64,000 nucleotides of DNA from Bacteroidia bacterium (lineage in GTDB: Bacteria > Bacteroidota > Bacteroidia > Cytophagales > Cyclobacteriaceae): contig JAUIAO010000011.1 of NCBI GenBank assembly GCA_030425425.1, positions 1 to 64,000 on the forward strand. The letters are read 5' to 3'. Numbering within the stretch: position 1 is the first letter of the stretch; each line of letters opens with the position of its first letter. Under the pieces are notes generated by a model. The model saw only the letters and a list, made by a program, of their open reading frames with translations, made no database searches and was not told the DNA's origin. This document shows positions 1 through 64,000 of this stretch, piece by piece. The position numbers and the translations under genes were made by a program.

Positions 1-52
1 CCGTCTATTTTAATGACGGCCTTTTATGTAAGTTTGAAGATAATATTTTGTC

Positions 53-106
53 AAGGCAAAGATAGCAAGTAACTGCCGTCACTTGATCTTATCTTTGCCT
101 TTTTTT
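53..106 (+). terminator. Rho-independent terminator of a gene left of the window
   Basis: A perfect 12-bp inverted repeat (53-64 with 90-101, arm AAGGCAAAGATA) encloses a nested 5-bp stem (CAAGT 66-70 with ACTTG 81-85) and runs into a T tract at 100-106. The T tract lies on the + side, so it most likely ends a rightward gene outside the window. The minus-strand gene stops inside the same T tract. A smaller CCGTC/GACGG hairpin sits at 1-19. Confidence 0.75.
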
Positions 107-822
107 CAACTTGACAAAGTAGGATTAATTGAATTGTAATTCTTTACAACATCTATCAAAGTGCTTTTCGCAGAACCGAACATAAACGGAGAAGCTATAA
201 TTAGAAGACCGGCTAAAAATGGTGGATTAGGAGAAAATTTAAACTCACTAGGCTGACTAGGGTCAGGTTTTGTCATCATTTCACTCAATCCATAAGCCAT
301 GAATCCTGATCCTATGGTAAAAGCCACAACTTTGGTAATACTTTTGCGACGTATTTTCCTTATGATTCTTTGACTCGGTTCATCTGTAAGGTCATTCTTC
401 AGATTCTGAATATTTAATTCTTTCAATTGATTTTCAAAAATGTAGAATTGATAAACATTATTAGATAAGCCACCCCCAAAATTGGGATCATATGTCGATT
501 TGGAAAATTCAAAAATCGGAATTTTGCCTGAAACGATTTCAGTCATGTCTACATAACCTAAGCCATCAATTTTCTTGATCAAATGGAATTCATAGTTTGA
601 CGTATAATTATCAATAAGTTTTAAAGATATTTTGAGACTGTCATTAATTAAAAGGTGTGCTAATTCACTATCCAGTTGATAAACAGAGAGTGATTGTGGT
701 TGGAGTTTCATGCCAGTTTTTAATACTACTTCATTTTTTTTGGTTTGTGAATATGTGGGAGTTGTTAAGAGTATTGTCCATAATGTTAAAAGTAAGGAGA
801 ACGATAGGATCCTGTATTTCAT
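106..822 (-). CDS. Hypothetical exported protein with C-terminal hydrophobic segments
   Basis: I do not recognise this 238-residue protein. The ATG at 822 is preferred over a longer frame to 876 because it places a signal peptide (MKYRILSFSLLLTLW..., ending near TYSQ) at the N-terminus. The middle is mixed alpha/beta without a known motif. A very basic patch (RIIRKIRRKS) precedes a hydrophobic stretch (VVAFTIGSGFMAYGL) and a second one (PFLAGLLIIASPFMFG), so it may be membrane-anchored at its C-terminus. It stands alone, divergent from the T9SS gene to the right across a 910-bp gap. No function is proposed. Confidence 0.65.
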   Translation of the reverse strand: MKYRILSFSLLLTLWTILLTTPTYSQTKKNEVVLKTGMKLQPQSLSVYQLDSELAHLLINDSLKISLKLIDNYTSNYEFHLIKKIDGLGYVDMTEIVSGKIPIFEFSKSTYDPNFGGGLSNNVYQFYIFENQLKELNIQNLKNDLTDEPSQRIIRKIRRKSITKVVAFTIGSGFMAYGLSEMMTKPDPSQPSEFKFSPNPPFLAGLLIIASPFMFGSAKSTLIDVVKNYNSINPTLSS

Positions 823-1732
823 GTGTATTGTGTTTATTATTTTAGTAACTGTTTCATCGGTTCGACCGGTATCCAAAAATGTGAATGTCCGAATACTAGA
901 AAACTACTTCCAACATTAATTTTCAGTCAAATATTCATCCTAGGTTAGTGCAGCTTTCTTGATGGACATTACATGTCTTAGGAAGTAGATTTTTATATTA
1001 AAAAGTTATAAATTATAATAATGCTAAACTTATGAATTTCGGTGATTTGTAATATGTCTTATATCGACAACCAATTTTTTAAAAAAAATAGGCCACGACC
1101 CAGTTGTGCCTTTTGATTCAGTTCGGATTAAATCCTAATATCAAAATTACCTCAGGGCTTTTATTTGTAGAGGGGGCAAATTCGTTTATGCTGGACTACA
1201 CTTTTATTATCAATCAAGATTTAATCATACTGGTAGATATAGGTGAAGAACGCAATATATGTTAAGGTTTGTTTGTTTCATTTAGTTACGTTAGATAAAT
1301 GAAGAAAGCAGTGAATATTATCCTGATAGGGTTAGAGTAATATGACTTGAAAATTAAATCAATCCGAAAACATATTGGATATTTCCATAAAGTCTAATTG
1401 GTATTTCAAAAACAATAGAGAGGTAAATCAACAAGGGAATTACTTCATCCTGAAGGAAAATAGGAACATTTAAGGATCAACATTTTTTATTGACCCAAAA
1501 AAAGGTGATCAATTAAAAAATCAATAATTATCGGTTTTATTCTTATTGAAAATTGATTTTAGGCATCTCATTTCGATCAATACATTTCTGATTACCAAGA
1601 TTGATCTGATTCATCCTTAGAAGCCAAATCAACAAAAACTCATTTTTTTCTGGTATCGATTGCAAACCTTCAGTCTTTGAGAAAATAGATAGAAACTCCT
1701 CTATCCTGTTTTTAAACCTATAACATAGACTT
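823..1732. other. 910-bp AT-rich intergenic region without a recognisable gene
   Basis: This gap separates the divergent genes at 822 and 1733. I see no open frame with coding character on either strand, only tiny frames of under about 20 codons, and no RNA gene. It presumably holds the promoters of both flanking genes, but I cannot place a promoter with confidence. Confidence 0.5.
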
Positions 1733-4700
1733 ATGAAGAAAGCTCAACAAACTTTTTTTACGAGGATACTGCTTCTCGCAGTGTTTGCTTCGTTCGCCTG
1801 GATAGGACAGGCTAATGCTCAGGACTGGGATGCTCCTGCGCTCAAATCTACTGATCCCGTTTCGGGCTCAGCGTACTACATTTATAACATTGGTTCGGAT
1901 GGGTTCCTTAACCAAGGTGGAGCCTGGTCAACACAGGCTGCAGTATCGCCATCACCAAGGAGAAATGCATCCACTTCATTGGTTTCCTGGACCGTAACCA
2001 ATGTGTCTGGCTCTGAGTGGACATTGAAATTGACAATTGATGGATCGCAATCTCAGCCTGGAGTAGATGATGATTTTGTAGCCTCGTTGGATGATGCTAA
2101 CGGTACAATTTTTACTGACCAGGGTTCTGGTTGGGGAGGACTTAACTGGACTGTTGCTGAAGTAGATGCTACAAACAATATTTATACACTTCAAGCACCA
2201 GGTACCTATACAAACTTCAATGCTTCAGCATATATGGGTACAGAATCAGCCACTGAATCCGGGAATAGGGGAATCGCCAATGTGGTACGTTGGAACCGCA
2301 CTTCTGGAGATGATTATGTCAAATGGCAATTTATCACAACTGCTGATTACGATCTGTACCTCGCCAAAATTGAGTTGGACAGATATATGAGATATGCGAA
2401 ATCTTTAGGTGGTATTGACTTAACAGATTATATAACTGACTATAATTCGGATGTTTTAGCTACTATTCAATCAGCATCCACAGACTTGTTGGCTGAATTA
2501 GCGCCAGTGGATGCAACATCATCGATTGCAAACAATAGTTTTGAAACCAATGGATTTGAAAACTGGACCAATAGTGGTATGGCTACTCAAACAAATGATC
2601 CTAATTGGACTGGAATCACCAAAGATGGCACTGTCTATGGTGAAAAATGGACAAGCTCGAATGGAAATCTAGCCGCTGCTTCTATTACTCAAAGCCTGAG
2701 TGGTTTAACTAATGGCTTATATGAATTGAAAGTTTCGGCTTTTGCATTGCAGCAAGGTGGCTCAAATCCTTTGCATACTAATTGTTTTGCGTTTGCTGGT
2801 GCAAAATCTGCAGAAGTACACGCGGGTAAAGAGTATATTGTTGATATGATCGCTGTAACTGATGGCACCTTAAATATTGGTTACAAACTGGAAGGTGCAA
2901 TTGCCGCAAACTACACAGGGTTTGATAATTTTAAACTGACATATTACGGTGCTCCTTCAGTAAGTGTAGATGCGACATTGTCTGACTTACAAGTAGATGG
3001 CACTACAGTAGATGGATTTGATGCAGCATCTTACACTTATAATGTTTTCGTTCCTGAAACCACAACAAGTGTATCAATATCCGCTACTGAAAATGATGGA
3101 AATGCTTCTTCTACCGGTACAGGAACTTTAAACCTTACAGATAAATTTGGGACGACAGATGTAGTGGTAACTGCAGAAGACGGATCAACTCAGATCACCT
3201 ATACTGTAAATGTTTGGGCGGATGATTTTTCGCAATTATATCCGTCTAAAACCAACCTAGTTCCAGACCCAAGGTTTACAAGTCTTGATAATTTTGGTGG
3301 ATGGGAATGGACTGGTGGTGCGCGTGCACTCAACTCTGATCCATCCAACTCTTATAATGGAAAAACAAGTGGAGCTATTGCAAGTGGAGTTGATGGTACT
3401 GCCTCTTTGGATGTTGTTTTGAGTGGAAAGCTTGAAGCAGGAAAGACTTATCGTGCACATGCTAAGGTTTATGCAACCTCCGGTGTGTTTAATTTTGGTG
3501 CCTTCAACGCAGATATTTCTCCTAATGAAATTCAAACCACTAAGAATGGAGAATGGGAAGAAATGAACTTTGTTTTTACTGTAGGCTCTGGAGTAAACAC
3601 TTCAAACAGCGGTCTTTATTTTAATAATTATAATAGAGATGGACGAGATGGATTTATTGATAACTGGGAATGCTATGAGGTAAACAATGATCAATCTATG
3701 ACATTGGCTGCTTCTACAAGCGGAACGGATTGGACCGTAAACTCCACAAGTGCTACTACTTTCGAGGTATTGGTAGATCCAGGAACTACAACTGTGGATT
3801 TAACAGCAACCGCAAATGGCGCTAATGCAACAAAATCTGGAGACGGAACCGTGAATGTTACAGATTCGCCAATTACTATTACAGTGACTGCTGAGAGTGG
3901 TGAGGCTACTGACTATACCGTGACAATATCTTCACAATCAGGTGATGCTTCTCTGAAATCTCTTAGCGTCGTGGGTGTGGTAGAGCCAGCATTCGATCCT
4001 ACGGTTACAACATACACTGTATATCTGCCTATGAATACGACTACAGTTGATCCCACAGTTGAAGCTAATAATGCTAATATTCAAGGGATAACCGGAGATG
4101 GAGAAGTCGATCTAAGTCAATCACAATCCTCATCAATTGAGGTTACAGCTGAAAATGGTAGTACTGAAACATATACCTTGAACTATTTTGTTGTGACAGA
4201 AAAGCACAATTATACCTTCGATGATGGAAATGCAGAAGATAATATTGGTGGACTAAATGGTACGGTACATGGAAATGTGATTTTCAAAAATGGCCGTGCA
4301 ATTGTACCTCCTGCAGCAAATGGTGCTGGTCAGGATTACGGATATATTTCATTAGATGGACAAACATTAGATTTAGCAAGTTATAATGGATTGTCTCTTG
4401 AGGCATTTATTCAGGCCGGTGATGCTACCAATGATTGGTATACAATGTTGTATTATTTTGGAAATAATGGAGCAGATTATCTTTTTAGCCAGATGACACA
4501 GGCAGGTGATAATGTTTCTAATGTAAAAACTACAACTCCTGGTGGTGAAAAAGCTGCTCTTTCTACTCGAATTGATGACGGTAATCTTCATCATGTAATG
4601 GCTGTTTTAACGAACACAACTTTGAGTTTCTATGTGGATGGTACTTTGGCTCAGTCAGTAACTGGCTCAGGATTAATTTCTGCAATTGGCACACAGTTCG

Positions 4701-6265
4701 CTAATTTGTTTAGAGGTCCAGACAGATGGACTGATGATAATTGGATTGGATCGTTTTTTGAATTCTCGATTTACGAAGGAGCTGTAGATGCTGCTTACGT
4801 TGCAGATAGAGCATCAGATTTTAAATCTACGGTTGTATATGAAGATGGAGCATGGAGCGCTACACCTACTGCAAATGATATCGCGTTAATAAAAGATGAT
4901 TTGACGATCGGTAGCACAGATGTCGTTACAGTTGGTGACGTCATTGTAGGCGCCGATGCTAATTTAACGGTTGAGTCTGGAGGATCTTTGATTATTATGG
5001 GAGGTGCTTCTGGTGATGCCACAATCAAAAGAAATACTACTGGTAATGGTGGCTACAGCATCGTAGGAGCTCCAGTATCTGGTGCTGATCTTTCAGATCT
5101 TTCTGCTGATTACCTGTACACCTGGGATGGTTCATCCTGGTCTGTACCAAGTGGTACGATGGCTTCTGGAACCGGGTATTTTGTAGGGTATGATAATGCC
5201 ACACCTGAAGTTTCTTTGTCTGGTGCCTTGGTTTATGGTGATCAATCAGTTGCAGTATCAACTGCCGGTGATGCCTTCAATCTGGTTGCAAATCCTTATG
5301 CAGCGTCTATCTCCATTGCGTCTTTCTTGAATGCCAACTCTAATATTAGCGATGCGGTTTATTTCTGGAATGATGGTGGAGCCAACAATGGATCTGATAG
5401 AGCAGGTGATTATGTCACCGTAAATGAAATTGGGTCTGTTGGGTCTGTTGATTTAGGTGATGGAGTAGCTGGTCAAAATACAACAGCTGCTAATACTGAT
5501 ATCGCTTCTAGTCAGGGTTTCTACGTGATGGCTACTGCTGACGGGAATGTGGATTTCACTCCTGACATGCAGACTGGTGGATCAAATGCGGATGACAACT
5601 TCTACAGAAAAGTAACTCAAACTTCTTTGAAATTAGCCTTGAGCGGTGCCCATTACAATGAAGTGCTATTTGGATTCAGAGCAGACGGGACAGAAGGAGT
5701 AGATCCGGCATTGGATGCACTGAAGAAAATTGGTAATGAAAACCTTGCTTTCTACTCGATCATCGAAGATCAGAAATACGCTATCCAGGGACTTCCAGAG
5801 CTAGGAGAACGCAGAATGATCTCATTAGGCTATGATGTGAAAGAAGCTGGTATGTACGAATTGTCTATTAAATCTTTTGAAGGGCTGTCTCAAGCATATG
5901 AAGTTTTAGCTCATTACAATGGAAAAACGTATAATCTCAGCAATAATGCAGCTTTGCTAAATCTTTCTAAGGGATCTGGAGTGATTCAATTGGAATTGCA
6001 GCAGGCCACTATCCTGGGTGCAACAGCACTATCATCATTTACGGTTTATGGAGCTGAGGGAGCGTTGAATATCAGTATTGATAAGTCTGTTAGTCAGGCT
6101 AATATTCAGATTATGGATATGAGTGGCAAGACTATTGAATTGTTTGAAGGTCAATCAATCAACAATGGTAAATGGTCTAAACAGCTGCGTCTACAGTCAG
6201 GTAGAGTCTACATTGTAAAAATTCAATCAAGAGATGGTGTTTTATCTCAAAAATTCATCTATTAA
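1733..6265 (+). CDS. Very large T9SS-secreted modular surface protein (cadherin-like, LamG, sorting domain)
   Basis: This 1510-residue protein has a signal peptide (cleavage near GQANAQ, residue 30). Modules in order: a beta-trefoil-like stretch (30-230), a carbohydrate-binding-like jelly roll (about 265-405), a cadherin-like beta-sandwich (412-494, ending in the typical VVVTAEDGS..YTV pattern), a second CBM-like domain (about 500-650), two more cadherin-like repeats (656-733 and 740-820), a LamG/concanavalin-like domain (825-1030), a module (about 1033-1420) shared with the T9SS protein at 40209, and a type A sorting domain (about 1425-1510, with IQIMDMSGKTIE and a KFIY end). No catalytic motif is visible, so a role in surface glycan binding or adhesion is inferred. 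It is probably co-transcribed with the PID-CTERM microprotein 21 bp downstream. Confidence 0.85.
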   Translation: MKKAQQTFFTRILLLAVFASFAWIGQANAQDWDAPALKSTDPVSGSAYYIYNIGSDGFLNQGGAWSTQAAVSPSPRRNASTSLVSWTVTNVSGSEWTLKLTIDGSQSQPGVDDDFVASLDDANGTIFTDQGSGWGGLNWTVAEVDATNNIYTLQAPGTYTNFNASAYMGTESATESGNRGIANVVRWNRTSGDDYVKWQFITTADYDLYLAKIELDRYMRYAKSLGGIDLTDYITDYNSDVLATIQSASTDLLAELAPVDATSSIANNSFETNGFENWTNSGMATQTNDPNWTGITKDGTVYGEKWTSSNGNLAAASITQSLSGLTNGLYELKVSAFALQQGGSNPLHTNCFAFAGAKSAEVHAGKEYIVDMIAVTDGTLNIGYKLEGAIAANYTGFDNFKLTYYGAPSVSVDATLSDLQVDGTTVDGFDAASYTYNVFVPETTTSVSISATENDGNASSTGTGTLNLTDKFGTTDVVVTAEDGSTQITYTVNVWADDFSQLYPSKTNLVPDPRFTSLDNFGGWEWTGGARALNSDPSNSYNGKTSGAIASGVDGTASLDVVLSGKLEAGKTYRAHAKVYATSGVFNFGAFNADISPNEIQTTKNGEWEEMNFVFTVGSGVNTSNSGLYFNNYNRDGRDGFIDNWECYEVNNDQSMTLAASTSGTDWTVNSTSATTFEVLVDPGTTTVDLTATANGANATKSGDGTVNVTDSPITITVTAESGEATDYTVTISSQSGDASLKSLSVVGVVEPAFDPTVTTYTVYLPMNTTTVDPTVEANNANIQGITGDGEVDLSQSQSSSIEVTAENGSTETYTLNYFVVTEKHNYTFDDGNAEDNIGGLNGTVHGNVIFKNGRAIVPPAANGAGQDYGYISLDGQTLDLASYNGLSLEAFIQAGDATNDWYTMLYYFGNNGADYLFSQMTQAGDNVSNVKTTTPGGEKAALSTRIDDGNLHHVMAVLTNTTLSFYVDGTLAQSVTGSGLISAIGTQFANLFRGPDRWTDDNWIGSFFEFSIYEGAVDAAYVADRASDFKSTVVYEDGAWSATPTANDIALIKDDLTIGSTDVVTVGDVIVGADANLTVESGGSLIIMGGASGDATIKRNTTGNGGYSIVGAPVSGADLSDLSADYLYTWDGSSWSVPSGTMASGTGYFVGYDNATPEVSLSGALVYGDQSVAVSTAGDAFNLVANPYAASISIASFLNANSNISDAVYFWNDGGANNGSDRAGDYVTVNEIGSVGSVDLGDGVAGQNTTAANTDIASSQGFYVMATADGNVDFTPDMQTGGSNADDNFYRKVTQTSLKLALSGAHYNEVLFGFRADGTEGVDPALDALKKIGNENLAFYSIIEDQKYAIQGLPELGERRMISLGYDVKEAGMYELSIKSFEGLSQAYEVLAHYNGKTYNLSNNAALLNLSKGSGVIQLELQQATILGATALSSFTVYGAEGALNISIDKSVSQANIQIMDMSGKTIELFEGQSINNGKWSKQLRLQSGRVYIVKIQSRDGVLSQKFIY

Positions 6266-6286
6266 TCACTTAAAGAAACAAGGAAA

Positions 6287-6460
6287 ATGAAAGATAAAAT
6301 CATAAAAATCGCAACAATACTACCGGTGATGCTTTTGGTAGTAGCACCTGCAATGGCGCAGGGTGCACCCCCGGCAACACCAATTGATGGTGGCTTGAGC
6401 TTACTCTTGATTGCAGGAGGCGCTTATGGAGCCAAGAAAATCTATGACAAGAGAAAATAA
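6287..6460 (+). CDS. PID-CTERM microprotein (57 aa), partner of the T9SS giant upstream
   Basis: ATG at 6287, TAA at 6460. The 57-residue product has a signal peptide (KDKIIKIATILPVMLLVVAP, cleavage near AMA|QG), the motif APPATPIDGG, a hydrophobic segment (LSLLLIAGGAYG) and a basic tail ending KKIYDKRK. This matches the PID-CTERM sorting-domain class annotated in Bacteroidota. Its tripartite motif-helix-basic layout resembles exosortase or sortase recognition tails, but here almost nothing else is left after signal-peptide removal. It starts 21 bp after a T9SS giant and is followed by a terminator. A near-identical copy lies at 43415 after the related T9SS protein, so the pairing is unlikely to be chance. 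Its function is unknown; an anchor, chaperone or signalling peptide are possibilities. Confidence 0.85.
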   Translation: MKDKIIKIATILPVMLLVVAPAMAQGAPPATPIDGGLSLLLIAGGAYGAKKIYDKRK

Positions 6461-6472
6461 TCGTAAATTCAC

Positions 6473-6502
6473 AAAGGCTGCTGCTTGCAGCAGCCTTTTT
6501 TT
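6473..6502 (+). terminator. Strong Rho-independent terminator after the PID-CTERM gene
   Basis: An 11-12 bp perfect stem (AAAGGCTGCTG / CAGCAGCCTTT, short CTTG loop) is followed by seven Ts. It begins 12 bp after the microprotein stop and closes the two-gene unit starting at 1733. Confidence 0.9.
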
Positions 6503-6531
6503 AACTTACCGCATTCACCTTTTACTGAGAA

Positions 6532-6723
6532 TTGAACCCTTCTGATAAAAAAAATAAGAACAAATTAAGCTCCAAGGAAGATCATATTGACAAGGAGCAA
6601 GAGGGGTATGATGATTTTCAAGCGGAGGACAATCTATTCAGGACAGCTCGTTTCAAAAAAGAATCCCTTTCCCCTTCCGAAAAAAGACTCCTGTTTAGGA
6701 GAATAATTGATCATCATAAGTGA
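6532..6723 (+). CDS. Possible small hydrophilic protein (63 aa)
   Basis: An open frame with a TTG start gives a highly charged 63-residue protein (NPSDKKNKNKLSSKED..., later LSPSEKRLLFRRII). It has no signal peptide, no membrane segment and no family I recognise. It lies between a terminator and the ECF sigma gene. The absence of an ATG and the lack of homology make it doubtful. A weak hairpin (CTTGAT/ATCAAG, 6794-6810, followed by TTTT) could end its transcript. Confidence 0.3.
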   Translation: MNPSDKKNKNKLSSKEDHIDKEQEGYDDFQAEDNLFRTARFKKESLSPSEKRLLFRRIIDHHK

Positions 6724-7399
6724 TCCAATTTTGTGGTAATTTCAATCAGGAAAAAACTTCTTTTTTAATCTTCGAAGTATTCTGAATTACCACCTTGATG
6801 CATTATCAAGTTTTAGCTCCAGAGGTGACTTTTTTACACCACAAAAGTGCGCATCATATTACTTGAATTGACCTGATTTTTCAGTTTTGAATTGACCAGT
6901 AAAATTGAATGATTCTCTTAGGAATAATCCTTATTTCTATTCTCGAGATTCGCAGATTTGATCCCAATATTACTCTGGTAAAATGCATTTATAGTAGTAT
7001 AAATATTGGGAAATATGTAGTTACTAAAATAAAATACTAACCAGAATACCACTGACCAAAGAATGATAGGGGGTTGTGATCATGTTTGATTAAAAACCTC
7101 TTGAAACACGGAAAAACGCACTTTAGGTAGGCTTATTTTAATTTTTTCATAAAATTAATCATGATAATTCCCCCCTTATTGCATTATTGTTACCTCTAGA
7201 GATTACTGAATTCTTGGTTACTTGCAAGTGTCAATAGAACACTTAATTGTTTTATCGACACCCTAACTAAATCATGAAGAAGAAGTATGAAATTGAATGT
7301 TACCACCAAATTGCTACCCCGACTGATTACCGATTTTGATTCTCATATTATCCTTGAGAATAACCATGCACATAAGGTTCAACTTTAATCAAATTGGGT
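6724..7399. other. 676-bp non-coding region upstream of the ECF sigma gene
   Basis: No credible gene is seen on either strand. The region is AT-rich and holds an 11-bp direct repeat (separate entry) and a weak hairpin at 6794-6810. It probably contains the promoter of the sigma factor gene. Confidence 0.45.
6863..6897. repeat. Direct repeat TTGAATTGACC x2, 24 bp apart
   Basis: The 11-mer TTGAATTGACC occurs at 6863-6873 and 6887-6897. The spacing is close to two helical turns, which suits a pair of regulator sites, but it lies about 500 bp upstream of the sigma gene start and no cognate regulator is known. Confidence 0.35.
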
Positions 7400-8044
7400 A
7401 TGCTTGCTTTAGTTCAGAAATCTACAAATACAGAAAGTGTGATGTTTCCTTTGCTAAAGGAAAATACATCTGAGACGATATGTGTATCCATGCCGCAGAA
7501 TAACTCCGAATCTGTGTTATGGAATCAATTCCGGAGTGGAGATGATTTGGCTTTTGCCAGTATCTATAATGAATATGTAGACTACTTATTCAATTATGGA
7601 AAAAAATTCAGTCAGGATCGTGAGTTGATCAAAGATTGCATCCATGACTTTTTTGTTTACCTGAGAGAGAAAAGAGATCGATTAAGTCAGACAACTTCCA
7701 TTAAGTACTACCTGCTAAGATCCTTTAGGAGAAGACTTTTTAAATACATCGAGAAAAGCAAAAAGAACTCCAACAATTCGGATATTTTAGAATTTGAAGT
7801 TGAATTTGAAGATTGTAGAACTGAAAAATTCATCAGTGATGAAGCAAAGGATTATGCAGTGGAAAAGCTGAATATTTGTATGCAGAAATTGGGCAAAAAG
7901 GAGAGAGAAGCTATTCATTTCTATTACTACGAAGGATTAGGCTACAAAGAAATTGCGGATATTATGGAGTTTACCCATGTTTCCTCTGCCAGGCGATTGA
8001 TCTACATTGCACTCGATAAACTCAACAGTTACTTGACCAAATAA
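7400..8044 (+). CDS. ECF-type sigma-70 family RNA polymerase sigma factor
   Basis: This roughly 214-residue protein directs RNA polymerase to a specific promoter set. Region 2 is visible (EYVDYLFNYGKKFSQDRELI, then DCIHDFFVYLR), as is a region 4 helix-turn-helix (KKEREAIHFYYYEGLGYKEI, then ADIMEFTHVSSARRLIY). The size and the CIHDFFVYLRE pattern fit the Bacteroidetes expansion of ECF factors that usually work with FecR anti-sigma factors and SusC/TonB receptors. No fecR gene adjoins it. It heads the glycosidase cluster and has its own terminator. The ATG at 7400 is chosen over an in-frame TTG at 7394. The first 40 residues or so are poorly conserved, and a later start (ATG near 7443) cannot be excluded. 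Confidence 0.88.
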   Translation: MLALVQKSTNTESVMFPLLKENTSETICVSMPQNNSESVLWNQFRSGDDLAFASIYNEYVDYLFNYGKKFSQDRELIKDCIHDFFVYLREKRDRLSQTTSIKYYLLRSFRRRLFKYIEKSKKNSNNSDILEFEVEFEDCRTEKFISDEAKDYAVEKLNICMQKLGKKEREAIHFYYYEGLGYKEIADIMEFTHVSSARRLIYIALDKLNSYLTK

Positions 8045-8068
8045 ACATAGATTAAGCAAAGCATGTGA

Positions 8069-8098
8069 AGCTCATTCTCTTACGGGATGAGCTTTTTT
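8069..8098 (+). terminator. Rho-independent terminator after the ECF sigma gene
   Basis: An 8-bp stem (AAGCTCAT 8069-8076, ATGAGCTT 8087-8094), extendable with G-T pairs, is followed by a run of Ts. It separates the sigma gene from the glycosidase genes. Confidence 0.8.
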
Positions 8099-8129
8099 AG
8101 TGTCTGAGCAAAAAAATATAAATAATGAG

Positions 8130-8146
8130 TATCAAGCATATTGATA
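8130..8146. promoter_or_regulatory. Short inverted repeat TATCAA-N5-TTGATA upstream of the glycosidase operon
   Basis: A 6-bp inverted repeat (8130-8135 and 8141-8146) lies 62 bp before the ATG at 8208, after the sigma terminator. It could be an operator for the first glycosidase gene. The arms are short and AT-rich, so chance is a real alternative. Confidence 0.25.
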
Positions 8147-8207
8147 GTCTCTTTATTATTTGTACAACCAATGCCCCAAATGGTTGATAGTAATTGTTTT
8201 AAACGTC

Positions 8208-11087
8208 ATGGAGATTCAAATCAAATCAAAGTCAAAGTTTTACTATCTGATGCTTCTAGTCTTTTGTGTATCTACCGTAACAGGGCAGGTGACACAGGAT
8301 AACCTTTTTGATTTGGCAGATGTGCAATTACTCGATGGGCCTTTCAAGTCTTCGATGGAATTGAACGTAGAAGTTTTATTGAAGTATGATGTAGATCGAT
8401 TGCTAGAGCCATATCTGAAAGAAGCAGGTTTGACACCTAAAGGTGCACCATATACCAACTGGGATGGTTTGGCCGGGCATGTGGGAGGTCATTATTTATC
8501 GGCATTGGCGATTCACTATGCCAGTACTGGAGATTCTCGTCTCAAAGATCGGCTTGATTATATGATAGCAGAACTGGAAACCTGCCAAAATGATAATGGA
8601 TATGTAGGTGGTGTGCCTAATAGCGATGCGGTATGGCAAGGGCTTTCAAATGGAAACTTTACGAGTTATTACAATGCCTGGGTTCCCTGGTATAACCTCC
8701 ATAAAACATACGCAGGACTGAGAGATGCCTGGTACTATACAAATAATGAGAAGGCTAAGGAGATGTTTCTGAAGCTTTGTGATTGGGGGATCACTACACT
8801 TCAGCAACTGTCAGACGCTCAAATTCAGGAAATGCTGGATGTGGAATTTGGAGGTATGAATGAGGTGTATGCAGATGCTTACAGAATGTCTGGTGATTCC
8901 AAATATTTGAATACTGCCATGAAGTTTACACATAATAGAGTATTTAATACTTTATCAAAAGGAGTGGACAACCTTGATAATATGCATGCTAATACACAGA
9001 TTCCCAAATTTGTTGGGTTTGCCAGTGTTGCATTGGCAGATCAGGCACAAACAACTTATTATCAGGCAGCAGATAATTTTTGGAACACTGTAGTGGAAAA
9101 TAGGACACTTGCACTCGGTGGAAACAGTCGACGAGAGCACTTTCCTTCTGTGAATGCCTACCGGGAGTTTCTGGAAGAGCGAGAAGGACCCGAAAGTTGT
9201 AATACCTACAACATGCTGAAGCTTTCTTCACAATTGCATCAGGTGAAACCTGAAGTGAAATATGTAGATTATTATGAAGGGGCATTGTTTAATCACATTT
9301 TGTCTACTCAGCACCCCGAACACGGAGGATATGTATATTTCACACCAGTTATGACCATGCACTATAGGGTTTATTCTGCACCCAATGAGGCCATGTGGTG
9401 TTGTGTGGGGACAGGATTGGAAAACCATGGAAAACACGCACAATTCATTTATTCCAAAACCGAGAACGAATTATTTGTGAATCTTTTCATCGCTTCTGAA
9501 TTGAATTGGGAGGAAAAAGGAGTGAAGGTGATACAAACAACAAATTTCCCGGAAGAGAATACGACAAAGCTTACTTTTTCCGGTTCTGCTGATTTCAAAC
9601 TAAACCTTAGATATCCGTCTTGGGTAGCAGAAGATTCGCTACAAATTTTTATCAATGGAGCTGAAATCCCGGTTTATGTAGGCCCTGGAGAATACTTACC
9701 TATCAATATGGACTGGCAAGATGGTGATGTTGTTGAGATGAAATTCCCAATGCAGTTTTCTGTGGAGGAAATGCCAAACGTGCCAGAATATGTAGCCATC
9801 AAATACGGCCCTATTCTTTTGGGGGCCAAAACCAGCACAGAAGGTTTGACTGGTCTGGTTGCAGATGATGGGAGATGGTCACACATTGCTTCAGGCAATT
9901 TGATGGGCGTATATGAATCGCCTATTATTATCAGTAAGCGTGAGGAGATTGCAGGCAAGATCCAACCAATCGAAGATCAGCCTTTGTCATTCGACGCATC
10001 AGCTCTGTTTCCTGACCAGTCTAAATATGAAGAATTGGTTTTAGAGCCATTCTATAAGATTCATGATAGCCGATATATGATGTATTTTTTGGAGCTTGAT
10101 CCGGATGATTCAGAGGAGATCATTGCAGAACTGAAGCAGCACGAATTGGAAAGACTCATCACTGATGCCCGTACGATTGATTATGTGGGCACCGGTGAAC
10201 AGCAACCAGAAAAGGATCATAATATGCAGACCGAAAACTCTAGCTCTGGATTGCACGCCAATGAATATTGGAGAGACGCTTCGAGTGGCGGATATTTTGC
10301 CTATGTTTTGGCCACCGAAGAAATGACAGATCTTTCCCTGATGGTAAGGTATTGGGGAAATGAGACCGGTAGTCGAAGGTTTGATATCTTGATTGATGAG
10401 GAGGTATTGATAAGAGAAAATTTAGTAGGAAAATGGAACGTGGATGAGTTTGTCAATGTAGAGTATCCTATTGATACGAATATGCTCATCGGAAAAGATC
10501 AGATTACGGTAAAATTCCAACCTGTGGCTGGCAATACTGCCGGAGGGGTGTTTTACGTGAGATTATTGAAAAATCAATTATCATCAGTTGCGACCTTATC
10601 TGACATATCCTTAGATGGTTCACAGCTAATGGACTTTTCCGCAGATCAATATGAATACGACGTGACCTTGGATGCACCACATCTTCCAGTGCCAGAAGTA
10701 GAGGCATTGCCATATGACGAAAATGCCAGAGTAGAAATCCGTCAGGCTAAAAACCTACAAGGAGAATCAACTATTACGGTGACTGCCGAAGATCAGGTTA
10801 CAACTTTGACTTATACAATAAACTTTTACTCTAAGCCTCTTCAATCTTCACCTCAGCAAGAAGTAGTTGTCTTCCCCAATCCTGCAAGCGCTGAAATAAG
10901 TGTAAAAGCGCCACTTATTCAAGTCATGACCTTATCTTGCATCGATATGAGTGGTAGAAAGGTGTTGAGCAAAGAGATCAAAGCAGGTGATCAGGCATTG
11001 GATATCAGTCATTTACAGTCAGGTACATACCTGATTTTATTAGAAGGAAAAAACTACAGCACTTCAACAAAATTTATTAAAAAGTAG
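8208..11087 (+). CDS. Beta-L-arabinofuranosidase (GH127/GH146 type) with T9SS sorting domain
   Basis: Predicted to release beta-L-arabinofuranose from arabinose-rich glycans at the cell surface. The 959-residue protein starts at ATG 8208, which gives a clean signal peptide (FYYLMLLVFCVSTVTGQ); the frame extends upstream only by a TTG. The (alpha/alpha)6 core carries the zinc/cysteine site of these families: Glu329 and Cys331 in GPESCNTYNML, and Cys398-Cys399 in WCCVGTG, where the first cysteine of the pair is the nucleophile in characterised GH127 enzymes. The NTYNMLKLS context favours GH146 over GH127. Beta domains follow, including a DUF6805/DUF4986-like region (about 660-790), a cadherin-like repeat (about 795-875) and a type A sorting domain (VVFPNPASAEISV, end TKFIKK). 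The next gene starts 1 bp after the stop. Confidence 0.9.
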   Translation: MEIQIKSKSKFYYLMLLVFCVSTVTGQVTQDNLFDLADVQLLDGPFKSSMELNVEVLLKYDVDRLLEPYLKEAGLTPKGAPYTNWDGLAGHVGGHYLSALAIHYASTGDSRLKDRLDYMIAELETCQNDNGYVGGVPNSDAVWQGLSNGNFTSYYNAWVPWYNLHKTYAGLRDAWYYTNNEKAKEMFLKLCDWGITTLQQLSDAQIQEMLDVEFGGMNEVYADAYRMSGDSKYLNTAMKFTHNRVFNTLSKGVDNLDNMHANTQIPKFVGFASVALADQAQTTYYQAADNFWNTVVENRTLALGGNSRREHFPSVNAYREFLEEREGPESCNTYNMLKLSSQLHQVKPEVKYVDYYEGALFNHILSTQHPEHGGYVYFTPVMTMHYRVYSAPNEAMWCCVGTGLENHGKHAQFIYSKTENELFVNLFIASELNWEEKGVKVIQTTNFPEENTTKLTFSGSADFKLNLRYPSWVAEDSLQIFINGAEIPVYVGPGEYLPINMDWQDGDVVEMKFPMQFSVEEMPNVPEYVAIKYGPILLGAKTSTEGLTGLVADDGRWSHIASGNLMGVYESPIIISKREEIAGKIQPIEDQPLSFDASALFPDQSKYEELVLEPFYKIHDSRYMMYFLELDPDDSEEIIAELKQHELERLITDARTIDYVGTGEQQPEKDHNMQTENSSSGLHANEYWRDASSGGYFAYVLATEEMTDLSLMVRYWGNETGSRRFDILIDEEVLIRENLVGKWNVDEFVNVEYPIDTNMLIGKDQITVKFQPVAGNTAGGVFYVRLLKNQLSSVATLSDISLDGSQLMDFSADQYEYDVTLDAPHLPVPEVEALPYDENARVEIRQAKNLQGESTITVTAEDQVTTLTYTINFYSKPLQSSPQQEVVVFPNPASAEISVKAPLIQVMTLSCIDMSGRKVLSKEIKAGDQALDISHLQSGTYLILLEGKNYSTSTKFIKK

Positions 11088-11088
11088 T

Positions 11089-13152
11089 ATGTCATTGAGC
11101 TTATCTTCAGAATTCAGCAAACTGTTTAACAGCCAATTCAGGTTTGTGGTATTTGTAGCCATTTTACTGGCAAGTAATATCAAACCAATATCTGCCCAAA
11201 ACTGGCCAGGAGGGATGCACGATCCTTCCAGTATTGTGAAAGAAGGAGACAGGTACTGGGTTTTCGGTACAGGAGACGGTATTTACTCTATGTATTCTGA
11301 TGATTTGATGACCTGGCAGTCTGGAGCTACACCTTTTACAAATGGTGATTATCCGGCCTGGATCGATAAGTACACTAATCAAAAAGACCCCAATCATGCT
11401 GATGGCTTTTCAGGATTCTTCTGGGCTCCGGATATCATTCACATGAATGGAAAATACTATTTGTACTATTCTGCTTCTATGTGGGGCACTGCCTTTTCAT
11501 GTATTGGACTGGTGGTGAATAAAACATTGGATCCTACCAGTCCGGATTATAAATGGGAGGACCAGGGAGATATCGGAATCTATTCTCCGCGCTCGGGTTG
11601 GAGTATCAATGCGATAGATGCGGCAATGATGAGAGGCCCGGATGGGAGAATTTGGATGACTTATGGATCATTCAATCGTGATGGAATCATGGTGACAGAA
11701 GTGGATTCTGTTAGCGGTAAACCAATTGGTAATACAGTAAGCGTTGCTAATTCCTGGACTGGAGGAAATAATTATGGTGAAGGCGAAGGGGGACATATGC
11801 TCTATCGCGATGGCTATTATTACATGATTTACAACAAAGGTGGTTGCTGTAATGGTATTGCAAGTTCTTATTATATGGTCATTGGAAGATCTGAAAACCC
11901 ACAGGGACCATTTGTAGACAAAGAAGGAAAGAACATGCGAGCAGTAGGGTCACCTAGTGGTGGCACGCTGATTTTTGAACATGATGATTCCAGAGGGTAT
12001 GACGATCGATATTTTGGACCGGGACACTTTGGGTTATTTACTGAGAACGGAGTTGATCATGTAACTTTTCATTATTACAATCAAAATGGTTTTTATCCGA
12101 GTGCAGAAGCCAACAATCAAGGTGGTCCAACACTAGGGACGGCATTTCTGGAATGGGGTGAAGACGGCTGGCCTTCTATTTCTTTCAATTATTTGCAGCA
12201 AGGAGTATATCGGTTGACCAATGTGAATAGCCAAAAAAATCTGGATCTAAGAAATCAAAGTGTTGATTCAGGAACATTTCCTTATCAATATGCAGCGGAT
12301 TCTACAAGCGATACACAGCTTTGGTATTTTACGCCGCTGGGAACAGGGGAGTATACCATAAGAAGCTGGGCAGATACTACGAAGTATCTGGAAACTGTAG
12401 CACCTGATTATGATTTGGTGATCAAGCTGACTGATAATTATACAGGTTCAGTCAATCAGAAATGGAGATTAGCTCAGGATAATGAAGGGGATATATTGAT
12501 CTACCCATCTATAAAGGATAATGTGATGGAAGTGGCCAATAATACTTCGGCAGATTACCGGGTAGGTCTCTCAAGGTATGATGGTGAAAATGGTCAGCAG
12601 TGGAAACCAACTTTGGTTTATGGATGGCCTGCAAGAATTGTAGTGGACAAGGATGAAATCAATGTGACATCTGAATTATCCACCGATACGATATTTATTG
12701 AATCAAACACCTATTGGGAAATAACCATTACTGATCCTGCATGGGTAAGTGCCAGTGCTACTTCCGGTCTTGGAGATGCGGAGGTGATCATAACCATTTC
12801 AGAAAACACCAAAGAAATAAGTCGCTCTTCTGTAATGGGGATACAAGCAATCAAAGGCACCACAGAGATTATATTCGTGAATCAGGAAGCTTATGATCCT
12901 GCAACAGTAACCTCTGCGGATAGGAGCCCGGTGACTAAAATCTCACCAAACCCTACTACGGGGATGGTCACTCTATCTGGTATTGTCCCTTTTAGAGTGG
13001 AGATTTGGAATTTATCAGGTCAAAAACTTCTCACTGAATCAAAGGTTAGTGAAAATCACGAATTAAACCTGACCCAACTTCCAAAAGGAGTTTATGTACT
13101 GAAATGCTTTTCAGAGAATAATACCTGGTCGCAGAGACTTATCAGGAAATAA
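11089..13152 (+). CDS. GH43 arabinanase-like enzyme with ricin-like, BACON-like and T9SS domains
   Basis: Predicted endo- or exo-acting alpha-L-arabinan hydrolase of 687 residues. A signal peptide (end near PISAQ) leads into a five-bladed GH43 domain (about 40-370). The catalytic base is in MHDPSSI, FFWAPDI is typical of the family, the middle Asp is in NAIDAAMM, and the acid Glu is probably in YGEGEGGHML. NAIDAAMMRGPDGRIWMTYG resembles arabinan endo-1,5-alpha-L-arabinosidases. Then come a ricin-like beta-trefoil (about 373-515), a BACON-like domain (about 523-600) and a sorting domain (ISPNPTTGMVTLSG, end RLIRK). It is coupled to the upstream arabinofuranosidase gene (1 bp gap). The exact linkage specificity is not settled by sequence reading. 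Confidence 0.88.
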   Translation: MSLSLSSEFSKLFNSQFRFVVFVAILLASNIKPISAQNWPGGMHDPSSIVKEGDRYWVFGTGDGIYSMYSDDLMTWQSGATPFTNGDYPAWIDKYTNQKDPNHADGFSGFFWAPDIIHMNGKYYLYYSASMWGTAFSCIGLVVNKTLDPTSPDYKWEDQGDIGIYSPRSGWSINAIDAAMMRGPDGRIWMTYGSFNRDGIMVTEVDSVSGKPIGNTVSVANSWTGGNNYGEGEGGHMLYRDGYYYMIYNKGGCCNGIASSYYMVIGRSENPQGPFVDKEGKNMRAVGSPSGGTLIFEHDDSRGYDDRYFGPGHFGLFTENGVDHVTFHYYNQNGFYPSAEANNQGGPTLGTAFLEWGEDGWPSISFNYLQQGVYRLTNVNSQKNLDLRNQSVDSGTFPYQYAADSTSDTQLWYFTPLGTGEYTIRSWADTTKYLETVAPDYDLVIKLTDNYTGSVNQKWRLAQDNEGDILIYPSIKDNVMEVANNTSADYRVGLSRYDGENGQQWKPTLVYGWPARIVVDKDEINVTSELSTDTIFIESNTYWEITITDPAWVSASATSGLGDAEVIITISENTKEISRSSVMGIQAIKGTTEIIFVNQEAYDPATVTSADRSPVTKISPNPTTGMVTLSGIVPFRVEIWNLSGQKLLTESKVSENHELNLTQLPKGVYVLKCFSENNTWSQRLIRK

Positions 13153-13313
13153 GTCCAGCTTCTTCTTTCGAGAGAACACCAAGTTAATTCTACTGCTTTA
13201 TGCCTTTTATTTCAAGGGTGATCACAAGACAAGATCAAATCTGTAAAATGTATTTTTTTGGTATTAGTTGACCCTGATACCTCTTTCATGAATAAATATC
13301 AAGTATCAATTCG

Positions 13314-15464
13314 ATGAGGAAATCTGTAATTAGTTTCATAATATCCCAATTCTTGTTTTTTAATTTATTGTTCGCTCAATCCGATGATTTTCATAATTGG
13401 GCCCTTACCCCGCCAATGGGATGGAATAGCTGGGATTGCTTCGGGCCATCTGTGGTGGAGAGCGAAGTGAAACAGAACGCGGATTACATGGCTGAAAATC
13501 TTCTGGAATTCGGTTGGGAATACGTGGTGGTCGATATCAGATGGTATGTAGATAACCAGACCACTGGTCATTATAATGCCTATAATAATTCTGACTTTAT
13601 ACTTGATGAATATGGTCGATACTTACCTTCTCCTATACGTTTTCCGTCTTCTGTAGATGGAGCAGGCTTTAAGCCACTTGCCGATTATGTTCATGGATTA
13701 GGACTGAAATTTGGGATTCATATCATGAGAGGAGTTCCTAAAGAAGCAGTTTCCAAAAAATTACCAATCAAAGGGACCTCCATTACAGCTGATCAGATTT
13801 ACTCCACGGCTTCTGAGTGTACCTGGCTGCAAGACAACTGGACAGTACTTAAGAACCGAGAAGGGGCTCAGGAGTACTATAATTCAATTTTGGATCTATA
13901 TGCATCATGGGGAGTGGATTATATCAAAGTAGATGACCTTTCCAGACCATATCATTCGGATGAGATAGAAATGCTGAGAAATGCGATTGATCAGACTGGA
14001 AGACCTATCGTGCTGAGCATGTCACCTGGAGCTACACCTATTGATGAGCATGAGCATGCGAAAAATCATGCAAACCTGTGGAGGACAATTGATGATTTCT
14101 GGGATAACTGGAGCCAGTTAAACTATTCGTTTGAAAAATGCGCAGAATGGGCGCCATATATCTCACCTGGTTCATGGCCAGATGCGGACATGTTGCCGAT
14201 GGGACATTTGTCTATTAGAGGTGAAAGAGGAGCTGATCGCTATACCAACTTCACTGAGCCAGAACAATATACGCTGATGACTCTATGGACCATCTTCAAA
14301 TCACCATTAATGTTTGGTGGACATATGCCGGACAATGATGAGTTTACCAATTCGCTTCTCACAAATAAGGAAGTGCTGCAAATGCATGCTACTTCTATTA
14401 ATAACCTGGAGATTTCCAACGAAAACAATGTGATTATGTGGGCCGCTGATGATCCATTCACAGCGGATAAATATGTAGCAGTTTTCAATAATGCAGGTGA
14501 TGGTTTTGTTACTACAGAAAACTTACTTTATAGAAGTGGAACAGTCTCCAGACTTACAGATGGAAATGGAGTAGACATTGATTTGGAGATTCCGAAAGGC
14601 AGTACTGAATTGTATCTGATAGTCAATGATGGAGGAGATGGTTATAGCTGTGATCATGCTGACTGGATCAACCCGATCATTTATGATGAAAGCGGGAATG
14701 CAACGAGCTTGCTTGATTTGACATGGGAATCGGCTTCTATAGGTTGGGGAGAAATCGGAATTAACAAAAGTGTTTCCGGTGGCAATTTAGTTGTCCAAGG
14801 CCAGACTTATGAAACAGGTATTGGTACCCACGCCAAATCTTTGATCAAATACATCATTCCAGATAATATTACAAGGTTCACGGCATTTGCAGGATTAGAT
14901 CAGGTAGGGTTGAATCAAGGATGCGGATCAACAATTGAATTTATGATTTCTGTAATAGATCCTACGCCAGACCTCAATAACTCGGAAAGTGCTGAAGTAG
15001 CTATTGACGTGGAGTCGTTGGGTTTTGCAGAATGTGAAGTACGAGATTTGTGGAAACAGGAAGATTTAGGAGCTTTTGCAGGAAGTGATTTCGTTTCCTC
15101 AGTAGTGGAACATGGAGCAAATCTTTATCGTTTTTCAGCGGTTGGTAGATCTACTGATATCGAAGTAGTTGTAAAAACTTCATCAGATAAAATATCAATC
15201 ATAGATTCGCTAGAGCTGACAGTCGATATCACGCCAGTAGGATCAGCCACTGCTATCCCAACTGGTTTTATCCATTTTTATCAAGGTGATTCTTTGATCG
15301 CTTCTCAGGAATATGTTTTTGGAACTTCACCTAAGATTAGCCTTCCGCCTTTGACAGAGGGAGATTATGCGTTTTCAGCTACCTATAGCGGGGATACGTA
15401 TTACGAAACTACTGCCTCAGAAACGATCAATGTGTTAGTAAAAAAAAAGCGCAGGAGGAAATAA
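13314..15464 (+). CDS. GH27 glycosidase (alpha-galactosidase or beta-L-arabinopyranosidase), frame broken before its sorting domain
   Basis: A clan GH-D retaining exo-glycosidase. Signal peptide ends near LLFAQ. GH27 signatures are TPPMGWNSWDCFG, VVVDIRWY, KFGIHIMRG, the nucleophile Asp207 in YIKVDDLSRP, and an acid/base candidate at Asp260/261 in RTIDDFWDNW. PGSWPDADMLPMG also fits. The GH27 domain is followed by an NPCBM-like domain (about 455-610, with GIGTHA) and a Big_3-like Ig domain (about 620-710). In this frame the protein ends in a basic tail (VKKKRRRK) directly after an A9 run. The missing type A sorting domain continues in the -1 frame at 15449. As read, the product would lack its T9SS export signal. 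Neighbouring arabinose-cleaving enzymes make beta-L-arabinopyranosidase activity as plausible as alpha-galactosidase. Confidence 0.88.
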   Translation: MRKSVISFIISQFLFFNLLFAQSDDFHNWALTPPMGWNSWDCFGPSVVESEVKQNADYMAENLLEFGWEYVVVDIRWYVDNQTTGHYNAYNNSDFILDEYGRYLPSPIRFPSSVDGAGFKPLADYVHGLGLKFGIHIMRGVPKEAVSKKLPIKGTSITADQIYSTASECTWLQDNWTVLKNREGAQEYYNSILDLYASWGVDYIKVDDLSRPYHSDEIEMLRNAIDQTGRPIVLSMSPGATPIDEHEHAKNHANLWRTIDDFWDNWSQLNYSFEKCAEWAPYISPGSWPDADMLPMGHLSIRGERGADRYTNFTEPEQYTLMTLWTIFKSPLMFGGHMPDNDEFTNSLLTNKEVLQMHATSINNLEISNENNVIMWAADDPFTADKYVAVFNNAGDGFVTTENLLYRSGTVSRLTDGNGVDIDLEIPKGSTELYLIVNDGGDGYSCDHADWINPIIYDESGNATSLLDLTWESASIGWGEIGINKSVSGGNLVVQGQTYETGIGTHAKSLIKYIIPDNITRFTAFAGLDQVGLNQGCGSTIEFMISVIDPTPDLNNSESAEVAIDVESLGFAECEVRDLWKQEDLGAFAGSDFVSSVVEHGANLYRFSAVGRSTDIEVVVKTSSDKISIIDSLELTVDITPVGSATAIPTGFIHFYQGDSLIASQEYVFGTSPKISLPPLTEGDYAFSATYSGDTYYETTASETINVLVKKKRRRK
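15440..15464 (+). other. Slippery A9 run with A AAA AAG heptamer and -1 frameshift point
   Basis: Nine As (15440-15448) followed by G contain, in the zero frame, the heptamer A AAA AAG (15443-15449), the same slippery sequence used in E. coli dnaX. The zero-frame stop TAA lies 13 bp beyond it (15462-15464). A -1 slip joins the Ig-like domain to an intact T9SS sorting domain. It may be a programmed or transcriptional slippage site, a real deletion, or a homopolymer sequencing error. Confidence 0.6.
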
Positions 15465-15706
15465 CAGGCGTAGAAGAAGTCGAAACGATTGATCTGATTT
15501 ACCCTAATCCGGTGAGCGATGTTTTGAAGTTAAACCTGGAACGCAATAACAACTATCATTATTCCATTGCTGATTTGTCTGGTAGAATAATGAAAACCGG
15601 ATATTGTATAAACGAGATTGTAGTGGACAAATTAGAGCCTGGGGTTTATCTGATTCACATTGGCAAACCTGATGAAGTGCTCAATACCAAATTCATAAAG
15701 AATTAA
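15449..15706 (+). CDS. T9SS type A sorting domain of the GH27 protein, in the -1 frame
   Basis: This 85-codon frame begins right at the A9 run and reads AQEEITGVEEVETIDL, then IYPNPVSDVLKLNLE, and ends with GVYLIHIGKPDEVLNTKFIKN. That is a complete type A sorting domain. It has no credible start of its own (the first ATG comes well inside the domain), so it is the C-terminus of the GH27 gene displaced by one base. Conservation of the whole domain with no further stops means that any disabling mutation would be recent, or that the frame is still used through slippage. Confidence 0.75.
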   Translation, partial: AQEEITGVEEVETIDLIYPNPVSDVLKLNLERNNNYHYSIADLSGRIMKTGYCINEIVVDKLEPGVYLIHIGKPDEVLNTKFIKN

Positions 15707-15791
15707 AATCAAGTAATCTGCTCTATTCAGTATTAAATGCCTCACTGCTCTCTTTATGAATAAGATATATAATTAAAAAAAGTCCGAAAAA

Positions 15792-16790
15792 ATGAAGAAT
15801 ACCTTTTTTTCACTCCTTCTTATACTGCTAATTCCTGTTTTATCTTATTCACAAAATGATCGTTTTGACAACCCTATTGCAGAACGTAGAGCTGATCCAT
15901 GGGTACATCGTACAGATGATGGTACCTATTATCTGATAGCTACAGTGCCAGAATATGATCGAATAGTGATCCGTCAGGCCGAAACGATCAACGGGCTGAG
16001 GAATGCCGAAGAGAAAGTAGTTTGGAGAAAACACGAAACAGGAGTGATGGGTAACCATATTTGGGCACCTGAGCTTCACCAGATAGACGGGAATTGGTAT
16101 ATCTACTTTGCGGCAGCAGATGCTGAGGACAAGTGGAAAATCAGAATGTGGGCACTATCAAATTCCAATAAAGATCCAATGAAGGGGGAGTGGAAAGAGG
16201 AAGGCCAGATAGTGACAAAGGAAAGTTCGTTTTCGCTTGATGCCACCACTTTTGAGCATCAAGGTAAGCGCTACATGATCTGGGCGCAGAACGTTTTTGG
16301 AATGGCTCAGGGAACAGGTCTTATTATGTCGGAAATGGAATCTCCTACCAAATTGAAAGGAGAGGAAATCGTGCTAACGAAACCGGAGCTAAGTTGGGAA
16401 ACCAGAAAATACAGAGTGAATGAAGGACCAGCAGTAATTAAAAGGAATGGCAAAATATTCGTGACCTATTCAGCTAGTGCCACCAATCAGCATTACTGTG
16501 TTGGACTTCTTTGGATAGACGAAGATGCAGACTTGATGGATGCTAATAACTGGCATAAGTCTCCGGGGCCGGTTTTTTATACTAACGAAAAAGTGGCAAG
16601 GTTCGGCCCGGGACACAATTCCTTCACCAAGGCAGAAGACGGAGAAACTGACGTGATGATTTATCATGCTCGTGATTATGAAGAGATCGAAGGCTTCGAA
16701 CTTGAAGATGGCAACCGCGCTACCAGGGCGAGAGTGTTTGGCTGGACACCTGATGGTTTTCCTGATTTTATGCAGCATGTAAGGGATTGA
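15792..16790 (+). CDS. GH43 exo-alpha-L-arabinofuranosidase-like enzyme
   Basis: A compact 332-residue single-domain GH43 enzyme with a signal peptide (SLLLILLIPVLSYSQ) and no sorting domain, so probably periplasmic. The three catalytic acids are visible: the base in ERRADPWVH, the middle Asp in FSLDATTF and the acid in RVNEGPAVI. VPEYDRIVIRQAETI and HIWAPELHQIDGNWYIYFAA resemble exo-acting alpha-L-arabinofuranosidases (the GH43_26-like type). It would trim arabino-oligosaccharides after SusC/D import, complementing the surface enzymes upstream. A hairpin terminator follows. Confidence 0.88.
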   Translation: MKNTFFSLLLILLIPVLSYSQNDRFDNPIAERRADPWVHRTDDGTYYLIATVPEYDRIVIRQAETINGLRNAEEKVVWRKHETGVMGNHIWAPELHQIDGNWYIYFAAADAEDKWKIRMWALSNSNKDPMKGEWKEEGQIVTKESSFSLDATTFEHQGKRYMIWAQNVFGMAQGTGLIMSEMESPTKLKGEEIVLTKPELSWETRKYRVNEGPAVIKRNGKIFVTYSASATNQHYCVGLLWIDEDADLMDANNWHKSPGPVFYTNEKVARFGPGHNSFTKAEDGETDVMIYHARDYEEIEGFELEDGNRATRARVFGWTPDGFPDFMQHVRD

Positions 16791-16814
16791 TACAAACAAT
16801 ATTGGTTTTAAAGA

Positions 16815-16850
16815 AAAGCACATCTGAATCAGGTTTCGGATGTACTTTTT
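16815..16850 (+). terminator. Rho-independent terminator after the GH43 gene
   Basis: A 14-bp imperfect stem (16815-16828 with 16835-16848, arm AAAGCACATCTGAA, one mismatch and one G-T pair) is followed by a T-rich tract. It closes the rightward glycosidase run. Confidence 0.75.
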
Positions 16851-17418
16851 CGTTTTTATACCTTGTGTATGAAGTAGGGATTGTTTTCTGTAGAAAACAA
16901 TTTCGTATATTGTTTTATGTAAAAAACAGTTCTGGATTTTACGTAGGACCCATTCAAAGTTCAGTTGATTCCGCCTTTCAATCCCAATCTATACGTACTT
17001 GACGTTGATTAAATTAGTCATTTATATTAATGAATTTGATTCATCAATATAAATCAAACTAAATTCTATTCAATTATTACGTTATGTAGAAATATAAGAG
17101 TTTGTATATTAACCCATGGTACCTTGACTTGTAATTATTAGAACTTACATATATGACCACATCAGTAAAAAGACAAATACTTTTTATTGGGATATTGAGT
17201 ATCATTTCTGGGATATACTATGCTTAAAATGGATCAGAGTTTTCAGAAAACTTTTTTCGGTATTTCATTGGAATATCCCTAATAAGAAGTGCTTTTTTCA
17301 CTCCACGTGCTGATCAGAAGGATTAATTCAGAATATTGGGAAATAGAAGCCATTTTGAAGAGGCTGTTTGTGATTTGCTATTTTATTGTCATTAATAATT
17401 GGGGTATATCACAATAAA
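16851..17418. other. Intergenic region of about 570 bp, no gene seen
   Basis: This lies between two convergent transcription units. The only suggestive frame is a 24-codon hydrophobic peptide (17153-17227, MTTSVKRQILFIGILSIISG and then a stop), which looks like chance or the decayed start of a membrane protein. No insertion-sequence ends or RNA genes are visible. Confidence 0.4.
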
Positions 17419-17445
17419 AAACCACTATCGATCCGATAGTGGTTT
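17419..17445 (-). terminator. Terminator of the GH30 gene
   Basis: A perfect 12-bp inverted repeat (AAACCACTATCG 17419-17430, loop ATC, CGATAGTGGTTT 17434-17445) is followed on the minus strand by a T-rich run. It lies about 40 bp beyond the GH30 stop. Confidence 0.85.
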
Positions 17446-17483
17446 CACCCAAACTGTAATATGATTTTTGAATTCTACTCTTA

Positions 17484-19760
17484 TTAGTTTCCTGAGTAAA
17501 TCAGCTCAAAGTCTGTCACACAAAACCAACCTTTGCTATCTCCTCCAGATGTGGACTCAAAACCAATTCTCAATATTCCATCTTCACCCACTTCTATTTT
17601 TGGCGTTTCCAGTGCCTCCCAACCTTTAATGTCATTGAAATACTGATCAATAGTCATTTCAGAGCTCACAACCTTACTTTCACCTGACTGAGCATACAAA
17701 TGCTGATCATTCAGGTTTCCCTGATTAGTCATTGCCAATGCTTTTACTTGATACATTCCCGGAGCAAGATTTTCCAAATCCTGATAGACATTCATTGATT
17801 TGAAATTATTAGACCAGTTGTTCCAGCAGTTCTTTCCACCTAGAAAATTCAACCTAAAATCTCCTCCCGATTGTTCATTGTCAATAGTCCAATATTCTGA
17901 AGACCCGCTTATGCTTTCGTGCTTGTCACCACTGTGAAAAGATGGGTTCTTGATCAGGGCTGTCACATTGAGTGGTTGATCAGGAGTGGTGCTGATGGAT
18001 TTTTGAAAATCAATCATTGCCTGATTTAAAACACTGGTTTGGTCAAGTATTAGATCAGTTACGCTCTTTTTGTCAGCAATGATTACATCTGAAAGTGCAC
18101 TTTGTTCTCTAAGTTGCTCGGTGTTCTCCTCAAATGCACCGAGTAGTTCTTTAGCTCTGATATTTACATTATTCAATTGGATTTTAGCTTTTTCAGCTTC
18201 ATAATAATCAGAAAGGGTAGTGTTTATCTTTTCAATTGATTCTTCAGTACCATTGAGTGCCTTCACTGCAGGAGTAATTCCGGGAATGTTTACTGCATCA
18301 GACGAATTGATCTCGTTAGTCATTAGATTCAGAATTGCAGATTGATCATCGATGACAAAAGTGCTAAAAGACTGACTTTGAATGGTCGCTGTGAATACTG
18401 ACTGACCAACTTTGATGGTTTTCTGAATATCATCAGCAGACTGATTATCAATGATCAATATGATCTGATTGTCAGGATTTCTAAAAGCCAGAGCATTCGG
18501 ATCTGAAGTAGCTAATACCACAGAGCCAGAAGGTACAAAATGTGAATTGTGCTTTACAGCATAGTACTCTGGTGTGTATTGAAATGAATTGTCACGGCTA
18601 TCCACTCTAATCAGTGCATTTTGCAGTCATCCCCAGGCACTCGCCCCATCGTCTTTCAAGATGACGTTCCAAAAAGTGTAATCCTCACAGCCTTTGTTGA
18701 TATAATCTCTGATAATATTGTTGGTGTGAACTGCCGCTCCCCAGTCAAAGGTTCCTGATCCGCATTCAGACTCTGTCTGTACCAGTCTATATCCCGGGAA
18801 TTCCTCTTTCACCATGTCAATCGCCTTTCGTCCTTCCCACTGAAACCCAACACCATCGATATAACTTGAAATATTCGGATAACTGAGAATTTTACGAAAA
18901 GTGTCATGTGTTCCTGTATTCATCGTACCCATGAATAATTCCACATCAGGATGATGCTTCTCAAAATATGGGCCGAGATATTCTGTGTTGAACTTTGCAG
19001 ACCCTTCAGGGCTCCAGGAGCAGTTTGGATAGATGCTAAATTGATAAGCTTCGTTCTGATACATCAATCGATAAATCGGAATGTCCTCAGCTTCATATGC
19101 TTTGATAAATTTTGAAAAATAAAGCGCATATGCATCTAAATAATCATCTTCCATGATAAACTGATCCTGTAATCTCGGAACCTGATTTTCTGGAGCGAGT
19201 CCATTTCCACCTCCACTCGCATTGGCATAGTGCTTATTTGTTTTCATCCATTGAGGTGGACTCCAGGGAGAAGCCCAGAATTTTAAATCAGGGTTTTGCT
19301 GCTGAGCTCTTCTAATAAAAGGTATCAGCGTTTGCTTATCTCTGTCGATGTTGAAGTTTTTCATTTCAAAATCCCCATCTACTTCATTGCAGCTATACCA
19401 ATCTCTCGCATAGTCATTCGCCCCAACCGGAATACGCCCGATTTGGTATCTCAGATCGCCCTCAGGTGAGAATATATTGTGGATTATTTCTTGCTGTTCT
19501 GCTTCAGACAGCATGTTCAATGCGTCCCACCCCAGTTCGTTGAAACTCGTTCCCCATCCATAGAATGTTTGTTTTTGATCCGTGAGAAATATTTCTATAT
19601 CGGCATTGGCCTCCTTTTCGTTTTTGGATTTTATGAACTGTAGTTGCCAGGGTTGATTGGTGGTTGTTGAAACCTGAAGCATGCTTAGTGGCTCGGTGTT
19701 GTTGCACTGGATACATGTCAGGCAAATCAATAAGAGGGATAAAATTCTCAGTTTCGTCAT
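17484..19760 (-). pseudogene. GH30 glycoside hydrolase lipoprotein, interrupted by an in-frame TGA
   Basis: Read across one TGA (18627-18629), this is a single 758-codon gene. It starts with a lipoprotein signal (LLLICLTCIQC, so outer-membrane anchored). The GH30 TIM barrel shows FYGWGTSFNELGWDALNML, FWASPWSPPQWMK, the acid/base Glu in MYQNEAYQ and the nucleophile in QTESECGSG. The stop falls in DDGASAWG-stop-LQNALIRVD, where relatives carry a Trp. The GH30 side beta-domain continues in the same frame (YYAVKHNSHFVPSGS), followed by a helical, coiled-coil-like region and a C-terminal CBM-like domain (NPSFHSG...FELIYSGN). The truncated 377-residue product would keep both catalytic Glu residues but lose the beta-domain. 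A point mutation TGG to TGA is the simplest cause. Subfamily and substrate (beta-1,6-galactan, xylan, beta-1,6-glucan) are unresolved. Confidence 0.85.
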
Positions 19761-19951
19761 TATATTTTCCTAATTGATAGTCTATATAGTCATAAAGACT
19801 ATTAGTATCTCCATGATGCTATAAAAGTTGAGAAAAATTGAAAATAGAAATTTATTAATTGCTTCTGTATTGAATTGGTTACCTGTGTCTTTTAAAAAGT
19901 ATTAGTCAAGAATTTAATCAGCGTCCCGAACGCCTTTAATAATTTATAAAA

Positions 19952-22774
19952 GTGTCTATCAAGCGATCATTCAATTCTCACTCTCTTTTATTCATTAACC
20001 TGCTGTGGCTGTATAGCTACGCAACATATGGTCAGGATGTACCAAGTACAAGTGACTTTCTGATTCCACAAGCAAAAGCAGATCGGCAGGTTTACTTTGA
20101 TCTTTCAGAAACGGGTATTTCAAAAACCATAAAATTCGGCGCGGATCTGGCATGGGCGCATGAACAGAATTTTAGAAGGGTGATTCTTTTTGCAGGTAAA
20201 GATCAATTAGATATCGTTCGAGCATCTTTTCAGCCCACTCATGAGATTGTAAACGGACAGCTTCATCAGGAGCAGCTGAATGATTTGAACTATAGGCTTT
20301 ATTTAATCAACACATTTGCTGGTTCTAATATTGACTTACAACTCAACTCTGACCATCCATCTGTAGACCCGTGGTACAATAGTAATGCTGCTAACTGGAC
20401 TGAATTGATACAGGTCACGGCACAAAAATTCATAGATGCGGGCCATAATGTGGTGACAATAGCTCCATTTAATGAGCCCGACTATTCTGTCACTGGTCAG
20501 GGCACCATTCAGGATTTTTACAACATCGTAGTAAATATGCGTCAAAATTCCTTTTTTGATGGAATACGCATCTCTGGTGGCAACACGCTGAATAATGACG
20601 TGGCTCTGGAATGGTATGAGTATTTGGTGCCTGCGGGTATAAATGAAGGGAATACTCATCAGCTTGCAGGAAGTTTTGATAGTTATGCGAAATTCTACGA
20701 AGAAGTAAGTGCTGATGGAAACTTTGCCGCCAATGACGAGCTACACAATGTAATGGAGGCACTTGTGGGATATGAATATGGTATGCAATCAGGAATCTGG
20801 TGGGGACCGGCAGAATATGCCAGAGGCGAAATGGTAAAAGCAATGGACGGAGAACGGTTAGGATATGCAGAACACCGACCGAACTGGACGGCCGCAGCTG
20901 TATATAGACATCCTGATGGTAGAGTGCAGGCATTCTGTGGGGAATCTGAGAGGCAATCGGTGACTACTACTTATCAGTATGTTTCCAAAGACAGGGCTGT
21001 GTTTTATGATGGTCATGGTCCTAGTCATACTTTCTTTTTGGAAATGCCGGCAGCTCCTAATTCCAGTTATTATCAGAATGCACAATGGCATCCCAATGCG
21101 GAGCGCGTGATCAATATTACCTGGGGTGATGATATCCAGCCGGTTATCAATGGCAGATACAAAATAGTGAATAAAAACAGTGGTAAAGTGCTGATGACCG
21201 CTTCCACTTCCACCGCTGATGGAACCAATATCGTACAGGGAACATATTCAGGATCCGAGCACCAGCAGTGGGACGTGACTCCTGTTGATTCGCGAATAGG
21301 AGGGGATTTTAGCTATTATGAGTTCAGAGCAGTTAACTCTGGCAAGACTTTGAATGATCTTAATTATTCGTTGGACAATGGAGGAAACATTATCCTCTAC
21401 AATGCCACAGAAAGTTTATCAGCAAATGAGCAGCGATATTTGGAGTATGCGGGCGATGGTTACTTCTATATCAGGAGTAGGCATAGTTCACTTTGTATGG
21501 ATGTAGCCAATGCAAGTAGTGCAGATGGAGCGAATGTTCATCAATGGGAAGTAACAGGAGGTGACAATCAGCTCTGGAAGCTTCTTCCTATTGATGCAGA
21601 AATTGAAAGCACCGCACCTTATGCTAATCCGGCTCTGGAAGTATCTGCCAACAGTGAGTCAATAGAGTTGACATGGCCAGAAATACCTGTTGATGATCTG
21701 GCGGGCTATATCGTTTTAAGATCGGAGACATCAGGCGGACCTTATCAGACAATCGCCCGCAATTTGGATAAAGAAACAGAGCGTTTTGTAGATAATACGG
21801 TGCTGTCAGGTGTGGAGTATTTCTATATCGTCAAATCCATCGATCACTCTTTGAATGTATCGGATCCTTCTAATGAAGTATCAGCTACTGCCAATGGTGA
21901 AAAAGGCTTAATTGCCCATTATTCATTCGAAGGAGTACTGGTAGATAGCACAGAAAACCTAATGAATGGTGCAAGCTACGGCACATTGACCTATGATCAG
22001 GGAATCATTAATGAAAAAGGAGTGACGCTGAATGGCGATTTCCAATTTATTCAGCTGCCCGCTGGTATTGCTGATGAGGAAGAGTTGAGTATTTCTACCT
22101 GGGTACTCTGGAATGGAGGTGATGACTGGCAAAGAGTCTTTGATTTTGGGAATGGAGAAGAGGAATACATGATGCTGACGGCCAGCACTGGAGGAAGATT
22201 GGTATTTGAGATTTTGTATGATGGTCAATCTGTGAAACTGGATGCACCTGCCCTGGTTGTAGGTGAGTGGACTCATGTGGCAGTGACTATGGAGGAAGGT
22301 ACGGCTTATTTATATGTCAACGGAACACCTGTAGATATTGCTTTGGATTTCACTATCCGCCCGATAGACATAAGCCCGGTCATGAATTTTCTTGGCAGAA
22401 GCCAATGGGCTGCAGATCCGATGTTCAATGGTACTTTAGATGATATGAGAATATACAACTATGCGATTGGAGTTTCTGAAGTGGAGGATTTGGCGGATAC
22501 TTCTTCTGTTGTTGAGGAGGTACTCGGACTAAATGACTTGAAAAGTAAGGTTTGGCCAGTACCTGCTCATGATCAACTGAATGTTCATTTGGAACAAAAT
22601 GAATTAAAGTCAACTGTGGAGATTTTTCATCTCAACGGTGATTTAGTGCTTACGAGAGAAATGCAGGGCGGAATCACAAAATTGGACGTATCAGAATTGG
22701 AAAATGGGTTATACATCCTGATTATTTCCAACGATCAGAGAAGGAGCACATCGAAGGTACTTATCAATCATTAA
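19952..22774 (+). CDS. Putative clan GH-A glycosidase with ricin, Fn3, LamG and T9SS domains
   Basis: A 940-residue protein with a GTG start; the signal peptide (LLFINLLWLYSYATYGQ) supports this start. The N-terminal 350 residues look like a (beta/alpha)8 barrel with a C-terminal beta-domain. Glu175 in IAPFNEPDYS resembles the Asn-Glu acid/base of clan GH-A, and Glu269 in NVMEALVGYEYG is a possible nucleophile. I cannot place it in a named GH family. Then follow a ricin-type trefoil (about 395-550, QHQ.W-like repeats), an Fn3 domain (about 555-645), a LamG-like domain (about 650-835, with ELSISTWVLWNGG) and a type A sorting domain (WPVPAHDQLNVHLEQN, end KVLINH). It is divergent from the GH30 gene and stands alone. 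Confidence 0.75.
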   Translation: MSIKRSFNSHSLLFINLLWLYSYATYGQDVPSTSDFLIPQAKADRQVYFDLSETGISKTIKFGADLAWAHEQNFRRVILFAGKDQLDIVRASFQPTHEIVNGQLHQEQLNDLNYRLYLINTFAGSNIDLQLNSDHPSVDPWYNSNAANWTELIQVTAQKFIDAGHNVVTIAPFNEPDYSVTGQGTIQDFYNIVVNMRQNSFFDGIRISGGNTLNNDVALEWYEYLVPAGINEGNTHQLAGSFDSYAKFYEEVSADGNFAANDELHNVMEALVGYEYGMQSGIWWGPAEYARGEMVKAMDGERLGYAEHRPNWTAAAVYRHPDGRVQAFCGESERQSVTTTYQYVSKDRAVFYDGHGPSHTFFLEMPAAPNSSYYQNAQWHPNAERVINITWGDDIQPVINGRYKIVNKNSGKVLMTASTSTADGTNIVQGTYSGSEHQQWDVTPVDSRIGGDFSYYEFRAVNSGKTLNDLNYSLDNGGNIILYNATESLSANEQRYLEYAGDGYFYIRSRHSSLCMDVANASSADGANVHQWEVTGGDNQLWKLLPIDAEIESTAPYANPALEVSANSESIELTWPEIPVDDLAGYIVLRSETSGGPYQTIARNLDKETERFVDNTVLSGVEYFYIVKSIDHSLNVSDPSNEVSATANGEKGLIAHYSFEGVLVDSTENLMNGASYGTLTYDQGIINEKGVTLNGDFQFIQLPAGIADEEELSISTWVLWNGGDDWQRVFDFGNGEEEYMMLTASTGGRLVFEILYDGQSVKLDAPALVVGEWTHVAVTMEEGTAYLYVNGTPVDIALDFTIRPIDISPVMNFLGRSQWAADPMFNGTLDDMRIYNYAIGVSEVEDLADTSSVVEEVLGLNDLKSKVWPVPAHDQLNVHLEQNELKSTVEIFHLNGDLVLTREMQGGITKLDVSELENGLYILIISNDQRRSTSKVLINH

Positions 22775-22993
22775 GGACTGCAAATGAAGACCATCACATT
22801 CTCAATAATAGAATCAGCAAGTTGCGGTTCTCGTAATTCTCAGGAGAATAAAATGCCTTGATTTAGAATAAAGTGTATTTATCACATTTATTTTCAAAAA
22901 AATATTATTTCTCTGCATCATTTGAGTCGATGGTCTCTTTGAGTATGTAGAGCCCGTCTCTATTATGTATTTAATACCCTAAAAACTACAAGT

Positions 22994-25900
22994 ATGAAGT
23001 TAAGTTTATCAAAATGTAAGAAGTGGCTACAATACCTGCTGGTGGCGCTCCCATTTCTATTCGCGGGAAATGCGATTTCCCAAACATTAAGCCATTCCTG
23101 GACATTCGAGGATGGTTCTGCCACTGATGTAGTTGGCGGTTTAACAACTACAGTTGTTGGATCAGCACTTACCATTGAGGATGGAAAGGCAACTGTTTCT
23201 GGAGCTTCAGGTCCAAATGATGGTTATTTGGCATTGGATGCCTCAGCCCTGGCGCTTAATACTTACAGCTCAGGAATTACGCTGGAAGCCCACATACAAA
23301 CAGGTGAAAGCTTAAACAGCTCTTTTACTATGTTATGTTATTTTGGAGATTCTACTGCAGGGACCAGTACATTTTGGATTCAGCCTGCTCGTTCAGGAAC
23401 TGAGACGCGTACGGAAATAAATAATGGTACTTCTACAGTTACCGCAAGTCTTGCTGATAGAGAAATCGATGATGGATTTTTTCACCATGTTGTTGCTACG
23501 CTTGACGGTTCTGCTTTGAAATACTACATAGATGGTGAGTTGGTATCGTCTGTTGATACTTTAGCTAACATCACTACTGGTGATTTTATTTCTGGTATTG
23601 GAACAGAGATAGCTCATATCTTTAGAGGCCCAGAAGCATGGCCTGATGCTAACTACAATGCATCTTTAGAGGAATTCAATATATATTCTGGCGTTATGGA
23701 TGCTTCAACAGTAGCAGCAAACGCATTAAAATTTGATCAAGATGGAGACTTATATGCAGATGATATGGATAATTGTCCTGATGTGGCTAATCCTGATCAA
23801 GCTGACTATAACGACAATGGTATCGGTAATGCTTGTGATACTGAGCAGCCAGCATACCTAAGTGGTATTACTGTAGACCCTGCAGAAGCATCTCTTTTAC
23901 CTGCTTTTGATAAAGACGTATTTGATTATGCGGTGTTTGCACCAGTGGGTACTACTACAGTAACATTGACAGCAACTCCGGAAGGTTCATATACTGTGAC
24001 GGGAGATGGAGCAATCGATGTGACTTCAGGTTCAGGATCAGCTACTATTGAAGTTTCTGCTGAAGGATTCACTACATTGACTTACAATGTGGCTGTCAGT
24101 GTACTTACAGATTGCTACACTCCGTTTTATGACGAATCTGTAGCTGTAAACCTGGTTGATGATCCACAGATGGAAGACTTAACCAATTTCGGTGGATGGG
24201 GAACACAAGGAATTACAACTGATCCTAACAATGTTTACTGTGGCACAAGCAGTGGTTTTGCTGGAGACGGAAATTCAGGTTCTCTTGATGTAGTTTTAGT
24301 TGATAAAATCGGGATTGATACAGCTTACAGAGTAAGAGCAAAGGTATTTGCTACTACAGGAGCATATCACATCGGAGTTTACAATGTAGCTCCTTCAAAT
24401 TTTGAAACTCCAACTACGAAAGTAGGTGAGTGGCAAACCATTGATTTCTCATTCGTTGCAACAGCAATCAATGACGCGGCAAATCATGGAGTATATTTCA
24501 ATACATATGGCCGTGGTGGTACAGGCGGTTTTATTGATAACTGGGAAGTATACGAAATTCCAGAAACTGAAGCAGGATTGTATTATAACTCTTTGAGCAT
24601 TGGAAACTTGGATTCTGATTTTGATACAGAAACTATGACTTACACTGCTACGGTTCCTTACGGTACTCAAGAAGTTACTCCAAATGTACAGGCTGTTGAT
24701 CCAGGTGCTTCGGTAGTAGGTGATACTGCGGTAGACATGAGTTCTGGAACTGGCGTTTCTACAATCGTGGTTACAGCTAGAGATGGATCTACTACCAGAA
24801 CTTATACAATCAATTACGAGTGGGCAGCTGTTGCGATTTTAAGTGATTTGACTGTGGATAATGGCTACATTTCTCCAAAATTTGATCCTAACGATACCTC
24901 TTTTACAGTCTATGCATCGCTTGGTGCCACTTCTGTAACTTTCACAGCTACTGCAGCAGATGCTGCATTTAATGTAGCTGGTGATTTGACTTTTGATATT
25001 TCTGATGGAATGAAAGATACCGCCAAATTTGTGGTGACTGGTGACGGATACGGTAGTTCAGAGTATCATGTAATTATCGTTCCTACTACACTAAAGCACG
25101 CCTACACTTTCGAAGATGGAACTTTCGCAGATGGTGTAATCAATGATCAGGTTGGTGATCTGGATGGAGTACTTATTGGTTCAGCTATTAGACTCGATAG
25201 CGGAAAACTAATTGTAAGTGGAGCTACATCTAACACGGATGGGTATGTATCTTTCGATGCAGCGACATTGGCATTACCTACGTTCGATGCAATCACTTTA
25301 GAGTTTCAGGTGCAGTCTTACGACCTTGCTAACAGTAGTTATACAATGTTGGCATATTTTGGTAACAATACAGGAGGAAGCAGATGCTTCTGGTATCAGC
25401 CAACAAGAAATACCACCGAATCAAGAGCTGAAGCAAATACAGGTGGTGGAAGTGCAGTGGCATCTTTGTCAGGCACAGAAGTGGATGATGGATTGTTCCA
25501 CCATGTAGTTGTCGTTCTTACAGCTGATTCTTTGACTTATTACCTGGATGGTGTGAATGTAGCGAGCAGTGCTACTACGGGAAATCCAATCCCTGATATT
25601 GATGTAGAGATAGCACAGCTTTTCAAAGGTCCTGACGGATGGGGAGATCCTAACTACAATGGTCAATTAGAAGAGTTTAATATTTTCAACGGTGCATTAG
25701 ACCCAATGACTATCGCCGAAAGGGCACTTACTTATGATGCAGATGGTGATTTGTATGCAGATGTATTTGACAATTGCCCTGATAACTTCAACCCTAATCA
25801 GGCGGACGCTGATGGTGATGGTATTGGTAACCTATGTGATGATGATTTTGGCGGGTTGGCTACTTTGAGCGAGTTGACACCTGATTCTGGAAAACTACTT

Positions 25901-27649
25901 CCTGATTTTGAGCCTGAGACATATAACTATAAGGTATATGCAGCATATGGAGCTACTTCAGTTACGCTTACAGCTGTTGCCTCTGACCCAGCGTACACAA
26001 TCACCGGAGATCTGACAGTTGATATTTCTTCTGGGTCCGGATCTACAAGTTTATTGGTTGAAGGTACTGCGAGCGAAACTTCTTCTACTTACACTATCAC
26101 TGTAATTGGCGTGGCTGTGAAGCATAGTTATACATTTGATAATGATCCTGTTGATGGAGCCGTGGCTGATGAAATTGGTGATTTGGCGGGTCAAATACAA
26201 GGTGCTGGTATTGTGGAAAATGGATCTTTCGTTTCTGCTAGTGCTACAGATGGAATATCATTCGATGGTACTTTGTTAGATCTTGCTTCTTATGATGCGA
26301 TCACTTTAGAAACTTATGTAGTTTCTTCAGATGCAAACACTAGCTGGCACATGCTCAACTATTTTGGTGGTGCGAATGGTGCTGATAACGTTACTGTTCA
26401 GCCTGCAAGAGAAGATGATGTTGTGAGAGCGGAATTTGTAGGTGCAATTATCGATGCGGATTTCGAGGTTGTCGATAATGAATACCACCAGTTTGTAAGT
26501 ACTTTCTCAAACGAAGAAGTTAGCTTATACATAGACGGTGTGCTTATCGGATCTGCTCCGGCAGTTGGAAAAATCGAAACCATCAATGCTACTAACGCTT
26601 ATCTGTGTTTGAGTGGATGGCCAGATGATGCATGGCAGGGACGAGTATTAGAATTCAACATCTACAATGGTATCATGGATGCAGCTACTGTTGCTTCCAG
26701 AGCAAATCTTTTTGACAATGACGGTGATGGTATTGTAAATGATGATGATGATGATGATGATAATGACGGTCAGTTAGATGTTCAGGAGATTGCTTGTGGA
26801 TCTGATCCATTAGATGCTGAAAGCATGTCAGTTGATGAGAACGAAAATAACATTCCTGACTGTCAGGAGGCAGATGATGATAGTGATACTATTTTGAATT
26901 TTGAAGATAATTGTCCTTCTGATGCTAACACTGATCAATCTGATATAGATGGAGATGGTATTGGTGATGCTTGTGATGATGATATAGATGGAGATGGAGT
27001 ATTGAATGAGAATGACTCTTGTCCTACAGCATTCAACATTGGTGATGTTGATGAAGATGGAATTGATGAGGTTTGTGATGAGCTAAGTGCGACTAACAGA
27101 CTTACAGGTCAAAATGATTTGGCATTTGGTGAAATCGGAATAGGAACTGATGCCACATTGAGTTTAACCATTGTAAATCTTGGTAATGACGCTCTTGAAA
27201 TCACAGATATCCAGACACCAGAAGGATTCAGTGTAGATAAAACAACTCTCACTGTGGCTACAGGTTTGGCAATTGTGAAAGTAACATTTGCTCCTACATC
27301 ACCAGGTGAGTACACAGGAGATGTCTCTGTAGTTTCTAATGCTGGTACAAGTACAATCCCAGTAACTGGTACAGCTTCTGGAGTATTGAGCGCCAATCCT
27401 AGAGACCTCAAAATTGTAATGGGTCCTAACCCTGTGGTGGATGGTCAATTGAATATTGACTGGTCTAAGTCTGAATTCAATAACCCTACGATCAAAGTAC
27501 TCAGTATTGATGGTAGAGAAATCAGCACTCAGAAATTCGAAAATGTGAACTATACCACTATCGATGTGAGTAATGTTTCAAAAGGCCTCTTCCTGATCCA
27601 AATGGTATCAGAAGGTAAGGCTTATAACTTCAAAATGTTGAAGAACTAA
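22994..27649 (+). CDS. 1551-aa T9SS surface protein with three LamG, four cadherin-like and TSP3 calcium repeats
   Basis: Signal peptide ends near GNAISQ. Modules: LamG (33-245), a TSP3 calcium loop (252-290, DQDGDLYADDMDNCPD), cadherin-like (290-372), a CBM-like domain (385-525) related to one in the 1510-residue protein, two cadherin-like repeats (533-700), LamG (702-913), TSP3 (915-952), cadherin-like (956-1038), LamG (1040-1235), an acidic TSP3 block (1240-1370) with a poly-Asp run, a choice-of-anchor-D/HYDIN-like Ig domain (1372-1465) and a type A sorting domain (VMGPNPVVDGQLNIDW, end NFKMLKN). No catalytic motif is seen. Its place immediately before susC suggests a surface glycan-binding protein of the PUL, but it ends in its own terminator. 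Confidence 0.85.
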   Translation: MKLSLSKCKKWLQYLLVALPFLFAGNAISQTLSHSWTFEDGSATDVVGGLTTTVVGSALTIEDGKATVSGASGPNDGYLALDASALALNTYSSGITLEAHIQTGESLNSSFTMLCYFGDSTAGTSTFWIQPARSGTETRTEINNGTSTVTASLADREIDDGFFHHVVATLDGSALKYYIDGELVSSVDTLANITTGDFISGIGTEIAHIFRGPEAWPDANYNASLEEFNIYSGVMDASTVAANALKFDQDGDLYADDMDNCPDVANPDQADYNDNGIGNACDTEQPAYLSGITVDPAEASLLPAFDKDVFDYAVFAPVGTTTVTLTATPEGSYTVTGDGAIDVTSGSGSATIEVSAEGFTTLTYNVAVSVLTDCYTPFYDESVAVNLVDDPQMEDLTNFGGWGTQGITTDPNNVYCGTSSGFAGDGNSGSLDVVLVDKIGIDTAYRVRAKVFATTGAYHIGVYNVAPSNFETPTTKVGEWQTIDFSFVATAINDAANHGVYFNTYGRGGTGGFIDNWEVYEIPETEAGLYYNSLSIGNLDSDFDTETMTYTATVPYGTQEVTPNVQAVDPGASVVGDTAVDMSSGTGVSTIVVTARDGSTTRTYTINYEWAAVAILSDLTVDNGYISPKFDPNDTSFTVYASLGATSVTFTATAADAAFNVAGDLTFDISDGMKDTAKFVVTGDGYGSSEYHVIIVPTTLKHAYTFEDGTFADGVINDQVGDLDGVLIGSAIRLDSGKLIVSGATSNTDGYVSFDAATLALPTFDAITLEFQVQSYDLANSSYTMLAYFGNNTGGSRCFWYQPTRNTTESRAEANTGGGSAVASLSGTEVDDGLFHHVVVVLTADSLTYYLDGVNVASSATTGNPIPDIDVEIAQLFKGPDGWGDPNYNGQLEEFNIFNGALDPMTIAERALTYDADGDLYADVFDNCPDNFNPNQADADGDGIGNLCDDDFGGLATLSELTPDSGKLLPDFEPETYNYKVYAAYGATSVTLTAVASDPAYTITGDLTVDISSGSGSTSLLVEGTASETSSTYTITVIGVAVKHSYTFDNDPVDGAVADEIGDLAGQIQGAGIVENGSFVSASATDGISFDGTLLDLASYDAITLETYVVSSDANTSWHMLNYFGGANGADNVTVQPAREDDVVRAEFVGAIIDADFEVVDNEYHQFVSTFSNEEVSLYIDGVLIGSAPAVGKIETINATNAYLCLSGWPDDAWQGRVLEFNIYNGIMDAATVASRANLFDNDGDGIVNDDDDDDDNDGQLDVQEIACGSDPLDAESMSVDENENNIPDCQEADDDSDTILNFEDNCPSDANTDQSDIDGDGIGDACDDDIDGDGVLNENDSCPTAFNIGDVDEDGIDEVCDELSATNRLTGQNDLAFGEIGIGTDATLSLTIVNLGNDALEITDIQTPEGFSVDKTTLTVATGLAIVKVTFAPTSPGEYTGDVSVVSNAGTSTIPVTGTASGVLSANPRDLKIVMGPNPVVDGQLNIDWSKSEFNNPTIKVLSIDGREISTQKFENVNYTTIDVSNVSKGLFLIQMVSEGKAYNFKMLKN
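26741..26761 (+). repeat. GAT trinucleotide run coding poly-Asp
   Basis: About seven consecutive GAT codons lie inside the acidic TSP3 block of the 1551-residue protein. Slippage here would change the number of Asp residues without breaking the frame. Confidence 0.8.
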
Positions 27650-27658
27650 ATTGATAAA

Positions 27659-27690
27659 ATGCCCCTGAATAACTTCAGGGGCATCTTTTT
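27659..27690 (+). terminator. Rho-independent terminator before susC
   Basis: A perfect 11-bp stem (ATGCCCCTGAA 27659-27669, TTCAGGGGCAT 27674-27684) with a TAAC loop is followed by CTTTTT. It separates the LamG protein gene from the susCD unit. Confidence 0.92.
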
Positions 27691-27757
27691 CATTATTGTA
27701 ACCAGCACTTCAAAAGAATTCAACCTAGACTAGCCTGTCTGATTAAAAGATTGTTAT

Positions 27758-30700
27758 ATGGCGGTAAATTTTAATAAGAAAATATTGATCTATGTTTTCC
27801 TGATCATTGGGATCGTAGATTTTGGAATAGCACAGGGGAGAAGACTGTCAGGAACAGTAGCAGATGCAACCACAGGTGAATTATTACCTGGGGCAACCGT
27901 GCAAGAAAAAGGGACCACTAATGGTACCATTACAGATTTTAACGGAAACTTCGAAATGAAGCTCATTACGGCAGAGCCTGTAGTGGAAGTTTCATTCGTT
28001 GGATATATCAAACAAGAAATTTCAGTTGGAGATAAAAGTCAGCTTGATGTCAAACTGGAAATAGATGCAGAAGGACTTGAAGAAGTTGTGATCGTCGGAT
28101 TTGGTGAGCAGAAAAAAGCCAGTATGGTGAGCTCCATTTCTTCAGTGAACGTAGAAGCAATTAAGGTTTCATCATCCAACTTTACCAACTCCATAGCAGG
28201 TCAGGTGGCAGGTATGATCGCCTTTCAGCAGAGTGGTGAACCAGGAAATGGTAGTGATAACACTTCCTTCTTTATTCGAGGTTTATCCACTTTCGGATCT
28301 GGTAAGCAAGATCCATTGATTCTGATAGATGGGGTAGAGTCTACTCCTACAGATATGGCCAGACTTCAGGCAGATGATATTTCTGACTTTTCAGTATTGA
28401 AAGATGCAGCGGCTAGTTCTATCTATGGAGCAAGAGGAGCTAATGGTGTGGTTTTGATTAATACCAAACTTGGTAAGTCAGGAGCTGCGAAATATAGTTT
28501 TAGGGCAGAAAGTAGATTATCAACCAATACGAGAAACTTCCAGATGGCTGATAATATCACTTATATGTACATGGAAAATGAAGCCATTGCAGCCAGAAAT
28601 GCTGAGGCTTTACCAAGATATACGACAAATAAAATCCGATCAACTATAGCAGGTGAAGATCCATATCTTTTTCCCGATAATGATTGGATCGATCAATTGA
28701 TCAGACCATATACGGTAAACCAATCTTATAACCTCAATATCAGTGGAGGTACTGAAAAGGGAAGATACTATATAGCAGGTACTTACAATAGAGATAATGG
28801 TAATCTAAAGGTAGATCCGATCAATGACTTCAATAACAATATCAAGCTACAGAACTATTCTATTCGTAGTAATATTGATGTGGATTTGACTGAAAATACG
28901 CAGCTAATTACCAGAATATATGGTCAGTTTGATGACTATACTGGTCCGATTGGAGGAGATTTAAGGTCAATCACTGGTGAGAACCGATATGCAAATGGTG
29001 GTGAGTGGATTTTCCTCAATTCTATATGGAGTAATGCAGTGATGTTCCCGGCTACATTCCCTGCGGAGAAAGAACCATTTATCAACCATCCTTTATTTGG
29101 TACTAATATCGTTACTCAGGGTAATAGCATTGGAATATTAACCAATCCTTATGCACTAATGGTAAGGGGATATCAAACCTATAAGCGGTCCAATCTTATG
29201 CCGCAGGTGGAATTGAAACAAAAACTGGACTTTGTAACCCCGGGTTTAAGCTTCAGAGGAATGACGTATTTGAGAAGAGTTTCATTTTATAGACAAAACA
29301 GATCTTATAATCCGTTCTATTATATACCAATAGTAACGAGTTCTTCCGGAGATTATGAATTATTAGGTATCAATACTGGTACTAATTCGATATTCAACAC
29401 ACCTGAGCTAGCAGGTACGGAATACCTCAGTTACAATGAACAAGATAAGGATATAAACAGTCAGTTTTGGTTGCAGGCTGCGGTAGATTACAACCGTGAG
29501 TTCAAAGAAAAGCATAGTGTGGGCGGAATGATCCTTGCGTATATATCTCATTATGAAACTGGAAATGCAGGTGATTTGATTTCTTCATTGCCTAGTAGAA
29601 ATGCAGGAATTTCAGGAAGGTTTACCTATGCCTTTGACAGTAAGTACATGGCAGAATTAAACTTTGGATATAATGGATCTGAAAGATTTGATAGCAATAA
29701 CCGATACGGATTTTTCCCTTCTATGGGATTAGGTTATAACATTTCCAATGAGGACTTCTTCTCAGGAATCAAACGAACCATTTCTAATCTAAAGTTAAGA
29801 GCTACATATGGTGTTGTGGGTAATGATAAGGTTGGTAACAATGACCAGAGGTTCCTTTACCTGTCCAATGTCAATCTGAATGATGGTGGATACGGAGCTT
29901 CATTTGGTGAGAATGTAGGTGGTGTATATTATAGACCAGGTGTAGCAATTACCAGATATGCGAACCCGAATATTACATGGGAAACATCGAGACAAATCAA
30001 TCTCGGCTTTGATCTGGGGATGTTTGATAGTAAATTCAACTTGATAGCGGACTTTTTCCGTCAGTACAGAACCAACATTCTGCAAAATATAAGTAACGTA
30101 GATGCTACTTATGGTCTTCAGGTGATTCCTCAGTCAAGTTACGGTAAAGTAAATACACAGGGAGTTGATTTATCCTTAGATGGCCAGAAGAGATTATCCA
30201 AAGACCTCACGATGACTGTAAGAGGTACATTTACTTATTCTAGAAGTGAAATTGTGAAGGTTGATGAATTGGCTTACGGTGAGGATTTATCTCATCTGTC
30301 TAGAGTGGGTTATCCGGTAAGACAAGAGTGGGGTTATATCGCTGAAAGGCTATTCTATGATGATGAAGATGTAGCCAATTCTCCTCCACAGGAATTCAAT
30401 TCAGATCAGCAATTAAGAGGTGGCGATATCAAATACCGTGATATTACAGGAGATGGAGTAGTTAATACTGATGATAGAGTGCCTATTGGGTATCCTACAC
30501 AGCCTGAAATTATTTACGGATTTGGAGCTTCATTCCTTTATAAAGGATTTGATTTCAACTTCTACTTCCAGGGAGCGGCAAGGGTGTCATTCTTTGTAGA
30601 TCCGTGGAAAATATCACCATTTGTTCAAAATGGAGGACGACAGACAAGAGTATTACAGGCTATTGCTGATGATTATTGGTCTGAGTCTAATCCAAACCCT

Positions 30701-30991
30701 TATGCATTCTGGCCAAGGTTGAGTACTGAGCAGGTAGATTCTAATAATCAGACCTCTACTTGGTGGCTGAGAAATGGAGATTTCTTAAGATTGAAGCGGC
30801 TTGATATAGGCTACACATTTGAAAATGAGTTGTTAAACAAGGTAGGATTCAGAGGCGCCAGAGTTTATATGTCAGGAGTCAACCTGTTTTTGTTGAGTAA
30901 GTTCAAGATGTGGGATGTAGAAATGGGAGGAAATGGTTTGGGTTATCCAATCCAGTCTACATACACTTTAGGTTTGACATTGGACTTCTAA
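27758..30991 (+). CDS. susC: SusC/RagA-family TonB-linked outer-membrane transporter
   Basis: A 1077-residue TonB-dependent channel that imports oligosaccharides across the outer membrane together with SusD. After a signal peptide (YVFLIIGIVDFGIAQ) comes a carboxypeptidase-regulatory-like domain (LSGTVADATTGELLPGATV), then the linker motif EEVVIVGFGEQKKASMV and the plug (SIAGQVAGMIAFQQSG, then SFFIRGLSTFG and PLILIDGVES). The 22-strand barrel ends in a typical aromatic terminus (YTLGLTLDF). Length is normal for the family. susD follows after 12 bp. No STN domain precedes the carboxypeptidase-like domain, so direct FecR/sigma signalling through this receptor is not indicated. Confidence 0.95.
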   Translation: MAVNFNKKILIYVFLIIGIVDFGIAQGRRLSGTVADATTGELLPGATVQEKGTTNGTITDFNGNFEMKLITAEPVVEVSFVGYIKQEISVGDKSQLDVKLEIDAEGLEEVVIVGFGEQKKASMVSSISSVNVEAIKVSSSNFTNSIAGQVAGMIAFQQSGEPGNGSDNTSFFIRGLSTFGSGKQDPLILIDGVESTPTDMARLQADDISDFSVLKDAAASSIYGARGANGVVLINTKLGKSGAAKYSFRAESRLSTNTRNFQMADNITYMYMENEAIAARNAEALPRYTTNKIRSTIAGEDPYLFPDNDWIDQLIRPYTVNQSYNLNISGGTEKGRYYIAGTYNRDNGNLKVDPINDFNNNIKLQNYSIRSNIDVDLTENTQLITRIYGQFDDYTGPIGGDLRSITGENRYANGGEWIFLNSIWSNAVMFPATFPAEKEPFINHPLFGTNIVTQGNSIGILTNPYALMVRGYQTYKRSNLMPQVELKQKLDFVTPGLSFRGMTYLRRVSFYRQNRSYNPFYYIPIVTSSSGDYELLGINTGTNSIFNTPELAGTEYLSYNEQDKDINSQFWLQAAVDYNREFKEKHSVGGMILAYISHYETGNAGDLISSLPSRNAGISGRFTYAFDSKYMAELNFGYNGSERFDSNNRYGFFPSMGLGYNISNEDFFSGIKRTISNLKLRATYGVVGNDKVGNNDQRFLYLSNVNLNDGGYGASFGENVGGVYYRPGVAITRYANPNITWETSRQINLGFDLGMFDSKFNLIADFFRQYRTNILQNISNVDATYGLQVIPQSSYGKVNTQGVDLSLDGQKRLSKDLTMTVRGTFTYSRSEIVKVDELAYGEDLSHLSRVGYPVRQEWGYIAERLFYDDEDVANSPPQEFNSDQQLRGGDIKYRDITGDGVVNTDDRVPIGYPTQPEIIYGFGASFLYKGFDFNFYFQGAARVSFFVDPWKISPFVQNGGRQTRVLQAIADDYWSESNPNPYAFWPRLSTEQVDSNNQTSTWWLRNGDFLRLKRLDIGYTFENELLNKVGFRGARVYMSGVNLFLLSKFKMWDVEMGGNGLGYPIQSTYTLGLTLDF

Positions 30992-31003
30992 AAGTGAATA
31001 ATT

Positions 31004-32965
31004 ATGAGTAATCAAATTTATAAAATATTGAAAAGGGCTTTTAATTCACTTACCATAAAGGCGGTTGTAATTATTACGGTCTTTACGGGATGTGAAAAGT
31101 ACCTGGATGTAGTGCCTGACAATGTGGCTACAATAGACAATGCATTTACATTGAGGAATGAGGCTGAGAAGTATTTGTTTACACTCTATTCTTATCTTCC
31201 AAAGAACGGAGATGGCTGGTATAATGCTGGCTTGATGTCGGGAGATGAGATATTCTTACCTTATGCAATTCCTAATAGCTGGCATGCAGCCTTCCAGATT
31301 GCATTGGGTCAGCAAAATGCGAACAATCCACTGTTTGATGAATGGTCTGGTACCAGAAAAGGAGGAAACAGCGGAGCCAATAATGCCTGGAACCATCAGG
31401 AAATGTTTGATGGGATCAATCATTGTAATCGATTCATAGAAAACATTCGCATACCAGGGAATGTGGCCGACATGGATTCTTTAGAGATTGAACAGTGGGT
31501 TGCGGAAGCAAACGTGCTCAAAGCGTATTTCCACTTTCATTTATTTAAGATGTATGGACCTGTTCCAGTTTTGAGAGAGAATTATCCGGTAACACCAGAT
31601 CCTGTCATCAAAAGACAGCCTGTGGATTCTGTCGTAAATTATGTGGTAGAGCTGATCGATGAAGCAATGCCTAATTTGCCGCGAGTGCAAGCAAGCCAGA
31701 CAAGGTTGGGAAGGATGAATAAAGCGATAGCCTACGCGATTAAGGCGAAAACTCTCTTATATGCAGCGAGTCCTTTGTTTAATGGTAATGAAGATTATGC
31801 GGATTTTGTAGATCACGATGGAGTGCATCTTTTCCCTACGGAGTATGATCAGACGAAATGGGAAAAAGCCAGAGACGCATTGGCAGTTGCTATTGAAGCT
31901 GCAGAAAGTATTGATCATTATCTGTATAAGTATCAAAATGATACGCGCGATCTTTCAGAAGAGACTATTAAGGAATTATCATTTAGAAATGCGATTACAG
32001 GTCGATGGAATCCAGAGCATGTTTGGGGATTGGCCAATAGCTATTTCAACAATCAATTTCTTTGTATGCCGCCTCCAGAAAATAGTTCAGCTGATAGATT
32101 TAATCTTTGGGGGCAGTGGTGCGTTCCTCTGAAAATTGTGAAGCAATTCTATACGAAAAATGGTGTACCAATTGATGAAGACAATACGTTAGACTTCAAT
32201 AATTACATGGAGGTACGAAGAGCAACTCTTGATGAGCGGTATCATATCGTGTCTAGTGTGCCAACAGCCAGAATCAATTTTGATAGGGAACCAAGATTCT
32301 ATGCGAGTGTAGGATTTGACGGTGGTGTATGGTACATGGTTGATGCCAATGAAGATGCAGCGGACGAAGGAAATTACTATCTGAAGTGTAAAAATGGAGA
32401 CCGTGCTGGATTTGGGTTCTACAACGCATACAGTGAGACAGGATACTATGTGAAGAAACTTGTAAATGAGAATTCTTCTACCAACGAGAATATTGCCTGG
32501 AGAGAATATCCTTGGCCGGAAGTCAGATTGGCGGACTTGTATTTGATGTATGCTGAAACTTTGAATGAGACCGATGATTCAGAACTGGCAATGTATTATG
32601 TGGATACAGTACGTTCTCGTGCTGGTTTGGATGGTGTTGCGTTCTCTTGGACAAAATACTCAACCAACCCGTTCAAATGGAATAATAAGAGTGGTTTGAG
32701 AGAAATCATTCATCAGGAAAGATTGATTGAACTGGCTTTTGAAGGACACAGATTCTGGGATCTGAGGAGATGGAAAAAGGCTGCAGAGTATCTCAATCAA
32801 CCAATAACGGGGATGAATATCCGCGCTGAAACGGCAGAAGAATATAATATAGAAATTAAAACACCTTATGATCAGCGGTTTGTGGCACCGAGGGATTATT
32901 TATGGCCAATAGCCGTAAATGAAATCAGGAAGAATCCGAACCTTGTTCAAAACCCAGGATGGTGA
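31004..32965 (+). CDS. susD: SusD/RagB-family glycan-binding lipoprotein
   Basis: A 653-residue outer-membrane lipoprotein (lipobox Cys30 in VFTGCEKYLDV) that caps the SusC channel and binds glycan. The N-terminal SusD-like region (FTLRNEAEKYLFTLYSYLP), TPR-like helices (VAEANVLKAYFHFHLFKMYG) and the C-terminal RagB motif (RLIELAFEGHRFWDLRRWK, with LIELAFEGHRFWDLRRW diagnostic) are all present. It is longer than average (500-600), with extra sequence in the middle. It lies 12 bp after susC, and its last codons precede the next lipoprotein gene by 20 bp. Confidence 0.95.
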   Translation: MSNQIYKILKRAFNSLTIKAVVIITVFTGCEKYLDVVPDNVATIDNAFTLRNEAEKYLFTLYSYLPKNGDGWYNAGLMSGDEIFLPYAIPNSWHAAFQIALGQQNANNPLFDEWSGTRKGGNSGANNAWNHQEMFDGINHCNRFIENIRIPGNVADMDSLEIEQWVAEANVLKAYFHFHLFKMYGPVPVLRENYPVTPDPVIKRQPVDSVVNYVVELIDEAMPNLPRVQASQTRLGRMNKAIAYAIKAKTLLYAASPLFNGNEDYADFVDHDGVHLFPTEYDQTKWEKARDALAVAIEAAESIDHYLYKYQNDTRDLSEETIKELSFRNAITGRWNPEHVWGLANSYFNNQFLCMPPPENSSADRFNLWGQWCVPLKIVKQFYTKNGVPIDEDNTLDFNNYMEVRRATLDERYHIVSSVPTARINFDREPRFYASVGFDGGVWYMVDANEDAADEGNYYLKCKNGDRAGFGFYNAYSETGYYVKKLVNENSSTNENIAWREYPWPEVRLADLYLMYAETLNETDDSELAMYYVDTVRSRAGLDGVAFSWTKYSTNPFKWNNKSGLREIIHQERLIELAFEGHRFWDLRRWKKAAEYLNQPITGMNIRAETAEEYNIEIKTPYDQRFVAPRDYLWPIAVNEIRKNPNLVQNPGW

Positions 32966-32985
32966 TAGATCAAATAAATCAAGCA

Positions 32986-34212
32986 ATGAAAAATACTTAT
33001 TATATACTATTGATACTCTTCACTGTAAGCATGATATGGTCTTGCGGTGAAGATGTGGATGTACGCAAGCCAATAGAGTCCAGTTCTGCTAAACCAATGA
33101 ATGTTAGTGAGTTTAGCTATACCAGCCTGGCTGGTGCTGTGAAATTGAGCTATACATTGCCTGAAGACCCGAATGTGGCTCAGGTAGTAGTCGAATATAC
33201 CTTGGGAACAGGTAAACCGCGAACAGTTTCTGCTTCAGTCTATGTAGATCACATCATCTTGGATGGATTTAATGATGAGGATGTTCATGATATCGTAGTT
33301 TATACAATTTCTAAATCCAATGTGAAATCAGATGAAGCAATCACATCTGTAAAAGCGGGCAAGTCTGCGATATACAAAGTAAGTGAGTCTCTGGAGTTTT
33401 CTGATCAGTTTGGAGGATTCAATGTGGATATAGTGAACGTGGATACTGCAGTTATCACTTTGTTTATCATGGATAAAAATGAATTCGATGAATTTGAAGT
33501 AAATAACTTCATGAGTTTTGCTACTTCATTTCCAAAGTATACTAGAAGAGTTAGAGGGTTAGATACACTGGAATATACCTACAGATACTTTGTAATGGAT
33601 AAGTGGGAAAACTCTACAGACACAGTAGAAGTAACTGTAAATCCAATTTATGAGACGATAATGCCTACCTCTGGTTATGCTAGCTACAGACTACCAGGTG
33701 ATGCTCCTATGGTGACGAATGGTGCTGCAGTGGAGTATGCATGGGACAATGTGGTTGACAATTGGCCAAGTGCTTGTTTTACCAGTCAGGAATTAGGAGG
33801 TAAAGGACCACACATGGTCACCATTGATATCGGTGATACCCTCAGACTAAGTAGATTTTGGTATCGACCTTATCCAGAGTTCTGGTGGGATGCGTCCAAT
33901 ATTCAGTTTTTCTATTTGACCACAATGAGAGAATTTGAGTTCTACGGATCTATTTCTCCAAACCCTAACGGACAGCTGGATTCTACTTGGGTATTAATGG
34001 GTGAATTTGAGGTAATCAAACCATCGGGATCACCATATGGTGCTGATACACCGGAGGATATAGCCGTTGGTAGAGCCGGGCTGGATTATGAATTTGATGC
34101 GACATTCCCGAAAGTGAGATATGTGAGGATCAGATGTCTAAGAAATTGGGTTGATGGTACAGCGATGAACATCAACGAATGTAGATTTTATGGTGACCCT
34201 CGAAAAAATTAA
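32986..34212 (+). CDS. SusCD-associated lipoprotein (DUF4959/DUF5126/DUF5000 type)
   Basis: A 408-residue surface lipoprotein of the type found downstream of SusCD pairs. The ATG at 32986 gives a proper lipoprotein signal (YYILLILFTVSMIWSC, Cys20); the longer frame from 32959 would overlap susD. The N-terminal third resembles DUF4959 (a Fn3-like fold with LSYTLPEDPNVAQVVVEYT), the middle DUF5126, and the C-terminal domain DUF5000, a discoidin-like glycan-binding fold (CFTSQELGGKGPHMVTIDIG, end RFYGDP). Glycan binding at the cell surface is the likely role. Its TAA overlaps the next ATG by one base (TAATG), which suggests translational coupling. Confidence 0.85.
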   Translation: MKNTYYILLILFTVSMIWSCGEDVDVRKPIESSSAKPMNVSEFSYTSLAGAVKLSYTLPEDPNVAQVVVEYTLGTGKPRTVSASVYVDHIILDGFNDEDVHDIVVYTISKSNVKSDEAITSVKAGKSAIYKVSESLEFSDQFGGFNVDIVNVDTAVITLFIMDKNEFDEFEVNNFMSFATSFPKYTRRVRGLDTLEYTYRYFVMDKWENSTDTVEVTVNPIYETIMPTSGYASYRLPGDAPMVTNGAAVEYAWDNVVDNWPSACFTSQELGGKGPHMVTIDIGDTLRLSRFWYRPYPEFWWDASNIQFFYLTTMREFEFYGSISPNPNGQLDSTWVLMGEFEVIKPSGSPYGADTPEDIAVGRAGLDYEFDATFPKVRYVRIRCLRNWVDGTAMNINECRFYGDPRKN

Positions 34213-34928
34213 TGCAGTACAACATGGAAACTAAATTAAAAAGTAAAATAAGTAATGTGTTTTCTAGGGTCGTGGTACTGACGCTTGTACTTTTCACAGC
34301 GGCATGTACTGGCTGGGACGAATACAGGGACTACACAGAAAGTGGAGAAATTGTTTATCCGGGTAAAGTACAATCCTTAGAGATTTTTTCGGGTCATAAT
34401 AGAGTGCGCCTTATCGGAACATTAGGGCCGGATACTCGAGTGACCGAAATGAGAATTTTCTGGAATGATTTCAAAGATTCATTGGTAGTTGCTGTTACAG
34501 ACGAAATCAAATCAAGCGGATTTGATGAAATTGTGAGTGTTGATGAAGGGTTGCAGACATATACTCTTCATACCTATGATGAAAATGGAAATAAATCTCT
34601 TCCAGCTCAGGAAATTGGGGTAGCATATGGAGATAGATATCAGCTGCTGGTGAGTAATAAAGAAGTGGAGTCATCTTTCAATACTGATTCCAGTACACTC
34701 ATTATTTGGAAGCCAATAGATACTTCTACTGGAGCACAATATGTTTCAATTGATTATGAAGTGGAAGATGTTGCCATGAACCAGCAGGCTCCGGCATCAG
34801 AGGATACTACTGAATTGAAGGGATTGATTGTGACGGATTCTATCTTCTTTCATACGGTTTATCTTCCAAGAGAAGGATGCATTGATCTGTTCTATTCAGA
34901 TACGACAAAATATGACGTAGTAAGATAA
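34212..34928 (+). CDS. DUF4998-type SusCD-associated lipoprotein
   Basis: A 238-residue lipoprotein (Cys32 in LFTAACTGWDEYRDYTESG). The sequence EIVYPGKVQSLEIFSGHNRV and the following RMRIFWND-like stretch fit the DUF4998 family, which accompanies SusCD and DUF5000 proteins in PULs. It is probably a surface glycan-binding or scaffold lipoprotein. Start at 34212 overlaps the upstream stop; an in-frame ATG at 34224 is also possible. It ends the susCD operon, since a perfect terminator follows at 34951. Confidence 0.8.
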   Translation: MQYNMETKLKSKISNVFSRVVVLTLVLFTAACTGWDEYRDYTESGEIVYPGKVQSLEIFSGHNRVRLIGTLGPDTRVTEMRIFWNDFKDSLVVAVTDEIKSSGFDEIVSVDEGLQTYTLHTYDENGNKSLPAQEIGVAYGDRYQLLVSNKEVESSFNTDSSTLIIWKPIDTSTGAQYVSIDYEVEDVAMNQQAPASEDTTELKGLIVTDSIFFHTVYLPREGCIDLFYSDTTKYDVVR

Positions 34929-34950
34929 TTTTTAAATATTAGGGTATGAA

Positions 34951-34977
34951 AAATCCCGGCTTTGCCGGGATTTTTTT
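34951..34977 (+). terminator. Terminator of the susCD operon
   Basis: A perfect 10-bp GC-rich stem (AAATCCCGGC / GCCGGGATTT, loop TTT) runs into a seven-T tract. It lies about 22 bp after the DUF4998 gene and before the CotH gene. Confidence 0.95.
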
Positions 34978-35012
34978 ATTTCGTGCATTGTAAATGTATT
35001 TTAATTGAATTC

Positions 35013-38000
35013 ATGAAGAATGGTTTAAGAGGAATGATCTGGTATTGCATTTTGATTTTCATTTTGTCAAAAGCACATAGCCAATCCATTATCAATTTTG
35101 GAAGTAGTTACAAGTTCCTGAAAGGATCTTCTGACCTTTCTATAGACAACTGGCAATCTGATTCTTACAATGATGATGATTGGCAGAATGGCAGTTCTCC
35201 TTTTTGGTATGGTGATGGAGCCAATGGGACACTCCTCGATGATATGAGAAACAACTACACCACCTTGTTTCTAAGAGGTCGTTTCGACTTTACCCCAAAT
35301 GAAAATATTGAATCATTCAACTTAAGTACCGATTTTGATGATGGATTTGTAATCTGGATCAATGGTGCCAGAGTTCTTGAAAGAAATGCTCCTTCCGAAC
35401 TCTCTAAAGCTTCCACTGCTACAAATCTTCGCGAGTCGGGGAGTATTGAAACGATTTCCTTTGGGCCGGAAGAACTGAATCTAAAACAGGGGGGAAATAT
35501 CATCGCCATTCAGTGTCTCAACCAGTCTCTGACCAGCTCAGACTTATTCTTTGATGTTCAGATTATAGCAGAAAGAAAACCGGTGAATTTGAGTGACTCA
35601 TTGGCAGTATCTTATAGCCATGATGCAGGATTTTTTGATCAGCCGTTCCAAATGACTATGACCCCTCCAGAGGGGTATTCTTTTGTATATACCTTGGATG
35701 GAAGTAACCCTACTTCCTCGTCTACTGCTATTGCATCAAATAATGCCACCACAATTACCATCAATCCTACCTCTACAGCAAATAGAGGAGCCACGGCTGG
35801 CTATATTGTAAAAACAAGTGTAAAGGATCAGGAAAACAATTATTCTTTCCCTGTCTCCAAAACCTACTTGTTTGTAAATCAAGTTAAAAACCAATCTAGT
35901 TTGGCAAGTCCGTGGCCCCAGGAAACTAACATTAACGGACAAAGGATAGATTTGGATGTAGAGTCAGAGATCGCAAATCATGAGCAATACAAAGACTCAT
36001 TGGTGATTGCATTAAAGGCAATTCCTTCGATTTCTATTACTACTGATAACAAAAATCTTTTTGATCCGGCAACCGGGATTTTTGTCAATGCTCAGGGGCA
36101 CGGACCGGAATGGGAGCGAGATTGCTCGCTAGAATTATTGAATCCCGATGGGAGTGAAGGGTTTAGTGTAAACGCTGGTCTGCGAATTAGAGGTGGATAC
36201 AGCAGAAATGGTTCCAATCCCAAGCATGCATTCCGCTTGTTTTTTCGCGGTGAATATGGTGATTCCAAATTGAATTATCCACTCTTCGGAGACGAGGGAG
36301 TAGATGAATTTGATAAAATTGATTTCAGAACTTCTCAAAACTATTCCTGGGCCTATGATGGTGAAGAAAATGCGAGAAATACTTTTCTACGGGATGTGTT
36401 TAGCAGGGATATGCAGCGTGAAATGGGGAACCCATATTCAAGAAGTAGATATTATCATTTGTATTTGAATGGGGCGTATTGGGGATTGTTTATGACTCAG
36501 GAGCGCGCAGAGGCCAGATTTGCGGAGAGTTATTTTGGAGGGGATAAAGATGACTATGATGTAGTGAAAGTAACCACAGATGTTTGGCCATATCGCGTGG
36601 AGGCAACTGACGGAAACTTAGATAGCTGGTCAAGTATTTATGATCTCACATTGAACGGAAACTGGTCAGATCAGCAATATTTTTATCTGATTGGTAGAGA
36701 TGCAAATGGTCAGAAACTAGAGAATGGTCGTGTTTGGGTAGATATTGATAATCTGATAGATTATATGCTGGTGATTTTTTACACTGGAAATTGTGATGCT
36801 CCTGTTTCTTCATTTTCGAGGGATATGCCTAATAATTTCTATGCCATATTTAATCGAAACAATCCGAATGAAGGGTATCAGTTTATGGCACATGATTCAG
36901 AACATTCATTGATGTATGAGAGTGTTTATGCTTGTTCAGGCATTCATGAAAACCGGGTGGCTCTCTCCATGAATATTATCAATGGCCTGTATGGTTTTCA
37001 CCCTCAATGGTTGCATGACAAACTGAAGGGCTCCGCAGCATACAGGCAGCGGTTTGCTGACAGAACAGATTTGTTTTTTGGGAAACATGGCAAGTTGAAG
37101 GAAGACGATTTATTAGCTCTTTTTAATAAGCGTGCAGAGGAGATTGATGAAGCGATCATAGCAAATTCTTTGCGCTGGGGCGGATCACAAACTTATCCTC
37201 CAAGAACCAAAGAAACCTGGCTTTCAGAGGTCAATAAAACTCGTGAGCAGTTTTTTCCATTTAGATCGGAGATTGTCTTGAACCAACTCGTAAGGGCAGG
37301 GTTATATTCAGAAATTGGCACACCAGAGGTGCTGATTAATGATACGATCACTTCACTATCTAAAATTAAAATTCAGGAGCCGCAGACCATAATTTTAAAG
37401 AATGATGGAGGTGGAGTGCTCTATTATACGATGGATGGTACTGATCCAAGATCAGTTGATGGTACACCAAGCGAATTTGCAATATCCTCTTCTGTTGCAG
37501 TGGAGTTGGAAATAGATCAAAGTACGATTCTGAAAATCCGTACTGAGGTAGTAAAAGATTGGAGTCCAATTAGAGAGTTTTCGATCAAAGATCTTCGAGA
37601 GGATTTAGGAAATATTAAGATTACAGAATTACATTATCATCCAGAGGATGAGCTGGTTGGGAATGATACCATCAACGGAAAAGAATTTGAATTCATTGAG
37701 TTTATAAATAATGGAACTACGTCACTCGATCTTTCAGGTGTTCATTTAGATTCTGCCATATTTTATGAATTTCCAGAACAGACCATTCTTCAACCAAATG
37801 AAATTTATGTAATAGCATCCTCCATTTCTCATTTTTGGAAAAGGTATGGTTTAGAACCTAATGGACAATTTGATGGGAGCCTTTCAAATAGTGGTGAGCA
37901 GCTAATTATGGTTGATTCAGAGGGAAATGAACTACTGAATTTCTATTATTCGGATGATGAACCCTGGCCTACTAATGCGGATGGTGACGGTTATTCTTTG

Positions 38001-38864
38001 ATATGGGCCGATCGTAACGCCAGTCCGGCTGATTTTAATTATTGGGCTTCTTCCTATCAATTACATGGTAGTCCTTTTGAGGTAGAATTGAATGATGTAG
38101 AAAATCTGGATAATGCTGAACTAGAAGACCTTAGGATTAACGAAATACACTATCACCCGTCAGACGATGAAGATGGAATCGTAGATGCTGATGAATATGA
38201 GTTCATGGAGTTGGTGAATATCGGGTCAGAGGTAATCAATTTGTCTGGACTGGTCATAGATTCGGCCATCAGTTTCACTTTTCCTCTTGATACTTATTTA
38301 GAACCAGGATCATTTTATGTAATAGCCGCCAATCGTGAGCATTTTTTCAATCGATATCAACTAGAAGCCAGCGCTGAATACGACAGGAAACTTTCCAACG
38401 GTGGCGAAAGATTGGTTTTCCATCGGTTAGGGGAAGTGATCTTAGATATGACTTACAGTGACAAAGCACCTTGGCCAGAAGAAGCTGATGGTGAGGGTTA
38501 TAGTCTGGTCTGGAATGGAGTGAATGAAAATCCTGGGGAATATCAGTATTGGCAAAAATCAGAAGTATTTGGCGGATCACCTTTTGCACATGATAGCTTA
38601 GTGACCAGTTTGCATGAAATACAAAACCCTGAGTTGGTAATTTTCCCAAATCCTGCGAATAAATATATTCAAGTGATCTACGAAGGTAGAAGAGCAGTAG
38701 GTAATTATTCCATTCATGACCTTTCCGGAAAGAAATTTGATGTGCCGATAATTAGGAATGAAGAGGATTTACAACTGGATATTTCTTCTTTGGAACCAGG
38801 CGTTTATCTCATCACTGTAATCGAAAATCACAGACAGATTACTAGTTCATTTATCGTTCAGTGA
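35013..38864 (+). CDS. CotH-kinase family T9SS protein with two lamin-tail domains
   Basis: A 1283-residue secreted protein. ATG 35013 gives the signal peptide (MIWYCILIFILSKAHSQ); the frame extends further upstream through the terminator. Order: a beta-sandwich (22-190, with WQSDSYNDDDWQNGSSPFWY), a CHB_HEX_C/Fn3-like domain (about 200-300, YTLDGSNPTSSS), a CotH kinase-like domain (about 330-740, with GLRIRGGYSRNGSNPKHAFR and FRGEYGDSKLNYPLF), a second Fn3-like domain (about 775-865, YYTMDGTDPRSVDG), two lamin-tail domains (about 865-1010 and 1035-1180, each with EF.E.VN and Y.. (D/S)D.PWP), and a type A sorting domain (VIFPNPANKYIQV). CotH proteins are atypical protein kinases in spores, and the role of secreted Bacteroidota versions is unknown. 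Confidence 0.88.
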   Translation: MKNGLRGMIWYCILIFILSKAHSQSIINFGSSYKFLKGSSDLSIDNWQSDSYNDDDWQNGSSPFWYGDGANGTLLDDMRNNYTTLFLRGRFDFTPNENIESFNLSTDFDDGFVIWINGARVLERNAPSELSKASTATNLRESGSIETISFGPEELNLKQGGNIIAIQCLNQSLTSSDLFFDVQIIAERKPVNLSDSLAVSYSHDAGFFDQPFQMTMTPPEGYSFVYTLDGSNPTSSSTAIASNNATTITINPTSTANRGATAGYIVKTSVKDQENNYSFPVSKTYLFVNQVKNQSSLASPWPQETNINGQRIDLDVESEIANHEQYKDSLVIALKAIPSISITTDNKNLFDPATGIFVNAQGHGPEWERDCSLELLNPDGSEGFSVNAGLRIRGGYSRNGSNPKHAFRLFFRGEYGDSKLNYPLFGDEGVDEFDKIDFRTSQNYSWAYDGEENARNTFLRDVFSRDMQREMGNPYSRSRYYHLYLNGAYWGLFMTQERAEARFAESYFGGDKDDYDVVKVTTDVWPYRVEATDGNLDSWSSIYDLTLNGNWSDQQYFYLIGRDANGQKLENGRVWVDIDNLIDYMLVIFYTGNCDAPVSSFSRDMPNNFYAIFNRNNPNEGYQFMAHDSEHSLMYESVYACSGIHENRVALSMNIINGLYGFHPQWLHDKLKGSAAYRQRFADRTDLFFGKHGKLKEDDLLALFNKRAEEIDEAIIANSLRWGGSQTYPPRTKETWLSEVNKTREQFFPFRSEIVLNQLVRAGLYSEIGTPEVLINDTITSLSKIKIQEPQTIILKNDGGGVLYYTMDGTDPRSVDGTPSEFAISSSVAVELEIDQSTILKIRTEVVKDWSPIREFSIKDLREDLGNIKITELHYHPEDELVGNDTINGKEFEFIEFINNGTTSLDLSGVHLDSAIFYEFPEQTILQPNEIYVIASSISHFWKRYGLEPNGQFDGSLSNSGEQLIMVDSEGNELLNFYYSDDEPWPTNADGDGYSLIWADRNASPADFNYWASSYQLHGSPFEVELNDVENLDNAELEDLRINEIHYHPSDDEDGIVDADEYEFMELVNIGSEVINLSGLVIDSAISFTFPLDTYLEPGSFYVIAANREHFFNRYQLEASAEYDRKLSNGGERLVFHRLGEVILDMTYSDKAPWPEEADGEGYSLVWNGVNENPGEYQYWQKSEVFGGSPFAHDSLVTSLHEIQNPELVIFPNPANKYIQVIYEGRRAVGNYSIHDLSGKKFDVPIIRNEEDLQLDISSLEPGVYLITVIENHRQITSSFIVQ

Positions 38865-38956
38865 CACAGCCAGTTTAAATGTGAATACATTTTCTTGACA
38901 TTTTAATCATTATCTCACATAAAATGGATTAGCTTTCAGTTTTCAAGATATAACTG

Positions 38957-39661
38957 ATGACTAGAGTTGGATTATTTTTTGGACTAATGTTATTAATTCA
39001 CCTTCAATCAATTGCGCAAGAAGTAGGTTTGGGATTTGGGGTAGTGACGGAATATGCCTTTGAAGAAAACACTTTTCCTGATGACACTAGAATTCGAACA
39101 TATGTGGAGACGGAGGAATTTGAACGATTTCTTAGGCCATCGATAGGTTATTATAGCTTTATTCGTTCACGAGAATTGTTTCATTTGGAGACAGGAAGGT
39201 TCGGTGGTTATTATAGTAATTATCTAGTAGTAGATAGTTCGAACAATCAATATAAGCCACTTTCAGGTCAAGAAATTATGGATTTCAAAATCTCCTTCAG
39301 GGCTGGTTATGGGATTATCGTAAAGGAAAAAGATCGAGTCTCTACTTACCTAAGTCTATGTGTTCAACCTAAATATCAGAGAAGGGTTCATGAACCAAAA
39401 ATTACCGGATTTAAAACTGCTGAAACTGAGTTAGGAGTCGATTTTGAAATTCAGACGAATACATTTATTCAATTAAATGACCATGTAAGATTGAATATTG
39501 CACTTCCTATTAAAATCTGGAATTATAGTTTGATTTGGAATCGTATTGATAATCCGGCAATTCCAATACATCAGCAGAGAACTTCTGATATTGATAAAAG
39601 GTTTTTCCCTTTAGGAATAGAATTAAAAATGGGTCTGGTGTATATGTTTTCGAAAGATTGA
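38957..39661 (+). CDS. Hypothetical exported protein, possible outer-membrane beta-barrel
   Basis: This 234-residue protein has a signal peptide (LFFGLMLLIHLQSIAQ) followed by alternating beta-strand-like segments (EVGLGFGVVTEYAF, IMDFKISFRAGYGII, STYLSLCVQPKY, ELGVDFEIQTNTFIQL) and ends in GIELKMGLVYMFSKD. This looks like a small outer-membrane barrel, but I recognise no family. It is not obviously linked to the CotH gene 92 bp upstream or the DUF1801 gene downstream. Confidence 0.7.
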   Translation: MTRVGLFFGLMLLIHLQSIAQEVGLGFGVVTEYAFEENTFPDDTRIRTYVETEEFERFLRPSIGYYSFIRSRELFHLETGRFGGYYSNYLVVDSSNNQYKPLSGQEIMDFKISFRAGYGIIVKEKDRVSTYLSLCVQPKYQRRVHEPKITGFKTAETELGVDFEIQTNTFIQLNDHVRLNIALPIKIWNYSLIWNRIDNPAIPIHQQRTSDIDKRFFPLGIELKMGLVYMFSKD

Positions 39662-39676
39662 TAATTACCTCATAAA

Positions 39677-39716
39677 CCCAATATCCGAATAACCTAATTC
39701 CCAAACACCCAACCCC
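39677..39716. repeat. Five degenerate octamers of the CCCAATAA type abutting a start codon
   Basis: The 40 bp directly before the ATG at 39717 divide exactly into CCCAATAT, CCGAATAA, CCTAATTC, CCAAACAC and CCAACCCC. They look like a decayed version of the perfect CCCAATAA array at 56991-57038. Confidence 0.6.
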
Positions 39717-40085
39717 ATGCTTCCAAAACTCGAACAATTCTATCTTTCCAAAACAGAACCTCAGAAAGGTTGTTTGATGGCCCTCAGAGATTTGATTTTA
39801 AAATCTGATGAATTGGTAGAGGAAACCATTAAGTACGGAATGCCTTGCTTCACCTACCCGGGGAAAATGTTTTGTTATCTCTGGACCGATAAAAAGACCA
39901 ACGAACCATATATACTCTTCGTAGAAGGAAAGCTACTAAACCACCCAATGTTAGAAACTGGAGATCGTGCCAGAATGAAAATTTTCAAGGTGCGCTCTAA
40001 TGAAGATTTACCTGTAGATCAGATCAACGAAGTACTGCAATCGGCACTGGATCTTTATCGAAACGGAATTGTGAAAGTGAAATAG
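39717..40085 (+). CDS. DUF1801 (YdhG/YdeI-like) domain protein
   Basis: A 122-residue cytoplasmic protein. The family pattern is visible as LRDLILKSDELVEETIKYGMP followed by FTYPGKMFCYLW and LFVEGKLLNHP. DUF1801 proteins have a small iron-chaperone/frataxin-like fold of uncertain function. No signal peptide. The start ATG is fixed by the octamer repeats immediately before it. It seems unrelated to the secreted proteins on both sides. Confidence 0.85.
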   Translation: MLPKLEQFYLSKTEPQKGCLMALRDLILKSDELVEETIKYGMPCFTYPGKMFCYLWTDKKTNEPYILFVEGKLLNHPMLETGDRARMKIFKVRSNEDLPVDQINEVLQSALDLYRNGIVKVK

Positions 40086-40125
40086 AAATCGTATTTCACA
40101 GTAAATCAGTCAATTAACTCTTAAT

Positions 40126-40143
40126 ATACCGAGCACTCGGTAT
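40126..40143. promoter_or_regulatory. Perfect 18-bp palindrome ATACCGAGCACTCGGTAT
   Basis: Arms ATACCGAG and CTCGGTAT are separated by CA. It lies 66 bp upstream of the T9SS gene at 40209 and about 40 bp after the DUF1801 stop, with no T tract, so a terminator is unlikely. The size and symmetry suit a dimeric regulator such as a TetR-family repressor (inference). No such regulator gene is in the window. Confidence 0.55.
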
Positions 40144-40208
40144 CAGATTACCCAATGACTGGTATGTTTTTGAGAGAGCGGAATCATCAACTTTGAAATA
40201 AAAACGCG

Positions 40209-43200
40209 ATGCTCCAACTAACAAAAACCTCTCTTCTCGCTCTATTATTACTCCTGGCTGGAGTAGTATGGGCACAATCCGATATAGAAGTATCGGGCAG
40301 CAATTTCCCTGCAAATGGTACTTACACCCCAAATGGCACTGTAAACGGAAAGCCATACTATGAAGGTCCGGTAGTCACTTATCAGTATGCCATTCAGTGG
40401 GATGACGCCAGTCAGTCCTGGGTGCTTTGGGCCGATTATTTAGGGATTATCCAGTTGTCTTATTTCTCCGCTGCAGTAGACACTCCCGAACCACCTGCAG
40501 CAGGCTGGGTAGCTGGTGGGCCTATAGGAACCAACTTTGCTAGCTACACAGTGCCTGCCTTCACAGGTGGAGTATATACTGTGGTAGACAATGATCCTCC
40601 TACCATAGTTGCCCTAAGTCCTGCCAATGATGCTACTGACGTAGATCCAACCATGACATTTAGTGTGGAATTCAGCGAAAGCATCAAAAAAGGAACAGGA
40701 AATATCAATGTCTACAAGTCTAATGGAGAACTTTTAGAGGCAATTGATGTCACAAAATCCTCAAACTCAATTACCATTTCTGGTAAAACACTTACGTTTA
40801 AAGTGGGTGGATTTAGCTCAAATGAAACGCATTATATCCTCATTGAAAATGGTGCTATTCTCGATGCCTATGACAATGCATTCGAGCTCAGTGATCCTAC
40901 GGTTTGGGAATTCACTTTCCAGGAAGTAACTGTTACCGTCACAGGAGCAGGTAATCCGAACTTTGATGGTGTATATACGGCTTCCGGATCGGACAATGGT
41001 CATGTAGTTTATTACAATGGAGATTATAGAATCTATTATGAACGACATAAACTAGCCTGGGCAATCGAAAACACCAGAGACTCTACTGAAGGAGTGTATC
41101 TATCAGCTACCGTTTCGGACATTACAGCACAGCAGCCTCATGACGTGGGCTACGAGCCCATGCCTGTGATGCAGTCGAAGAAATTGCCGGCAATTGCACC
41201 CGGCCCTGAGTTGTCGGGGTTTGTAGAAGCACAAGATTTAAAAGTCAGACTCACTCATCCTGCGGATGATTCTGATTACTTTCCTACGGATGGAGTGTTG
41301 GAGTTTCGGTTCAATAAAAACATCCAGAAAGGTTCGGGAAATATCTATATCAATCTGGATTACACCACCACCAGAGCGGAGACTATTGATGTTGCTGGTT
41401 CCAATGTTGTCATTGATGGAAAGTCCATATTTATAGATCCTGTAAATGATTTTACTGACTATCAGCGATACAATGTCACATTTGACAATGGTGTGATCGA
41501 AGATGCAGATGGAAATGCATGGGCCGGAATAGCCACCTGGGCAGCTGGCGGAATAGATTTTAGAGCAAGAACTCTGGATGTAATAGTAGAAGGTGCAGGA
41601 ATGCGCGAGTTTAATCTTGGATTGGAAAAAACGGCTAATCAAGGATATTCAGGATATAGTGTTTATCTATATAAGGATAATAACATCAATCAGTGGATCA
41701 TGTACATTACCTACCAGAGCAGTGCATTCTTATTCACTTATGTGAACTATAGCAATACCACCAACCCTCCAGCTACCGGATGGGTGTCTGCAGCGACTAC
41801 CGCTCTGGTACAACCTACTTTGCCCGCCCCAAATCCCGCCCCTACTTTGAGAGGAGCAGTTTCCACCTACGAGAGTCCTGCAGACGTGATTTGGGATGGT
41901 ACAGATTGGAGTAATGTCACTGGCCCCTCAGAAACTGATGTGGTTCAATTGACGGAAAGTCTGACCATTACAGAAGATATGACACTAAATACTGTTTATA
42001 TCGATCCGTCTGCTGATCTGGTTGTGAGTGGTGGTGCAACATTGACCATTAATGGTACAGTATATGCCAATGGCGACTTAACCATAGAATCTGGATCTTC
42101 TTTGATCACAGGACCGAATACAGTTTTCAACGGTAAAGTTCTCGCCAAGCGAAATACGAGATATGCAGACGCACGATATTCTTTCACTGGCTCACCAATG
42201 ATGGAAAGCAACTTGATTGCTGGCTATCATCTGGGAGATTACGTGTATAGCTATGATGAGACTGTAGCTTTCGGAACTGATGGTTTGGACAGGTGGGAAG
42301 ATGCGAAGGCCTCAATCTTGAAGCCAGGCAATGGTTATGCTCAGGCAGGTGTCCAGGAGGTGTTATTTTACGGTCTTCCGAATACGACTGATGTTACTGT
42401 GACAGGCACTTACACAGAAGATACAGAAGATGCCAATGAGGGATGGAATCTGGTTGCAAATCCGTTCCTTGCTGCTTTGGATGTAGAATCATTTTTGTTG
42501 GATAATACCAATACAACCGGAGCACTATATATCTGGGATGATAACGGCTCCAATCTCGGACGTGGTTCAAATAGTGATTACATAGTTGTCAATGCATCCG
42601 GAGCAACTTCTAATAGTTCAGCCGGGAACTCTACCAGATTCAATGATCATATTGGAAGTATGCAAGGGTTCTTTGTTCAGCTGTCTGATGAAACTAATAC
42701 AGATATCGTTTTCGAGACTGATCAGCGAGTATTGGGCAATAATACAGACGATCATTATTTCAGATCAGCTACTGAGTTGAGAGGAAGATTAAGAATAAAC
42801 CTGACGAATCAGGATGGACTTTTTAAGCAAACACTCGTCGCCTGGAATGATGCTGTGAGTGATGATCAGATCAACCAAATGTATGACGCTCGTGTATTTA
42901 ATTCCAATGCTGAATATTCAGTTTTCACTTACAAATTGGGACAGCCGCTGGCTATTCAGACTATTTCGATGAATAAGGAAAGCGTTGAAGTAGGTATGAA
43001 TATAGCCTCTGAGGGTGTTTATGAATTGTCTCTGGAAAACTCGGAATATGCTGGTGGTGTGATTTTAATTGATAGGCTCAATGGGCAGAAAGTTGATTTG
43101 ACCATGGGTAACTATGAATTTACGTCAGGATCGGGCATGATTGATAATCGGTTCGAACTAAGGTTCATCCAGAGCATACTTGCAGTTGATCAATCTGTTC

Positions 43201-43403
43201 AAAATGACCGGATTTTTGTAGCTGGCGATATCCTCCATGTGATACCGGTGAAGCCTACAACTTATCGGCTTTATGATCTTTCAGGGCAATTGATGAGTGT
43301 AGTATCAATAGAATCTCATTCAAAAATTGATTTAGCGGGATATCAGAGAGGGTTGTATTTGATCTCTGATGGGCATTCCACTACTAAGTTTATCATCGAC
43401 TAA
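40209..43403 (+). CDS. Large T9SS-secreted protein with Ig-like (Big_5) domains, paired with a PID-CTERM microprotein
   Basis: A 1064-residue protein with a signal peptide (LLALLLLLAGVVWAQ). It contains three copies of a small domain of the type GSNFPANGTYTPNGTVNGKP (about 18-115, 240-330, 455-545) interleaved with two Big_5-like Ig domains (about 125-238 and 340-450, PANDATDVDPTMTFSVEFSE). A C-terminal module (about 560-985: laddered beta strands, then KRNTRYADARYSFTGSPM and EGWNLVANPFLAALD) is shared with the protein at 1733. The type A sorting domain ends in STTKFIID. No catalytic site is seen; adhesion or surface binding is inferred. A PID-CTERM gene starts 11 bp downstream. Confidence 0.85.
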   Translation: MLQLTKTSLLALLLLLAGVVWAQSDIEVSGSNFPANGTYTPNGTVNGKPYYEGPVVTYQYAIQWDDASQSWVLWADYLGIIQLSYFSAAVDTPEPPAAGWVAGGPIGTNFASYTVPAFTGGVYTVVDNDPPTIVALSPANDATDVDPTMTFSVEFSESIKKGTGNINVYKSNGELLEAIDVTKSSNSITISGKTLTFKVGGFSSNETHYILIENGAILDAYDNAFELSDPTVWEFTFQEVTVTVTGAGNPNFDGVYTASGSDNGHVVYYNGDYRIYYERHKLAWAIENTRDSTEGVYLSATVSDITAQQPHDVGYEPMPVMQSKKLPAIAPGPELSGFVEAQDLKVRLTHPADDSDYFPTDGVLEFRFNKNIQKGSGNIYINLDYTTTRAETIDVAGSNVVIDGKSIFIDPVNDFTDYQRYNVTFDNGVIEDADGNAWAGIATWAAGGIDFRARTLDVIVEGAGMREFNLGLEKTANQGYSGYSVYLYKDNNINQWIMYITYQSSAFLFTYVNYSNTTNPPATGWVSAATTALVQPTLPAPNPAPTLRGAVSTYESPADVIWDGTDWSNVTGPSETDVVQLTESLTITEDMTLNTVYIDPSADLVVSGGATLTINGTVYANGDLTIESGSSLITGPNTVFNGKVLAKRNTRYADARYSFTGSPMMESNLIAGYHLGDYVYSYDETVAFGTDGLDRWEDAKASILKPGNGYAQAGVQEVLFYGLPNTTDVTVTGTYTEDTEDANEGWNLVANPFLAALDVESFLLDNTNTTGALYIWDDNGSNLGRGSNSDYIVVNASGATSNSSAGNSTRFNDHIGSMQGFFVQLSDETNTDIVFETDQRVLGNNTDDHYFRSATELRGRLRINLTNQDGLFKQTLVAWNDAVSDDQINQMYDARVFNSNAEYSVFTYKLGQPLAIQTISMNKESVEVGMNIASEGVYELSLENSEYAGGVILIDRLNGQKVDLTMGNYEFTSGSGMIDNRFELRFIQSILAVDQSVQNDRIFVAGDILHVIPVKPTTYRLYDLSGQLMSVVSIESHSKIDLAGYQRGLYLISDGHSTTKFIID

Positions 43404-43414
43404 AAAAGACTAAA

Positions 43415-43582
43415 ATGAAAAATTCAAAGAAAATATTCGCGTATATCACATTGCTTCTGATAGTTGGACCTGTTTTGGCTCAGGGAGCACCACCAGCCAC
43501 ACCTATTGATGGAGGTCTTAGTTTATTGTTAGTTGCCGGAGGAGCATATGGCATTAGAGCAATACATAAGAAAATGAAATGA
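43415..43582 (+). CDS. PID-CTERM microprotein (55 aa), second copy
   Basis: ATG 43415, TGA 43580-43582. Signal peptide (KKIFAYITLLLIVGPVLA|Q), then GAPPATPIDGG, hydrophobic LSLLLVAGGAYG and a basic tail IRAIHKKMK. Over the 24-residue core from QGAPP to GAYG it differs from the copy at 6287 by one residue (Val for Ile), whereas 15 of the 23 identical positions use a different codon. This shows selection on the peptide rather than recent copying of DNA. It lies 11 bp after a T9SS giant and ends 13 bp from the convergent histidine kinase stop, with no clear terminator. Confidence 0.85.
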   Translation: MKNSKKIFAYITLLLIVGPVLAQGAPPATPIDGGLSLLLVAGGAYGIRAIHKKMK

Positions 43583-43595
43583 TTAGGTAGCTGGA

Positions 43596-45053
43596 TTAGA
43601 CAGTGGGAAACTGAATGATGAATGTAGTTCCTTCACCGGGAGCGCTTTCGCAGATCAGTTTCCCATCATTCATTTCTACAAAATCCTTGGTAATCAACAA
43701 ACCAAATCCTGTTCCTTTCTCACCTTTGGTACCCACTTGCAAACTTGGAGTACCCGTTTTGATCATTTCCTTGTACCAGTCAGGGTTCATGCCCATTCCA
43801 TGATCACAAACGCAGATTTCGTCATAAAGTCCGTTTTGTTTTGTTCTGAATTCAATTTCACCATTTACCTCAGAGAATTTTATGGCATTGCTGAGCAGGT
43901 TTCTGATGATGACCATGAACATATTTCGGTCTATCAGCAATTCGTTCACCTCCAATGATTGGATAATTGTGAGGTTCTTTTCTTGAATTTTCTGCTTTAA
44001 TTCACCATCAACTTCATGGATAATTTCTGAAATATTGCAGATTTCCTTGTTTACTTGAATTTCCTCTAGTTGCTTGTATGACCATTTCAGCAACTGATCC
44101 ATTGCCTCCAGACTTTTGCTAATTCCTGATTTGATGGAGTCAGTAAGCGTTACTCTACTTTGCTCATCCAGCAGCCTTTCTTCTATAAGATGCATCAGTC
44201 CAGCGAGTTGATTCATTGGATTTCTCAGATCATGCGCAATAAGCAGGAAAAGCTTGGTTTTTAGTTTGTTGTTTGCAACCAAATTTTTTTTTTGCTGCTC
44301 CAGAACTTCATTTGCGGCAAGCAGGGATTTGGTTTTAGCCGCTACTTCTTTTTCCAGTCCTCGATTGATCTCTTGCTGAAGTTGAAGCTTTTCTTTTTCA
44401 GCGTTTCGCAATTTGTAACCAACGAAAAAGGAAAATAGAATGAGTTGAAGAGCCGTTGTACCATTGATGACATAAAGATTAATCCAGACTGGCATGTCCG
44501 GGTTCTGTTGTTTCAGATACCAGGTAAGGATATAAATGAAGGCAGCAAATAATAAAATACCATTGATATACAGATAGATACGTGCAGTTGATTCCTTTCT
44601 ATACAATGCAGCACTCACAATCATCTGAAAGACTACAGCAAAAAGCGCCAGAGCCGCAGCAAACAAGCTTATAAAATGTGAAACCTGCTGATTGCTCAAG
44701 AAAAGGATATTGAGAGATTGAAAGGAAATAATGCCTAGGGCAATCCATTTAAGAATGTGGAAGGTTTTGTTCGTTTTTGGATAATTGACCGAGTTGATTT
44801 TGATAAATGCTTTTGTAAACAGCATCAATCCTAATATGGAGACCATCGCCGATATGACAGACAGCATTTTGAATACCGGAATGTACTGATCTCCGAAGAT
44901 GTGGTAGGAACTATGAATGGCGAGACCAAATGTGAGGATCGTATAATACGCGAAAATCTTATTTCTCAGTACCCAGGAAAGTAACGCATGGTACAACCCA
45001 AATACCAGGTAAATGCTCGAGAAAATAAGCGAGTTGATTAATGAATGATCCAT
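43596..45053 (-). CDS. Orphan sensor histidine kinase with 7 transmembrane segments
   Basis: A 485-residue membrane kinase. Seven hydrophobic segments fill residues 5-215 (7TM-DISM-like, without a large extracellular domain), followed by a coiled coil (NAEKEKLQLQQEINRGLEKE, about 220-265). The H box is LLIAHDLRNPMNQLAGL with the phospho-accepting His; the N box is IIRNLLSNAIKFS; G boxes are VCDHGMGMN and GEKGTGFGLLI. It is a complete HisKA/HATPase_c kinase. No response regulator adjoins it, so its partner is elsewhere. It runs convergently towards the PID-CTERM gene. Confidence 0.93.
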   Translation of the reverse strand: MDHSLINSLIFSSIYLVFGLYHALLSWVLRNKIFAYYTILTFGLAIHSSYHIFGDQYIPVFKMLSVISAMVSILGLMLFTKAFIKINSVNYPKTNKTFHILKWIALGIISFQSLNILFLSNQQVSHFISLFAAALALFAVVFQMIVSAALYRKESTARIYLYINGILLFAAFIYILTWYLKQQNPDMPVWINLYVINGTTALQLILFSFFVGYKLRNAEKEKLQLQQEINRGLEKEVAAKTKSLLAANEVLEQQKKNLVANNKLKTKLFLLIAHDLRNPMNQLAGLMHLIEERLLDEQSRVTLTDSIKSGISKSLEAMDQLLKWSYKQLEEIQVNKEICNISEIIHEVDGELKQKIQEKNLTIIQSLEVNELLIDRNMFMVIIRNLLSNAIKFSEVNGEIEFRTKQNGLYDEICVCDHGMGMNPDWYKEMIKTGTPSLQVGTKGEKGTGFGLLITKDFVEMNDGKLICESAPGEGTTFIIQFPTV

Positions 45054-45194
45054 TGATTGCCCGGATATTAACTTTCCATTATAAGGTAATTGGGACAGTT
45101 CCTAAAGACTGATTCGATTAATCACGGTTATTACACTTTCAAATTGATGGTTTTGCCAGATAAACGACAAATCATCATTTATCTCTTGTTTCAA

Positions 45195-45239
45195 TCAAAA
45201 AACAACCCGCATTAGTGCAAAAGCCTAAAGCGGGTTGTT
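45195..45239 (-). terminator. Terminator of the VWA-protein gene
   Basis: A 10-bp perfect stem (AACAACCCGC 45201-45210 with GCGGGTTGTT 45230-45239) is followed on the minus strand by a T run. It ends about 18 bp beyond the VWA gene stop. Confidence 0.85.
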
Positions 45240-45256
45240 CTCGTACTATGATTTAA

Positions 45257-47140
45257 TTATTGAACCACATTGTCAGCCAGGCTTACCAACTGGATAAATT
45301 CACTTCGGTATCCGTATTCATCTTCTCCTTTGGCAGATTTGGCTAATTCAAGCACCTGAGAATATGTCATGTCCTGAGCATAATCAGAATCCCTCAGCAA
45401 CATACCGAATCCAGCCACAGATGCTGCCCATTGAATGTTCTGATCGGTTTTTACCTGATCATTCAGCTTTAGTGTTTTTGTGATGAGCTTGCTCTTATCT
45501 TCATCTGGTTTCTTATATCTGAATTTCACAGTGAGCAACTCATTTGAATTTCCCGCAGGAGCAATCTGTTCCTTGATTTGTTTTTGATATTTGAGCGGAT
45601 CAATATTTCCAACGAAATCACTTTTCACCCCAACCGGCACTATTTCATACAAAGCAGTCACCGTATGTCCGGCACCTAGTTCACCAGCATCTTTCTTGTC
45701 ATTGTTGAAGTCCTCTGCGGCGAGCTTCCGGTTTTCATATCCAATCAGTCGGTACGCCTGTACCTGCGCGGGGTTAAATTCCACTTGTATTTTAACATCC
45801 TTTGCAATCGTAAACAAAGTACCTCCAAATTCATTGATCAGTACTTTTTGTGCTTCTCGCAAGTTGTCAATGTAAGCGTAATTACCATTTCCTTTATCGG
45901 CAAGGATCTCCATTTTCGAGTCTTTGTAGTTGCCCATTCCATAGCCAAGTACAGTCAGGAAGATGCCGTCTTTTCGCTTTTCTTCGATCAGATCTTCCAT
46001 GGCTTCATTGCTGGATGCTCCTACGTTGAAGTCACCATCTGTAGCAAGGATCACACGGTTATTTCCATCTTTTACGAAATGCTCTTTGGCTAATTTGTAT
46101 GCCAGTTTAATACCTGCACCACCCGCCGTACTTCCACCTGCATTGAGATTGTCCAGTGCATCGATGATTTTTTGTTTATTGTCACCAGATGTCGGTTCCA
46201 ATACTACACCTGCAGCTCCTGCATACACCACAATCGCTACTTTATCCTCATTGCGCATTTTGTTAGTTAGCATTTTCAGTGATTGCTTCAGAAGCGGAAG
46301 CTTGTTCGGGCTGCTCATAGAACCTGATACATCCACAAGGAAAACCAGATTAAAAGCAGGGAGATTGTCCTCAGCGATTTTTTCACCCTGCAGGCCAACC
46401 TGAACTAATAAATGGTCTTTATTCCATGGAGCCTTCATGTAATTGGTAGTGATCGAAAATGGATCTTCGCCTTTTGGCTGAGGATAGTCATAGCTGAAGT
46501 AATTGATCATTTCCTCAATTCGGATTGCGTCTTTTGGAGGAATTCTGCCATTGTTGAGGAATCGACGCACATTGCTATATGACGCTGCATCTACGTCTAT
46601 TGAGAATGTAGACAGTGGGTTCTCCATTGGCTTCTGGAAAGTGTTTTCTTCAATTCCTGCATAATCTTCATCATTCATGTCCAGATCTAATGATTCGGTA
46701 ATTACCACAGAAGGGGGATATGATTGGTAACTATCGGACTCAAATGCTACTCCTGCTACTCTTCCTGAAACAGCCTGAGTAATGGATTTAGCCAGACTTT
46801 TTACTCGATTTTTCGTTCCATAACCTGTTACGACAACTTCCTCGAGACTTTCCACATCGGCTGTCATTTGCACGTTGATTTGTTGTCTGTTATTGATTTT
46901 CACCTCTTGCGTTTGCAATCCAATAAAAGAGAAAACTAATATGCTCTGGCTGCCTGTTACTGTGAGGGAATATTTTCCGTTCAGATCTGTGGTAATTCCA
47001 TTGGACGTTCCTTTCTCTATTACGTTTACTCCTGGCAGATTAGCTCCAGTTTCGTCAGTTACTGTTCCTGTGATGATCATTACAGGTTTTTGGGAGGTCA
47101 GCGCTCCCAGGGTGATTAAGATTAAAATGATTCGTTTCAT
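45257..47140 (-). CDS. VWA-domain protein (YfbK-like) with carboxypeptidase-regulatory domain and SusC-like plug motif
   Basis: A 627-residue exported protein. After a short signal peptide comes a carboxypeptidase-regulatory-like domain (about 22-95, TGTVTDETGANLPGVNVI), then SLEEVVVTGYGTKNR and SGRVAGVAFES, a motif pair normally found at the plug of SusC transporters. Residues 165-265 match the VWF_A N-terminal region, and the VWA domain follows with a MIDAS motif (LVFLVDVSGSMSS, near residue 275). A DUF3520-like C-terminal domain (about 450-627, YENRKLAAEDFNNDKKDAGE) completes the YfbK layout. Metal-dependent protein binding in the periplasm or on the surface is likely. It is divergent from an ECF sigma gene and a TonB/anti-sigma hybrid with the same motif. 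Confidence 0.88.
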   Translation of the reverse strand: MKRIILILITLGALTSQKPVMIITGTVTDETGANLPGVNVIEKGTSNGITTDLNGKYSLTVTGSQSILVFSFIGLQTQEVKINNRQQINVQMTADVESLEEVVVTGYGTKNRVKSLAKSITQAVSGRVAGVAFESDSYQSYPPSVVITESLDLDMNDEDYAGIEENTFQKPMENPLSTFSIDVDAASYSNVRRFLNNGRIPPKDAIRIEEMINYFSYDYPQPKGEDPFSITTNYMKAPWNKDHLLVQVGLQGEKIAEDNLPAFNLVFLVDVSGSMSSPNKLPLLKQSLKMLTNKMRNEDKVAIVVYAGAAGVVLEPTSGDNKQKIIDALDNLNAGGSTAGGAGIKLAYKLAKEHFVKDGNNRVILATDGDFNVGASSNEAMEDLIEEKRKDGIFLTVLGYGMGNYKDSKMEILADKGNGNYAYIDNLREAQKVLINEFGGTLFTIAKDVKIQVEFNPAQVQAYRLIGYENRKLAAEDFNNDKKDAGELGAGHTVTALYEIVPVGVKSDFVGNIDPLKYQKQIKEQIAPAGNSNELLTVKFRYKKPDEDKSKLITKTLKLNDQVKTDQNIQWAASVAGFGMLLRDSDYAQDMTYSQVLELAKSAKGEDEYGYRSEFIQLVSLADNVVQ

Positions 47141-47227
47141 ATCGCTATAAGTTTTGATTTCTTACCGTTGAGATGTAGGAGAGCTTCAGATTCCATAAAT
47201 TCACTGAAACTTTTTTTGATTAATTCT

Positions 47228-47255
47228 TTATAAATCCTGTAAGTAGTTATAAATC
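47228..47255 (+). promoter_or_regulatory. Direct repeat TTATAAATC x2 just upstream of the ECF sigma gene
   Basis: TTATAAATC occurs at 47228-47236 and 47247-47255, 19 bp apart, each followed two bases later by GTAA. It ends 20 bp before the TTG start, within the 135-bp divergent promoter region. It could be a promoter element or a regulator site; AT-richness makes chance possible. Confidence 0.35.
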
Positions 47256-47275
47256 AGTAAAATAGATTTTCATTT

Positions 47276-47845
47276 TTGAGTTGGCTTTTTGTAAATAGAG
47301 ATGAATTAAGCGATGCACAGCTGTTACAGCGGTATCGGGAAAAGGAGGATACCGATAGTCTCGGGATACTCTACGATCGCTATTTGCATTTGGTGTATGG
47401 ATTGTGTCTCAAGTATCTGAAGGATCGGGATTTGAGTCAGGATGCTGTCATGGATATCTATGAGTTGATTGCGCAGAAGTTAAAAACTCAGGAAGTCACA
47501 CATTTCAAAAGCTGGCTCTATATCGTGAGTAAAAATCATTGCCTCATGCAATTGCGAAAAGCTAATCCTGAAATGAAAATGCAAGAACATTTTATGGAAA
47601 TAGCCGAGTCCTCGCATCACAATGATGAGTCGGATGCTGAGACTGACTATCAGGCTCTTGAAAAATGCATTGATCAGCTGAAAGACGAACAAAAGCACTG
47701 TGTGAATGAGTTTTACTTACAGCAGCGCAGCTATCAGGAGATTGCTGAAAGTGCAAAAATGGATTTGAACAAAGTGAAGAGTTATATTCAGAATGGAAAG
47801 CGAAATTTGAAAATCTGCCTGGAGGAACAGCATGTCAGAAGATAA
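47276..47845 (+). CDS. ECF sigma-70 family RNA polymerase sigma factor
   Basis: A 189-residue sigma factor with a TTG start. The start is supported because the opening MSWLFVNRDELSDAQLLQRY fits the usual N-terminus of this Bacteroidota ECF group. Region 2 is YLHLVYGLCLKYLKDRDLSQ followed by DAVMDIYELI; region 4 includes YLQQRSYQEIAES and NKVKSYIQNGKRNLK. It overlaps the next gene by 14 bp, which indicates translational coupling to its likely anti-sigma factor. It is divergent from the VWA gene. Confidence 0.92.
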   Translation: MSWLFVNRDELSDAQLLQRYREKEDTDSLGILYDRYLHLVYGLCLKYLKDRDLSQDAVMDIYELIAQKLKTQEVTHFKSWLYIVSKNHCLMQLRKANPEMKMQEHFMEIAESSHHNDESDAETDYQALEKCIDQLKDEQKHCVNEFYLQQRSYQEIAESAKMDLNKVKSYIQNGKRNLKICLEEQHVRR

Positions 47846-49370
47846 GAAGCCATATCGACACATTACCGAGGAGGAACTCAAAAAGTATCTGCAAGGAGAG
47901 CTGAGTGGGAAAGCTGCGAATGATTTGGAGCGACAGGCTTTGGATTCGGACTTTGAGGGGGAAGCTTTGGAAGGATGGGAAAGTCATCAGATGGATGATT
48001 TGGAGCAGGATATGACTCTTTTGAGAAATAAGCTGGCACAGAAACAGTCGAACAGGAAAGTGATTTGGTGGCAATTGGCTGCAGTGGTTGTATTACTTTT
48101 TGTAAGTGGTGTGGTTCTGTGGAATCTCAATGATAAGTTGGAAAAGGAGTCTGATATTGCTCAGAAACTCGAAAATGATCCGTTTGCTAAATCTGAAGAA
48201 TCTGATATTTTAAAAATTGAAAAGCCAGTTGAGAAAGATCAGGAATTGTCTGAAGAGATATTGCAAGATGAAAGGGTCAGACAAATGGATACGAAACCGA
48301 AAGCAAGGAAAAAAATAATTGCACCAAAAATGGAAGTTGCTCCTGAGGAAGCCCAGGCAGATCAATTTTTGGAAGAAAATGCTGAGGTGATAGAAGAGGA
48401 TATTCAATTAGCTGAAACCGATGTGTTGGAAGAAACCGTAGTGGAAGATTTGCCAATAGAGGAGGCCTTGGATTTGGATGTTGAGGTGACCGAAGGAATG
48501 AAATACTCAAAATTGGTTTTTGAACCTGCAGATTCAAGCATTCCTCAACCTAAAGATTTAGATGATTCTGAAAAACCTGAGATACTAACTGTTCTTGCTA
48601 CTCAAGGAGAAGCTGAGAATGGAAGTGAAACCACGGTAATGCCTGATTCATTAGAGATAGATGTTAATATGGCTTTAAGAGGTAAAGTGGCAGGTGTAGT
48701 AGTGACGCAGAACTATCCAAAAACTACAGCTCGATCAACCAGTTTGAGGTCACGTACAGTTACAGGGGTGGTGCGAGATGCTGAAGGGAAAGCAACATTG
48801 CCCGGCGTTACAGTGATGGTCGAAGGAACTACTAGAGGAACAGTGACCGATTACGATGGAAGATTTGAGCTAGAGCTACAGCCAGAAGATTCCGTTATTT
48901 CTTTTCATTTTATTGGGATGCAGGATTTGGAACAACCAATTGCAAGCAATATGGAAGTCTTGATGGAGTCTGATGTAGAGTCACTTTCTGAGGTGGTTGT
49001 GGTTGGGTATGGCCAGGAAAAATCTACATTTTCAACCGGATCGGTCACTCAGGTTGATATGGATGATGAAGGTTCGTCCTATCAAAATGCACAACCAGAA
49101 GGAGGAATGCAGGCATTCAAAGAATACATCGAAGAAAATATCAAATATCCTGAAGAAGCTAAAGCCAATAACATCAAAGGAGTGGTAAGATTGAAATTGG
49201 ATATCTCAGCTTCCGGCCGAATCTCAAATATTGACGTAAAGAAAAGCCTCGGCTATGGATGTGATGAAGAGGCCATACGCTTGGTCAATGAAGGTCCAGA
49301 TTGGGAGCCCGCCCAGCGTGAAGGAATGTCCGTCGAGTCAAGAATTACTATTCGAATTCGATTCAAGTAA
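47832..49370 (+). CDS. Anti-sigma-like membrane protein fused to carboxypeptidase-regulatory, plug-motif and TonB C-terminal domains
   Basis: A 512-residue chimera. The N-terminal 70 residues are cytoplasmic (HITEEELKKYLQGELSGKA) and resemble the sigma-binding part of anti-sigma factors. One transmembrane helix follows (WWQLAAVVVLLFVSGVVLW, about 76-95), then a long acidic linker. Next are a plug-like motif (ALRGKVAGVVVTQNYPK), a carboxypeptidase-regulatory-like domain (about 315-385, VTGVVRDAEGKATLPGVTV), a SLSEVVVVGYGQEK motif and a TonB C-terminal domain (about 420-512, AFKEYIEENIKYPEEAK). It is coupled to the sigma gene by a 14-bp overlap. It probably holds the sigma factor at the membrane and senses something in the periplasm, perhaps through TonB-like contacts. 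The combination is unusual. Confidence 0.85.
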   Translation: MSEDKKPYRHITEEELKKYLQGELSGKAANDLERQALDSDFEGEALEGWESHQMDDLEQDMTLLRNKLAQKQSNRKVIWWQLAAVVVLLFVSGVVLWNLNDKLEKESDIAQKLENDPFAKSEESDILKIEKPVEKDQELSEEILQDERVRQMDTKPKARKKIIAPKMEVAPEEAQADQFLEENAEVIEEDIQLAETDVLEETVVEDLPIEEALDLDVEVTEGMKYSKLVFEPADSSIPQPKDLDDSEKPEILTVLATQGEAENGSETTVMPDSLEIDVNMALRGKVAGVVVTQNYPKTTARSTSLRSRTVTGVVRDAEGKATLPGVTVMVEGTTRGTVTDYDGRFELELQPEDSVISFHFIGMQDLEQPIASNMEVLMESDVESLSEVVVVGYGQEKSTFSTGSVTQVDMDDEGSSYQNAQPEGGMQAFKEYIEENIKYPEEAKANNIKGVVRLKLDISASGRISNIDVKKSLGYGCDEEAIRLVNEGPDWEPAQREGMSVESRITIRIRFK

Positions 49371-49377
49371 TATTCAC

Positions 49378-49402
49378 ATTCTGACGAGAATTAAGTCAGA
49401 AT
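49378..49402 (+). terminator. Weak hairpin after the anti-sigma/TonB gene
   Basis: An 8-bp perfect stem (ATTCTGAC 49378-49385 with GTCAGAAT 49395-49402) is followed by CTCTT, a poor T tract. It starts 8 bp after the stop and probably ends the sigma operon. Confidence 0.5.
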
Positions 49403-49422
49403 CTCTTAATAATCAGTCAAAG

Positions 49423-49460
49423 TGACATGATATTTCATTAATTACATCCATTTCATGTCA
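49423..49460. promoter_or_regulatory. Inverted repeat TGACATGA-N22-TCATGTCA upstream of hsp20
   Basis: Perfect 8-bp arms at 49423-49430 and 49453-49460, with looser flanking symmetry (AAG / CTT). It lies about 90 bp before the first hsp20 gene. It is not a CIRCE element. It may be an operator or part of the 5' leader. Confidence 0.4.
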
Positions 49461-49550
49461 TAATGACTTGAAAAGGTGTGCTGAAAAGTTTTGGAATAAG
49501 GTTTGAATAATGGAAATCCAAACGATGTAAAATCTTAAACCTTAAATAAA

Positions 49551-49979
49551 ATGACACTAGTAAGCACAAACTACCCAACACTAAGCAGTCTATTCGACAA
49601 CATGTTTGATACTGAAGTCAACGACTGGAAAAGAAAGAATTATTCATCAACTCAGACCACCTTGCCAAAGGTGAATATTCTGGAAGATAAAGATGGATTT
49701 ACAGTAGAAATGGCCGTTCCCGGTATGCAAAAGAATGATTTTGATATCAAGCTCGATCAAAACCTTTTGACTATTTCTTCTGAGAAAAATGATGAAAAGA
49801 AAGAAATGAAATATGTGCGTAAAGAATTCGCATATCAATCATTCAAAAGATCATTCACATTACCAGATACAGCAGATGATGAAAAAATCAGCGCCTCTTA
49901 CGAGAGTGGTGTTCTGAGAGTTTCTATTCCAAAAAAAGAAGAAGCTAAACCGGTTCACAGAGCGATTCAGATTGCATAA
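49551..49979 (+). CDS. Hsp20/alpha-crystallin small heat-shock protein (copy 1)
   Basis: A 142-residue ATP-independent holdase. The alpha-crystallin domain spans about 38-135 (LPKVNILEDKDGFTVEMAVP to GVLRVSIPKK), with the conserved GVLRV stretch and a C-terminal IQI-like tail. The N-terminus (SLFDNMFD) is typical of bacterial Hsp20. It is closest to copy 3 (shared YQSFKRSF and IPKKEEAK). It has its own terminator and an inverted repeat upstream. Confidence 0.95.
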   Translation: MTLVSTNYPTLSSLFDNMFDTEVNDWKRKNYSSTQTTLPKVNILEDKDGFTVEMAVPGMQKNDFDIKLDQNLLTISSEKNDEKKEMKYVRKEFAYQSFKRSFTLPDTADDEKISASYESGVLRVSIPKKEEAKPVHRAIQIA

Positions 49980-49992
49980 GTGGCATATTAAA

Positions 49993-50019
49993 GCAGGGCT
50001 TTATTGCCCTGCAGTTTTT
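49993..50019 (+). terminator. Terminator after hsp20 copy 1
   Basis: A 7-bp GC-rich perfect stem (GCAGGGC / GCCCTGC, loop TTTATT) is followed by AGTTTTT. It lies 14 bp after the stop. Confidence 0.88.
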
Positions 50020-50059
50020 ACATTGAGTTTTTGAGAGCGTTTTCAAAAAGGAGGTTGTC

Positions 50060-50497
50060 ATGAACTTATTTAAATGGACACAAAACTTTAAACCAAACTT
50101 TCCACATATAGTGGAAAAGTTTTTAGGACGTAAAATCCACGATGAGGCTGCTAGCAATGAGTTTGTTAGCACTGTTCCTTCGGTCAATATTGAAGAGAAA
50201 AATAAAGCTTTTGAGGTATCAGTTGCTGTACCTGGATTCAATAAAAAGGATTTGAAAATTGAAGTCCAGGATCATTGTCTGATCATTTCTTCAGAAAAAC
50301 AATACGATAACGAAGAAGTCTATTCCAATTGGATGAGACGAGAATATGGCTATGCATCTTTCAGGAGGATGTTTCATTTGCCTGATGATGCAGATGCAGA
50401 TCAGGTAGAAGCAACGATGAAGGACGGTGTATTGAAAATTAAAGTTGCCAAATTGGTAAGCATTGAATCCAAAACAAAATCAATCGCCGTTCATTAA
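50060..50497 (+). CDS. Hsp20/alpha-crystallin small heat-shock protein (copy 2, divergent)
   Basis: A 145-residue Hsp20 with a different N-terminus (NLFKWTQNFKPNFPHIVEKF) and a divergent crystallin domain (PSVNIEEKNKAFEVSVAVPG to GVLKIKVAK). It shares the YASFRR.FHLPDDAD strand pattern with its neighbours but lacks their IPKKEEAK end. A GGAGG-type sequence lies about 10 bp upstream of the ATG, unusual in this window. Different substrates or hetero-oligomers with copies 1 and 3 are possible. Confidence 0.93.
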   Translation: MNLFKWTQNFKPNFPHIVEKFLGRKIHDEAASNEFVSTVPSVNIEEKNKAFEVSVAVPGFNKKDLKIEVQDHCLIISSEKQYDNEEVYSNWMRREYGYASFRRMFHLPDDADADQVEATMKDGVLKIKVAKLVSIESKTKSIAVH

Positions 50498-50571
50498 GAG
50501 TTCTACTTTATAAGCGTGAATAAAGATTATTTGAAATGTTATTGATGGTTTAACTATTAAAATTTAAAAAG

Positions 50572-51003
50572 ATGAGCACATTAGTAAGAAACACCGGTCT
50601 TTTTCCTTCTAATTCATTTTTTGATGATTTCATCACCCGAGACTTGTTTAATTGGTCTTCCTCAGATCGAGAGCATACACTTCCTCAAGTCAATATTGCG
50701 GAAACTGACGAGGATTTCAGGGTAGAAATGGCGGCCCCAGGAATGAGCAAAGAGGATTTTAAGGTGGAGCTGGACAATGATACGCTTACCATCACCTCAG
50801 AGCTCAATTCTGAGGATAATCGGGAGGTAAAATACTCACGCAAGGAGTTTAGTTACCAGTCATTTAAGAGATCTTTTTACTTACCAAATACAGTTGAAGT
50901 AGATAAGATAGAAGCCACTTATCAGGATGGTTTGCTCAATCTGGTTATTCCGAAAAAGGAAGAAGCAAAGCGCAAACCTGTAAAAACAATTACAATTTCC
51001 TGA
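50572..51003 (+). CDS. Hsp20/alpha-crystallin small heat-shock protein (copy 3)
   Basis: A 143-residue Hsp20: N-terminus with FFDDFITRDLFNW, a crystallin domain from LPQVNIAETDEDFRVEMAAP to GLLNLVIPKKEEAK, and a C-terminal TITIS. It is paralogous to copy 1. It follows copy 2 by 74 bp without an intervening terminator, so copies 2 and 3 may be co-transcribed. Confidence 0.95.
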   Translation: MSTLVRNTGLFPSNSFFDDFITRDLFNWSSSDREHTLPQVNIAETDEDFRVEMAAPGMSKEDFKVELDNDTLTITSELNSEDNREVKYSRKEFSYQSFKRSFYLPNTVEVDKIEATYQDGLLNLVIPKKEEAKRKPVKTITIS

Positions 51004-51111
51004 ATGTAATGTTTATGGTTTGATAGGAAATCAACAATCTTATTCGAGATCCTACATGTAGGGAATACTAATGAATAATTGATTGAACACATTTCATAGT
51101 TTAGGTTAGGA

Positions 51112-51140
51112 GCCGGGAGTGAATGCACTTCCGGTTTTTT
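51112..51140 (+). terminator. Terminator after hsp20 copy 3
   Basis: A 9-bp stem with G-T pairs (GCCGGGAGT 51112-51120 with ACTTCCGGT 51127-51135) leads into a six-T tract. Confidence 0.85.
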
Positions 51141-51185
51141 ATTGAACAGGATTTAGTAATGATCGAATTGTATTTGATTCAATAA

Positions 51186-51204
51186 CTGTGTATATTGTAC
51201 ACAG
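51186..51204. promoter_or_regulatory. Inverted repeat CTGTGTA-N5-TACACAG upstream of the sugar kinase
   Basis: Perfect 7-bp arms with a 5-bp spacer end 20 bp before the ATG at 51225. The size suits an operator of a GntR- or LacI-type repressor, which would fit a sugar kinase (inference). No regulator gene adjoins it. Confidence 0.45.
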
Positions 51205-51224
51205 AAAATTAATCCCTAAAAACG

Positions 51225-52241
51225 ATGCATACACCTAAAGTAGTCACTTTCGGAGAAGTAATGATGCGGCTTTCACCTCCAGGATACGCGATGTTTTCAC
51301 AGGCGAAACACCTCGATATGACGTTTGGAGGTGGCGAAGCTAATGTGGCGATTTCACTAGCTTATATGGGACTTGATGCTGCGCATGTTACCCGATTTCC
51401 CGATAATTTGCTGGGAAAAACTGCAACACAATTTCTAAAACACCACCTCTTGGATACTTCTTCCATCGTATTGGGGGATGAGATGATGGGGTTGTATTTC
51501 CTGGAAAAGGGTGCAGTACATCGTCCAAGTCAGATTGTGTATGAACGTAAGAATTCGGCATTCGCCAAAATCAAGCCGGGGATGATTGATTGGGAACAGA
51601 CTCTGGAAGGAGCATCTTGGTTTCATTGGACGGGTATCACTCCGGCAGTATCTAATGGAGCTTTGGAGTGTGTGAGTGAGGCCATTGATATAGCAAACAA
51701 ACATGGCATCAATGTGTCCGTGGATGTTCATTCCAGAAAAAACATGTGGGATTACGGTAAAGCTGCTAAAGAAGTCATGCCTCAACTCATAGATCGCTGT
51801 GATATCGTGATTGGTGGAGCGTATGACTTTCAGGAACTTTTCGATATCCCTTTAAAAGGTGAGCACAATGAGCAATTTAGAAAGGCAGCTCAGGAACTGA
51901 TGAAAAGAAGTCCCAGGATCAAAAAAGTTTTCGATAAAGAAAGAGAAGCAGTCAGCGCTTCACACAACCGCATTATGGGCAGAATGTGGAATGGAGAAGA
52001 TTTTTATAAAACCGAAAAACTTGATGTTACTCATATTGTGGATCGAGTTGGTACCGGTGACGCATATGCCGCAGGAGTGATCTATGGGTTACTCAATTAT
52101 GAGGAAGACGCGGATGCTCTGGAGTTTGGGGCTGCAGCTTGTGCGCTGAAGCATACCGTAGAAGGTGATGCCAACATGGTTTCTGCAGAAGTAATACAGG
52201 ACCTTATGCACGGCAACACTTCTGGTAATATCAAACGTTAG
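51225..52241 (+). CDS. kdgK: PfkB-family sugar kinase, probable 2-dehydro-3-deoxygluconate kinase
   Basis: A 338-residue ribokinase-fold enzyme, likely phosphorylating 2-keto-3-deoxygluconate, an intermediate of uronate (pectin or alginate) breakdown. The N-terminal GEVMMRLSPPG and the GGGEANVAISLAYMGL sugar-binding motif are clear, and the C-terminal signature DRVGTGDAYAAG holds the catalytic Asp and anion hole. Length is normal. KDG kinase is favoured over fructokinase by the N-terminal pattern, but specificity is not proven. No KDPG aldolase lies beside it. It is directly adjacent, tail to tail, to the ClbS/DfsB gene. Confidence 0.82.
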   Translation: MHTPKVVTFGEVMMRLSPPGYAMFSQAKHLDMTFGGGEANVAISLAYMGLDAAHVTRFPDNLLGKTATQFLKHHLLDTSSIVLGDEMMGLYFLEKGAVHRPSQIVYERKNSAFAKIKPGMIDWEQTLEGASWFHWTGITPAVSNGALECVSEAIDIANKHGINVSVDVHSRKNMWDYGKAAKEVMPQLIDRCDIVIGGAYDFQELFDIPLKGEHNEQFRKAAQELMKRSPRIKKVFDKEREAVSASHNRIMGRMWNGEDFYKTEKLDVTHIVDRVGTGDAYAAGVIYGLLNYEEDADALEFGAAACALKHTVEGDANMVSAEVIQDLMHGNTSGNIKR

Positions 52242-52745
52242 TTAAAGTCCTTTCAATCCTTTCTTGATCAGTTTCAAAGCCCAGTCATAATGGCTTGAGG
52301 TTGCTGAAATGAAATAGGCTCCGAGTGAAGTGCTGCCTGTCCAATGATAGCGTTTCTTCTCAAAAAGTTCCTCATCGCTATGTTTTTCTATGATTTGGGA
52401 TATTTGCAGATGAGACTTTTCGAATTGATTGAGAATAGACCCCAGAGGTACATCAGAATACTGTTGGTGGATTTTTAGGTTCAGTTCTGGAACTCTTTTC
52501 CAAGTATATCCTTTGGCGGGAATCTCAGGCTTTTCACCAGTCATGCCTACTTCGTACCAGCCTAACATCATCAAATGCCATTCATGCAAATGAGCCAAAA
52601 CATCCCGAATATTTCTATTCATAGTGCCGGGATGAAAGGATGCTTCTGTCAAATCAGTTGGTAATTGATCAATATGGATTAATAATTTGTCGTAGTTATT
52701 AGTACTAAGGGCAAGTAGTTCAGTTTTATTCTGAGGGCGTGACAT
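52242..52745 (-). CDS. ClbS/DfsB family four-helix-bundle protein
   Basis: A 167-residue cytoplasmic protein of the DinB-like superfamily (DUF1706). Family features are SRPQNKTELLALSTNNYDKL, the motif NIRDVLAHLHEWHLMMLGWY with candidate metal-site histidines, and the C-terminal SLGAYFISATSSHYDWALKL. ClbS of colibactin producers is a self-resistance cyclopropane hydrolase; most relatives have no assigned function. Tail-to-tail with the sugar kinase gene, with no gap between the stop codons. Confidence 0.88.
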   Translation of the reverse strand: MSRPQNKTELLALSTNNYDKLLIHIDQLPTDLTEASFHPGTMNRNIRDVLAHLHEWHLMMLGWYEVGMTGEKPEIPAKGYTWKRVPELNLKIHQQYSDVPLGSILNQFEKSHLQISQIIEKHSDEELFEKKRYHWTGSTSLGAYFISATSSHYDWALKLIKKGLKGL

Positions 52746-52809
52746 TTTTTGATTTGTATTGAGGTTCGATTGACAATTTAGGTTACAAACACCTCTTAAA
52801 AAATGATAA

Positions 52810-52847
52810 TTGTCAGAAGAAACCTCGATTTAGATTTCCTCTGACAA
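52810..52847 (-). terminator. Likely terminator of the cytochrome c gene
   Basis: A 12-bp stem with one G-T position (TTGTCAGAAGAA 52810-52821 and TTCCTCTGACAA 52836-52847) is followed on the minus strand by ATTATCATTTTTT. It lies about 120 bp beyond the cytochrome gene stop. Confidence 0.65.
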
Positions 52848-52964
52848 CTCAATAAGTTTCTTTTAGAAGCTCACAAATAGGTATTTTTCCAATAATCTAT
52901 GGATCGCTAGAAAATTGTTTCATCAAATCAACACCTCTCTTACTCTGCCTTCGAGTGATATAAT

Positions 52965-53948
52965 TTATAAACCAGCTAGTGGGGAATGTTTTTCGAATTT
53001 GTTTTTTACTGGCTTTACAGTTTTCAGATAGGCATAGATGGCTTTCAAGTCTTCTTCCGTCATGTTGCCATACATGGTCCATGGCATCACGGTCTGCATA
53101 TCTCCTTGCGTTAATTCAGGAGCTATATAAGATGAATCCACATATGCTTTGAATTTTTGGACGAAAAACTCCTCCGTCCAGTTGCCTATTCCTGTTTCCG
53201 GGTCAGGGGTGATATTAGCAGAACGTATGGTTCCAAATTCAGGTAATTTGAATTCAAACCCACCAGCAAATTCCAACCCCTCTATTGGTTGGCCCTTATC
53301 TTGAGGTGTATGACAATCAGCACAAGCTGCGGCATTTGTGAGATAGGCTCCATATGCTATTTGATCATTTTTGTCAGGAATGGGTTGTGGTGAGCTATTC
53401 TTGGGGATAGTTCTCAGGATAAAATTCATTGGGAAGTCTGCTTTAGATGCCACAACATCATTTTCGATCGGTTCTAAGGAGCGTAAATATGCGATGATGG
53501 CATAAACATCTTCTTCAGCCATTTGACCATACTTCAAGTAAGGCATTACCGGAAAAATCGGCTCGTTAGATTTGGTCACACCAGTGGTAATCAATCGAAA
53601 AAGTTCACCATCTGTCCAATCACTGATTCCTGCCGGAGTAATGTTTTTTGAAGTGAATACGCCAGGGAAGCCGAAATCCTGATTGAATATCTCACCTCCT
53701 TTACCGAGTGTTCCTTCTTTCAGAGGCCCACTGTATAATTGCCAGTCGCGAGTGGAGTGGCAATCCATACAAGCACAAACTGAGTTGGCCAGGTATTCGC
53801 CTCTGATGACTCTTTCTGATGTGATTTCAATGTCAAGTTCTGTTGGCTCTTGTACCTTAGGGAGTGCAGTTTGGAAATAAACTAATCCTGCTGAAATGAG
53901 TAGGGCAATAGCTGCTAGAACCCCACCAATGATCTTGAGTATTTTCAT
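52965..53948 (-). CDS. Membrane-anchored di-heme cytochrome c
   Basis: A 327-residue electron carrier facing the periplasm. An N-terminal signal anchor (IIGGVLAAIALLISAGLVYF) is followed by two class I cytochrome c domains. Heme sites are CMDCH (in VCACMDCHST) and CADCH (in AAACADCHTP). Candidate axial Met ligands are in IFPVMPYLKYG and VMPWTMYGNMTEEDLKAIYA. Similar proteins serve as electron acceptors for membrane dehydrogenases, but no dehydrogenase or oxidase gene adjoins it. It appears to be transcribed alone. Confidence 0.9.
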   Translation of the reverse strand: MKILKIIGGVLAAIALLISAGLVYFQTALPKVQEPTELDIEITSERVIRGEYLANSVCACMDCHSTRDWQLYSGPLKEGTLGKGGEIFNQDFGFPGVFTSKNITPAGISDWTDGELFRLITTGVTKSNEPIFPVMPYLKYGQMAEEDVYAIIAYLRSLEPIENDVVASKADFPMNFILRTIPKNSSPQPIPDKNDQIAYGAYLTNAAACADCHTPQDKGQPIEGLEFAGGFEFKLPEFGTIRSANITPDPETGIGNWTEEFFVQKFKAYVDSSYIAPELTQGDMQTVMPWTMYGNMTEEDLKAIYAYLKTVKPVKNKFEKHSPLAGL

Positions 53949-54013
53949 AAGTTGGTTGATTGAACTTATGAAATTAGTTATTTCTGTCTGGATGTCAAAA
54001 ACAACATAAATAG

Positions 54014-54041
54014 TAAAGCCCGAGCTACAGCCCAGGCTTTA
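54014..54041 (-). terminator. Probable terminator of the small lipoprotein gene
   Basis: A 7-bp stem (TAAAGCC 54014-54020, GGCTTTA 54035-54041) lies 25 bp beyond the lipoprotein stop. The minus-strand sequence after it is AT-rich but has only a short T tract. Confidence 0.5.
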
Positions 54042-54065
54042 ACAATATAGCGGTAATGGGAATTC

Positions 54066-54536
54066 TTATAGCTTTTCTACTTCCACAGTCGTATCAATGG
54101 TTGCAGTTCTGTGTCTGAACTGAATGCTTGTCACGGCATCATCCGTATCATTTAGATAAAGATTGATGACTTCACCATCGTCATCAGCTCCATAGCTGAT
54201 CTGGATCCTGTGGCAGCATTCTATTCGATCATAAACTGCCTGGGCATCTGCAGCGGAGAAACTGATATCTGTATCAAAATCAACACTTCCGTCGCTACCA
54301 ATTGTGATGGTTCCTCTGGAATGTAAGCTTTCAGTGTCGTTGATCACATTGTATGTGCCAGCAAAAGGAATAACAATAGATAGCTCTGATGGTCCTTCAG
54401 AGTTATTTTCATTGTTGTCATCTGTATTTTCCTGATCATCCACCATGTCATCAGTACTATCCTCTTCACATGAGGTGAAAAATGCAAAAGAGAAAAGAAT
54501 GAAAAACGTAAATGCTAGTTTTTTGAAGTAATTCAT
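54066..54536 (-). CDS. Small acidic lipoprotein of unknown function
   Basis: A 156-residue protein. ATG 54536 is chosen because it gives a lipoprotein signal (FFILFSFAFFTSC); the frame runs on upstream to 54635 without a plausible N-terminus. After the lipid-bearing Cys comes a low-complexity acidic spacer (EEDSTDDMVDDQENTDDNN), then a compact beta-rich domain (LSIVIPFAGTYNVINDTESL, then GTITIGSDGSVDFDTDISFS and IECCHRIQISYGADDDG). I recognise no family. The fold could be a small beta-barrel or calycin-like domain. Confidence 0.7.
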   Translation of the reverse strand: MNYFKKLAFTFFILFSFAFFTSCEEDSTDDMVDDQENTDDNNENNSEGPSELSIVIPFAGTYNVINDTESLHSRGTITIGSDGSVDFDTDISFSAADAQAVYDRIECCHRIQISYGADDDGEVINLYLNDTDDAVTSIQFRHRTATIDTTVEVEKL

Positions 54537-54896
54537 AAATTTCGAGTTTGATTGAATGGTCAAATTTGGGTAAGCGTGACCAAAAATGATATCCGTGCTA
54601 CACGGTATATTCTCGGAATATTCTAACTTTTTCATTAAAAAAGTCAGTTTTTAAACAAATTGATAGACCATGCTGATGTTATTGCCAGTGGTGTGAAGAC
54701 TCGGAATATTACCTCAGGTATTAACATTGAAACCTGATGCTACTAATTATGGGGATTGAGGAATTCCGAAGCGATTCTGATCCTGATTTTTTTACTAAGA
54801 CATAGAATACTGCTAATTTTCCGGTAATTATCGACCCACCCCTTATAAAAGTCGAAACAGTCAGACCCAAATCGACTTAAAGTTTCAATTAATATC
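54537..54896. other. 360-bp intergenic region upstream of proB
   Basis: This lies between the divergent lipoprotein and proB genes. No gene, RNA or clear hairpin is seen. It must hold the proBA promoter, but I cannot assign the elements. Confidence 0.45.
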
Positions 54897-55646
54897 GTGA
54901 AAAGAATAGTCATAAAAGTTGGCACGAATGTGCTGGCCAAAACAGATAGTAGCCTGGATAAACTGATTATCAGGCAAATAGTAGTACAACTTGTCAAACT
55001 CAAGCAGCAAGGTTGGAATCCTGTATTGGTATCATCTGGAGCAGTGGGAGCGGGTAGGAATATTCTCCAAAATATTCAAATCGAAGATGAAGCTATCAGA
55101 CGTCAGGTTTTTTCTGCTGTAGGCCAAACTACGCTGATGAAGCGATATTTTGAGTTATTTATCGAATATGAAATAGTGAGTGCACAAGTACTCGCTACCA
55201 AAGACGATTTTACAGAAGGCGAGCATTATGATAATATGATTAACTGTTTTGAGGGGTTGATTTCACAGGGAATCATTCCGGTTGTCAATGAAAATGATGT
55301 CGTTTCTCTTACCGAGTTGATGTTTACTGACAATGATGAACTTGCAGGACTGACTGCAAGAATGATTGGTGCAGACAAATTGATTATTCTAAGCAATGTG
55401 GATGGCTTGTACAACCCACATCAGCAGGTAGTTCATGAGGTGCCTTATGGAGATGATTCCTTCAGAGAGTTTATCTCTTCAGAAAAATCAGGCTTGGGGC
55501 GAGGAGGAATGCACTCAAAATTTGAGATTGCTACGAAATGCGCAGAAGCAGGAATAGAGACTTACATAGCCAATGGAAAAATAGATAATGTTATTTTGGA
55601 GATTGCTGATGGTCAGTCTGTTGGCACTAAATTTTTGAAAAAGTAA
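54897..55646 (+). CDS. proB: Glutamate 5-kinase
   Basis: First enzyme of proline synthesis: ATP-dependent phosphorylation of glutamate to gamma-glutamyl phosphate. A 249-residue amino-acid-kinase fold with a GTG start. Motifs: IVIKVGTNVLAK (phosphate loop), VLVSSGAVGAGR, VVNENDVVS, TDNDELAGLTARMIGADKLI and LGRGGMHSKFEIA. The C-terminal PUA domain of the E. coli enzyme is absent, as in other short ProB proteins. proA follows after 2 bp, so the two are an operon. Confidence 0.95.
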   Translation: MKRIVIKVGTNVLAKTDSSLDKLIIRQIVVQLVKLKQQGWNPVLVSSGAVGAGRNILQNIQIEDEAIRRQVFSAVGQTTLMKRYFELFIEYEIVSAQVLATKDDFTEGEHYDNMINCFEGLISQGIIPVVNENDVVSLTELMFTDNDELAGLTARMIGADKLIILSNVDGLYNPHQQVVHEVPYGDDSFREFISSEKSGLGRGGMHSKFEIATKCAEAGIETYIANGKIDNVILEIADGQSVGTKFLKK

Positions 55647-55648
55647 TT

Positions 55649-56899
55649 ATGGAGCAAGCAATAAAAGAGAACTTACTGAAGGTGCAGCAAGTAAGCTCAA
55701 AACTAGTGGAATTGAGCGATGGGAAGTTTCAGAAAATACTCAATGAGGTATCCGGACTTGCGTGGGAACGAAGAGATGTGATTTTGCAGGCCAATCAATT
55801 GGATTTGGACCGAATGGATCCCAAAGATCCCAAATATGATCGCTTGCTACTCAATGAAGATCGATTGAAATCGATATTGGAGGACATCAAAAAGGTTGCC
55901 GTGCTTCCAAGCCCTCTAGGGCGACTTTTGGAAGAGAAAACTTTGAATAATGGATTGCATATTATCAGAATGTCGGTACCGATTGGAGTCATTGCTGTGG
56001 TGTATGAGTCCAGACCGAATGTGACTTTTGATGTGTTTTCGCTGTGTCTCAAAACAGGAAATGCCTGTGTACTGAAGGGGAGTAGAGATGCCAAAGACTC
56101 CAATGAAGCCATAGTTGCTGTTATTCAGGAGGTATTGGATAAATACGGACTGAAAGATGCTGTTTATTTAGCTCCAGCTGAGCGAGAGGCACTACCCCAT
56201 ATTCTCAAGGCTGAGGGGCTAATAGACTGTGCAATTCCGAGAGGAAGTCAGGGGCTGATCAATTTTGTGAGAAATAATGCGACAATTCCTGTAATAGAAA
56301 CCGGGGCTGGAATAGTACATACTTATGTGGATGAAACTGCGGAATTGAATAAAGCCAAAGCGATTGTTCAAAATGCAAAAACACGACGGGTGAGCGTGTG
56401 TAATGCGCTAGATTGTTTAGTGATACATGAAAAGCTGCTGGGTGATTTGCCGGAAATAGTTGCTGGAATGGATAATGATTTTCGGGTGGAGGTCTATGCA
56501 GACGAGCGATCATTTGAGAGTCTGGCATCCAGCTATGATAGTTCATTGTTAAAAAAGGCGAGTCAAGAAGACTTTGGGATAGAATGGCTGAGTCATAAGA
56601 TGTCTATCAAAACTGTTTCTAATCTTGAGGAGGCATTCGCACACATTGCAAAGTACAGCTCTAAGCATAGTGAAGCGGTTGTAGCCGAAGACCGAGAGGT
56701 GATTGATGCATTTCTTAAGCGCGTAGATGCAGCATGTGTATATGCCAATGCAAGTACTGCTTTTTCTGATGGAGGAGAATTTGGATTAGGTGCTGAAATA
56801 GGCATTAGTACTCAGAAACTGCATGCTCGCGGACCTATGGGACTGAGAGAAATGACTAGCTACAAATGGGTGGTTAATGGAGATGGACAAATTCGGTGA
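55649..56899 (+). CDS. proA: Gamma-glutamyl phosphate reductase (glutamate-5-semialdehyde dehydrogenase)
   Basis: Second enzyme of proline synthesis: NADPH-dependent reduction of gamma-glutamyl phosphate. A 416-residue aldehyde-dehydrogenase fold. Motifs: MSVPIGVIAVVYESRPNVTF, LKTGNACVLKGSRDA, the catalytic Cys in RRVSVCNALDCLVIH and the C-terminal GGEFGLGAEIGISTQK and ARGPMGLREMTSYKW. Length is typical. It is coupled to proB (2 bp gap). Confidence 0.96.
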   Translation: MEQAIKENLLKVQQVSSKLVELSDGKFQKILNEVSGLAWERRDVILQANQLDLDRMDPKDPKYDRLLLNEDRLKSILEDIKKVAVLPSPLGRLLEEKTLNNGLHIIRMSVPIGVIAVVYESRPNVTFDVFSLCLKTGNACVLKGSRDAKDSNEAIVAVIQEVLDKYGLKDAVYLAPAEREALPHILKAEGLIDCAIPRGSQGLINFVRNNATIPVIETGAGIVHTYVDETAELNKAKAIVQNAKTRRVSVCNALDCLVIHEKLLGDLPEIVAGMDNDFRVEVYADERSFESLASSYDSSLLKKASQEDFGIEWLSHKMSIKTVSNLEEAFAHIAKYSSKHSEAVVAEDREVIDAFLKRVDAACVYANASTAFSDGGEFGLGAEIGISTQKLHARGPMGLREMTSYKWVVNGDGQIR

Positions 56900-56990
56900 T
56901 CGGTTTTCGGTGATCTGGATGGTTTCAAGGTGAAAAAACGTAAAGAATAGAGGAAGGATCTTTTACTAATTATGTTTTAAATGATTAATT

Positions 56991-57038
56991 CCCAATAACC
57001 CAATAACCCAATAACCCAATAACCCAATAACCCAATAA
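56991..57038. repeat. Six perfect tandem copies of CCCAATAA
   Basis: The 48-bp array holds six identical octamers and ends 16 bp before the ATG of the aminotransferase at 57055. Changes in copy number would alter promoter or leader spacing but not the reading frame of any gene. Confidence 0.92.
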
Positions 57039-57054
57039 CTATTAACAAAAGCAA

Positions 57055-58182
57055 ATGAGTTTATTCAATGTATATCCACTTTTCCCAATCGAAATTGTAA
57101 AAGGAGAGGGAAGTTATGTGTTTGATAATAAAGGAAATAAATACCTGGATTTGTATGGCGGACATGCAGTTATTTCCATTGGGCATTCTCATCCACATTA
57201 TGTAAAACGAATTACCGACCAGGTACAGAAACTAGGGTTTTACTCCAATTCAATTCAGAACCCACTACAAGAACAATTAGCTGAAAAAGTAGGGGAATTA
57301 TCCGGCCGTCCGGACTGGAACCTGTTCTTATGCAATTCTGGAGCTGAAGCCAATGAGAATGCCCTAAAACTAGCATCCTTTCATACCGGTAAAAAGAAGA
57401 TCATTTCTTTCACCAAAGGCTTTCATGGAAGAACTTCTCTTGCGGTGGCAGTTACGGATAATAAGAACATCGTTGCGCCAGTTAATGAAACTGAGAATTC
57501 CCTCATTCTTCCGTTCAATGATTTAGGAGCACTTGAGAATGCTTTTGCTGAAAATGAAATTGCTGCTGTGATCATTGAAGGTATTCAGGGAATCGGCGGG
57601 ATCAATATTCCTGATCAGGAATTTATCGCTAAAATTCGAACATTCTGTGATCAGCATGGTGCCGTCTACATCGCAGATGCCATTCAGTGTGGGTATGGAC
57701 GTAGTGGCCAATTTTTCTCTCATGATTATTACAATATCGAGGCAGATTTATACACGATGGCCAAAGGTATGGGTAATGGTTTTCCTATCGGTGGTGTATT
57801 GATCTCGCCAAAATTCGAAGCAAAATTCGGGTTGTTGGGGACTACTTTTGGAGGAAACCATTTAGCCAGTTCGGCGGCTTTGGCAGTGGCTGAAGTAATC
57901 CAGAATGAAAACCTTATGCACAATTCCATGGTAGTTGGAGATTATCTGATTGATGAGCTTCGAAGTATGGAAAGTGTTCAGGAAGTGCGTGGACGAGGTA
58001 TGATGATTGGTATAGATATGCCTTATGAGGTGGCTGAGTTGAGAAAACGATTATTATTTGATCATCAGATTTTCACTGGCTCTGCATCCAGTAAAAATAC
58101 GATTCGTCTATTGCCGGCACTTAACCTATCCAAAAGTCAGGCTGATCATTTTCTAGAGGAATTCGCGAAAGCTATTAAGTAA
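57055..58182 (+). CDS. Class III aminotransferase of the ArgD/succinylornithine type
   Basis: A 375-residue PLP enzyme, likely acting on N-acylated ornithine. The N-terminus (LFNVYPLFPIEIVKGEG, LDLYGGHAVISIGHSHP) resembles the ArgD of Bacteroidota, which use N-succinyl intermediates for arginine synthesis. The PLP lysine is in YTMAKGMGNGFPIGG; NSGAEANENALKLAS and FTKGFHGRT are conserved. The PLP-contact motif reads ADAIQCGYGRSG, with Ala where DEVQ/DEIQ enzymes carry Glu; the Asp and Gln that contact PLP are kept. It follows proBA by 155 bp, an arrangement recalling Bacteroidota proline/arginine clusters. A second ArgD lies at 60173, so the two may differ in substrate. Confidence 0.85.
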   Translation: MSLFNVYPLFPIEIVKGEGSYVFDNKGNKYLDLYGGHAVISIGHSHPHYVKRITDQVQKLGFYSNSIQNPLQEQLAEKVGELSGRPDWNLFLCNSGAEANENALKLASFHTGKKKIISFTKGFHGRTSLAVAVTDNKNIVAPVNETENSLILPFNDLGALENAFAENEIAAVIIEGIQGIGGINIPDQEFIAKIRTFCDQHGAVYIADAIQCGYGRSGQFFSHDYYNIEADLYTMAKGMGNGFPIGGVLISPKFEAKFGLLGTTFGGNHLASSAALAVAEVIQNENLMHNSMVVGDYLIDELRSMESVQEVRGRGMMIGIDMPYEVAELRKRLLFDHQIFTGSASSKNTIRLLPALNLSKSQADHFLEEFAKAIK

Positions 58183-58257
58183 GGATCATAGCCGAATGGG
58201 GATTTTTGAGTATTTAAATTTGAGTAATTTTCATGCAGAGATTGCACCTCGATTCAG

Positions 58258-59337
58258 ATGTTTCAAAAGTTCTCGCTCATCATAATTTTCGGTCTCTTTT
58301 TTACTTCATGTAAAAAAGAGGAGATTGACTTATCCAGCGTAGATTATATCACCATAACATCTCTCGTTCCTCAAGTCTACCTTGGTTCTGGAAATTCGCT
58401 GGAGTTAAAACCGAAAGCATACGACTCACTTGGTAGAAGCTTGTATCGCTCAGGGTGGAAGTTTTACGCCGATGGAGAGAAAATTACAAGTAGATTTTAT
58501 CCCGATCAGGACGGCTTGTACAATGTCTGGGTGGAGCTTGGTGAATTAACTTCTGATACTTTACAGATTCAAGCTGTAGGTGAAAAAAAGTATGATCTCT
58601 TCACCTTCAAAATGATTATTCATGTAGTCAATCTCCCGGATTTGGATTTCGAATTGATTTATGAATCTTACGAACATGCCAATAAAGCATGTTCAAATAA
58701 CCTTGGCAGTGAGAGTCCAAACGCCCAGTCTCCGGCTTTTTATTTTGAGCTGGCTGAAGTCGATCCTTTCGGTAAGGCGTTGGAACATCACGGGATAATT
58801 GTGGAGCAAGATATTCCTCCTGATATCAAACTTCGTGAATTGCAAGAGATTAAGAAACTGCGCCAATGGAATCCAGATCAGTACATCAATGTATGGATTT
58901 CAGATGTCCATCCAAATGCATGGGCAAACCTGCCTTTCCTGGATGAGTATCATTCTATTGCTGAGCTTGATACGATTCCTGAAGAGCAGAAAAGTGTTTT
59001 GTCCATGGTCAATATCATGCCGGAGCAATTGGGGGGTGATAACAATACTCTGACTCACGAACTAGGACATTTTTTTGGTTTATATCATCTTTTCACAACG
59101 AGCTGCTTGTATGATGCGGATTATTGTTCTGATACACCTAAGTATGTGCACCCAGGAAAAAATGATTTGCCTTACGAATCATGTAATGGTTGGAATTTTT
59201 ATCGTGATAATCATATGGATTACACCAACGAACCAACATTTACTTTTACCTATCAGCAGGTAGAGCGTATGAGGTATGTATTGAAATATGGACGTTATGT
59301 TGGGAATAGGAGAGGTCTGGAGTACCAACCATTCTGA
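58258..59337 (+). CDS. Pappalysin-like (M43) metzincin metalloprotease lipoprotein
   Basis: A 359-residue lipoprotein (LIIIFGLFFTSC) with a zinc protease domain. The metzincin motif HELGHFFGLYH places zinc ligands at His267, His271 and His277 with Glu268 as base; the Met-turn is DNHMDYTN. The Cys pairs around SCLYDADYCSDTP are typical of M43 (pappalysin-like) peptidases. An Ig-like domain (about 25-120) precedes the protease. No sorting domain, so it is outer-membrane anchored. It overlaps the convergent GNAT gene by 43 bp. Confidence 0.9.
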   Translation: MFQKFSLIIIFGLFFTSCKKEEIDLSSVDYITITSLVPQVYLGSGNSLELKPKAYDSLGRSLYRSGWKFYADGEKITSRFYPDQDGLYNVWVELGELTSDTLQIQAVGEKKYDLFTFKMIIHVVNLPDLDFELIYESYEHANKACSNNLGSESPNAQSPAFYFELAEVDPFGKALEHHGIIVEQDIPPDIKLRELQEIKKLRQWNPDQYINVWISDVHPNAWANLPFLDEYHSIAELDTIPEEQKSVLSMVNIMPEQLGGDNNTLTHELGHFFGLYHLFTTSCLYDADYCSDTPKYVHPGKNDLPYESCNGWNFYRDNHMDYTNEPTFTFTYQQVERMRYVLKYGRYVGNRRGLEYQPF

Positions 59338-59852
59338 GTATATTGATATTTAGGGTTTATGAGTTCATAGAGGTGATCATCCACGATCACATTATTTTTG
59401 ATGGCAGCTTTTTTAGCAATACCGAATTTTTTAAACCCACATTTTTCCATTACTCTTCCGGAAGCCGCATTGAAGTCAAAATGACCAGCTTCCAGCCTTA
59501 CAATGTCCAATTCCATAAAAGCATATTGCACCAAGAGGTTGAGAGCGGCCGTGGCAATGCCTTTACCCCAATAAGGTTCTCCTATCCAGTAACCAACTAT
59601 CGATGTTATCCTGAATACATCGGTTTTAGGTTCCAGTCCAATTACTCCGGCAAGATTACCTTGATATTCGATGGCTAATGTGAGTGTGGGAGACTCTTGC
59701 TGTTTTGAATGGATGAATGATTGGGCATCACTCAAAGAATATGGGTTTGGAAAATAATCCCTGACATTATTCCAGATTTTGATATTGTTGGCCAAAGTTG
59801 CCAGCTCCGTTGAATCTTCTGATTTTAATGGACGTATTTTAGTTCCGCTCAT
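59295..59852 (-). CDS. GNAT-family N-acetyltransferase (RimJ/RimL-like)
   Basis: A 185-residue acetyl-CoA-dependent acetyltransferase. IRPLKSEDSTELATLANN opens the fold, motif A is YWIGEPYWGKGIATAALNLL (acetyl-CoA binding), and the later NAASGRVMEKCGFKKFG is the usual RimJ/RimL-type end. The substrate is unknown; although it lies next to arginine genes, the sequence resembles ribosomal-protein or small-molecule acetyltransferases rather than ArgA. It runs opposite to its neighbours and overlaps the metalloprotease gene end. Confidence 0.9.
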   Translation of the reverse strand: MSGTKIRPLKSEDSTELATLANNIKIWNNVRDYFPNPYSLSDAQSFIHSKQQESPTLTLAIEYQGNLAGVIGLEPKTDVFRITSIVGYWIGEPYWGKGIATAALNLLVQYAFMELDIVRLEAGHFDFNAASGRVMEKCGFKKFGIAKKAAIKNNVIVDDHLYELINPKYQYTQNGWYSRPLLFPT

Positions 59853-60172
59853 TAGTTGGAATATACTTTTTGAAAGATTTAGTTTTTCTCAGAAATCTAG
59901 TCAAAATACGGGGACAAATAGTTTAAACCTCCAATTTGCCATTCATATTTATCATTGAAATATGAATTAAATCAAACAAATCATGCGTAAAAGGCCTTTA
60001 TATGGTGTTACTTTGTAATTAAACCAAAGGCCAGAGGTATCGAGTTTTTAAAAACTGACTATACCAGACTTCAATTTTCACTTTTCATAAAGCGAAGTTT
60101 CTTCGTTAACAGGCCAACTGAATTTAATTTCATCATTTTTCAACTTTTTTCTCAATAACAATTTATAGATAA
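59853..60172. other. 320-bp intergenic region upstream of the argDCJ operon
   Basis: This divergent promoter region serves the GNAT gene and the arg operon. No open frame or strong hairpin is visible, and I could not identify an ARG-box-like operator. Confidence 0.45.
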
Positions 60173-61366
60173 ATGGACTATTCATCGGTTGATTTACACA
60201 ACATCGATCAAAAACATTATTTACCAACTTTCAAGCGTTATCCACTCGCATTCAAAAAAGGTCTCGGCTCAAGAATATGGGATGTGGAGGGCAATGAATA
60301 CATTGATGTTTTGGCGGGAATTGCCGTCAATAACGTAGGGCATTGTCACCCCAAGGTTGCGGAGGCCATTAGTAAGCAGGCGCATGAGCTCATGCATATT
60401 TCCAATTTTTATGTAAGTGAGCCACAGATGTTACTTGCTCAAAAGTTGGCTCATTTATCTGGATTGGAGCGAGTGTTTTTTGGCAATAGCGGAGCAGAAG
60501 CTGCCGAAGGTGCGATTAAAATCGCAAGGAAATATGCCAGTAAAAATGGTCGAGGGCCGAAGATAATTGCTATGAAAAATGCATTTCATGGCAGAACCCT
60601 GGCTACTGTAGCCGCAACAGGAAAAAAAGCCATGATGAACGGATTTGACCCGATTCCGGAAGGGTTCATTCATGCTCCATTTAATGATTTTGAGGCAGTG
60701 AAAAATTTGATAACCGATGAAATCGGAGGGATTATGCTGGAGCCTATTCAGGGTGAAGGTGGCATCAACCCTGCTGATCAGGAGTATTTGGAGCAGTTGA
60801 GAGCGTTCTGTGATGAGCAAAATCTAGTCCTTGTTTTTGATGAAGTTCAAACTGGGATAGGTCGAACAGGGAAGATGTTTGCGCATGAGCATTATGGTGT
60901 CAAACCAGATGTAATGACGCTTGCAAAAGGTCTTGGTGGCGGAGTACCTGTGGGAGCGGTATTGGCTTCAGAGAAGGTTGGATCTGCAATAGATTGGGGT
61001 GATCATGGGACTACTTTTGGAGGTAATCCATTAGTCTGTGCAGCTTCACTAGCCGTGCTGGGAGTCATAGAATCAGAAAATTTATTACAGGAAGCTACAG
61101 AAAAAGGTGCGTGGTTGATGTCAGAGCTACATGATGCCAAAGAAGATTTTCCAGAGATTACAGAGGTTCGCGGAAAAGGACTCATGATTGGAGTAGAATT
61201 GACTTTGGATGCCAAGGCAGTGGTTGGTACTATGCTGGAGCACAAAGTGCTTGCAAATGCCACCGCGGGTCATGTCGTTCGATTAGTTCCTCCGCTCAAT
61301 ATTCCTATGGAAGACCTGAAAACAACATTGGAGGTATTGTTAAAATCAATTAAAGCAAATCGATAA
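60173..61366 (+). CDS. argD: Acetylornithine aminotransferase
   Basis: Converts N-acetylglutamate semialdehyde to N-acetylornithine in arginine synthesis. A 397-residue class III PLP enzyme: DVLAGIAVNNVGHCHPKV, GNSGAEAAEGAIKIARK, AFHGRTLATVAATGK, the PLP-contact motif DEVQTGIGRTGK and the Schiff-base Lys in TLAKGLGGGVPVGAV. argC starts at the next base after its stop and argJ follows, forming an arginine operon. The neighbouring enzymes make acetylornithine the likely substrate, in contrast to the paralogue at 57055. Confidence 0.92.
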   Translation: MDYSSVDLHNIDQKHYLPTFKRYPLAFKKGLGSRIWDVEGNEYIDVLAGIAVNNVGHCHPKVAEAISKQAHELMHISNFYVSEPQMLLAQKLAHLSGLERVFFGNSGAEAAEGAIKIARKYASKNGRGPKIIAMKNAFHGRTLATVAATGKKAMMNGFDPIPEGFIHAPFNDFEAVKNLITDEIGGIMLEPIQGEGGINPADQEYLEQLRAFCDEQNLVLVFDEVQTGIGRTGKMFAHEHYGVKPDVMTLAKGLGGGVPVGAVLASEKVGSAIDWGDHGTTFGGNPLVCAASLAVLGVIESENLLQEATEKGAWLMSELHDAKEDFPEITEVRGKGLMIGVELTLDAKAVVGTMLEHKVLANATAGHVVRLVPPLNIPMEDLKTTLEVLLKSIKANR

Positions 61367-62404
61367 ATGAAGAAATATAATATAGGAATCATAGGAGCTA
61401 CTGGCTACACAGGAAGCGAACTGGTAAGGATTCTATTGGGCCATCCGCAGGTTTCGATTTCCCTGATCACTTCGGAAAGCAGAAGTGGAGAGCGATTTTC
61501 AGATGTACATCCCCAATTCACCGGAATTTGTGATATTGAGCTGGATAGCCTTGAAAATATCGATAACTATGATTTAGACCTTGTTTTTTTGGCACTTCCT
61601 CACGGCGTATCGATGGATTTTGTAAAAGAGCACCATCAGAAGTCATTCAAAATTGTAGATCTCAGCGGGGATTTTCGGTTGTCTTCAAAAGATGTTTATG
61701 AAGCCTGGTACAACAAAGAACATAGCTTTGATCCGGGCTTTGAGTCTGCTGTATTTGGATTGCCCGAACTTTGGAGGAGGAGAATTGAAAAAGCCAGTTT
61801 AGTGGCAAATCCGGGCTGTTTTCCTACCTCTTCTATCCTTGCATTGGCACCACTTCTAAAAGAGGGTGTCATAGAGAAGGAAAACATCATTGTTGATTCT
61901 AAAACCGGTGTGACTGGGGCGGGAATCAAGGCTAAGCCTAACACACATTTCCCTGTGGTAAATGACAATTTCACGGCTTATGGTGTGAAATCACATCGAC
62001 ATACCATTGAAATACAAGAGATCATCAGTAAATACTCTGATGTGATGGCTACTGTGCTTTTTACGCCTCATTTGTTGCCGGTAGATCGTGGTATTCTCTC
62101 CACCTGTTACACCAAGCCAAAGGGTGATATTGATGAAAAGACCGTGAAAAGAATCTATAAGGATTATTATGAAAACGAATCTTTTATTCGATTAAGAGAC
62201 GATATACCGAGTCTCAAACAAGTAAGAGGTACCAACTTTTTTGATGTTTATGCCACTTATGATGGCCGTACAAACACAATTATTACTATTGGGGTGATAG
62301 ACAATCTCGTGAAAGGTGCAGCTGGCCAGGCAGTACAAAACATGAATATAATGCTTGACTTAGACGAAACATTAGGACTTAATATTTCACCTCTTCAACC
62401 ATAA
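61367..62404 (+). CDS. argC: N-acetyl-gamma-glutamyl-phosphate reductase
   Basis: NADPH-dependent reductase of arginine synthesis, 345 residues. The Rossmann start is IGIIGATGYTGSELVRILL. The active-site Cys is in VANPGCFPTSSILAL, and KTGVTGAGIKAKPNTHFP plus SHRHTIEIQEI are conserved. Directly abuts argD and lies 12 bp before argJ. Confidence 0.96.
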   Translation: MKKYNIGIIGATGYTGSELVRILLGHPQVSISLITSESRSGERFSDVHPQFTGICDIELDSLENIDNYDLDLVFLALPHGVSMDFVKEHHQKSFKIVDLSGDFRLSSKDVYEAWYNKEHSFDPGFESAVFGLPELWRRRIEKASLVANPGCFPTSSILALAPLLKEGVIEKENIIVDSKTGVTGAGIKAKPNTHFPVVNDNFTAYGVKSHRHTIEIQEIISKYSDVMATVLFTPHLLPVDRGILSTCYTKPKGDIDEKTVKRIYKDYYENESFIRLRDDIPSLKQVRGTNFFDVYATYDGRTNTIITIGVIDNLVKGAAGQAVQNMNIMLDLDETLGLNISPLQP

Positions 62405-62416
62405 ATAGAGTAAAAA

Positions 62417-63640
62417 ATGAATATGATTAGAAATATCACCAACGTGAGAGGTATCAAATGTTGGGGAGCACATACAGGAGTAAAATCTATGAGAAGGGAT
62501 CTGGCACTTATGTATTCAGAGGTGCCGGCAAAAGTTTCATCAGTATTTACGCAAAATCAAGTGGTGGCGGAGCCTATCAAACTGACCAGAATGCACCTGG
62601 AAGAAAGTGATAATCAGGCACAGGTCATCGTGGTGAATGCAGGAAATGCTAATGCTGTCACTGGAGAGCAGGGAGCGGAAGGAGCTCTGGCTATGGCCAA
62701 AACTGCGGCCGAAGAGTTTAAAGTAGACTTGAATAAGGTCATGGTGGCAAGTACGGGAATCATTGGTGTGAAATTTCCTACGGAAGCGGTAGTGGAGGGA
62801 ATCAAAGAAAATGTAAAAAAAATCAGTGAAAACTCACGTGCGGGCTCTTTTGCAGCCAATGCCATTCTGACAACAGATACGTTTGCAAAAGAAGGATATG
62901 TAGAGTTTGATATAGATGGTAATACGATCAATATTGGAGGAATTGCTAAAGGTTCCGGAATGATTCACCCGAATATGGCCACTATGTTGGCGTTTGCCTT
63001 TACTGATATCAACATTGATCAGAAGCTGCTTGATCGGGCGTTTCGTGAAGCTGTAGATGAATCATTTAACATGATAACAGTAGATGGTGACACTTCTACC
63101 AATGATATGGCCTGTATCTTGGCAAATGGACTTGCCGACAATGATGAAATTACCTCTGCCAGTGATCCATATTATCTGACATTTAAAGAAAAGCTGAAGG
63201 AACTCATGATGCACCTTGCCAAGCTAATCGTTTCAGATGGTGAGGGCGCGAGCAAGTTTATTGAGTACCAGTTGAGCGGAGCAAGGTCAAAAGAAGATGC
63301 ACGTCATATGGTTCGAGTAATTTCGGACTCTTCTCTAGTGAAAACGGCCATGTTTGGGAGAGATCCGAACTGGGGACGTATTCTTGCTGCAATGGGAAGA
63401 TCTGGAATTGAATTCGATCCCGAAAAGGTAGATCTGTGGCTTGGAAACGAAAATGAGGAAGTAAAAATGCTCGAAATGGGAATGCCTTTGGAATTTGATA
63501 TGAATCTGGTGAAACGAATCCTCAAACAATCAGAAATTATCATCAAGATCAAATTGAGAGAAGGGAGAGCCACAGCTTTAGGCTGGGGAACCGATCTTAC
63601 AACGGATTATGTAATGTTCAATTCAATGTACACAACCTGA
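62417..63640 (+). CDS. argJ: Bifunctional glutamate N-acetyltransferase / amino-acid acetyltransferase (ArgJ)
   Basis: Recycles the acetyl group from N-acetylornithine to glutamate in the cyclic arginine pathway. A 407-residue Ntn-type autoprocessing enzyme: the start of the beta chain is the Thr in NMATMLAFAFTD, and KGSGMIHPN precedes it. VNAGNANAVTGEQG, VASTGIIG and NWGRILAAMGRSGIEF are family signatures. Whether it is bifunctional or only an ornithine acetyltransferase cannot be judged from sequence alone. Last gene of the argDCJ operon, followed by a hairpin. Confidence 0.95.
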   Translation: MNMIRNITNVRGIKCWGAHTGVKSMRRDLALMYSEVPAKVSSVFTQNQVVAEPIKLTRMHLEESDNQAQVIVVNAGNANAVTGEQGAEGALAMAKTAAEEFKVDLNKVMVASTGIIGVKFPTEAVVEGIKENVKKISENSRAGSFAANAILTTDTFAKEGYVEFDIDGNTINIGGIAKGSGMIHPNMATMLAFAFTDINIDQKLLDRAFREAVDESFNMITVDGDTSTNDMACILANGLADNDEITSASDPYYLTFKEKLKELMMHLAKLIVSDGEGASKFIEYQLSGARSKEDARHMVRVISDSSLVKTAMFGRDPNWGRILAAMGRSGIEFDPEKVDLWLGNENEEVKMLEMGMPLEFDMNLVKRILKQSEIIIKIKLREGRATALGWGTDLTTDYVMFNSMYTT

Positions 63641-63654
63641 TCAAGTACTTGAAA

Positions 63655-63695
63655 AAATCCATGAGCAATATTTATTTTTGCTCATGGATTTAAAT
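63655..63695 (+). terminator. Hairpin terminator after argJ
   Basis: A 14-bp perfect stem (AAATCCATGAGCAA 63655-63668, TTGCTCATGGATTT 63678-63691) lies 15 bp after the stop; the T tract is short. Confidence 0.75.
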
Positions 63696-63706
63696 GATTA
63701 AATGAC

Positions 63707-64000
63707 ATGAAAAGGTTAATAGCATTATTTCAGCTAGTTGTTTTTACATTTTTATTGAGTTGTGATTCAAGTAATAAGCCTAGTTCAACATCTGCGGGAT
63801 CAGGGGCTCTGGAGACTATCCCTGCAGCTGCAGAAGTCATCGATCTCGGGAGTATCGAGAAGGTAATGGTTAAAGATGCTCAGGGAAGAATCGTCGAAGA
63901 AGGGAATGCCTTAAATGGGTTGAAAGAAGGCGCATGGATTACCTATAATGAAGACGGAGTTCCTACCACGCTGACTAATTACCATAAAGGTGTGAAATTG
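63707..64000 (+). CDS. Lipoprotein with MORN/YwqK-like repeat, cut by the window end
   Basis: The first 98 codons of a gene that continues past the window. ATG 63707 gives a lipoprotein signal (ALFQLVVFTFLLSC), followed by a Ser/Gly-rich spacer. The visible part then reads RIVEEGNALNGLKEGAWITY and NEDGVPTTLTNYHKGVKL. The GLKEGAW.TY.EDG pattern is that of MORN-like (YwqK) repeats found in surface lipoproteins of Bacteroidota. Function unknown. Confidence 0.75.
   Translation, partial: MKRLIALFQLVVFTFLLSCDSSNKPSSTSAGSGALETIPAAAEVIDLGSIEKVMVKDAQGRIVEEGNALNGLKEGAWITYNEDGVPTTLTNYHKGVKL

Follow-up and report, generated by a model that had tools for sequence, protein, structure and literature searches.

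The closest described relatives of the locus studied here belong to two protein-sorting systems. In EpsH-type exosortase systems, the PEP-CTERM proteins combine a signal peptide, a short motif, a hydrophobic helix and a basic tail, and the exosortase is encoded near polysaccharide genes, as outlined in sections of two papers (PMC12188702, PMC7468200). In the T9SS, type B cargo has a helper, PorP/SprF, encoded directly behind this one cargo class, as described in parts of PMC10202324 and PMC12618676. PorP/SprF forms a barrel in the outer membrane that serves type B tails. RemA and RemZ of F. johnsoniae are described as type A substrates. The RemA tail serves both anchoring and release and the AmyB tail serves release (excerpt of PMC12618676), and a section of PMC10202324 calls the choice of type A cargo for attachment or release unsolved. 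In F. johnsoniae, XrtF and its neighbour are needed for biofilm and surface colonisation (excerpt of PMC10936215), and the passages on XrtF in that paper and in PMC12188702 report its substrates as not known. Our literature search covered sources other than subscription papers and preprints. It gave no paper on PID-CTERM, and the passages found on exosortases and the T9SS treat the two as separate and do not mention the pairing described below, in which a putative exosortase substrate goes with both.

We analysed a 64,000-nt stretch of DNA (the window) from a source genome of 5.85 Mb in 121 contigs (G000). An earlier note on the window had pointed to a 57-residue protein at 6287–6460 made up of a signal peptide, the APPATPIDGG motif, one hydrophobic segment and a basic tail, and the translation bears this layout out. 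The order of microprotein 1 is a lysine-rich start, a hydrophobic stretch to AMA, QGAPPATPIDGG, a short hydrophobic segment and a basic end. By inspection, both window microproteins have the layout of an exosortase substrate (signal peptide, motif, hydrophobic segment, basic tail). Neither contains any cysteine, as a lipoprotein would at its signal-peptide cleavage site. The motif is PIDGG and not PEP, and NCBIfam matches up to E 0.1 include no PEP-CTERM model. The locus also differs from PEP-CTERM systems in that almost no cargo precedes the tail and in its linkage to T9SS cargo.

The curated families NF046080 (PID_CTERM), NF046081 (XrtX) and NF046082 (XrtX-associated membrane protein) form a comparable set. 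Microproteins 1 and 2 score 47.2 and 43.4 bits with NF046080 (curated cut-off 26). The source genome has one match to the exosortase model TIGR04178, and this is XrtX with 195.5 bits (NF046081 cut-off 170). The gene overlapping XrtX gives a weak NF046082 match of 29 bits, against a cut-off of 75. Microprotein and exosortase thus pass the first two cut-offs, and the surroundings of XrtX contain polysaccharide genes, including glycosyltransferases and a flippase-type polysaccharide biosynthesis protein. The comparison with the NF046080 set used family names and scores, and the evidence for the T9SS link, the module and the XrtF-linked variants comes from the present analysis. A precedent for a microprotein as exosortase target is PExPT-CTERM (TIGR04200), the target of XrtJ, with a model of 57 positions. 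Microprotein 1 is not a member of this family (14.4 bits, E 0.024, cut-off 40). Our preferred reading, which we consider rather probable, is that the microprotein is a minimal, exosortase-processed substrate that acts as partner of RemA/RemZ-type T9SS cargo and is used in placing or anchoring adhesins. The features of the window are listed in Table 1.

Table 1. Features of the two microprotein loci in the window
Feature	Position	Strand	Basis
PID-CTERM microprotein 1, 57 aa	6287..6460	+	translation, NF046080 score
Signal-peptide-like segment, residues 1-24, likely cleavage before Q25	6287..6358	+	inspection of translation
PIDGG motif, residues 32-36	6380..6394	+	translation
Hydrophobic segment and basic tail, residues 37-57	6395..6457	+	translation; NF046080 match = residues 31-55
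Terminator-like hairpin 3' of microprotein 1	6473..6498	+	hairpin scan
Partner 1, T9SS type A cargo, 1510 aa	1733..6265	+	TIGR04183 26.7 bits (cut-off 23); Cadherin-like, Laminin_G_3
Pre-tail module of partner 1	4838..5962	+	homologous in all 11 linked cargos; profile A5 (own seed) matches 5045-5953
Divergent type A C-terminal sorting domain of partner 1, without YPNP start	5963..6262	+	TIGR04183 from profile position 10
PID-CTERM microprotein 2, 55 aa, 11 nt after partner 2	43415..43582	+	NF046080 score
Partner 2, T9SS-type cargo, 1064 aa, two Big_5 stretches	40209..43403	+	Pfam; TIGR04183
Pre-tail module of partner 2	41976..43100	+	profile A5 (own seed) matches 42171-43154

Eleven PID_CTERM matches are found in the source genome, all in open frames of 56–70 aa. 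Identity among these copies is 91% in the 20-residue core and only 19% in the signal-peptide region. Where the core amino acid is identical, 66% of codons differ synonymously, which indicates that the copies are old and selected. This agrees with the earlier note, which had inferred strong selection on the peptide from the copies at 6287 and 43415: these share 23 of 24 core residues, with 8 codons identical, 15 synonymous and 1 non-synonymous. Among the 18 sequences of profile A6, the P, D and both G of the motif are invariant and the I is kept in at least 90%. A chance ORF is ruled out by the conservation, recent duplication or gene conversion by the synonymous divergence between copies, and an ordinary cargo with a sorting tail by the near absence of sequence before the tail.

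The same note had taken PID-CTERM to be a tail known from longer proteins, and here the scan of 395 genomes of the phylum disagrees. Among the matches listed, NCBIfam PID_CTERM is nearly always a microprotein, and all but one lie in open frames of at most 200 aa, where length refers to the open frame and the length of an extracted microprotein depends on start-codon choice. The only long frame among them with a PID-like end has 995 aa (G166, L098 1518–4502) and shows no Pfam match. A CTERM protein can be almost only tail, and a protein of such size may escape gene callers. The mature product had been assumed to be the 32-residue tail itself. If the exosortase acts, it may rather be a short Pro-rich peptide released from the tail.

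All 11 copies in the source genome start 2–26 nt after the stop codon of a large, co-oriented ORF. These partner ORFs range in length from 706 to at least 3086 aa, and the ends of all 11 resemble a T9SS type A tail. The proposed link to a T9SS protein directly upstream thus holds throughout this genome, with TIGR04183 matched on 1733–6265. In the Pfam scan, partner 1 shows Cadherin-like and Laminin_G_3 (LamG) domains and a Por_Secre_tail match below its cut-off. Partner 2 scores 22.3 bits with TIGR04183 in one scan, just below the cut-off of 23, and 27.8 bits in the genome-wide tail scan. At E 1e-3 the genome contains 128 TIGR04183 tails, including those of 9 of the 11 linked cargos. These nine rank low (22.7–33.7 bits); their matches begin at profile position 7–14 in eight cases and at position 1 in one, and by sequence the usual YPNP start is missing from all 11 linked tails. 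The scan found no terminator-like hairpin in the 21-nt gap between partner 1 and microprotein 1. A hairpin only after microprotein 1 is what one would expect if this gene closes a transcript shared with its partner. The arrangement is similar to type B cargo and PorP/SprF in having a gene directly behind one cargo class, with the difference that a 57-aa microprotein stands behind a type A-like module cargo in place of an outer-membrane barrel behind a type B one. A PorP/SprF-type partner of type B cargo was rejected, since the tails match the type A model TIGR04183 and the partner has 57 aa.

Ahead of the tail, the 11 linked cargos of the source genome align over about 400 residues or more with 25–53% identity. 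In other genomes, a profile of these 11 modules matches 74 of 91 upstream genes that are linked and none of 23 non-linked ones, which is the test outside the seed. In the source genome itself the enlarged profile A5 matches 16 genes, the 11 linked ones with the highest scores and five others, the top rank of the linked genes being partly by construction as they are among the seeds. The five others (L252–L256) have no microprotein in the 500 nt downstream, which counts against the model. Compared with the PDB, profile A5 finds RemZ (8gl8_D, E 3.7e-51), RemA (8gl6_D, E 5.4e-48) and, weakly, Mfa5 (6to1, E 1.6e-7); a single window module sequence found no relative there. In RemA and RemZ of F. johnsoniae the homologous region lies near the C-terminus. 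The module of partner 1 matches no Pfam or NCBIfam family at E 0.01, and the 24 module members scanned gave no NCBIfam family and one weak Pfam match (Big_4, in one member). Linked BLAST hits place 101 of 102 linked upstream proteins in one cluster, a result prone to chaining on which we do not rely. Judged by profile comparison, the usual partner of the microprotein is a T9SS cargo with a module homologous to RemA/RemZ.

Across the 395 phylum genomes, PID_CTERM is present in 62 (59 above the family cut-off), in a scan that scored up to 20 candidates a genome and gives presence, not number; TIGR04178 is present in 143. The earlier note had suggested looking for co-occurrence with a specific sortase or exosortase, and every one of the 62 PID-positive genomes has TIGR04178, compared with 143/395 overall. 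All 62 also have SprA, the T9SS translocon. PID_CTERM is thus restricted to genomes with both systems: 62/117 with exosortase and SprA, 0/26 with exosortase only (all one family), 0/187 with SprA only and 0/65 with neither. The genomes are related and not independent, which inflates Fisher values, and the tables within families are a better guide than these phylum-wide counts. Among SprA-positive genomes of family f24, PID is found in 31 of 35 with an exosortase and in none of 10 lacking it. The numbers are very small in f1 (2/5 versus 0/4) and f2 (2/2 versus 0/1). In at least 8 of the 62 genomes a PID gene and the exosortase are no more than 5 kb apart, where about 0.4 would be expected from assumed average sizes, and in seven of these the distance is within 0.8 kb. 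The exosortase is above the XrtX cut-off in 44 of the 62.

The module follows a similar distribution. At E 1e-10 it occurs in 96/117 genomes with exosortase and SprA, 25/187 with SprA only and 0/26 with exosortase only, in a scan that scored up to five candidates a genome and reports presence, not number. It is present in 60 of the 62 PID-positive genomes. In exosortase-negative genomes, A5 gives no match in G387, G076 and G320 and two in G061. Several observations count against the model: the 25 SprA-only genomes with a module, the two PID-positive genomes without one (G273 and G391), two XrtX genomes without PID_CTERM (G147 and G380), and 81 of the 143 exosortase-positive genomes without a PID_CTERM match, 55 of which have SprA.

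Some loci lie at the edge of these counts. At E 10 clearly unrelated matches appear as well, and 9 of 14 control genomes also gave matches. In three f1 genomes (G146, G186, G049; L076, L077, L079), PISG-type microproteins with E 0.008–0.017 to PID_CTERM stand behind module genes, about 5–10 kb or less from the exosortase; these genomes are counted here as PID-negative. G118 has two exosortases, one XrtF and the other nearer XrtX (154.5 bits, below the cut-off). At a distance of 4 kb from the latter, a microprotein of PIQG type follows a module cargo. L081, from the exosortase-positive G080 with no PID_CTERM at E 1e-3, has two adjoining ORFs ending in CPID and a hydrophobic segment. An XrtX frame in G309 (C1:1848040–1848516) contains an internal TAG.

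Linkage to T9SS genes across genomes had been named as a check in the earlier note, and it is found. Among the matches listed, 128 distinct microproteins from 51 of the 62 PID-positive genomes were collected, and 102 of them directly follow a co-oriented gene with a T9SS tail, with a median gap of 74 nt and at least one such pair in 38 of the 51 genomes. As upstream gene we used the longest ORF whose end falls in the 500 nt before the microprotein, a rule by which some pairings may be wrong. At E 0.01, TIGR04183 matches 99 of 111 distinct same-strand upstream C-termini and 9 of 100 other neighbouring ORFs; these controls are 100 of 121 ORFs and include 13–18 kb stretches of the T9SS-rich source genome. 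The 12 upstream genes without a tail match were assigned from their sequences and other family matches, and the figure of 102/128 rests on this. Two of the 12 are PorV, the T9SS shuttle. In family f36, PID microproteins lie 252–421 nt behind a PorV gene (L141 and L178, in G388 and G328). The 26 microproteins without upstream T9SS cargo count against the model; some of them adjoin the exosortase. The 128 do not include 13 loci that the sequence pattern missed (L098, L140, L151–L156, L169–L173). Among these, L140 is a PISGG form, L151–L156, L172 and L173 are also behind T9SS-like tails, for L098, L169 and L171 this is not clear, and L170 is a doubtful case.

Named genomes yielded 217 relatives in a scan; we retained 80, all in frames below 200 aa. 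The nearest are a MAG titled Rickettsiales and Marinoscillum, followed by Hymenobacter, Pontibacter, Fodinibius, Segetibacter, Pedobacter and Chitinophagaceae and Bacteroidales MAGs. For 71 of the 80 loci at least 600 nt of upstream sequence is available, and the RemA/RemZ-type module is present upstream in 55 of these. The loci were counted by module, since the sorting-domain profile, built from linked genes, is weak on the source-genome type (41/71). At least 4 of the 80 repeat contigs of the phylum set, and the named set is thus not wholly independent. The Rickettsiales bacterium NP5 MAG carries Marinoscillum-like PID loci (L257, L268, L269, L271, L275, L280, L282, L284), and its label may be wrong. 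The microprotein–cargo partnership is well supported by these data.

Weak PID_CTERM matches in 49 exosortase-positive genomes led beyond the PIDGG model to a divergent set in family f7, which is probably Flavobacteriaceae, with g15 probably Flavobacterium. Among the 31 exosortase-positive f7 genomes, PID_CTERM matches occur in 8. Profile A3, built from 15 divergent microproteins, finds a match at E ≤1e-3 in 29 of the 31 and in none of 9 exosortase-negative ones; in two of the nine, long frames match less well, at E 0.02 and 0.05. XrtF is above cut-off in 30 of the 31. The exception, G324, has another exosortase and also lacks an A3 microprotein at this threshold. The PID-like microprotein is therefore present in 29 of 30 XrtF-positive f7 genomes (missing in G375) and in 0 of 10 XrtF-negative ones, and outside the A3 seed in 14/15 versus 0/10. 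The module is found in 30/30 versus 2/10. The 10 XrtF-negative genomes are mostly of other genera; nine lack TIGR04178 (three of these were also searched for XrtF) and the tenth is G324. The co-occurrence makes the divergent f7 microprotein a candidate substrate of XrtF. This form accounts for only part of the 81 exosortase-positive genomes without a PID_CTERM match. At the 29 f7 loci, 20 microprotein genes are convergent with a gene which we take to be ribE, usually followed by what we take to be pdxA, by sequence; five are behind T9SS-like tails and four are at neither. As f7 copies are mostly at this ribE-like locus and some others are beside the exosortase, co-transcription with cargo is not essential, and the f7 copies away from any cargo suggest that the microprotein may act in trans.

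In the working that we propose, the microprotein would be exported by Sec and its signal peptide removed, and a short Pro-rich peptide would then stay in the inner membrane, retained there by its PID-CTERM tail. That it is cleaved near PIDGG and that a short peptide is transferred is suggested by the layout and by the co-occurrence with an exosortase: the exosortase, XrtX here and XrtF in f7, would cut at or near PIDGG and hand the peptide to an acceptor (membrane or polysaccharide). Once modified, the peptide, in roughly equal numbers to the cargo, would help to place or anchor RemA/RemZ-type adhesins at the surface. One-for-one use is suggested by the near-identical copies behind each of 11 unlike cargos, as if the product were consumed and not catalytic. 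The same near-identical cores speak against recognition of individual cargos. With regard to the acceptor, a passage of PMC7468200 points out that VimA, which is required for the sugar anchoring T9SS cargo, has a match to a PEP-CTERM-associated family, and it speculates on a similar acceptor. PorU of P. gingivalis prefers to cleave between T/E/D/N and G/A/S (section of PMC10202324). This preference would also fit a cut between PID and GG, which we note as a coincidence.

The position of XrtX amid polysaccharide genes also suits a substrate that serves the exosortase on its own account, with the peptide attached to exopolysaccharide or lipid so that EPS is bound to the cell, and with the place behind T9SS adhesins reflecting co-regulation only. 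In other bacteria, exosortases and PEP-CTERM proteins tie EPS to cells (section of PMC12188702), and the f7 gene is usually not behind a cargo (20/29 at the ribE-like locus). Co-regulation by itself leaves the shared RemA/RemZ-type module of the partners unexplained, as it does the lack of PID in exosortase-only genomes (0/26, one family), and we regard this explanation as rather unlikely, the strongest of the three weighed here. A gene directly behind the cargo with one hydrophobic segment could instead encode a small membrane protein that stays uncleaved and serves as escort or chaperone in the inner membrane, delivering module cargo to the T9SS in the manner of the co-encoded PorP/SprF helpers of type B cargos (parts of PMC10202324 and PMC12618676). 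The exosortase in 62/62 genomes and the PIDGG–hydrophobic–basic layout point to processing, and the part before PID, which would be free for escort work, is short and variable between genera. Such an escort seems improbable to us.

The source-genome cargos share their whole C-terminal region, which resembles a mobile 3' cassette of module, sorting domain and microprotein, in which the microprotein could have been duplicated passively, with no role tied to the cargo. The core has been kept in old and selected copies despite the 66% synonymous difference, and the linkage persists in distant families and named genera, so that this passive origin is very improbable. Processing by exosortase, with a use in placing or anchoring RemA/RemZ-type adhesins, is the reading that we keep. 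The pairing of microprotein and adhesin in genomes with both exosortase and T9SS suggests that two protein-sorting systems may work together.

A more specific form of the processing model is put forward only tentatively, and we would sooner expect it to fail than to hold. Two sortases would act in series, the exosortase-made peptide would be a consumable surface anchor of RemA/RemZ-type adhesins, the exosortase product would set whether type A cargo is anchored or released, and the substrates of Flavobacterium XrtF would be such microproteins, often one per genome. In an excerpt of PMC10936215, F. johnsoniae strains mutated in xrtF or its neighbour agree with porU and porZ mutants in the whole row of phenotypes; those mutated in sprA or porV deviate from this row in a single assay. 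The row is also common to two mutants outside the T9SS and exosortase systems (same excerpt). The match with porU and porZ supports our preferred reading, and the match with these two counts against it. The pairing of a putative exosortase substrate with one cargo class makes the question of the XrtF target testable, and likewise the question of what decides whether type A cargo is attached or released.

Elsewhere in the window, further T9SS type A tails lie at 10869–11084, 12940–13149, 22550–22768, 27425–27646 and 38640–38861, without a nearby PID_CTERM match. A melibiase-like ORF at 13314–15464 (716 aa) has a lysine/arginine run at its end. A T9SS type A tail follows shortly after, in another frame, at 15497–15703, and may be split from the melibiase-like gene by a frame change.
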